A stretch of 35,091 nt of DNA from Alphaproteobacteria bacterium (GTDB taxonomy: Bacteria; Pseudomonadota; Alphaproteobacteria; Rhodospirillales; Magnetovibrionaceae). The stretch's first letter is position 1. The number at the start of each line of letters is the position of its first letter. Under the pieces are notes generated by a model. It made no database searches. It saw only the letters and a list, made by a program, of their open reading frames with translations, and was not told where the DNA came from. The stretch lies in NCBI GenBank assembly GCA_015231605.1, contig JADGBG010000021.1, forward strand, positions 1 to 35,091, given 5' to 3'. The position numbers were made by a program, and so were the translations under genes. Below are positions 1 through 35,091 of the stretch, one piece after another.

Positions 1-1339
1 CGACCTTGGGATTGTCCAATCCGAACGGGTCGATCCGCAATGTCCCCGCCTCGTCGCCCTGAGATTCCATCTTTTGTTCCAGATGAGTCGCCGGTTCGAA
101 CTCGCTCTCAAAGCGGGGCCGGGCGTCCGTCAGCATCAGCAAGGGTTCGGTGAACGGGGCCAGACGCTCCATGAAATCCACCAAACTCAGCAAAGGGGTG
201 CCCAGGAAGAACGCCGCCGACGGCGTGTCCATCCACACGCGGTCGGCATAGACCTTGGGCGCGTAGGGCTTGTCGCCGATGCCATCACCGTCCTGGTCGA
301 ACCCTTCGTAATCGTCCCAATAGTTGCCTTCCCAGATGTGCCGGGTGGCGCCCGCGAATTCGTTGACCGACACCTGACGGATATTGTCGATGAACTTGTT
401 GTCCTTGAAGATGTTGTTTTTCCAGTCGTTGAGGAACAACACGCCGATGCGCGAATAGGCCACGGTGTTGCGGTAAATGCGGTTGGTGGTTTCCGGCTGA
501 AACGGCGAGACGTCCAGATAGAGGCCCGTGCCGCTGTAAAGAATTTCGTTGTCGGTGACGTCGGTGTTGCTGGTTTCCTTCATGCCGATGCCCATGCCCG
601 CCGCACCGTGGGCGTGATAGACGAAGTTCTTCCGCACCACCACGTCGTCGCTGTACATGAGGAAGATGCCAACCGAATTGTTGCGAAAGCTGTTGCCTTC
701 GATGAGGTTGTACTTGGAATACATGAAGTGGATGCCGTAGCGGCCGTTTTCGACATGGTTATTCGCCAACACATTGTTGGCGGAATACCACACCACGAAG
801 TCGCGCGAATTGCGGATCTCGTTTTCCGTCACCTTGTTGTCGAAGCTGTACCACAGGCGAATGGCGTCGCCGCGCAGTCCCAGGCTGTCCTCGACCGAGG
901 AAATGTGGTTGCGCTTGACGATGTTGTTGTTGCCTTGCTGGATATCAATCCCGAACAGACAGTTTTCGATGATGTTATCGCGAACGACATTGTACTTGCC
1001 TTCGACGATGCGCAACCCGGCATCGATGTCGTCATGGGAATGACCGGAATTGGTCAATCGCAACCCGTAAATATTGGCGCCGTCGGCCTTGATGGTGACC
1101 ACGGTGCCCTTGCCGCCGGCGTCGATCACGGCATGACCGCCGCCGTCGATGGTGATGGGCTTGTCGATCACGATCGGACCGGCATAGGTGGCCGCCTCGA
1201 GCGCGAGCACGGCCCCGTCCTCGGCGGCGTCGATCATCGCCTGCAAATCGATGGCCGCCATGGCCGGGGAGGGAGCCCCTCCCAGAGCCATGGCGGCGAA
1301 CAGGACGATGAAACGTGCGATGGAACCGGTCCGGCGCAT
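1..1339 (-). CDS. nosD: NosD, periplasmic copper-site maturation protein (3' end off window)
   Basis: Reading the minus strand from an ATG at 1339 gives an uninterrupted frame of 446 codons to the window edge, so the C-terminus is missing. A signal peptide (first ~29 residues, ending near PAMAA) is followed by right-handed beta-helix repeats rich in N-x-I/V, such as GNSFRNNSVGIF. Near the end come GNYWDDYEGFDQDGDGIGD and KPY, the hallmark of NosD/CASH-domain proteins. NosD is needed, with NosF and NosY, to mature the CuZ centre of nitrous oxide reductase in the periplasm. It lies 23 nt after nosB, in the same operon as nosZ. A GGGGAAGAG stretch upstream of the ATG could serve as ribosome binding site. 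The identification is firm; the exact copper or sulfur role in this organism is inferred. Confidence 0.93.
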   Translation of the reverse strand, partial: MRRTGSIARFIVLFAAMALGGAPSPAMAAIDLQAMIDAAEDGAVLALEAATYAGPIVIDKPITIDGGGHAVIDAGGKGTVVTIKADGANIYGLRLTNSGHSHDDIDAGLRIVEGKYNVVRDNIIENCLFGIDIQQGNNNIVKRNHISSVEDSLGLRGDAIRLWYSFDNKVTENEIRNSRDFVVWYSANNVLANNHVENGRYGIHFMYSKYNLIEGNSFRNNSVGIFLMYSDDVVVRKNFVYHAHGAAGMGIGMKETSNTDVTDNEILYSGTGLYLDVSPFQPETTNRIYRNTVAYSRIGVLFLNDWKNNIFKDNKFIDNIRQVSVNEFAGATRHIWEGNYWDDYEGFDQDGDGIGDKPYAPKVYADRVWMDTPSAAFFLGTPLLSLVDFMERLAPFTEPLLMLTDARPRFESEFEPATHLEQKMESQGDEAGTLRIDPFGLDNPKV

Positions 1340-1362
1340 GGTGCGGTTCTCTTCCCCCGGCG

Positions 1363-2661
1363 TCAGGACAGGCCTTGCTCGTCGCGCAGCTGCTTGCGGC
1401 GCAGAAGCGCGGCCAAGGCGCTCAGCACCGACACCGCCATCAGATACCCAAACCCGATGTGCGGGTACGAGTGGGTGGAGAACTGCGCCACCTTGCCCTG
1501 GCCGAACACGGTCGGCATGAACGGCTTCAGCGTGAACGCGCCCATGTCGTTGAGGCTGTGTCCATACCACCACAGCCACGACGCGTATTCCACGATGAAG
1601 AACACCGGCAACAGGGCGGGCACGATGATCATCAGCCAGAACACCGGGCCACTGTTCTTGCGCGCGCCCCACATCAACAGCAGCATCGCGCCGATCAGGC
1701 CCCAGAACACCACCGTGCCGGCGGTCTTCATGGTGGCGACCAACGGGCCGATTTCGTCGGGGTTGTTGAACCAACGGCCCAGGCTCTTGTCGTAGTGCCA
1801 GAACACCATCTGGTGACCGCTGCCGTTCCACTCATCCATATCGGTCAGCCCGCGCGCCTTGTCGGCCTCGTAGGCGCCCTTGAGGATATGGATATTGAGC
1901 TCCTTGCCCGCTTCGCCGCTTTGCTTGGCTTCGGCGAGGATTTCCTTGAGGCTCTTGGCGGTCTTGGCAACGCCGCTACCCGAATGGAGCTTCGCCAGCG
2001 CCTCGCTGAGGCTGGCCTGCCCGGCCTGTTCCACCGTCTGGCGGACCTGCTCGGCGCTCACCATGCTGCTTTCGCCGCTTTCGGTCAGCGATTTCTTGAG
2101 CTGGGCGATGATGGGGCTGAGCTCCTCGCCCTCTTCCTCTTGTCCCAGACCAAGCGACGTCACCATCGCCGCCAAATAGTCATTGCTTTGATACTTGAGG
2201 CCGTCGTTGCCGTAATAGGTCATGTACATCCAGGCGGCGACGCCGACGAAACCGACGCCCATGACGCCCAGGCGCACGCGCGGATTGAAGACCATGAAGC
2301 TGACGATCATCACGCCCAGCATGGACAGCAGGAACGGCGAGAACGCCTTTTCGATGACGCCGCCGGACGCAATGGGATACATGCCGACAAAGTGGTTGAT
2401 GGCGTCCATTTCGTGGACACAGTCGAGCGCCTCGGCCTCGAACTTTTCCTTGATGTCGAGCTTTTCGCAGCCGTTGAACACGCCGTTCATGTGGAAGTGG
2501 ATGCGCACCCCGTCGGGGAAGGCTTCGGGCGGGTAGTTGGGGGCCTTGAGCGCCACCCACCAGGTTGGGGAAATGTAGATCAGGTACAGCAGAACCAACG
2601 CGGCGGCGAGCATCACCTTGATCACGGGGCCGCGGCTGTCTTGCTTGGCGAATGCGTTCAT
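1363..2661 (-). CDS. nosB: NosB-like membrane protein of clade II nos clusters
   Basis: A 432-residue membrane protein with an N-terminal TM (about 15-32), further TM pairs near 105-150 and at least three TM segments in the C-terminal third. Between them lies a soluble, helix-prone, Glu/Lys/Ser-rich stretch (about 165-290) with a conserved-looking GHQMVFWHYDKSLGRWFNN. The position between the nosZ/cytochrome genes and nosD matches nosB, the membrane protein of unknown function that marks clade II nos clusters. The start is supported by AGGAG ten nt upstream. The assignment rests mainly on gene order and topology. No heme or classical metal motif is visible, so its biochemical role is unknown. 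Confidence 0.72.
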   Translation of the reverse strand: MNAFAKQDSRGPVIKVMLAAALVLLYLIYISPTWWVALKAPNYPPEAFPDGVRIHFHMNGVFNGCEKLDIKEKFEAEALDCVHEMDAINHFVGMYPIASGGVIEKAFSPFLLSMLGVMIVSFMVFNPRVRLGVMGVGFVGVAAWMYMTYYGNDGLKYQSNDYLAAMVTSLGLGQEEEGEELSPIIAQLKKSLTESGESSMVSAEQVRQTVEQAGQASLSEALAKLHSGSGVAKTAKSLKEILAEAKQSGEAGKELNIHILKGAYEADKARGLTDMDEWNGSGHQMVFWHYDKSLGRWFNNPDEIGPLVATMKTAGTVVFWGLIGAMLLLMWGARKNSGPVFWLMIIVPALLPVFFIVEYASWLWWYGHSLNDMGAFTLKPFMPTVFGQGKVAQFSTHSYPHIGFGYLMAVSVLSALAALLRRKQLRDEQGLS

Positions 2662-2740
2662 TTTTTTATGACTCCTGGGGACGGGAGTGGGAACGCCGTC
2701 CCCCTAACGGCGTTCCCGGTATCGCGGTTTCTGATTTCGA

Positions 2741-3448
2741 TTAGTCGTAGTCGGGATTGACCCAGTCCTTGGACGGGGCCAGCTTTTCCTTGGGCGGCTT
2801 GAGACGCGACGTGTAGTTCATCACGTGCTTCATGTCGTCGTCGCTGAAGCCCTGGATCTGCTTGACCATGTCCGGGTTGGCGTTGCGGCGCTTGCCGTCG
2901 CGGATCCACTCGAACTGGCGCAGGATATACTTGTAGTGCTGGCCCTGGAGCAACGGATAGAACTTCTCCTCATTCCCTTCGCCCTGTTCGCCGTGGCAGC
3001 GCACGCAGTTGTCGGCGTACAGCTTCTTGCCCTTTTCGAATTCGGGCGTACCGGGCTCCCAGGGACCCACGCCGTTTTCCGGGTTCATCGGCAGTTTGGC
3101 GATGTATGCCGCCACGTCGGCAACGGATTGCGCGCCACCGATTTCGCTGGGCAGCGCGAACGGATACATGGTCGGGTTGTCGCGGTTGAGCGCGCGAATG
3201 TCGGCCAATTGCTTGATGGTTACGTTTTTGAGCTGGCCTGCCAATTGCGGGAAGGTGCCGTCTTCCTGCCCCCAGCCTTCCGGCAGGTGGCAGGCGGAAC
3301 ACACTTCATAGACTTCGACTGCGTTTTCCAGGTTCGGGGTCAGATGCAGGGCCTCGTCCTGTTCGCCGCCGCCTTCGTTCCAGGCCATGGCCGGGGTGGC
3401 GAGGCAAGCGCCGAGCGCGGCGTACATAATCGCTTTGTTGAATTTCAT
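2741..3448 (-). CDS. Diheme c-type cytochrome (c4-like), nos electron donor candidate
   Basis: A 235-residue exported protein with a signal peptide ending ATPAMAW (about residue 22) and two class I cytochrome c modules. Heme sites are CSACH (residues 50-54) and CVRCH (148-152). Each is followed by a c4-type pattern (P-L-GQ) and a downstream Met as possible axial ligand. AGGAG sits seven nt before the ATG. It lies 30 nt downstream of a second diheme cytochrome and just before nosB, so it belongs to the nosZ operon. Its probable job is periplasmic electron transfer from the quinol or cytochrome bc1 side to NosZ. Which of the two cytochromes directly reduces CuA cannot be told from sequence. Confidence 0.9.
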   Translation of the reverse strand: MKFNKAIMYAALGACLATPAMAWNEGGGEQDEALHLTPNLENAVEVYEVCSACHLPEGWGQEDGTFPQLAGQLKNVTIKQLADIRALNRDNPTMYPFALPSEIGGAQSVADVAAYIAKLPMNPENGVGPWEPGTPEFEKGKKLYADNCVRCHGEQGEGNEEKFYPLLQGQHYKYILRQFEWIRDGKRRNANPDMVKQIQGFSDDDMKHVMNYTSRLKPPKEKLAPSKDWVNPDYD

Positions 3449-3478
3449 CGATGTCTCCTATGTACTGAAATTCGGAGG

Positions 3479-4195
3479 TTATTTTTTGTTGCGGTCGATC
3501 TGCGACAGATACGCCGCCAGCAGATCAATTTCTTCATCGGTCATCTTCTTGACGAAGGCATACATGGTTTTGATCTTGCCGTTGTCCCGGATCTTGTTCT
3601 TAACATCGTTCATCTGATTGATGATATAGGCCTTTTTCTGGCCCGCGATGTACGGGTATCCCTTCAACGGCTTGGTGCCGTCCGCGCCGTGACAGGTCTG
3701 GCACTTGGCCTTCTTGTACAGCTTCTCGCCTTCCTTGGCCTGCTCGTCGGTCAGCGGCGTTTCCAGCGGCGTCGGGTCGGCCGGATCCATGCTGGCCAGC
3801 CAGTCGGAAACCTGTTCGATCTGCTCGGCGTTGATGCGCACCGTGCCTTCCGGGGTGACCAGGGCGCCGCGCATGCCTTCGGTGCGCGGATGGCCCGTCG
3901 CGTCGTTGCCGGCGGTGCGCTTGCCAGACAAAATGTCCTCGATCTGGCTGATCATGTACTTTTTGTCCTGCCCGGCCAGGTTCGGATAGTCCTGGATGGA
4001 TTTCTTCCCGTCCTTGCCATGGCACGCCATGCAGGTGTTGCGCGCATAAACGGTTTTGCCCGGATGCTTCTTCGCCTTTTCCTCGGCCGCGGCCGCCGGA
4101 CTGGCGTCCAGGACCACCACGGGCGCGGTCACCAGAACGGCCGCCGTCAAGGTGGAAAGAACAATCCCGGAGATCAGCTTCTTACGGTCAAACAT
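3479..4195 (-). CDS. Diheme c-type cytochrome (c4-like) directly after nosZ
   Basis: A 238-residue protein with a long hydrophobic N-terminal segment (about 8-38, ending SPAAAAEE) that can be a signal peptide or anchor. It has two heme c sites, CMACH (55-59) and CQTCH (165-169). The two halves share the pattern YPNLAGQ / YPYIAGQ, followed by MISQIEDI / IINQMNDV, typical of the internally duplicated c4 family. It is rich in lysine. It is the first gene after nosZ, with a 97-nt gap holding a strong palindrome, so it is expected to be co-transcribed or partly attenuated. The likely role is an electron carrier for N2O reduction. It differs clearly from its neighbour at 2741, so the pair is not a recent duplication. 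Confidence 0.9.
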   Translation of the reverse strand: MFDRKKLISGIVLSTLTAAVLVTAPVVVLDASPAAAAEEKAKKHPGKTVYARNTCMACHGKDGKKSIQDYPNLAGQDKKYMISQIEDILSGKRTAGNDATGHPRTEGMRGALVTPEGTVRINAEQIEQVSDWLASMDPADPTPLETPLTDEQAKEGEKLYKKAKCQTCHGADGTKPLKGYPYIAGQKKAYIINQMNDVKNKIRDNGKIKTMYAFVKKMTDEEIDLLAAYLSQIDRNKK

Positions 4196-4248
4196 CGTTT
4201 CGTCGCCTTTGTTCTGAGTTGCATCTATTCAGGGGTGTGGATGGATGA

Positions 4249-4272
4249 GAGGGGCGGCCATGGCCGCCCCTC
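4249..4272. repeat. 24-bp perfect palindrome between nosZ and the first cytochrome gene
   Basis: The bases read GAGGGGCGGCCA then its exact reverse complement, centred at 4260/4261. It lies about 20 nt past the nosZ stop codon. In RNA it would form a very stable GC-rich hairpin. No T-run follows on the minus strand, so it is not a classical intrinsic terminator. It more likely stabilises the nosZ 3' end or reduces read-through. Confidence 0.75.
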
Positions 4273-4292
4273 CCCGTCCGTACGGTGGGTGA

Positions 4293-6587
4293 TTATTGCT
4301 TCACCTCGACCGCGCCGTTCTGTTCCAGGAAGGTCTTGGCGCGCAGACCGATGTCGGCCGCCTTAACCTGATATTGGAACCACTGCTGCGCCCACAGGGT
4401 GGCGTTTTGCCAATCCTGCTTGGTCGCGAAGTCTTCGGACTTCTTCTTCGCGTCGGCGGCGAAGTTCAGCTGGTCGGTGGCGTCCTCGACGAGGGCGACG
4501 ACCGGCGGGAAGTCCTTGAAGTTACGCGACGTGATGAACGCAACCACGCTGTCGATGACCGCCTGGGTGTCGACGTTGGTCTTCACCTGCTTGTCATAGT
4601 CGCCCTGGGCATAGGCCTGGCCTTCGGAGAACTTGGCTTCGGTCGCCTTCATCCCCTTCGGACGGACCAGCATGTAACCCTGCATTTCCAGGTGCAGCGC
4701 CGAGCAGAACTCCGTGCAGTAGTACGGGAACACGCCCGGACGGTCGGCCTTGAAGGTCGCCGAAACGGTCTTGCCGGGTTCGGCCGACAGGTTGACGTTG
4801 TACTCGTACATCGCGAAGCCGTGGGTTTCGTCTTCCGCGCGTTCCAGGTTGGTCAGGTGGAAGCTGACGGTTTCGCCTTCTTCGACCTCGACGATTTCCG
4901 GGGTGATGTGCGAACGGATCAGCGTACCGTAAACATGGACGACGCCATCCTTACGTTCGATCTTTTCGCGGCCCGGACGGGTCTTGTACGGAGATTCGGA
5001 GTCGGAACGGCTGTCCCAACCCACCTTGTAGCGGACGTGCGGCTTCAGCTTCTCGGCGTTGATGGCGACGGCGTAGTGCGGTTCGCCCAACGGCAGGGGC
5101 ATGTCGTACAGCAGCTCCATCTTGTCGCCGCTGATGTCGATCAACTGGTGATTCTGCGGATGCAGGGGGCCGACCGGGTTGAAGCGGTCGATCGCCAGCT
5201 TGTTCAGAGACACCAGATACTTGCCATCCGGAGACACGGAATCGCCTTCCATCGACATCAGGTGACCGATGTTGTAGTGGATGGAGATCTTGTCCAGAAC
5301 CTTGCCTTCGCAGTAGTCCCACTTGGTGACCTGGCTGTCCACGTAGATGGAGGTGTAGGCCACGCAGGGCTTGGAATCGTACTGCGTGTGAAGGGGGCCG
5401 AGGCCGACTTCAAGCTGCAGGTGCAGGGCTTTCTTCAGGTCCAGGATGGGAATGCCATAGGGATCCTTGCCGGCGAAGTCCTTGTTCTTGACCAGCGTCA
5501 TCAGCTTTTCGAACGAATACACCGAAGCGTGCGTGTCCAGCTTGCCGGCCACGATGATCTTGGTGCCGTCCGGGGTCACGTCGACGCCGTGCGGGGACTT
5601 CGGTTCCGGAACCAGGAACAGGATGCCTTCCTTGATCGCGGTGTCCATGGTGATGACGTCATGCCCGTTGATCTTGGTGGTCTTGCCGGCCTTGAACAAT
5701 TCGGCGGCCTTCTTCCAGTTGATCATGTGCATGTAGTCGGTGTCCTTCTGCGAGCACCCGGCTTCGAACGGCGGACGGCCGCTTTCGATGCCGCCGACGT
5801 AACGTTCGGTGCAGAAGGAGTTGGTGAACGACCAGCCGTCGGACGGGCCCTTGCCGAAGTCGGAAAGGTCCTGGCTGTAGGGCGGCAGTTCGATGGAGAA
5901 GGACTGCGACTGGTCGATGCGGCCCTTGGCGTTGTCGAACTTCCAGTAGGTCACCGCGCCGCGGTATTTTTCGTTGAACTGCGACAGCGGCACGTATTCG
6001 TTGGTGAGCGGCGCCGCGTACTGGGAGGCTTCGATCACGTAGTCCGTGTTCGGCGTGACGAACGCACCGCCGTGTTCGGATTTCATGATCGGGTTGACGA
6101 CGATCTGCTTCGTTTCGAAGTCGGCCAGGTCGATGACCGCGATGCGCGGGTTGGCCTTGTCGTTGATGAACAGATAGCGGCCGTCATAGTCGCCGTTGGT
6201 TTCGGAAATCGCCGGGTGGTGCGTGTCGCCGAAGGTGATGTCCTTGCCGTTGATGCGGCCCTGGGCCAACACGGCCTTGGATTCGTCGTCGAAGCCATAG
6301 CCCTGCCACGGTTCCGGCGTGAACACGGCCACGTACTTCAGGATGCGCATCGACGGGATGCCATAGACGATGATCTGACCGCTCTGGCCGCCGGAGCTGA
6401 ACGCGACGAACTCGTCGCGACCACCGGTCGGCACATACGTCTTAGCCGCCGCCAGGACATCCTTCTGGGTGAGACCACGTTCTTTCATGATCCCTTCCAA
6501 GGTGTCCTGAGCCGACACGCTGGCCGCGGACAGGCCAAGGCCCACCGCCGCCGCAAAGCCCATGGCCTTGCCTAATCGCATACTCAT
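4293..6587 (-). CDS. nosZ: Nitrous-oxide reductase, clade II (Sec-dependent)
   Basis: A 764-residue periplasmic N2O reductase (N2O to N2). The signal peptide (1-26, ending SVSAQ) has no twin-arginine motif, a mark of clade II enzymes. The beta-propeller carries the CuZ histidine motifs: DTHHP (121-125), EHGG (His172), SPHGVD (His333), PLHTQ (His400), GHLM (His442) and EPHY (His503). The cupredoxin domain has the CuA ligands His589 (DETHG) and Cys624, Cys628, His632 and Met635 in CTEFCSALHLEM. The clade II form of DxxHHP and TEFCSALHLEMQGY fits better than clade I. About 120 residues follow the CuA domain; they look helical and contain no CxxCH, unlike NosZ proteins with a cytochrome c tail. 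GAGG seven nt before the ATG fixes the start. It heads the operon nosZ-cyt-cyt-nosB-nosD. Confidence 0.97.
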   Translation of the reverse strand: MSMRLGKAMGFAAAVGLGLSAASVSAQDTLEGIMKERGLTQKDVLAAAKTYVPTGGRDEFVAFSSGGQSGQIIVYGIPSMRILKYVAVFTPEPWQGYGFDDESKAVLAQGRINGKDITFGDTHHPAISETNGDYDGRYLFINDKANPRIAVIDLADFETKQIVVNPIMKSEHGGAFVTPNTDYVIEASQYAAPLTNEYVPLSQFNEKYRGAVTYWKFDNAKGRIDQSQSFSIELPPYSQDLSDFGKGPSDGWSFTNSFCTERYVGGIESGRPPFEAGCSQKDTDYMHMINWKKAAELFKAGKTTKINGHDVITMDTAIKEGILFLVPEPKSPHGVDVTPDGTKIIVAGKLDTHASVYSFEKLMTLVKNKDFAGKDPYGIPILDLKKALHLQLEVGLGPLHTQYDSKPCVAYTSIYVDSQVTKWDYCEGKVLDKISIHYNIGHLMSMEGDSVSPDGKYLVSLNKLAIDRFNPVGPLHPQNHQLIDISGDKMELLYDMPLPLGEPHYAVAINAEKLKPHVRYKVGWDSRSDSESPYKTRPGREKIERKDGVVHVYGTLIRSHITPEIVEVEEGETVSFHLTNLERAEDETHGFAMYEYNVNLSAEPGKTVSATFKADRPGVFPYYCTEFCSALHLEMQGYMLVRPKGMKATEAKFSEGQAYAQGDYDKQVKTNVDTQAVIDSVVAFITSRNFKDFPPVVALVEDATDQLNFAADAKKKSEDFATKQDWQNATLWAQQWFQYQVKAADIGLRAKTFLEQNGAVEVKQ

Positions 6588-6654
6588 GACTTTTCCTCAC
6601 TCTAAATCCCTTGCCAAAAAAATCCGGTCGTCCGCTCCCAGCTTCCCAACCTTC

Positions 6655-6670
6655 GCCCCGTAACCGGGGC
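6655..6670 (-). other. Small hairpin in the nosZ leader
   Basis: GCCCCG-TAAC-CGGGGC forms a 6-bp stem with a 4-nt loop in the 194-bp gap between nosZ and the divergent gene. It lies 68-83 nt upstream of the nosZ start codon, so inside its probable 5' leader. No function is shown. Confidence 0.4.
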
Positions 6671-6691
6671 ATTGGAACGCAAAACCGAAGA

Positions 6692-6715
6692 ATCCCGGGA
6701 CTGACCTCCTGGGAT
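6692..6715 (-). promoter_or_regulatory. Strong Shine-Dalgarno sequence without a start codon in the nosZ leader
   Basis: On the minus strand AGGAGGT (bases 6704-6710) is flanked by ATCCC and GGGAT arms that could present it in a hairpin loop. No ATG, GTG or TTG lies at a useful distance downstream. It falls at the expected nosZ mRNA 5' end if the FNR-like site at 6752-6765 works at -41.5. It could be a decoy or mRNA-stabilising ribosome site, or chance. Confidence 0.3.
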
Positions 6716-6748
6716 CCGTGAAAAGTTTGCGGCATTCAAGGACATCGC

Positions 6749-6768
6749 GCCTTGACGCCCGTCAAGGC
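6749..6768. promoter_or_regulatory. FNR/CRP-family (NnrR/FNR-like) operator between nosZ and a DUF2946 gene
   Basis: A perfect TTGAC-N4-GTCAA lies at 6752-6765, and its symmetry extends to 9-bp arms GCCTTGACG and CGTCAAGGC. This matches the TTG-N8-CAA core bound by FNR, NnrR or Dnr-type regulators that switch denitrification genes on at low oxygen or with NO. Centred at 6758.5, it would place a class II nosZ transcription start near 6717 (about 130 nt of leader), with a weak -10 near CAAACT. It is only 16 bp upstream of the first possible start of the divergent gene. Which regulator binds is not decidable from the site. Confidence 0.7.
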
Positions 6769-6781
6769 GAACCGCTTTTGA

Positions 6782-7231
6782 ATGCGTCATAGTCAAAGCA
6801 TGGAGACGTCAAGGGAACGCAAGCACGATGCGGCCAAGGGCCGGGCATTCCGCAACCGGAAGGCCCTGGCGTCGTGGCTCGCGCTCTACGGCCTGCTGTT
6901 GCAGGCCCTGGTTCCCGTTGGACAGGCCATACCGATGGCCCGCGCCGTGCCGAACGGCGGGGCGCAGTACCTGTTCATCTGTTCGGCGCTCAACTCGATT
7001 TCAGAGAGCCGCTCGCAGGCCCCGAACTCTCAGCAAGACCGCACGCCATCTTCCCAATGCAGCGTGTGCCTGAGCTTCGGCCTCGGCGGTTCCTTGCTCG
7101 CGCCGCCCACGGTGGCGCTGACTTTGCCGACCACGATCAACCCCCTGGAGGGCCCGGCCACGGTGGTCACGGTTCTGACCAGCCGGACACTGGCGGTCAA
7201 CCGGGCGCGCGCGCCGCCCCTCTCCGCCTGA
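6782..7231 (+). CDS. DUF2946-family exported protein, divergent from nosZ
   Basis: 149 residues: a basic N-terminus, one hydrophobic segment (about residues 30-48, WLALYGLLLQALVPVGQA), then a short domain with one Cys in LFICSA and a CSVC pair, ending in RAPPL. The LLQALVPVGQA signal, the central C...CxxC and the terminal RAPP are the usual features of DUF2946, small exported proteins often found near copper and heavy-metal genes. The function is not established. An alternative start is the ATG at 6800; neither start has a clear ribosome site. It is transcribed away from nosZ across a shared FNR-like operator and ends in a strong terminator. A distant paralogue is encoded at 13135-13539. Confidence 0.75.
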   Translation: MRHSQSMETSRERKHDAAKGRAFRNRKALASWLALYGLLLQALVPVGQAIPMARAVPNGGAQYLFICSALNSISESRSQAPNSQQDRTPSSQCSVCLSFGLGGSLLAPPTVALTLPTTINPLEGPATVVTVLTSRTLAVNRARAPPLSA

Positions 7232-7242
7232 AGCCAAACGAC

Positions 7243-7278
7243 AAAAAAGGCCGGACGCCACGCGAACCGGCCTTTTTT
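7243..7278. terminator. Bidirectional intrinsic terminator
   Basis: AAAAAAGGCCGG (7243-7254) pairs perfectly with CCGGCCTTTTTT (7267-7278) around a 12-nt loop. With a T6 run on either strand it can terminate both the DUF2946 gene (plus) and the DM9-like gene that ends at 7293 (minus). Confidence 0.92.
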
Positions 7279-7292
7279 CATGTCCGATCAAC

Positions 7293-7823
7293 TCATCGTG
7301 GTTTCGCGCGCGGAACCAGAACCTCGAACTCGTCGGTCTGCAATTCGTCCCCTTCCCAGCCGATCATGCAATTTTGGCCACGACTCATGCCGCCGTGCAC
7401 GCCACCTTCGTACGCGCCCCGGCACATGTACACCACGGGGCCGTGGCCGCCGTCGACGCGAAAGGCGTTTTCGGGAATCACGCCGGGCGTGGCCGCGACC
7501 CAATGGCCGTCGAAACGTCCCGCCAGGGCCTGAAAGGCGCTGTAGGGCCGTTCCATGCCGCCGCTGCCGACATAACAATACCGGCCAAACGGACCTATTC
7601 GCTTGCCCGCCTCGACGTCGCGCAGATGCACGATGCGGCAGCCGTAAATCCCTTCCCCGTCCTTGGTCCGACCGACCTGAAAGGGGTCCTTGACGGCCTC
7701 TTGCGTGATGTCCACCCAGCGCAGGCCCAACCCCGTGTCCAAGGGCGGCAAGGCCCAGGCGGCGGCGGCGGCGAACACGGTCAGGGCGGCGGCGGCGAAT
7801 GGCAGTCGCTTCGGAAGACGCAT
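7293..7823 (-). CDS. Exported protein with DM9 (DUF3421)-like repeat
   Basis: 176 residues with a signal peptide ending AAAAAWA. The C-terminal half reads HWVAATPGVIPENAF, then GG, YMCRGAYEGGVHGG, CMIGWEGDEL and FEVLVPR. This follows the DM9 repeat pattern (W-x-P-x-x-A, GG, Y-x-x-R-a-x-y, GK/G, y-x-x-x-GxE, yEVL). An incomplete first repeat (GRYCYVGSGGMERPY) precedes it. It has four cysteines after the signal peptide. DM9 domains are best known as carbohydrate-binding modules in animals; a role in a bacterial nos cluster is unknown. The ATG at 7823 with AGGGA six nt upstream is preferred to the TTG at 7829. It is the last gene of the SCO/ABC operon, 16 nt after SCO-2. The family call is from pattern only. 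Confidence 0.55.
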   Translation of the reverse strand: MRLPKRLPFAAAALTVFAAAAAWALPPLDTGLGLRWVDITQEAVKDPFQVGRTKDGEGIYGCRIVHLRDVEAGKRIGPFGRYCYVGSGGMERPYSAFQALAGRFDGHWVAATPGVIPENAFRVDGGHGPVVYMCRGAYEGGVHGGMSRGQNCMIGWEGDELQTDEFEVLVPRAKPR

Positions 7824-7839
7824 GGACAATCCCTTTCGT

Positions 7840-8448
7840 TCATTTCAGTTTCGCCTGGACGTCGGCGGCGATGGTCTGGGCCGGAGTCCCATACGCCCAC
7901 CGCCCCAGGAAACGGCCGTCCGGCCCCATGAAGATGGCGGAGGAGGAATGGTCCACCTCGTAATCGCTCGCCGAGGAACCGGCCATGACCTTGTCGTAGC
8001 GGATCTTATAGGCGCTGGCCGCCGCCGCGATGTTGGCCTTGGGGCCCGTCAAACCGACGATGCGGGGATGGAAGTGGGCCACGTACTCCTTCATGCGCTC
8101 GGGCGTGTCGCGATCGGGATCGACGGTGATGAAGGCCACGCGCACGTTCTCCGCGTCTGGGCCCAACACTTCCAAGACCTCGGTGAAGGTTTGCAGACTC
8201 GTCGGGCAGATGTCCGGACAATGGGTGTAACCAAAATACACGATCAGGTGCGAGCCCAGAAAGCTTTCGTTGGTGGCGAGCTCGCCGTTGTGATCGGTCA
8301 GGACGAATGTGCGGGGCTGGTCGTCGGCGACCGGTTCGCCGCCGCCACGGATGATCTTCGCGCCCGCGAGAACGGGCGGGGACGCGAACGCGAACAGCCC
8401 CAAGGCCAATAACGCCGCCACGGCGCGCGTTGCAATCGTGCGGGGCAT
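7840..8448 (-). CDS. SCO1/SenC/PrrC-type copper chaperone (second of pair)
   Basis: 202 residues with a signal peptide (to about 28, SPPVLAG) and a thioredoxin-like fold. The copper and redox ligands are Cys77 and Cys81 in THCPDICP and His167 in VDHSSS, with the usual DPDRDTPE and FHPRIVGLTG motifs. SCO proteins bind Cu(I)/Cu(II) and insert copper into CuA-type sites or keep their cysteines reduced. NosZ has a CuA site, and SCO proteins have been implicated in its assembly in other bacteria. The start codon is one base after the stop of the upstream SCO gene, with AAGGAGG eight nt before it, so the two are translationally coupled. Confidence 0.93.
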   Translation of the reverse strand: MPRTIATRAVAALLALGLFAFASPPVLAGAKIIRGGGEPVADDQPRTFVLTDHNGELATNESFLGSHLIVYFGYTHCPDICPTSLQTFTEVLEVLGPDAENVRVAFITVDPDRDTPERMKEYVAHFHPRIVGLTGPKANIAAAASAYKIRYDKVMAGSSASDYEVDHSSSAIFMGPDGRFLGRWAYGTPAQTIAADVQAKLK

Positions 8449-8449
8449 G

Positions 8450-9079
8450 TCATCGGCCTCCTTGCCGTGGGGCGCCCGGGGACACCAGTTCCGCCAGCTT
8501 TTGGGCGATCATTTCACTGGTCGCCGCCGGCGTAAAGCGGGCCAGATACTTTCCGTCCGGCCCCATGAGGAACAACAGCGAGGTGTGATCCATGGTGTAG
8601 GCGTCGTTGTCATCCGCTTTCTGGGCATAGATATTATAGGCCCGGGTGACGCTGCGCACCTGATCCAGGCTTCCCGTCAGGCCCACCAGGGCCGGGTGAA
8701 AATGCACGACGTAATCGGCCATGGCCCGCGGGCTGTCGCGTTCCGGATCGACCGAAATCATGATCGGCGCGATCCGCGCCACGACGGGTTCGGGCAGCAG
8801 ATCCAGGGCATCGCTGACGATTTGCAGGCTGCTGGGACAGATGTCGGGGCAATGGGTGTATCCGAAGTACACCAACGGATAGCGCCCCAGGAAATCCTTG
8901 TCCGTGCGGGTCTGGCCCAGGTGGTCCACCAGTTCGAAAGCGCCGCCGACGCTGGTGTCCTCGACCCCCAGGCGTCCGCCGTTCATGAACCGCCCCGCGG
9001 CCGCCCAGGCGACCATGGCCAGCACGGCGGCGATGGCCAGCCACCGCATCCAGGGATCATTTTTCTTGATGTTCTTCAT
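8450..9079 (-). CDS. SCO1/SenC-type copper chaperone, membrane-anchored (first of pair)
   Basis: 209 residues with an uncleaved-looking N-terminal TM (about 11-29, WLAIAAVLAMVAWAAA) after a basic MKNIKK. The SCO motifs are complete: Cys77 and Cys81 in THCPDICP, His165 in MDHTSL, DPERDSP and FHPALVGLTG. An upstream in-frame extension overlaps the membrane-protein gene at 9103 and is not credible, so the ATG at 9079 is used. The predicted topology (anchor, periplasmic domain) differs from the second SCO, which has a signal peptide ending in a clear cleavage-type site. The two share the CPDICP core but diverge elsewhere, suggesting distinct steps in Cu delivery rather than redundancy. Confidence 0.93.
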   Translation of the reverse strand: MKNIKKNDPWMRWLAIAAVLAMVAWAAAGRFMNGGRLGVEDTSVGGAFELVDHLGQTRTDKDFLGRYPLVYFGYTHCPDICPSSLQIVSDALDLLPEPVVARIAPIMISVDPERDSPRAMADYVVHFHPALVGLTGSLDQVRSVTRAYNIYAQKADDNDAYTMDHTSLLFLMGPDGKYLARFTPAATSEMIAQKLAELVSPGAPRQGGR

Positions 9080-9102
9080 GTGCGTTTGGTTCCCGTGACG
9101 TG

Positions 9103-10104
9103 TTAAGTCCCGAACAAGATCAGGCCGGATGACAAAATGGCGTATGCGCATGCCGCGCCGAACCCAGTCAGGCAAACCATGGACGTCGTCACCAGCCGAC
9201 GCGACACGCGGGGGGCGATCTCCGCCAAACTCGGCGCGCCGGCGAACACGGCAATGGGACCGCCCCCCATGCCCAACACGGTTCCGGCGAACAGCGGAAC
9301 GTAAAGCCAATACCCGAAATAGCCGTATTCCGGCTTGAGGAGACAGAACGGACAGTGATGATTGGGGTGTTCGTAAACATAAAGCGACACCACGGAAACG
9401 ATCCCCGCGATGGCGGCGACGAACACCAGCACGCTGACCGCGCCATACAGCATGCCGCCTTGCCCGGTCCTGGCGTGAACCGCCGCGACCACGCCGGCCA
9501 GGGCCAGGGACCCGAACAGCAGGACCAGCGCCGCCTTTTCGTCCAACCCCGCCAATTCCGCCGACACCCCGGTGGCGTCCTGCGTGAACAACTTGCCGCA
9601 GCACGACGTGATCACCTCCGGATCGAGATCGAGGAAATAGGCCGCCTGCACCCCGGCGGCGGCCAGCACCACCGGCGCGATGACGATCAGCATGGCGTAC
9701 TTGACGCGGATCAGGGGATAGTCGTAGCCCATGTTGTCGACATGGTTGACGATCAGCCACACGCTGGCCAGGAAGAACACCGCGATCTTGAGGATCAGCG
9801 CCGGAAAGCCGAAGGCGTTGGCGTTCAACGTCCCCACCGCGCACATCGCGCCGACGAACTGGGCCGACATCCGGTCCGCGTTGAACACGAACAACAGCAG
9901 CGACAACAACTCCGCCACCATGACGAACGCCAACAACACGGAAAACAGATAGGTCCGCCGCTCCAACACCAACTGCCCGTGGCGTCCACTGGCGATGTCC
10001 CACCGCCGCAGCACCCGCACGCCGAACGCAGCCCCGGCCAGAACCATGACGCTGGATAGGGCCGATCCGATCAATAGGGCGAGAATGGTGGGGTGAAAGA
10101 TCAC
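9103..10104 (-). CDS. Eight-TM membrane protein with CC and HHCPFC motifs, unknown function
   Basis: 333 residues with about eight predicted TM helices. Notable non-membrane motifs are FVGAMCAVGTLNANAFGF between TM2 and TM3, ITSCCGKLF after TM4, and NHHCPFCLLKPEYGYFGYW between TM6 and TM7. Clustered Cys and His on loops suggest metal or disulfide chemistry, by inference only. I recognise it as the kind of conserved membrane protein that accompanies SCO and NosL genes but cannot name a characterised family. Its ATG overlaps the ATPase stop codon (ATGA, 10101-10104). SCO-1 starts 23 nt after its stop. The coupling implies that it works with the ABC pair and the SCO proteins. Confidence 0.8.
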   Translation of the reverse strand: MIFHPTILALLIGSALSSVMVLAGAAFGVRVLRRWDIASGRHGQLVLERRTYLFSVLLAFVMVAELLSLLLFVFNADRMSAQFVGAMCAVGTLNANAFGFPALILKIAVFFLASVWLIVNHVDNMGYDYPLIRVKYAMLIVIAPVVLAAAGVQAAYFLDLDPEVITSCCGKLFTQDATGVSAELAGLDEKAALVLLFGSLALAGVVAAVHARTGQGGMLYGAVSVLVFVAAIAGIVSVVSLYVYEHPNHHCPFCLLKPEYGYFGYWLYVPLFAGTVLGMGGGPIAVFAGAPSLAEIAPRVSRRLVTTSMVCLTGFGAACAYAILSSGLILFGT

Positions 10105-10805
10105 GCCGTCCCCTCCCCGCCCGGATCGACACCGGAGTCCACGATGCGTCCGTCGCGCATGGCGACGACGGCGTCCACCAGATCCGCCTGCCAGATCATC
10201 GGGTCGTGGCTGGTCATGACGACGGTTTTGCCGCGCCCGCGCAATTCGCGGACGATGTCGAGGAATTCAAGAGACAGCGCGGTGTCCAGATTGGCGGTCG
10301 GCTCGTCGGCCACCAAAATCGGCGGATCGTTGATCAGCGCGCGCGCGATGGCCACGCGCTGCGCCTCGCCGCCCGACAGGTATTGCACCTCGGTCCCGGC
10401 CTTGTGCGCGATGCGCAGCGTCTCCAACAGTTCCACCGCCCGGGCATTCAGTTCGCGCCCCGGCCCGCCCAGCGGATAGGCCGGGATCATCACGTTTTCC
10501 AGGACCGAAAGCCCGTGGATCAGGTTGAAACTCTGAAACACGAAGCCGAACACTTCGCGCCGCATGTGGGTGAGAAAGCGTTCCGGAAGGCTGGTGACCT
10601 CGCGCCCGTTGACGTGGATGCGACCACTGGACGGTCGCGCCAGCCCGCCGATCAGGGTGAGCAGCGTGGTCTTGCCCGAACCGCTGGGTCCGCGCAGCAC
10701 GGTGACCCGGTCGGCGTCGATCTTGAGATCGACGCCGTGGATGGCGGTGTATTCGTTGTCCGCCCCTTCGTTGAAGGTCTTGGTGATGTCTTGCAGGACG
10801 ATCAT
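10101..10805 (-). CDS. ABC transporter ATPase, LolD/MacB type
   Basis: 234 residues. Walker A is GPSGSGKTT (about 39-47), the Q-loop is FVFQSFNL, the signature is LSGGEAQR, Walker B is ILVADEPTANLD and the switch His is in TSHD. The spacing and the N-terminal IHGVDLKI place it with LolD/FtsE/MacB ATPases, which pair with FtsX-fold permeases, not with the NosF type. It begins three nt after the permease stop and overlaps the next gene by ATGA. MacB-type systems usually do mechanical work across the periplasm (extraction of lipoproteins or substrates) rather than pumping ions through the membrane. In this context it may act on a NosZ maturation factor, by inference. Confidence 0.93.
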   Translation of the reverse strand: MIVLQDITKTFNEGADNEYTAIHGVDLKIDADRVTVLRGPSGSGKTTLLTLIGGLARPSSGRIHVNGREVTSLPERFLTHMRREVFGFVFQSFNLIHGLSVLENVMIPAYPLGGPGRELNARAVELLETLRIAHKAGTEVQYLSGGEAQRVAIARALINDPPILVADEPTANLDTALSLEFLDIVRELRGRGKTVVMTSHDPMIWQADLVDAVVAMRDGRIVDSGVDPGGEGTA

Positions 10806-10808
10806 GGC

Positions 10809-11954
10809 TCACCTCATGACCGCGTCGGGGTCGGTGATGGCGGCCCGCCAGATCGGCACCAGGGTCGCGGCGATGTACGGCGCCACGGTGAAGAACAACA
10901 GCGTCGCCACCTGCACCCCGTCCACCTGAGGCGTCAGCTCGAAACGCGGATAGAGAACCGCCCAACCCTTGAGAACCGGCTCCAACAATCCCGCCGAGAA
11001 ATAAAACACGTGGATGTACGCCAGCACGTACCCCGTCAGAAACGCGCCCAGCGACACCACGGCGCCTTCCCACATTTTCATCTTGATGACGTCGGACGTT
11101 TCCCAGCCCACGGCCTTGAGAATGCCGATTTCGCGCCGCTCCTCGGCGCTCAGCCCCGATGCTTTTTCCCAGGCGAAAATGACGAACGCGAAAATCGCCC
11201 CGCCCAGAAGAGCCAGCAAGATCCCTTCGCGCCAGTTGAACACCGAATCGTAGGTCCGCAGAATGTCGCCGCGCGTCACCACGCGGCAATCGGGCAAGGC
11301 GTTGGAAATTTTTTCCGCCACCTTCGCCACTTCGCGGGGATTGCGCACCTTCAGCACGATGTCGGTATGGACGTCCGGGGCCACGTCGAAGAAGGCGCGG
11401 AAGTCGGATTCGGCCATCAGCACCAAGTCCGTCGTGACGATTTCGGAATCCGCGTCCAACACGTCTTTCAGCTTCAGCTTGAACAGCTTGGCCCGCGGCG
11501 ACAGCAAGAACAGGTATTTGCCGGGAACCACGCCGCGTGATCGCGCCACCCCGGCCCCGGCGACGGTTTCGCCGACATCCGGCGCGGCCCCGTACCGGTC
11601 GCCGTCGGGAACCATCAGCGTATAGTTCGCGCCGTTGGCGGTGTCGTAGAAATAGCCCCACAACCGTCCCCGCACATCGCGCGCGCCGCGAATGTCCGCG
11701 ATCGCATCGACATAGGACGCCGGGATCAGGTCGTGGCGCCCCATGGAGATGCGCTGCACGGTGATTTCCGGCGCGCCGTCCAAAAGCACCATGGCTTCCT
11801 GCCTAAGTGCGTGGGTGAACAGCATCACCGTCGCCAGAACGAACACGATCAGGGTATAGACCGCCAGCAGGGCGAAATTCCGCGCGGCCCGGCGCAGCAG
11901 GGACGCAACGGTGTAATCGATCAGACGTTTTTGCCGTCTCAACCAAACCGTCAT
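10809..11954 (-). CDS. FtsX/MacB-type ABC permease
   Basis: 381 residues with one TM near the N-terminus (about 28-48) and a large periplasmic domain (about 50-260). Three TM segments then occupy the C-terminal third, bearing the FtsX-fold cytoplasmic signature ERREIGILKAVGW before the third TM. Partner of the ATPase at 10101. It overlaps the preceding small gene by ATGA (11951-11954). The topology is that of LolC/LolE/MacB, not the six-TM NosY, so calling it nosY would be wrong. The substrate is unknown. Linkage to two SCO proteins and NosL suggests copper-site assembly or lipoprotein handling. Confidence 0.9.
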   Translation of the reverse strand: MTVWLRRQKRLIDYTVASLLRRAARNFALLAVYTLIVFVLATVMLFTHALRQEAMVLLDGAPEITVQRISMGRHDLIPASYVDAIADIRGARDVRGRLWGYFYDTANGANYTLMVPDGDRYGAAPDVGETVAGAGVARSRGVVPGKYLFLLSPRAKLFKLKLKDVLDADSEIVTTDLVLMAESDFRAFFDVAPDVHTDIVLKVRNPREVAKVAEKISNALPDCRVVTRGDILRTYDSVFNWREGILLALLGGAIFAFVIFAWEKASGLSAEERREIGILKAVGWETSDVIKMKMWEGAVVSLGAFLTGYVLAYIHVFYFSAGLLEPVLKGWAVLYPRFELTPQVDGVQVATLLFFTVAPYIAATLVPIWRAAITDPDAVMR

Positions 11955-12286
11955 GGCTGTTCTCCAATGATCGAGCCCGCCCCCGGATGGATGCGCCGCG
12001 CCCCGATGAGCGAACCGCTCGGAAAATGGTCCAGGGACATCGGATGGTCCTGAAACGCGGAATGCAGGTCCGATTGACTGACGTGGCGGGTATAGCGGGC
12101 CTCGGTGAACAGCGCGAGATCCGTCAATTCCAGAACCCGCGCCAGCCGCGCGCGCTCGCCCTGGCGGATCGCGGCTTCGTCGGCGCGCAACCGCACGTCC
12201 AGCGCCGTCCAGGCCACACCGGCCACGCCGAGGGCGAACAGCACGCCCGCCGCGCCGGCCTTTCCGATTGTGTCACTCATCGCCAT
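11951..12286 (-). CDS. Small membrane-anchored protein coupled to the ABC permease
   Basis: 111 residues with one TM helix at 9-30 (AGAAGVLFALGVAGVAWTAL), a charged helical segment with Arg/Glu, then a conserved-looking periplasmic tail containing LALFTEARYTRHVSQSD, LHSAFQDHPMSLDHFPSGS and a terminal PGAGSIIGEQP. The tail has four histidines near a Met, but I see no recognised metal motif. GGGAG nine nt upstream supports the ATG. The stop overlaps the permease start, so it is probably a dedicated partner of the FtsX/ATPase pair. I do not recognise a characterised family. Confidence 0.75.
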   Translation of the reverse strand: MAMSDTIGKAGAAGVLFALGVAGVAWTALDVRLRADEAAIRQGERARLARVLELTDLALFTEARYTRHVSQSDLHSAFQDHPMSLDHFPSGSLIGARRIHPGAGSIIGEQP

Positions 12287-12325
12287 GGACGCGTTCTCCC
12301 ATCCGTCACCACCGGAACAAAGGTC

Positions 12326-12354
12326 GACGGGACGCCGGGTCGCGGCGTCCCGTC
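12326..12354 (-). other. Strong intergenic hairpin downstream of nosL-1
   Basis: GACGGGACGCCG and CGGCGTCCCGTC form a perfect 12-bp stem with a 5-nt loop in the 74-nt gap between nosL-1 and the small membrane-protein gene. It lacks a proper T-run on the minus strand (only CCTTTGTT), so it may attenuate or protect the nosL message rather than end transcription fully. Confidence 0.6.
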
Positions 12355-12360
12355 CGCGCC

Positions 12361-13032
12361 TTATTTGTCCATGGGTTTGCCGCCGTGCTCCATGCCCTGG
12401 GCCTTGCCCTTGGCTTCGCGGCGCTTGGCTTCACGCCGCTCCCGCAGCATGACGGTGTCGGCCGCCATGTCGGCGTAGGCCGCGGTGACGGCGGCGTCGA
12501 AGTTGGTCACCTCGCCGCCCGCAGCGTCGGCCTTGGCCTTGTCGGCATAGGCGAATTTGCTGCGCTTGGTCATGGTGCCCATCTTGCCCGGATCGATCAC
12601 GTAATGCGCCTGATCCACGTTGACCAGCGGCTTGACCGGAGCGTCCGATCCGGCGTCCCCGGCGTAGATCGCCTTGGGCACGCGGTCGAGGTTGAGGCTC
12701 AGGCTGATCGCCGCGCAGTGGATCGAGCACGTCCCGTCCACCAGATCGTCGGAATAATGGATCAGGTGGCGGGTGTGGCTGAACTTGGTGCGGTTCATGC
12801 CGCAATACGGGCAGCTCGGATATTTTTCCAGCTCGTTTTCCAGCGGATTGGGGTCCTTCGCGCCCTTGGGCATGAACTGCAACGGGGTGCCGTCGGTGTT
12901 GGTCACCTCTCCCTGCTTTTCCACCCATTCCCAGGGCATGATCATTTTGCCCTCGGCGCGGGCCGGGCGAAGACCGGGAACGGCCAGCAAGCCGCCGGCG
13001 GCGACGCTCATCAACAATTGCCTGCGATTCAT
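12361..13032 (-). CDS. nosL: NosL-family copper chaperone with Tat-like signal (nosL-1)
   Basis: 223 residues. The N-terminus MNRRQLLMSVAAGG resembles a twin-arginine signal followed by AxA-type cleavage (PARAE, about 26), where many NosL proteins are lipoproteins. The core NosL motif is CPYCGM (74-79), followed by HTRHLIHYSDD and CSIHC (102-106), all plausible Cu(I) ligands. The C-terminus is unusual: a Lys/Arg/Glu-rich helix and a Met/His tail (GMEHGGKPMDK). NosL binds Cu(I) and passes it to apo-NosZ or NosD. GGAG eight nt upstream fixes the start. It lies between a DUF2946 gene and the ABC/SCO operon. Confidence 0.85.
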   Translation of the reverse strand: MNRRQLLMSVAAGGLLAVPGLRPARAEGKMIMPWEWVEKQGEVTNTDGTPLQFMPKGAKDPNPLENELEKYPSCPYCGMNRTKFSHTRHLIHYSDDLVDGTCSIHCAAISLSLNLDRVPKAIYAGDAGSDAPVKPLVNVDQAHYVIDPGKMGTMTKRSKFAYADKAKADAAGGEVTNFDAAVTAAYADMAADTVMLRERREAKRREAKGKAQGMEHGGKPMDK

Positions 13033-13071
13033 GGTGTATTCTCCTGCTTTTCACTTGATGGCGTGACGCGA

Positions 13072-13109
13072 CCCCGCACGCGGGGCACGCGCCCACAAAG
13101 CCGTGCCCC
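13072..13109 (-). other. Two overlapping, mutually exclusive hairpins upstream of nosL-1
   Basis: GGGGCACG (13082-13089) can pair with CGTGCCCC (13102-13109). The same GGGG end can instead pair within CCCCGC-AC-GCGGGG (13072-13085). The two cannot form together. They lie in the 102-bp gap between the DUF2946 gene and nosL-1. No T-run follows. Confidence 0.35.
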
Positions 13110-13134
13110 AGGGGCGGCGGCATGGAAGATGGGA

Positions 13135-13539
13135 TCAGGTGAAAAGCGGCGGAGCCCGCGACGAGAATGAGAACCCGTCGGCAACGGCCAAAAGCGTCCG
13201 CGTCTCAAGCGGCGTGGGCAATGCCGCGACGACTTCAGCTCCGGACGGATTGACCGAAGCCTCCGGCACGTCCAGGCACAGGGAATGCACGGGACAATAG
13301 GGACACGGCGCGTCGGGGTCCGGCAACGCACCGCCCTCGGCGTCCAGGACAAGGGTCCGCAAGCCGTTGGCCGTGCATACGATCAGGGCCTGCGGAGAGG
13401 TCCCGTCGGCCTCGGCGGAGGCGGCGAGGCCCACGGGCAACAGGGCCTGCGTGATCAGCAGGACCGCGCCGAGCCACGCCGAAACGGTTCGCCGGGACGA
13501 ATGATGCAAAAGGTCTGTCAGGAACCGTGCCGGGGTCAC
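13135..13539 (-). CDS. DUF2946-family exported protein within the nosL region
   Basis: About 134 residues from the GTG at 13539 (GGAG eight nt upstream), or 141 from an ATG at 13560 with only a distant AGGGAAG. One hydrophobic segment (AWLGAVLLITQALLPVGLA) precedes a cysteine in LIVCTANG and a cluster CPYCPVHSLCL, and it ends in RAPPLFT. The same LQ/TQALLPVG signal, central cysteines and RAPP end are found in the protein at 6782-7231, so they are paralogues of DUF2946, here with a richer Cys/His centre. It sits between two nosL genes in the same direction, suggesting metal handling. The function is unproven. Confidence 0.72.
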   Translation of the reverse strand: MTPARFLTDLLHHSSRRTVSAWLGAVLLITQALLPVGLAASAEADGTSPQALIVCTANGLRTLVLDAEGGALPDPDAPCPYCPVHSLCLDVPEASVNPSGAEVVAALPTPLETRTLLAVADGFSFSSRAPPLFT

Positions 13540-13630
13540 GCACTCAACTCCACATGCCATCGCATGGCTTCCCTGACGCTAACACCTTCCGCCGGGCGAA
13601 ACAACGGCGCTTGGCTCGCGCGGCGACGGG

Positions 13631-14143
13631 TCATTCGAACACCCCCCGGTCCAGCATTGCGGGAAGCCCGGCCGTCACGTCCGGAAACTCCAGGACGCGC
13701 ACGCCGCGATGGTCGGCCAGGAACGCTTCGGCGTCGGCGCGGCTGGCGAACGGCACCAGTTCATGGCCCATGGGGCCGGTGACGTCCGAACCGACCACGT
13801 AGAACGCGCCCTTGGCGTCGATCTTGCGCAGATCGTAGTATTCCGTCACGCCGATGCGCTCGATGTCCCCGGGCGTGTGCCCGTCGCCGTATTTCGCCAT
13901 GTCGAACAGAAATTTGAACATGTCCTTCGCGCCGTCGAAGTGATGGGCGTGACCGTCCTTGTAGACCACCGTGGCCACCCATTCGCGGTACTTCGCCACC
14001 AACATGCCGCAGACCGGGCAGGCGTCCATCACGCGGGGCGCCGGGACTTGGATGTCCAACTCGGCCGCCCGCGCGAACGGGGCGTTCATCACCACCAACG
14101 CGGCAATCACCGCCGATACAAAAAGCCTGCGCCTGACAAACAT
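13631..14143 (-). CDS. nosL: NosL-family copper chaperone (nosL-2)
   Basis: 170 residues with a basic signal (MFVRRRLF, hydrophobic to about 26, FARAAE) and CPVCGM at 42-47, followed by YREWVATVVYKDGHAHHFDGAKDMFKF, the usual NosL sequence. The mid-region KIDAKGAFYVVGSDVTGPMG and VPFASRADAEAF also fit NosL/TlpA-like NosL domains. It is closer to the textbook NosL than nosL-1, which has extra CSIHC ligands and a longer tail. First gene of the minus-strand set and divergent from a c'-type cytochrome gene. Confidence 0.92.
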   Translation of the reverse strand: MFVRRRLFVSAVIAALVVMNAPFARAAELDIQVPAPRVMDACPVCGMLVAKYREWVATVVYKDGHAHHFDGAKDMFKFLFDMAKYGDGHTPGDIERIGVTEYYDLRKIDAKGAFYVVGSDVTGPMGHELVPFASRADAEAFLADHRGVRVLEFPDVTAGLPAMLDRGVFE

Positions 14144-14210
14144 GCCGTCTCCTTCTGGCCATGCCGTCCCCCCGCACGGCGAATCTTCTCCCCTTTCGCG
14201 CCGTTCCGCC

Positions 14211-14224
14211 TTAGCCTATGTCAA
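14211..14224. promoter_or_regulatory. Possible degenerate FNR/NnrR-type site between nosL-2 and cytochrome gene
   Basis: TTAGC-CTAT-GTCAA keeps the TT, C and full GTCAA half of TTGAC-N4-GTCAA. It sits 68 nt from the nosL-2 start and 58 nt from the cytochrome start, with TATAGT (14243-14248) and CATAAA (14250-14255) at about the right distance for a class II promoter toward the cytochrome. One arm is poor, so this is tentative. Confidence 0.35.
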
Positions 14225-14281
14225 GACAGCCGGACTTGCGAGTATAGTGCATAAAGTGTCCGCGCAAAGGATGAGGCCGTC

Positions 14282-14854
14282 ATGTCACGAAATTTGAAAC
14301 ACACCGTCCTCGCAGCGCTGGTGCTGGGCGCGGCCTGGGCGCACGGTGTTCCCGCCGCCGCGTCGGATGCGCGGGAATTGATCGCGCTTCCCGATCAGGT
14401 CCGCGACGGTTTCCTGACGGAGATGCGCGGACACATGGGCAACCTGGACGACATTCTCGCGGCCCTGGCCGCAGGCGACTTCAAACAGGCCGCGAATATC
14501 GCCGACATCCGCATGGATTTCGGCCACGTCATGTGGGAAGGCATGATGGCCCAAGGCATGACGGCCGACGAAGCGCTGGCGATGAAGGAAAAGATGCGCG
14601 CCCAAGGGATGGGCATGGGACAGGGCATGGGACAGGGACGCGGACAAGGCCGGGGCATGGGCATGGGCCGTTTCATGCCCGATGATTTCCGTGCCATGGG
14701 CTCGGGGCTCCACGAAGCCGCCGCCGCCTTCGCCGCCCGCGCCCGCGCCGCCGAAACCCCGCCGACGGCGAAGGACTTCCAGGACACGATGGACGCCTTG
14801 CAAGGGGTGACCGCCGTGTGCCGGGGCTGCCACGAAACCTATCGCGTGCGATAA
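14282..14854 (+). CDS. Cytochrome c'-like exported protein with Met/Gly-rich insert
   Basis: 190 residues with a signal peptide (to about 28, VPAAAS), a helical N-terminal half, and a C-terminal CRGCH (near 182-186) followed by ETYRVR, the c'/c556 arrangement with heme at the C-terminus. An N-terminal-region Met (FLTEMRGHM) could be an axial ligand. An unusual insert of about 30 residues (KMRAQGMGMGQGMGQG and on to GRFMPDD) is rich in Met, Gly, Gln and Arg and comes from a 12-bp DNA repeat. Met-rich stretches can bind Cu(I); that is inference here. It is divergent from nosL-2. Proteins of the c' family can bind NO or transfer electrons, both plausible in denitrification. Confidence 0.8.
   Translation: MSRNLKHTVLAALVLGAAWAHGVPAAASDARELIALPDQVRDGFLTEMRGHMGNLDDILAALAAGDFKQAANIADIRMDFGHVMWEGMMAQGMTADEALAMKEKMRAQGMGMGQGMGQGRGQGRGMGMGRFMPDDFRAMGSGLHEAAAAFAARARAAETPPTAKDFQDTMDALQGVTAVCRGCHETYRVR
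14611..14646 (+). repeat. 12-bp tandem repeat inside the cytochrome gene
   Basis: GGGCATGGGACA occurs twice exactly (14611-14622 and 14623-14634), followed by a third degenerate copy GGGACGCGGACA. It encodes the GMGQ-type insert, so copy-number change would keep the frame. Confidence 0.8.
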
Positions 14855-14864
14855 GGCCCTTCGC

Positions 14865-17420
14865 TTATTCGGCCGCGGCGGGATCGGACGCACGCTTGGG
14901 CAATCGTTCCATCCACGCCAGCACGGCCGCCGCGAGAAACGGCAGGCACTGCACGTAGAGCGTCGTGGCGAAGACGTTGATTTCGATCGCCTCGTTTTCA
15001 TTGAACACGATCAGCGCGCTGGCACCGAAGGCCAACACGATGCCCGTGATCAGTTCGTTGCGCGCGGCGAAGCTCTGCCCCCGGCGTTCCAGGCCGCCCT
15101 TCTCGGTGCGCTTGAAGCCGATGCGCCGCCCGGTGATCCCTTCGTAAACCGCCTTTGCGACCGTCATCTGCAGGCTCATCGCCGCCAACGCCGCGCCGGC
15201 GATGCGGATGGCGGGAATGCGCACGCGGACACCGTACAGCATGATGCAGTGCATCAAATTCACCGCGAACGCCACCAGGATCGGCAAGGTGAACGGCAAC
15301 ATGGGGATCAGCACGCCCACGAACAGGATCATCGGCACCCACATCAGGTTCATGTAAGCCGCCGCCACGCCGAACGCGTCCGACAGCCAATAGCTCCACC
15401 CCGTGATGAACTGCACCTTCTGATGCATGGTGAGCGTCTTGGACCCCGGCAGCATGTGCCGCCAATGCTTGCGGATGATCTGCATCGCGCCGATCGCCCA
15501 GCGGTGGCGCTGGGTCTTGAAGGCGCGGAAGGTGTCGGGCAGCAAGCCCCACCCGTAACGGCGGTTGGTATACTGGGTGGCGTAGCCGGCCTCGAACAGA
15601 CGCAGGCCCAGTTCGGTGTCCTCGGTGATGGTGTCGATGTTCCAGCGCCCGACTTCGTCGAACGCTTCGCGGCGGATCAGCAACATGGTGCCGTGCGCGA
15701 TGGCGGCGTCCTGTTCGTTGCGCTGGACCATGCCGATGTCGAAGAAACCGGCGTATTCGGCGTTCATCACCGTTTTCAGCGCGCTTTCCTCGCCGTCGCG
15801 GTGGTCCTGCGGCGCCTGAACCAGGGCGACCTTGGGATCGGCGAACACCGGGACCAGGTCCTTCAACCAGTTGGGCGAGATCACGTAATCGGCATCCAGC
15901 AGCGCGATCACCCCGGCGTTGGGATCCATGTGCGCCATCGCCTCGTTCAACGCGCCGGCCTTGAAGCCCGACACCTTGGGCAGGTTGATGAACTTGAAGC
16001 GCGGGCCGAGCGTCAGACAATGTTCCTCGATGGGACGCCAGAACGCCTCTTCCGGGGTGTTGTTGACGACCACCAGCACCTCGAATTCCGGATAGTCGAG
16101 CGACGCCACGGAATCCAGGGTCTGCTTCAGCATGTCCGGATTTTCCCGGTATGCCGGAACATGGATGGACACAAGCGGCAAGGGAAACGACTCGGCGTTC
16201 GCGACGGGCGGTCGAATCAGGCGGGTCGGGCGGCGTCCCATCGTGACCTCGGCGACCTCGTGCACTTTCACCAGGGTCATGGCGGTCAGCGGGATCATCA
16301 ATAGAAAGCCGATGCCCCAGGCAAAGGCGGAGCCGAAATTGAGATAATTTTCGATCGGGTACATGGCCGCCATGGCCACGCCCGCCGACAGCGTGTTCGC
16401 CGCCACGGCGAAGCCGAACGCGTGCATGAAGGTCGGGCGGAACCAAGCGAGGCCGAACACGCTGATCACCGCGCCGATGGCCAGCGCCAGCACGAAGCGG
16501 GGCAGGAAGAGGTCCTCCTCGACCGCGCCCTCGAGCGGGAACTTGGCGTTTCCGGACGCGTCGAACAGCCCCCAATAGGCGCCGACGCTGCCTTCGTTGA
16601 CCTTCCAGGGCTGGTCGAAGGCCTCGATCAGGTTGAACGGAATGTCGCGGGACGAGGCTTCGGAGATGAACTTGCGCAAAATCTCCGCCTGCAAAAGGGG
16701 GCCCGTGTCGGCCGCCTTCATGTTGTAGCCCCGGCTCGGCCAGCCGAATTCGGCGATCACCACGCGCTTCCCCGGATAGGCGGCGCGCAGCGCTTCGTAA
16801 CGCCCCATGGCGTATTCGACCGCGTCCTCGGCGAGGATGCCCTCCCAGTACGGCAGGATGTGGGCGGAGATAAAGTCGACCTCGCGCACCAGTTCGGGAT
16901 GCTTGAGCCAGATATCCCAGGTTTCGCCCGTACTCACGGCCCGGTTGGTCCGGCGGCGGGCGAACCGAAGATGCTCGATCAATTCCCCGGGGGTGACTTC
17001 CTCGCGCAGAATGGTTTCGTTGCCGATCACCAGGGAGCGGATATTGGAATGACGTTTGGCCAGATCGATCGCCGCCTCGATTTCCGCGCGGGACGCCTTG
17101 GGGTCCGCGGACACCCAGGCGCCGGCATTCACCGCAACGCCGTGTTGCGCGGCGATGGCGGGGATCTCCGCGTTCCAGCCGCTGGATCCGTAAAGCCGCA
17201 GGGCCGGGGATATGGACGCGATGCGCCCGACATCCGCTGCCAGACGTTGGCGGTTTTCATCGGTCAAGGGTTTCCGGATTTCTTCCGGCGGACCCGCAGT
17301 GTAGGACAGGGAGCCGATCGCGCCACGAACCGACGGGGCGATCATGGTTTCCTTGGCGAACAACCAAGCGCCCGCGTGCAAAAGCCCGGCGAAGATGGCG
17401 GCAATCAGGACATTGCGCAT
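14865..17420 (-). CDS. GH17-GT2 fusion, NdvB-like beta-glucan synthase/modifying enzyme
   Basis: 851 residues in two parts. Residues ~25-300 form a GH17-type beta-1,3-glucanase/transglycosylase barrel with the acid/base Glu in VIGNET and nucleophile Glu in VIAEFGWPSRG. After TM helices (~310-385) a GT2 glycosyltransferase (~410-650) shows VSIHVPAYRE, ALLDADY, TEDTELGLRLFEAGY and the QRHRW motif. More TM helices follow to the end. The fusion matches NdvB-like proteins that make or cyclise periplasmic beta-1,3-glucans. Linkage is inferred and not readable from sequence alone. It starts 22 nt after the upstream gene, with only a weak ribosome site. It is convergent with the cytochrome c' gene with just 10 bp between. 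Confidence 0.85.
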   Translation of the reverse strand: MRNVLIAAIFAGLLHAGAWLFAKETMIAPSVRGAIGSLSYTAGPPEEIRKPLTDENRQRLAADVGRIASISPALRLYGSSGWNAEIPAIAAQHGVAVNAGAWVSADPKASRAEIEAAIDLAKRHSNIRSLVIGNETILREEVTPGELIEHLRFARRRTNRAVSTGETWDIWLKHPELVREVDFISAHILPYWEGILAEDAVEYAMGRYEALRAAYPGKRVVIAEFGWPSRGYNMKAADTGPLLQAEILRKFISEASSRDIPFNLIEAFDQPWKVNEGSVGAYWGLFDASGNAKFPLEGAVEEDLFLPRFVLALAIGAVISVFGLAWFRPTFMHAFGFAVAANTLSAGVAMAAMYPIENYLNFGSAFAWGIGFLLMIPLTAMTLVKVHEVAEVTMGRRPTRLIRPPVANAESFPLPLVSIHVPAYRENPDMLKQTLDSVASLDYPEFEVLVVVNNTPEEAFWRPIEEHCLTLGPRFKFINLPKVSGFKAGALNEAMAHMDPNAGVIALLDADYVISPNWLKDLVPVFADPKVALVQAPQDHRDGEESALKTVMNAEYAGFFDIGMVQRNEQDAAIAHGTMLLIRREAFDEVGRWNIDTITEDTELGLRLFEAGYATQYTNRRYGWGLLPDTFRAFKTQRHRWAIGAMQIIRKHWRHMLPGSKTLTMHQKVQFITGWSYWLSDAFGVAAAYMNLMWVPMILFVGVLIPMLPFTLPILVAFAVNLMHCIMLYGVRVRIPAIRIAGAALAAMSLQMTVAKAVYEGITGRRIGFKRTEKGGLERRGQSFAARNELITGIVLAFGASALIVFNENEAIEINVFATTLYVQCLPFLAAAVLAWMERLPKRASDPAAAE

Positions 17421-17442
17421 GGATCGTCCGCGGCCAAGGCCG

Positions 17443-17889
17443 TCAGGGCTTCGCCGCCGCCGGCTTCGCGGCGGCGGGCTTGGCCGGAATCACGCCGTAC
17501 AGGGCGTCCCAGCAGCCGTTGACCGCATCGCGCACGGCCCCGACCCTTTCGGCGGTCGCCGTGGCGGGATCGTGCGTCCCGCCGGGCACCGACAACACGC
17601 CGGGGCCTTCGTTGATTTTGGCGACGGCGCATGAAAAGGCCTCCGCCAACGCTTTCGCGGGGCAATCCATCGTCTTGTACATCGTGGTGTAATCGTTGGC
17701 GGCGACAATGTCGTCACGCAGAAGCGTCTGAATCGTGCGCTTGCCAATCCAGGCGCAGCCCGGAGTGTTGACGGGCTGAGGTTGCGCTTTGGCGACTGCA
17801 TCGGCACTCACGGTCACGGCCAATGCGGCGAAAACCGAGGCGACAGCCCAATGTGCGGTAGACAATTCGTGGATTTCCTTTCGAGGCAA
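17443..17889 (-). CDS. Exported four-cysteine protein, unknown
   Basis: Up to 148 residues. The start is uncertain: a TTG at 17889, or more likely a TTG at 17865 with AAAGGA about ten nt upstream, giving a short signal peptide (AVASVFAALAVTVSADAVA). The mature part has four cysteines (GCAW, DCPA, FSCA, GCWD), compatible with two disulfides, and a low-complexity AKPAAAKPAAAKP tail. No family recognised. It lies 22 nt upstream of the GH17-GT2 gene, so it may share its operon. It is included because the signal and paired cysteines look real, but it could be lineage-specific. Confidence 0.55.
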   Translation of the reverse strand: MPRKEIHELSTAHWAVASVFAALAVTVSADAVAKAQPQPVNTPGCAWIGKRTIQTLLRDDIVAANDYTTMYKTMDCPAKALAEAFSCAVAKINEGPGVLSVPGGTHDPATATAERVGAVRDAVNGCWDALYGVIPAKPAAAKPAAAKP

Positions 17890-18171
17890 GAGGTCGCGGC
17901 GGATGGCCGCGCGGGACGCATCCGCCAGCGCCTCGGATTATATCGCACCACGGCCCCTTGGCAAGACCATACCTGTAGATGTGTCTCCACCACGCCATAA
18001 TGGCCGGAATCCCGCCCCCGACTTGGCGGGTTTCGACGACACGTCCGCGGCTTGAACGCGTGGTGGGAATGCGCTTTTTCCAAGGCGTGAATGACGGCTC
18101 GAAGCCGCATCGGCGTCGCGATGGGGTCCTAAACTCCGGTTTTGACGTCTCCGGCGACGAGAGCGGCGGCA

Positions 18172-18199
18172 TTGACAGGGATCGTCGATCCCCCCAGAT
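18172..18199 (+). promoter_or_regulatory. Heat-shock (RpoH-like) promoter candidate for hsp20
   Basis: TTGACA (18172-18177) is followed after about 14 nt by CCCCAGAT (18192-18199), resembling the sigma-32 pattern CTTGAAA / CCCCATnT. It would start transcription near 18207, leaving about 65 nt of leader that contains the thermometer hairpin. The remainder of the 382-bp gap (17890-18271) shows no gene. Confidence 0.5.
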
Positions 18200-18243
18200 T
18201 ACCCTCAAAGGTTCCGGAGCCGCGAACGGTCCGCGAACAGGTT

Positions 18244-18265
18244 TCTCGCTCTTGGCGGAGGAGGA
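18244..18265 (+). promoter_or_regulatory. ROSE-type RNA thermometer at the hsp20 ribosome binding site
   Basis: The RNA reads UCUCGCUC, loop UUGGCG, GAGGAGGA. It contains UCGCU (18246-18250), a match to the ROSE consensus UYGCU, facing AGGA (18259-18262) of the Shine-Dalgarno. Pairing is U-A, C-G, G.G, extra C, U-A, then C-G, exactly the ROSE arrangement with the G-G mismatch. The SD GGAGGAGG ends seven nt before the GTG start. ROSE elements control small heat-shock genes in Alphaproteobacteria. Confidence 0.72.
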
Positions 18266-18271
18266 CGCGCC

Positions 18272-18727
18272 GTGTCCCGCAACATTGCGTTCAACAGCCC
18301 GTTTTTGTTGGGCTTCGATCATTTGGAACAGATGCTGGAGCGCGCCGCCAAGGCGTCGCACGAAGGCTATCCCCCCTACAACATCGAACAGATCGGCGAA
18401 AACAAGCTGCGCATCTCGCTGGCCGTGGCGGGCTTCGCCATGGAAGATCTGTCGGTGACGGTGGAGGACAACCAGCTGGTGGTGCGGGGCCGCCCGTCCG
18501 AGGAGGACCGCGAGCGGGTCTACCTGCACCGGGGCATCGGCAAGCGCCAGTTCCAGCGCGCCTTCGTGTTGGCGGAGGGGATCGAGATCGTCGGCGCGAG
18601 CATGGACAACGGCCTGTTGCACGTGGATCTGGAACGCCCCATCCAGGAGCCCGAGGTGCGCACCATCAAGATCCGCAATCCCCACTCCAAGCCGGGCGGC
18701 AAGACCATCGACATGGATGCGGATTGA
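18272..18727 (+). CDS. Small heat-shock protein, Hsp20/alpha-crystallin family
   Basis: 151 residues from GTG. The alpha-crystallin domain (about 38-130) starts PYNIEQIGENKLRISLAVAGF and contains LVVRGRPSEEDRERVYLHRGIG and FQRAFVLAEGIEIVGASMDNGLLHVDL, typical of the IbpA/HspA class A sHsp of Alphaproteobacteria. The GLLHVDLERP strand and a short C-terminal tail with an I-K-I motif (the I-x-I anchor) are present. It holds unfolded proteins for refolding. Expression is likely governed by an RpoH-like promoter and a ROSE thermometer directly at the start. Its TGA abuts the convergent DUF3775 stop (TGATCA). Confidence 0.95.
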   Translation: MSRNIAFNSPFLLGFDHLEQMLERAAKASHEGYPPYNIEQIGENKLRISLAVAGFAMEDLSVTVEDNQLVVRGRPSEEDRERVYLHRGIGKRQFQRAFVLAEGIEIVGASMDNGLLHVDLERPIQEPEVRTIKIRNPHSKPGGKTIDMDAD

Positions 18728-19114
18728 TCAGTCCGCGCACGAGCCGCCGAACTGGGCCAGCGCTTCGGCCAGGTGGTCGCTGATCAGCGGATTTTGCAGC
18801 ATCAGGCGCGGCGTGTTTTCGTCGAGATCGTCGCGCGCCACGGCCACCGCGTCGGCCCACCCGTCCGCATCCACGTCGCCACGCCCCAGCATCACCATGG
18901 CGTGGAGCTCGACCAACTCGTCCTCGCTCAAGGCTTCCAGGAACGTCATCAGTTCCTCGTACACCGTGTCGTCGGGATGATCGGCCAGCACTTGGTGGTC
19001 GTTGTCGTCCGTGGGATTGCCGCCGGCGTCGTCATAGGGCGACGCTTCCTTGGCGTCGAATTCGCGCGTCCTGAGGATCACATAACAGACTTTTTCCGAT
19101 GAAATGGCTTGCAT
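18728..19114 (-). CDS. DUF3775-family protein
   Basis: 128 residues from ATG 19114 (GAGG six nt upstream), rather than the further ATG at 19141. The acidic cytoplasmic protein begins MQAISSEKVCYVILRTREFDAKE. Then follow a Gly/Asp-rich spacer, LADHPDDTVYEELMTFLEALSEDELVELHAMVMLGRGD and NPLISDHLAEALAQFG, matching DUF3775 in length and motif order. This family is common in Alphaproteobacteria and has no known function. It has no signal or TM. Convergent with hsp20, with the two stop codons side by side. Confidence 0.85.
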   Translation of the reverse strand: MQAISSEKVCYVILRTREFDAKEASPYDDAGGNPTDDNDHQVLADHPDDTVYEELMTFLEALSEDELVELHAMVMLGRGDVDADGWADAVAVARDDLDENTPRLMLQNPLISDHLAEALAQFGGSCAD

Positions 19115-19332
19115 GGCGAACCTCGCATCTTTCTGAATCATCAGAGTCTAGCACGAAACAAAGGCCGGAGACACGGTTTCCCCAATACGGGGAAGCGCGA
19201 GGCTTTCCATGTCCCTGGTCGTGGGGGCTTTGTCGTCCCTCCATCGCGGCGAATAAAAAATTCTCCCCGATCCATGAATCCAGTGGCGCGACGCCGGAAC
19301 TTGGCGTAATGGCAGAAATCCGTATCGGCTTT
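19115..19332. other. Intergenic region between DUF3775 and the DUF418 pair
   Basis: About 220 bp with no convincing gene. It contains a small inverted repeat (TTCCCC-AATA-CGGGGAA) and an A/T-rich patch GAATAAAAAATTC near 19250. Divergent promoters are expected here, but none can be pinned down. Confidence 0.4.
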
Positions 19333-19373
19333 CAGGCGGTGAACGGCATGCCCGTGACCTGTTTCTTCCCATG
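19333..19373 (+). repeat. Upstream element of DUF418-1 (copy 1 of 41-bp repeat)
   Basis: 35 of 41 bases match 20699-20739 before the second DUF418 gene. It includes a GGCGGTGA ribosome-site-like stretch, an 8-codon mini-ORF and the start codon. Confidence 0.75.
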
Positions 19374-19374
19374 A
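19348..19374 (+). CDS. Possible 8-codon leader ORF overlapping the DUF418-1 start
   Basis: Encodes MPVTCFFP, with its TGA overlapping the DUF418-1 ATG (ATGA). GGCGGTGA lies about seven nt before its ATG, whereas the DUF418 start itself has no ribosome site. The second copy encodes MSVTCLLP with the same overlap. Differences between the copies are not synonymous, so peptide sequence need not matter; coupling might. Confidence 0.35.
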   Translation: MPVTCFFP

Positions 19375-20621
19375 ACACCCCGTCGATCGGCGCGCCCGAC
19401 ATCCGCATCCCGCAGTTGGACGTCATGCGCGGCGTGGCCGTGCTCGGCATCTATCTGATCAACGTGTTCGTGTTCGCCCTGCCGTCGACCGCCCTGGCGC
19501 TGCCGCAGCTGTGGGGCGACGACGTGTTCTGGAACACCGTGACCTGGTCGTTCAGCGAAATCTTCGTCGAGGGGACCATGCGCGGCCTGTTTTCCATCCT
19601 GTTCGGAGCCAGCGCCCTGGTGTTCCTGAGCGAAGCCAAAATGGCCGAACAGGGCTTGGCCGTGGTCGAACGCTATTACCGCCGGACCCTTTTGCTGCTG
19701 TTTTTCGGCGTTATTCACGGCTTCCTGCTGCTCAACACGCTCGACGTGCTTTACGCCTACGGCCTGCTGGGCATGTTCCTGTTCCCCCTGCGCCGGATCG
19801 GCGGCTTCAAGCTGCTGGCCGGCGGCGTGGCGCTCCTGGCCCTGGCGTCGGTCCACGTGGCGTCGCTGGGCGAGGGTTCTGAGCCCGACGCGGAGCCCGT
19901 CCATGAGGCGATGAGCGGCGAAGCCATGGCGAATTTCGAGATCGCGGCGACCGAGCACATGCGGGACGAAATCGCCATTTACCACACCGACTACCCGACC
20001 ATCTTCTTTTTCCAGTTCAGCGACGTGGTGAACCAGGAATCCGCCCTGATGTACAGCTCGCACCTGTTCGACATCGGGGGCATGATGCTGGTCGGCATGG
20101 CGTTGTTGAAGCTGGGCGTTCTCAATGGTTCGCGCCCCGCGCTGGCCTATCTGACCCTGGCGGTGCTCGGCTATTGCATGGGCGGTGCGCTGCGCGGCCA
20201 TGGGATTCAGCAAATCTGGGCCGAGAATTTCGATCCCAACATGATCCAGATCATGACCACGCGACCGCTTTACGGCATGGACCGCTTGGCGATCACGCTG
20301 GGACACGTGGGGCTCATCGGACTGATCTGCAAGGCCTCCTGGACGGGGTTTCTGACGCGCCCGCTGGCGGCGCTGGGCCGCATGGCGCTCACCAACTACA
20401 TCGGCCAGACGGTGATCTCGATCTTCCTGTTCTACGGTTTCGGGTTCGCTCTGTTCGGCACGATGGAGCGACTCGAACTCTACGGCGTCGCGTTCGCCGT
20501 CTGGGCGACCCAGGCCGCGTTCAGCATGGCCTGGCTCAAACGCCACCGCCTGGGCCCCCTGGAATGGGTGTGGCGCTCGCTGATCTACGGCGCGCCCCAA
20601 CCAATGAAGCGCGTACAATAA
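19371..20621 (+). CDS. DUF418 (YeiB-like) membrane protein, copy 1
   Basis: 416 residues, polytopic. It begins MNTPSIGAPDIRIPQLDVMRGVAVLGI, the usual N-terminus of DUF418/YeiB proteins (D-x-x-RG-x-A-x-LGI), has roughly 8-10 TM helices and ends in the DUF418 C-terminal domain: LGRMALTNYIGQTVISIFLFYGFG, then GPLEWVWRSLIYG. The family is a member of the acyltransferase-like membrane proteins with unproven function. It is followed by a paralogue of similar length and the same frame of upstream leader. Start by alignment with the paralogue. Confidence 0.9.
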   Translation: MNTPSIGAPDIRIPQLDVMRGVAVLGIYLINVFVFALPSTALALPQLWGDDVFWNTVTWSFSEIFVEGTMRGLFSILFGASALVFLSEAKMAEQGLAVVERYYRRTLLLLFFGVIHGFLLLNTLDVLYAYGLLGMFLFPLRRIGGFKLLAGGVALLALASVHVASLGEGSEPDAEPVHEAMSGEAMANFEIAATEHMRDEIAIYHTDYPTIFFFQFSDVVNQESALMYSSHLFDIGGMMLVGMALLKLGVLNGSRPALAYLTLAVLGYCMGGALRGHGIQQIWAENFDPNMIQIMTTRPLYGMDRLAITLGHVGLIGLICKASWTGFLTRPLAALGRMALTNYIGQTVISIFLFYGFGFALFGTMERLELYGVAFAVWATQAAFSMAWLKRHRLGPLEWVWRSLIYGAPQPMKRVQ

Positions 20622-20698
20622 AAAAGAATCTATATTTAAATAATAAAGATAGCTTAATTTATAGACTTAATGTAATGATATAAATAGTGATTGTCTTT
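20622..20698. other. AT-rich spacer between the DUF418 pair
   Basis: About 80 bp with fewer than one G/C in five, in a genome of high GC. It has no open frame and no terminator hairpin. It may hold a promoter for the second copy or be a footprint of the duplication. Confidence 0.7.
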
Positions 20699-20736
20699 AA
20701 GGCGGTGATCGGCATGTCCGTGACCTGTTTACTCCC

Positions 20737-20739
<3 letters not shown>
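20699..20739 (+). repeat. Upstream element of DUF418-2 (copy 2 of 41-bp repeat)
   Basis: 35 of 41 bases match 19333-19373. It contains AAGGCGGTGA, the mini-ORF at 20714-20740 and the TTG start of the second DUF418 gene. Confidence 0.75.

Positions 20740-20740
<1 letters not shown>
20714..20740 (+). CDS. Possible 8-codon leader ORF overlapping the DUF418-2 start
   Basis: Encodes MSVTCLLP, and its TGA overlaps the TTG start (TTGA) of DUF418-2. The downstream gene has an in-frame TAA at 20697-20699, so translation must start in this interval; the arrangement mirrors copy 1. Confidence 0.35.
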
Positions 20741-25783
<5,043 letters not shown>

Positions 25784-25810
25784 GGGCGCGGCTCGCGGTT
25801 CAGGGACGCG

Positions 25811-26620
25811 TCACCAGAGCTTGTACCAGGGCTTTTCGGCTTCCTGACGGATGGTGGGATCCTCCAGAAGCGCGTAGGCGTCCAAGTACCAGGAGCTTGA
25901 CGGGAAGTTGTGGCCGAGCACGGCGGCGTAGCGGCGCGCCTCTTCCTTCAGCCCCAGGGCCTGGTAGCATTCCACCAACCGCAGCAGGGCCTCGGGCGTG
26001 TGGGTGGTGGTCTGGTATTTTTCCACCACCGAGGCGAAGCGGGCGATGGCGGCGGAATACTGTTTGCGGGTCTGATAGTAGCGGCCGATGTCCATTTCCT
26101 TGCCCGCCAGGTGGTCGTAGGTCAGCTCCAGCTTGAGCTTGGCGTCGCGGGCGTACTGACTGTCCGGATAGCGGGTGATCAGTTCGTTGAGCGTCTTCAG
26201 CGCCAACTGGGTCATCATCTGGTCGCGCCCGACGTCGGAAATCTGTTCGTAGTAGCACAGCGCCTTGAGGTAATAGGCGTAGTCGGCGTCCTTGTTCGAC
26301 GGATGCAGTTGCAGGAAACGGTCCAGCCCCAGAACGGCTTCGTCATACTGGTTCGCCATGTAGAGGCTGTAGGCCGCCATCACCTGCCCCTTGATGGCCC
26401 AGGACGAATAGGGATGCTGGCGCTCCACCTCGTCGAACCGGGTCGCGGCCTCCTTGTAGTCTTCCTTTTCCAGGGCGTCGACGGCCTCGTTATAGAGCTT
26501 TTCGACCGGCTCCTCGACATAGTCGTCCTCAACGGCGTCGCTGGCGCAGGCGGCCAGCAGCAGCACGGCGGCGACGGCCGAAATCAGGGAACGGAAAACT
26601 CTGAACACGGGTGAAGCCAT
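25811..26620 (-). CDS. bamD: Outer-membrane assembly lipoprotein BamD
   Basis: 269 residues. The lipobox LLAAC places the lipidated Cys at 25. TPR-like repeats follow: LYNEAVDALEKEDYKEAATRF, SSWAIKGQVMAAYSLYM, YEQISDVGRDQMMTQLALKTLNELI, and the C-terminal AIARFASVVEKYQTTTHTPEALLRLVECY. The conserved SDVGRDQ and RYPDSQYA motifs fit BamD. Part of the BAM complex that inserts beta-barrels. ATAAGGA 9-10 nt upstream supports the start. Confidence 0.96.
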   Translation of the reverse strand: MASPVFRVFRSLISAVAAVLLLAACASDAVEDDYVEEPVEKLYNEAVDALEKEDYKEAATRFDEVERQHPYSSWAIKGQVMAAYSLYMANQYDEAVLGLDRFLQLHPSNKDADYAYYLKALCYYEQISDVGRDQMMTQLALKTLNELITRYPDSQYARDAKLKLELTYDHLAGKEMDIGRYYQTRKQYSAAIARFASVVEKYQTTTHTPEALLRLVECYQALGLKEEARRYAAVLGHNFPSSSWYLDAYALLEDPTIRQEAEKPWYKLW

Positions 26621-26796
26621 GGCGGCGCGATTTCCTTATGCAAACTGGAAATGCCCGGGACCAGGCCCCGGCATGACGGCCCGGCCAGCCGGAACCGGCA
26701 GGAGTATATCACGAGCAAACGCCGCCCTGTCCAGCGCCCATAGCCCTGTAATGGTGGAAAATACGCCCTTTCGGGAAGGAATGGGGGGAAACCGGA
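26621..26796 (-). promoter_or_regulatory. lpxC-bamD intergenic region with possible bamD promoter
   Basis: 176 bp. On the minus strand TGGACA (26728-26733) and TATACT (26703-26708) form a sigma-70-like pair with a 19-nt spacer, slightly long. A weak CCC-GAAA-GGG hairpin with TATTTT lies just after lpxC. Confidence 0.35.
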
Positions 26797-27750
26797 TCAA
26801 CCGGCGGCGCGAACCGCTTCGCCGTCCCAATCGCGGGCGACCGGGCGGGCGACCAGCATGTCGGCCGTCATGTCGACGATCTCGAAATTCGCCGAATCGG
26901 AGAACAGTTCGCGCAGCAGCTGGTTGTTCAGCGCGTGACCCGAACGTACGCCCCGGTACCCCGCCAGCAACGGGCGGCCGGCGAGATACAAATCGCCCAC
27001 CGCGTCGAGGATCTTGTGGCGGACGAATTCGTCGTCAAAGCGCAGGCCGTCCTCGTTGAGAACCTTGTCGCCGGACACCACCACGGCGTTGTCGAGCGAA
27101 CCGCCCTTGGCCAGTCCCATGGCCCACAGCGCCTCGACCTCGTGCATGAAGCCGAAGGTGCGCGCGCGGGCGATTTCGTCCTTGAACACGCCTTCGCCCA
27201 TGCCGACGGCGAGCGCCTGGCTGGCGACGGCGGGGCTGGCGAAATCGATCTCGAAATCCAACGAAAAATGATCGGACGGGGTCAGGGACGCGGTCTTGTC
27301 ACCGTCCTTGACCGTCACGGTCTTGAGCACGCGCACGGCGCGGCGCGGGGCGTCTTGCTCCTGGATGCCGGCGCAATCGAACAGGAACAGGAACGGCGCG
27401 GCGCTGCCGTCCATGATGGGAACTTCGGCGCCGCCGACCTCGATCACCGCGTTGTCGACGCCGGCGCCGGCCAGGGCGGCCATCAGGTGTTCGATGGTGC
27501 TGAGCGTCTTGCCCTTGGGCGAAGCCACCGTGGTGCACATCCGCGTGTCGCAGACCGCGTCGAAGCGGGCGGGAATTTCAGCCCCCTCGCCCGCGATGTC
27601 GGTGCGGCGAAAGGTGATGCCGGTGTCGGGAGCGGAGGGATGAAGCGTCATGGAGACCTTTTCGCCGGAATGCAGGCCCAGGCCCGTACAACTGATCGCA
27701 CTTTTCAGCGTGCATTGCATGACGGTCCGGTTTTCTTTGGCGTTGGTCAT
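26797..27750 (-). CDS. lpxC: UDP-3-O-acyl-N-acetylglucosamine deacetylase LpxC
   Basis: 317 residues from ATG 27750 (AGGA eight nt upstream); a longer in-frame upstream ATG has no homology and overlaps the terminator. It begins with the LpxC opening [21 protein letters not shown]. Zinc and catalytic residues are in [25 protein letters not shown] and GHALNNQLL. It performs the committed step of lipid A synthesis. Separated from ftsZ by a strong terminator, so probably on its own promoter. Confidence 0.97.
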
Positions 27751-27811
27751 TCCGTCGTTCCTATCCCCAGTTCGTTCCTCGACGCGGTTGGTCCGCTCGT
27801 ATTGTCGCCCC

Positions 27812-27862
27812 AAAAGAAAGAGCGCTTCAGGTATGGGTTTAACACCCGTTCCTGAAGCGCTC
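27812..27862 (-). terminator. Intrinsic terminator after ftsZ
   Basis: A perfect 12-bp stem GAGCGCTTCAGG (27820-27831) / CCTGAAGCGCTC (27851-27862) with an inner GGGT/ACCC stem. On the minus strand it is followed by TTTCTTTT. Located 63 nt after the ftsZ stop. Confidence 0.92.
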
Positions 27863-27925
27863 AAATCAAAGTGTGTTACCTTTTGTTACAGGTTTTTCAG
27901 GTCGTTAATCTCCGTAAACCCGTAC

Positions 27926-29557
27926 TTAATTGGCCTGACGGCGAAGGAACGCCGGAATATCGAGGAAATCGTCCTCAGCCTTGCTCGGCTGCACTTTTTC
28001 CTGAAGATCCAGGCCGCCCAGAACCGGTTCGGCGCCACCCGTGGAGCGCAACTGCGCCGCGGGCTTGGATACGGCGGGCGCGGACTTTTCCGACTTGGCG
28101 TGACCGAAGAAGGTCACCTTGCCGCGCGCGCCGCCCGTGACGCGTTCGAACAGGCTGCGCTTGGGCGCGTCTTCCTTGGGTTTCTGTTCGGTGGCGCCGT
28201 TCACCATGGCGGCCTCGGCCATCGGATCGGCCTTGGCGGCCGCCTTGCCCGGCATCGGCGTGATGAACGCATCCTCGGACATCGCCGACGGCATCGCTGC
28301 GGGCGCGGTGAAGACCGCTTCGGCCGCCGGGGCGTCGGTTTCGTCTTCGAACACCGCCATGATTTCGGCGGCGGTCACTTCATCGCCGTCCACGACGGCG
28401 CTTTCCGGCAGATCCAAAACCTGCTGTTGGGCCGCGGCGGGCGCGGACGCGGTATCGATTTCCGCGCTGAACAGACTGCCCATCGCCACTTCGGCGGCGT
28501 CGTCCATCGCGGCGGACCCGGCCGTCTTCGCGGCCACGGACCTGGCCGCCATGTCGAGAATGGACGGCTCGGCGCGCTTCATGGCCTCGGCTTCGATGCC
28601 GGTGGCGACCACGGACACGCGCAGGCGGCCCTCCATGGACTGATCGAAGGTGGAGCCGAAGATGATGTAGGCGTCGTCATCGACTTCCTGACGGATGCGG
28701 TTGGTGGCTTCATCGACTTCGTACAGCGTCATGTCCAGGCCGCCGGTGATGTTGATCAGCACGCCCTTGGCTCCGGCCATGGAGGTGTCGTCCAGCAGCG
28801 GGTTGGAAATCGCGGCCTCCGCGGCTTCCAGGGCGCGGCGTTCGCCTTCGGCTTCGCCGGTGCCCATCATGGCCTTGCCCATTTCGCTCATCACCGAACG
28901 GATGTCGGCGAAGTCGAGGTTGATCAGGCCCGGCATCACCATCAGATCGGTGACGCCGCGCACGCCCGAATAGAGCACGTTGTCGGCCATGCGGAAGGCG
29001 TCGGAGAACGTGGTCTTCTCGCTGGCGACGCGGAACAGGTTCTGGTTGGGGATGATGATCAGGGTGTCGACGTACTGTTCGAGCTCCTCGATCCCCTTGT
29101 CGGCCAGGCGCTGGCGGCGCAGGCCCTCGAACTGGAACGGCTTGGTCACCACGCCGACGGTGAGTATGCCGAGATCGCGCGCCGCCCGCGCGATGACGGG
29201 CGCGGCGCCGGTGCCGGTGCCGCCGCCCATGCCGGCGGCGATGAACACCATGTGCGAACCGCGCAGGTGCTCGTTGATTTCCTCGATGGTCTCCTCCGCG
29301 GCGGCTCGTCCGATTTCCGGCTTGGAGCCCGCGCCCAGTCCCTGGGTCAGCTTGCCGCCCAGCTGGACCTTGCGCCCGGCCAGCGCCATGGACAGCGCCT
29401 GGGCGTCCGTGTTCGCGACCATGAATTCGACACCGTCGAGATTGGCGTTGATCATGTTGTTCACGGCGTTGCCGCCGGCCCCGCCAACGCCGACCACGGT
29501 GATCCGGGGCTTCAGTTCGATGTCGTCGTCTTGGGGTACGCTGATCTTGATGCTCAT
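27926..29557 (-). CDS. ftsZ: Cell division protein FtsZ
   Basis: 543 residues. The tubulin-like GTPase core has the signature GGGTGTG at 111-117 and a complete T7 region ([19 protein letters not shown]). An Ala-rich linker of about 200 residues follows, longer than in enterics and usual in Alphaproteobacteria. The C-terminal peptide is [14 protein letters not shown], which binds FtsA and other partners. GGAG eight nt upstream supports the start. Polymerises into the Z-ring. Lies after ftsA with a 148-nt spacer. Confidence 0.98.
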
Positions 29558-29705
29558 GAGTTTGGCTCCACGCTCCGCAGGTTTTTATACTTGTGCCCAA
29601 ACATCCTTAAAATTTAGTAACTTTTCAGAAATTCCGTTCCGATTCGCCTTTTAAATTTGTTGGAGAGTCCTTAGGAATTTCTGACTCGGTTACTGACTCT
29701 GTACT
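29558..29705. promoter_or_regulatory. ftsA-ftsZ intergenic region with inverted and direct repeats
   Basis: 148 bp, AT-rich compared with neighbours. It holds an 11-bp perfect inverted repeat TCAGAAATTCC (29625-29635) / GGAATTTCTGA (29674-29684) with 38 nt between, and a direct repeat CTGACTC at 29681-29687 and 29693-29699. Probably a regulated ftsZ promoter region. No exact CtrA box (TTAA-N7-TTAA) was found. Confidence 0.5.
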
Positions 29706-30977
29706 TCAGGCCCACAAATTCTCCCGCAGCCACTGACTAATGCGCCCGAAGCGCGTCGCGGGCTGCTCCTTGGGGCGGTAAGTCCGCCCCGGGATTCCCG
29801 TCATGGATTCAAAGGCGTGACTGATGAGTCCGGCGCACGCGGTGAATTGCGGACCGCTTGCGACCTCGGCCATGCCTTCCAAGTAACGCGGTTTCGCCAT
29901 GCGCACCTGGGATTTACCGAGGATTTCGCACGCCAGTTCGCGCACGCCCGGCAGCTGGCTTCCGCCGCCGGTGAGAACCACGCGCGGCCCGGCCAGCTTC
30001 TCGCACCCCGCTTCGTGCATGCGATCGCGCAGCAGCTCCAGCGTCTCCTCGATGCGCGGACGGATGATGCCCACCAGCATGGAACGCGGCACGGCGTTGG
30101 TTTCGCCGGTCTGTTCCTCGCCGATCAACGGCACCTTGATGATTTCATGATCGTCGGACGGCGACGGCATGCAGTTTCCATAGAGCGTCTTCATGCGCTC
30201 CGCATGCTGAACCGGGGTGGACAGCCCGCGCGCGATGTCGTTGGTGACGTTGACGCCGCCCACGGGAATGCAGTCGGTGTGAACCATTTCGCCGTCGAAG
30301 AAGACCGCCATGTTGGTGGTTCCGCCGCCCAGGTCGATCAACGTCACGCCCAGTTTCATTTCGTCTTCCACCAACGCCGACAAGGCGCTGGCGTAGGGCG
30401 ACACCACGCGCCCCTGCATGCCGAGATGGCAGCGGTGCAGGCAGGTTTCCAGATTGCGCAGCGCGTTGGACTGAGCCGCCACCACGTGCATGTTGACGCC
30501 CAGGCGATCGCCGAACATGCCGCGCGGATCGCGCACGCCCCGGTTGCCGTCAATGGAATAACCGACGGGGATGGAATGCAGGATTTCCATGTCCGCCGGA
30601 AGCTCGGTGACGTGGCGGTGCACGTCGAGAATCTTGCGCAGGTCCTGATCGGAAATCTCGTGTCCGGAAATCCCGATGTCATAAGCCATCAAGCGGGATT
30701 TGTAGACCGCGCCGGACACCGTCACCATCACTTCGTCGATGTTGACCCCGGCCATTTCCTCGGCCGCGCCGACGGCGGCGCGCACCACGCTTTCGGCGGC
30801 GTCCATGTCGACGATGACGCCACCGCGCACCCCGCCGGAAACATGATGACCGATGCCGATGACGCGGGGCGGCCGCGTGCCTTCCTGCCGCGCGATCAGG
30901 CACGTGACCTTGGTGGTGCCGATGTCCAAGGCCCCCACGACGCCGTTTTTCGGTTTCACCTTGTCTTCGCGATGCAT
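29706..30977 (-). CDS. ftsA: Cell division protein FtsA
   Basis: 423 residues of the actin fold. Phosphate-1 is in ALDIGTTKVTCLI and phosphate-2 in LIDLGGGTTNMAVF, with VVLTGGGSQLPGV near the adenosine site. The C-terminal amphipathic membrane helix is GRISQWLRENLWA. It tethers FtsZ to the inner membrane. AGGGGGT about six nt upstream supports the start. It begins 24 nt after ftsQ. Confidence 0.97.
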   Translation of the reverse strand: MHREDKVKPKNGVVGALDIGTTKVTCLIARQEGTRPPRVIGIGHHVSGGVRGGVIVDMDAAESVVRAAVGAAEEMAGVNIDEVMVTVSGAVYKSRLMAYDIGISGHEISDQDLRKILDVHRHVTELPADMEILHSIPVGYSIDGNRGVRDPRGMFGDRLGVNMHVVAAQSNALRNLETCLHRCHLGMQGRVVSPYASALSALVEDEMKLGVTLIDLGGGTTNMAVFFDGEMVHTDCIPVGGVNVTNDIARGLSTPVQHAERMKTLYGNCMPSPSDDHEIIKVPLIGEEQTGETNAVPRSMLVGIIRPRIEETLELLRDRMHEAGCEKLAGPRVVLTGGGSQLPGVRELACEILGKSQVRMAKPRYLEGMAEVASGPQFTACAGLISHAFESMTGIPGRTYRPKEQPATRFGRISQWLRENLWA

Positions 30978-31001
30978 GGTCTTACCCCCTATGGCCGTTC
31001 C

Positions 31002-31901
31002 TTAGGTGTCCCGTCCATTTGACCGAAAGGACGCGGGCTGGGTCTTGCCGTCGTGGCGCACGATGATGCGGTCGGGTTGGCGCAGGTCCAGCACCTTCAC
31101 CTCGCGCGACAGCACGTCGTTACGCTGTTCGAAGTCCGCCAGCCGCACCAGGGCCTCGGAGGGGTTTTCCTCGGGCAGACGCACGTCCACCCCGCCGTTC
31201 AGCGCCAGATCCCAACGCCGTCCGCCGACGCGCACGGCCGCCTTGACCTTGCTTTTGAGGTCGGGCTGGGTGTCCAAGAGCTCCAGCAGGCCGGCGACGT
31301 TTTCCGGGGCGTCCTCGCCCACCACATGCATCAGATGGGAAAATCGTCCTAGTCCTTCCTGCGTGATGACCACGCCGTCTTCGTCGATGAGCGAGAACCG
31401 GCCCTTGTTCTGCCACAACGCCAGCGGACGGCGTTCGGTGATTCGCACCATCAGGGTGTCGGGCAGCAGGCGTTCGACGCGCGCCTGGCGGACCCAGTCC
31501 AAGGCCTCCACCCGCGCCTTCGCCGCGTCCAGGTCCACCGCCAGGATCGGTGTACCGCGCCGCACGTCGACCGCTCGCAAAAGATCCGCGCGCCGGGTTT
31601 CGCCACGCCCCTCCACCAAAACGTCCTGCACGGTGAAGCCCATTTCCGCGAAGACCTGCACCGTTTCGCCATGCAGCCCGTCGGCGACGCGCGCGGCCAG
31701 TCCCGACTGCGCGACCCACATGCCCGCGCCGCCAAGCGCGGCGACGGACGCCGCCACGCCGGCGACGATCCAGCGCGGATCCTTCCACGGGGAGCCGACC
31801 CGCTTGCGCTTGGGCGTCTTGAGGTCCTTTCCGGCCCTGGTTTTTTGCCCCTTGGCGTCCTTGCCGGCCACTCGTGTGATGGTTTTCAGCATGCCTTTCA
31901 T
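31002..31901 (-). CDS. ftsQ: Cell division protein FtsQ
   Basis: 299 residues. A basic cytoplasmic N-terminus precedes one TM ([20 protein letters not shown]), a POTRA domain ([25 protein letters not shown]) and the FtsQ beta domain ([21 protein letters not shown]). A GTG at 31910 is possible, but the ATG at 31901 overlaps the ddl stop (ATGA) and has GGAG at eight nt, so it is preferred. Bitopic divisome protein. Operon partner of ddl and ftsA. Confidence 0.95.
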
Positions 31902-32803
31902 GCATCGCACTCCGCGTTTTCGACCATCCAGGTCACCAGATCCTCGAACCCGATGCCGACGTGGGCGGCCTGTTCCGGGGCCAGCGACGTCGGCGTCATG
32001 CCGGGCTGGGTGTTGACTTCCAGAATGTAGAGCTGCTCGCCGTCGTAGCGGAAGTCCGCCCGGGAAAGTCCCCGGCAGCCCAAGGCGTCATGGGCCGCTT
32101 GGGCGAGACGCAGGGCCTCGTCGTAGACGTCCTTGGGCAAATCGGCGGGCAACTGGTGGGAGGAGCCCCCCTGCGCGTACTTGGCGTCGAAATCGTAGAA
32201 GCCCCGTTCGGTGCGGATTTCGGTGACGCACAGCGGACGATCGCCCATCACGGCCACTGTGAGCTCGCGTCCCGGAACGTATTTTTCGATCATCACCTTG
32301 GGGCCATAGGGCCAACTGCCCTCGGCGAACGGCAGACCGTCCGCTTCGCTTTGAATGATGTGAATGCCGACGCTGGAGCCTTCGTTGAAGGGCTTCACCA
32401 CGTATGGCGGCTCCATCACCCCCCCTGCCAGGACCTCGTCGCGGGTCGCGATGCGATCCGGCGCGACGGGAATGCCCGCAGCCCGGAACACCTTCTTCGC
32501 GAGCGGCTTGTCCATCGCCAAGGCCGACGCGGTGACGCCGGAATGGGTGTAGGGGATGTCCATGATGTTGAGCAGACCCTGGATGCAGCCGTCCTCGCCG
32601 TAGCGCCCGTGCAACGCGTTGAGCACCACGTCCGGGCGGGGATAGAGATGATCCATCAGGCGGCTCACGTCGCGCTGCACGTCGATGGCGGTCACCGAGT
32701 ATCCGGCCCGGCGCAGCGCCGCCGTACACGACGCCCCCGACACCAGGGACACGTCCCGTTCGGCGGACCAGCCGCCCATGAATACGGCCACTTGCTTGGT
32801 CAT
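31898..32803 (-). CDS. ddl: D-alanine--D-alanine ligase
   Basis: 301 residues of the ATP-grasp fold. Motifs include [43 protein letters not shown], the loop [18 protein letters not shown] and the C-terminal [16 protein letters not shown]. It makes the D-Ala-D-Ala dipeptide for peptidoglycan. The start overlaps the murB stop by ATGA and the stop overlaps ftsQ the same way. Confidence 0.97.
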
Positions 32804-33738
32804 CGCGTCTCTCCCCCTGCGGGAACGCCGATCCGGCGGATTTCCCAGACGAGCTCAATGCCCGACGTTTCCTTCACCCGGCGGCGGACTTCCTCGCCGA
32901 GCGCCTCGATGTCGGCGGCGGTGGCGCCGCCGTGGTTGATCAGGAAGTTGCAGTGCTTTTCCGACACCTGCGCCGCGCCGACCCGCAGCCCCCGGCATCC
33001 GGCTTGGTCGATCAGCTTCCACGCCTTGAGGCCTTGGGGGTTCTTGAACGTGGACCCCCCCGTGGCGGTGCGCAACGGCTGGCTGTCCTCGCGCGCGCGC
33101 TTGATGTCGTCCATGCGCGCCTGGATGTCGTCGGCGTGGCCGGCGTGGCCACGCAGATGCGCATGGATGAAGATCCAGTCTTCGGGAATGATGCTCTTGC
33201 GGTATTCGAAGCCGAGGTCGTCGGAGACCAGTTCATGCCGTCCGCCGTGCGCATCCAGGGCCACGGCCTTGACCACCACGTCGGACATTTCCACGCCATA
33301 TGCCCCGGCGTTCATGCGCAACGCGCCGCCGATGGTGCCGGGCACGCCGCTGAGGAATTCCACCCCCGTCACCGCGGCCTCCATCGCCGCGCGGGCGACG
33401 TTGCCGTCCAGCGCGCCGGCGCCGCACAGGATGTCGGCGTTGATCACCTCGATTCCGGCGAAGGCGCGGCCGAGCCGGATCACCACCCCCGGAACGCCGC
33501 CGTCGCGCACCAGCAAGTTCGACCCCACGCCCAGCACCGTGACCGGCACGTCGCCCGGTGTATTGGCCAGGAAGTGTGCGAGGTCGTCCGCATCGGCGGG
33601 TTTGAACAGAACCTCCGCCGGGCCGCCCACGCCGAACCACGTCACCTTGGCCAGCGGCGCGTTCGCGCTCAACCGGCCGCGCACGGCGGGAAGCCGGTCG
33701 ATCAGGGGCGTGTCATGCTGGGCGGCGGGCGAACTCAT
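32800..33738 (-). CDS. murB: UDP-N-acetylenolpyruvoylglucosamine reductase MurB
   Basis: 312 residues, FAD-binding. Motifs include [55 protein letters not shown] and [18 protein letters not shown]. Reduces the enolpyruvyl group in UDP-MurNAc synthesis, the step before MurC. It begins seven nt after the murC stop with AGGAAAG upstream. Confidence 0.97.
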
Positions 33739-33745
33739 CGGGTTC

Positions 33746-35091
33746 TCACTTTCCTGCGAAGCGCAGTTTGCGCAAGCGTTCGGGCAGCGCGTTGGCCCAC
33801 TGGGTGACGTTGCCCGCGCCCAGGCACACCACCATGTCGCCAGGACGCGCCAGGTCCTTGATCACTTCCGGCAGTTCGTCGGCGTTGAGCAGCGGCATCA
33901 CCGTGCGATGCCCGTGTTCGCGCAGGCCCGCCACCAGGGCGTCGCGGTTGATGCCTTCGATGGGGGCTTCCCCGGCCTCGTACACGTCCGCCACCAGCAC
34001 CGCGTCGGCGTCGTTGAAGCAGGTGCAGAATCCTTCGAACAGATCGCGCAGGCGCGAGTAGCGGTGCGGCTGCACCACGGCGATGACCTGACCATCGGTC
34101 GCGCCGCGCGCGGCTTTCAGCACGGCCGCGATTTCCACCGGATGGTGGGCGTAGTCGTCGATCACCACGATGCCGTCCACGTCGCCGGTGCGGGTGAAGC
34201 GCCGCTTGACCCCGCCGAACCCCTTGTAGGCGTTGGCGATGACGTCGTCGCCGATGCCCATTTCATGGGCGATGGCGGCGGCGGCCAGCGCGTTCAGAAC
34301 GTTATGCGGACCGTACATGGGCAGCTTGACGTCCTTGAGCACCTCGCCTTCGCCGCCGGTTCCGGCGAACGTGATGTCGAAGGTCATGCCGTCCGGTCCG
34401 GGCCGGACGTTGGAACCACGCACCATCGCCTGGGGGCTGAAGCCGTAGGTGATGATGCGCCGGTCAGACACGCGCGGGATCAGGTTCTGCACCTCGGGGT
34501 GGTCGATGCACAACGCCGCGAAGCCATAGAACGGGATGTTGTCGACGAACTGGGCGAACGCCGCGCGCAGCGCATCGAAGTTGCCGTAATGGTCCAGATG
34601 TTCGGGATCGATGTTGGTCACCACCGCGATGGTGGCGGGCAGCTTCAGGAACGTGCCGTCGGATTCGTCGGCTTCCGCGACCATCCAGTCGCCGCCGCCC
34701 AGCCGCGCGTTGGTGCCCCAGGCGTTGATGATGCCGCCGTTGATCACGGTGGGGTCCAGCCCGGCGCTGTCCAGCACCTGCGCCACCAGCGACGTGGTGG
34801 TGGTCTTGCCGTGGGTGCCGCCCACCGCGATGGACCACTTGAGACGCATCAGCTCGCCCAGCATTTCGGCGCGGCGCACCACCGGCAGGAAACGCTTGCG
34901 CGCCCCCACCACTTCGGGATTGGTCGGCTTGACCGCGCTGGAAATCACCACCACGGCGGCTTCGCCCAGGTTGTCCTCGCTGTGCCCGACGAAGGTCTTG
35001 ATACCCATCTCGCGCAGACGCACCACGTTGGGGCCTTCGGACTGATCGGATCCCTGGACGGTGTAGCCCAGATTGTGCAGCACCTCCGCGA
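33746..35091 (-). CDS. murC: UDP-N-acetylmuramate--L-alanine ligase MurC (5' end off window)
   Basis: The frame is open to the right edge. The visible part begins [20 protein letters not shown]; the Rossmann-type G-x-GGIGM N-terminus (about 25 residues) is outside. It has the ATP loop [17 protein letters not shown], the central [31 protein letters not shown], and [19 protein letters not shown]. Adds L-Ala to UDP-MurNAc. First visible gene of the minus-strand cell-wall block. Confidence 0.97.

Follow-up and report, generated by a model that had tools for sequence, protein, structure and literature searches.

A candidate copper-responsive operon combining an FtsX-type ABC pair, an eight-helix membrane protein and NosL proteins upstream of clade II nosZ

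Gene organization of the locus

The window (the whole stretch of DNA analysed, 35,091 nucleotides) carries a run of minus-strand genes upstream of a clade II nosZ. All eight genes listed in the preliminary description are present, and the run continues upstream of the first of them, NosLb, into two genes absent from that account: one is a leader ORF of the DUF2946 family, the other encodes a further NosL protein, NosLa. NosLa (14143-13631; Pfam NosL E 1e-31) lies further upstream than the leader ORF (13560-13135; above the Pfam DUF2946 cut-off), which ends 102 nt before NosLb (13032-12361). A strong terminator-like hairpin of 12 bp, 10 of them G-C, is positioned at 12354-12326 between NosLb and the next gene, so that the operon may give two transcripts or an attenuated one. 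The genes that follow encode a 111-residue protein with one N-terminal helix (12286-11951), an ABC permease of the FtsX/LolCE/MacB fold (11954-10809), an ATPase of the FtsE/LolD/MacB class with intact Walker A/B, signature and H-loop (10805-10101), and an eight-helix membrane protein with a GTG start, here called TM8 (10104-9103).

Downstream of TM8 are two SCO1/SenC genes, SCO1 (9079-8450; Pfam E 8e-47) and SCO2 (8448-7840; E 9e-48), whose products both match PF02630 and contain a CPDIC motif (CxxxC) and the distal His. A secreted DM9-repeat protein (7823-7293; Pfam DM9 E 2e-17) has an ATG start, with TTG at 7829 also possible. The NosL, FtsX, ABC_tran, DM9 and both SCO1/SenC assignments exceed the Pfam cut-offs. 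The Sec-type, clade II nosZ (4293..6587, minus strand; TIGR04246, 899 bits against a cut-off of 625) is a neighbour and possible client. Four tight junctions had been described, and overlaps or gaps of 1-3 nt are found at each: an ATGA overlap joins the genes for the 111-aa protein and the permease, 3 nt separate permease and ATPase, and 1 nt separates SCO1 and SCO2. The ATPase/TM8 overlap is GTGA rather than ATGA.

Recurrence of the core unit

There are 304 relatives of TM8 among 84,980 species genomes. In the 50 loci with at least 5 kb on either side of TM8 (full-flank loci), it is accompanied by the permease (50/50), the ATPase (49/50) and the 111-aa protein (46/50). These four components are a true recurrent unit, tied together by synteny and co-evolution, and their recurrence is beyond chance. 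Of the 50 full-flank loci, 7 lack NosLa/NosLb, and most have no Cu-ATPase or SCO gene. The DM9 protein, found in 0/87 relatives, was rejected as part of the module. No TM8 relatives were found on the plasmids or viral contigs searched. The gene set is widespread in bacteria yet undescribed; our literature search found no system with such a make-up, in agreement with the preliminary description.

Molybdate or siderophore genes adjoin some module loci. ModEABCD lies ahead of the module in several Gallionellaceae, and one relative has NifQ after TM8. These associations are clade-limited and are therefore taken as passengers; a molybdenum link was rejected.

NosL proteins and copper-linked neighbours

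Both NosL proteins exceed the PF05573 gathering score of 24 (NosLa, 110 bits; NosLb, 35 bits), and 15/15 relatives of NosLb match NosL. NosLb contains CxYCGM and CS[IL]HC motifs and has a twin-arginine start, predicting export by the Tat pathway. Strong NosLb matches in a set of 348 genomes occur only in the six close TM8 carriers, and NosLa is present in 57/87 TM8 loci. A lipobox is seen in 0/57 NosLa and 2/56 NosLb proteins, making Lol-like sorting of these proteins unlikely. NosLb is specific to the module, and both are periplasmic NosL-type proteins with putative Cu(I) binding.

Every full-flank locus but one (49/50) contains at least one copper-protein gene, and the exception by that count, L080, has nosZ directly next door. 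Adjoining P-type ATPases bear the Cu+ signature (GMTCASC, CPC, YN..xIP and MSSxS), and SCO genes are found in 19 loci. In G467 the module adjoins an OprC-like copper receptor that has kept ACPNxM, and related receptors are present at two other loci. The copper link drawn in the preliminary description is strong: NosL, SCO, Cu+-ATPase, OprC-like receptor and CruR-type leader all point to copper. The OprC-like receptor found at one locus is compatible with copper uptake into the cytoplasm, in which the receptor would act at the outer membrane, the NosL proteins would be periplasmic carriers and TM8 with the ABC pair the importer. However, the commonest transporter partner is a P1B-type Cu+ exporter. 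We also know of no FtsX-type permeases that act as importers, and we consider this route quite improbable.

A leader ORF with potential to mask the NosLb start

The leader is a DUF2946 protein in which 45 residues separate a CXXC motif (CPYC) from RAPP, the same spacing as in CruR (PMC9426467). Leaders of this kind, with spacings of 44-50 aa, stand at the head of the window's module and of its counterparts at 19 further loci. Elsewhere, CruR leaders head copper acquisition genes (PMC9426467), which is a point in favour of the uptake route. The gap between leader and NosLb (13033..13134, minus strand) contains the NosLb ribosome-binding site, GTGAAAAGCAGGAG, which pairs with the leader codons for APPLFT. 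This pairing was evaluated from RNA folding and duplex energies, with NosLb starts set by the Tat signal. Cognate and non-cognate duplex energies differed across 16 loci (0/50,000 permutations), and the pairing helices differ in sequence between loci. The overall folding energy of the gap is unexceptional (z -1.5); only the specific pairing stands out.

Judged by this pairing, the stalling codons of the leader mask the NosLb ribosome-binding site. DUF2946, CXXC, the RAPP/PP end, the position directly before the controlled gene and the long gap are features common to the leader, CruR of Bordetella and CutF of Rhodobacter, and the masked downstream ribosome-binding site has its parallel at cutO. 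The difference lies in what the leader would control, NosLb and the FtsX-type ABC/TM8 genes, a context not reported for CruR or CutF in the literature searched. By analogy, the leader is a candidate copper sensor of the CruR/CutF type, and copper control of the module is predicted. CruR-like behaviour would turn the module on when copper is scarce, and CutF-like behaviour when it is plentiful. An orphan leader-like DUF2946 ORF (CSVC, 46 aa, RAPP; Pfam E 9e-7) lies on the plus strand at 6782..7231.

TM8

The eight helices previously assigned to TM8 agree with its AlphaFold model (pLDDT 92). The Cys and His residues of GAMC, VITxCC and HHCPF are invariant in an alignment of 53 sequences and lie on one face of the membrane in the model. 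Loop charges and the model predict that the loops bearing them are periplasmic. Candidate ligand residues are C88, C168, C169, H249, H250 and C251. No family was matched in a Pfam search with TM8. Comparison with the PDB gave no Foldseek match below E 0.15, the sequence search found no known fold, and the matches in VIA (Z up to 13) are half-length helix bundles only. Two four-helix halves can be discerned by eye, but an internal duplication was rejected, with an hhalign probability of 0.3 percent and no sequence support.

The paired cysteines and the CPFC motif could instead belong to a thiol/redox relay that holds copper chaperones in the reduced state; TM8 would then exchange disulfides and the ABC pair would have a regulatory role. 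Thiol proteins are indeed frequent neighbours, with a TlpA-like lipoprotein in 55/87 loci (lipobox in 43/55) and a DsbD_2 membrane protein in 34/87. However, the second Cys of CPFC, C254, is Asp in at least three relatives, unlike a catalytic CxxC, and kinship of TM8 to DsbB/VKOR was not detected by Foldseek or among the half-length VIA matches. Such a relay is decidedly unlikely.

Campylobacter 1651 is presumably a member of PF10080 (FtrD-like), a family that 0/53 TM8 members match at E 0.1. The Campylobacter iron uptake operon FTR1-P19-1651..1656 (PMC6083913) resembles the module in bringing together thioredoxin-like proteins, an ATPase with its ABC permease(s), and a metal-linked membrane protein of several helices. 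It differs in its two permeases, FTR1/P19 and iron regulation through a Fur box, whereas the module has one permease and NosL/SCO.

The ABC pair and the 111-aa protein

The 111-aa protein matched no Pfam family and has a conserved tail, LTDxxLFTEARYxRHxSxADL...FQDxP...HFPxGxL (alignment of 16 sequences). The permease is closest by sequence in the PDB to LolC (E 2e-9) and by Foldseek to LolE (2e-15), with matches to MacB and HrtB as well; it is probably a homodimer. With an FtsX-fold permease, a periplasmic domain and a LolD-class ATPase, the pair belongs to the type VII (FtsX/LolCE/MacB-like) ABC systems, as anticipated when it was first described as a mechanotransmitter. Type VII systems also act on lipoproteins, heme and peptides and in cell division. 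We know of no FtsX-type ABC engine for copper handling.

Given this resemblance to LolC/E, MacB and HrtB in fold and sequence, the pair might export lipoproteins, heme or peptides in the manner of LolCDE, HrtBA or MacB while being encoded in a copper operon. The scores, however, fall far under the equivalog cut-offs: 38 of 362 bits for lolCE and 178 of 308 for LolD place it outside LolCDE, and 185 of 265 for FtsE outside FtsEX. It also falls outside MacB, with separate ATPase and permease genes and a permease score of 14 of 966 bits. The module shares its permease fold and ATPase class with LolCDE, MacB, HrtBA and FtsEX, and differs in having a separate single permease and other partners. Two of the conserved partners, NosLa and NosLb, are without lipoboxes, and we regard such an exporter as highly improbable.

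Relationship to NosZ and CuA enzymes

The preliminary description proposed a delivery machine for NosZ or another CuA enzyme. Co-occurrence supports an association: NosZ is encoded in 6/6 close carriers compared with 55/348 genomes (Fisher P 1e-5), and in 31/49 carriers of a second set, where 27 of the 31 are clade II. Dedication to either is not supported. NosZ is missing from 18/49 carriers, Thioclava and Rhodobacter isolates among them, and 10 of these 18, including the isolate Rhodobacter aestuarii, give no COX2/CuA match. NosZ-only and CuA-only readings were therefore rejected as general explanations.

A machine dedicated to maturation of CuZ or CuA in NosZ would be consistent with this co-occurrence, with the position of nosZ directly downstream in the window and in L080, and with the role of NosL as the copper chaperone of CuZ (PMC6530538). 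Against it, in addition to the carriers without NosZ, only 2/88 loci have NosZ within about 10 kb, 49/55 NosZ genomes are without the module, and contig 82 of the window's own genome encodes ordinary NosF, NosY (PF12679) and NosL. We consider this dedicated role unlikely. In NosDFY-NosL, as in the module, an ABC pair goes together with a copper chaperone of the NosL type located outside the membrane. As was noted earlier, the usual NosFY system is not of the module's type: NosFY is of the ABC-2 type (PF12679), whereas the module permease is FtsX (PF02687) and NosD is absent. NosL of the nos system is a membrane-anchored lipoprotein; the NosL proteins of the module are not, and a single genome contains the two systems. 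A NosL gene alone is not a sign of N2O reduction.

A model for copper handling

With moderate confidence, and reading function from the sequence, we favour a copper-responsive operon whose products use ATP to handle copper on the periplasmic side of the inner membrane, and which would serve several enzymes of low-oxygen respiration, including NosZ. The transport step itself is what we infer. TM8 would hold Cu(I) through the Cys and His residues of its periplasmic loops (the six candidate ligands), and ATP hydrolysis would move the periplasmic domain of the permease, with the 111-aa protein as adaptor. This motion could drive the transfer of Cu(I) between TM8 and the two NosL proteins, and these would then supply the copper enzymes, with NosZ as one of their clients. 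Weighing against this reading are the Asp at C254 in at least three TM8 relatives, the loci that lack NosLa/NosLb or the Cu-ATPase and SCO genes, the hairpin that separates NosLb from the core genes in the window, the molybdate or siderophore genes at some loci, and the other substrates of type VII systems. More tentatively, the module may represent a copper relay of a new class, powered by ATP, in which a type VII ABC engine, through two new families (the eight-helix Cys/His protein TM8 and the small 111-aa adaptor), loads or unloads NosL-type chaperones outside the cytoplasm, and a ribosome-stalling copper sensor unmasks the chaperone start site.

How periplasmic copper enzymes are fed in anaerobic respiration is only partly understood, and the module provides concrete candidate proteins in TM8, the 111-aa protein and NosLb. 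Its carriers include Azospira oryzae and Sulfurisoma, which are cultured reducers of N2O, as well as relatives that have no NosZ, namely Thioclava and Rhodobacter aestuarii.

Organization of the operon

The module is a conserved copper-associated operon. Two of its protein families are unnamed, and one of its NosL proteins is module-specific and predicted to be under leader control. The eight minus-strand genes reported in the preliminary description are all present, with Pfam matches to NosL, FtsX, ABC_tran, SCO1-SenC (twice) and DM9, and the downstream nosZ is of clade II, as claimed there. Of the four tight junctions, two are 4-nt overlaps (ATGA, then GTGA rather than a further ATGA) and the others are short gaps, one of 3 nt and one of 1 nt. 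Neither the eight-helix Cys/His membrane protein (TM8) nor the 111-residue one-helix protein has a Pfam match. The run extends upstream of its first NosL (NosLb, 13032–12361) through a DUF2946 ORF (13560–13135, minus strand) to a second NosL (NosLa, 14143–13631), which scores the better of the two (Pfam E 1e-31). NosLb is separated from the 111-aa gene by a strong terminator-like hairpin (12 pairs; 12354–12326, minus strand), which might attenuate the operon or divide it in two. The secreted DM9-repeat protein at the operon end (7293–7823, minus strand) has no counterpart among 87 neighbourhoods of TM8 relatives. A cytochrome c'-like protein (14282–14854, plus strand) is encoded divergently from NosLa. 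The window also carries ftsA and a Mur ligase gene (29706–35083), and ftsW, murG and murC lie directly downstream of the module in two Thioclava (L051, L054), so that both sets of module copies are near cell-wall genes.

TM8 is rare, occurring in 1 of 190 genomes in a class sample and 7 of 348 in a phylum sample. Scanning 84,980 species genomes yielded 304 relatives, and 80 loci were retained from these; carriers include Rhodocyclaceae, Gallionellaceae, Rhodobacteraceae, Sedimenticola, tubeworm symbionts, Accumulibacter, Azospira and Magnetospirillum. Clustering of the 87 neighbourhoods gave the order [SCO]–111-aa–permease–ATPase–TM8–[TlpA-like]–[Met-rich small protein]–[HMA-like]–[Cu+ P-type ATPase]–[DsbD_2]–NosLb–NosLa, which in Rhodobacterales becomes leader–NosLb–NosLa–111-aa–permease–ATPase–TM8. 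In the 50 loci flanked by 5 kb or more on each side, the permease is present in 50, the ATPase in 49, the 111-aa protein in 46 and NosLa or NosLb in 43. Pairwise distances of the core parts correlate strongly across loci (TM8–permease r 0.91, 0/499 permutations), with a contribution from shared ancestry. Of the 348 genomes, only the six close TM8 carriers score above 270 bits with the NosLb profile, all others staying below 40 bits (Fisher P 4e-13); NosLb is therefore a module-specific branch of NosL.

The P-type ATPases adjoining the module bear the Cu+ signature, and SCO proteins occur at 19 loci. The TonB receptor beside the module in genome G467 has OprC as its sole PDB match and keeps the ACPNxM copper motif. 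The HMA-like protein and the Cu+ ATPase are adjoined by a small membrane protein (family c9, e.g. L045:11813–12181 and L042:12555–12896) that begins with a Met-rich stretch, has a conserved KDFxLQQKExLxDL tail and belongs to no Pfam family. A NosLb-like paralogue lies next to a TonB receptor of the siderophore type, together with FecR and an ECF sigma factor (L035:15113–19637, L085:11016–15524, L074), a hint that proteins of the NosL family occur close to iron-uptake genes. Molybdate genes (ModE, ModA, ModB, ModC, ModD-like) run straight into the module upstream of the 111-aa gene at L020, L025, L026, L029 and L022 (Gallionellaceae and kin), and NifQ immediately follows TM8 in a same-order relative, G240 (L003:9712–10308, plus strand). 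One TM8 copy (G728:C119:2734–3723), in a genome that lacks NosZ, contains an in-frame TGA and is perhaps decaying.

TM8 and the ABC pair

The AlphaFold model of TM8 (53 sequences; pLDDT 92, pTM 0.90) places the invariant GAMC, VITxCC and HHCPF motifs in the loops joining helices 2–3, 4–5 and 6–7, on a single face. This face carries acidic residues while positive charges occupy the remaining loops, and it is thus predicted to be periplasmic. A strict CxxC redox pair in HHCPFC is ruled out because C254 is Asp in three relatives. TM8 has no match in Pfam or NCBIfam, no PDB relative by sequence and no Foldseek match below E 0.15.

The permease is nearest to LolC/E, YtrF, LolF and MacB by sequence and to LolE, LolC, MacB and HrtB by fold, and the ATPase, whose motifs are intact, belongs to the FtsE/LolD/MacB class. 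Since both miss every equivalog cut-off by a wide margin, their sequences place the pair in a separate branch of the type VII ABC systems. We infer that ATP drives the transfer of copper at the periplasmic face and that NosZ is one of several clients. The preliminary description knew of no described system with this make-up, and a search of open-access journal papers for NosL with FtsX/LolD/MacB, or nosZ with FtsX, likewise found none.

Leader ORF and proposed control of NosLb

CruR and CutF both belong to the DUF2946 family. In Bordetella CruR, copper is sensed by a CXXC motif and the ribosome is stalled by a RAPP end, with 45 residues between them (PMC9426467); Rhodobacter capsulatus CutF exposes a cutO start that is otherwise masked (PMC9973294). 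The leader ORF in the window resembles Bordetella CruR in its CPYC-45-RAPP arrangement, with equal spacing. CruR-like ORFs with spacings of 44–50 head the module at 19 further loci, a count that leaves out L021 and L026 (weak or out-of-frame matches).

In the window, the NosLb ribosome-binding site (GTGAAAAGCAGGAG) pairs with the APPLFT codons and stop of the leader. At the 16 loci where the leader immediately precedes NosLb, the mean pairing energy is -14.7 kcal/mol for cognate pairs versus -10.3 kcal/mol for mismatched leader/start pairs (0/50,000 permutations). The helices diverge between loci (e.g. CCUCUCUGUGAU/AUCACAGAGAGG at L069 and CCUUUUGAUCUU/AAGAUCAAAAGG at L059), so pairing is preserved while sequence changes; it is absent in about five loci. 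Ribosome stalling at RAPP would release NosLb from this masking. Copper may either raise or lower stalling here. A second, solitary leader-like DUF2946 ORF (6782–7231, plus strand; CSVC-46-RAPP) is divergent from nosZ, with no obvious same-strand gene after it.

Relationship to NosZ

The preliminary description proposed a copper or cofactor delivery machine for NosZ or another CuA enzyme. NosZ is indeed common in carriers: in counts that ignore kinship and include several draft MAGs, it occurs in all six close carriers (three clade II, three clade I) versus 55 of 348 genomes in the phylum sample, clade II NosZ occurs in 3 of 4 carriers versus NosZ in 22 of 160 genomes in the G467 order sample, and 31 of 49 named carriers have NosZ, 27 of them clade II (one split gene included). 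However, 18 of the 49 lack NosZ, 10 of these 18 also lack a COX2-domain protein, and nosZ adjoins the module only in the window and at L080; NosZ is therefore not the general client, and nor is a CuA enzyme. Nor does the module replace NosFY, because contig 82 of the window genome carries genes for ferredoxin-type NosG, NosF, NosL and NosY, and a PF12679 permease lies close to nosZ in most of the NosZ genomes checked. An exact FNR/NnrR-type box (TTGACGCCCGTCAA, 6752–6765; 0.06 expected by chance) upstream of nosZ suggests separate control, in which nosZ would respond to oxygen or NO and the module to copper.
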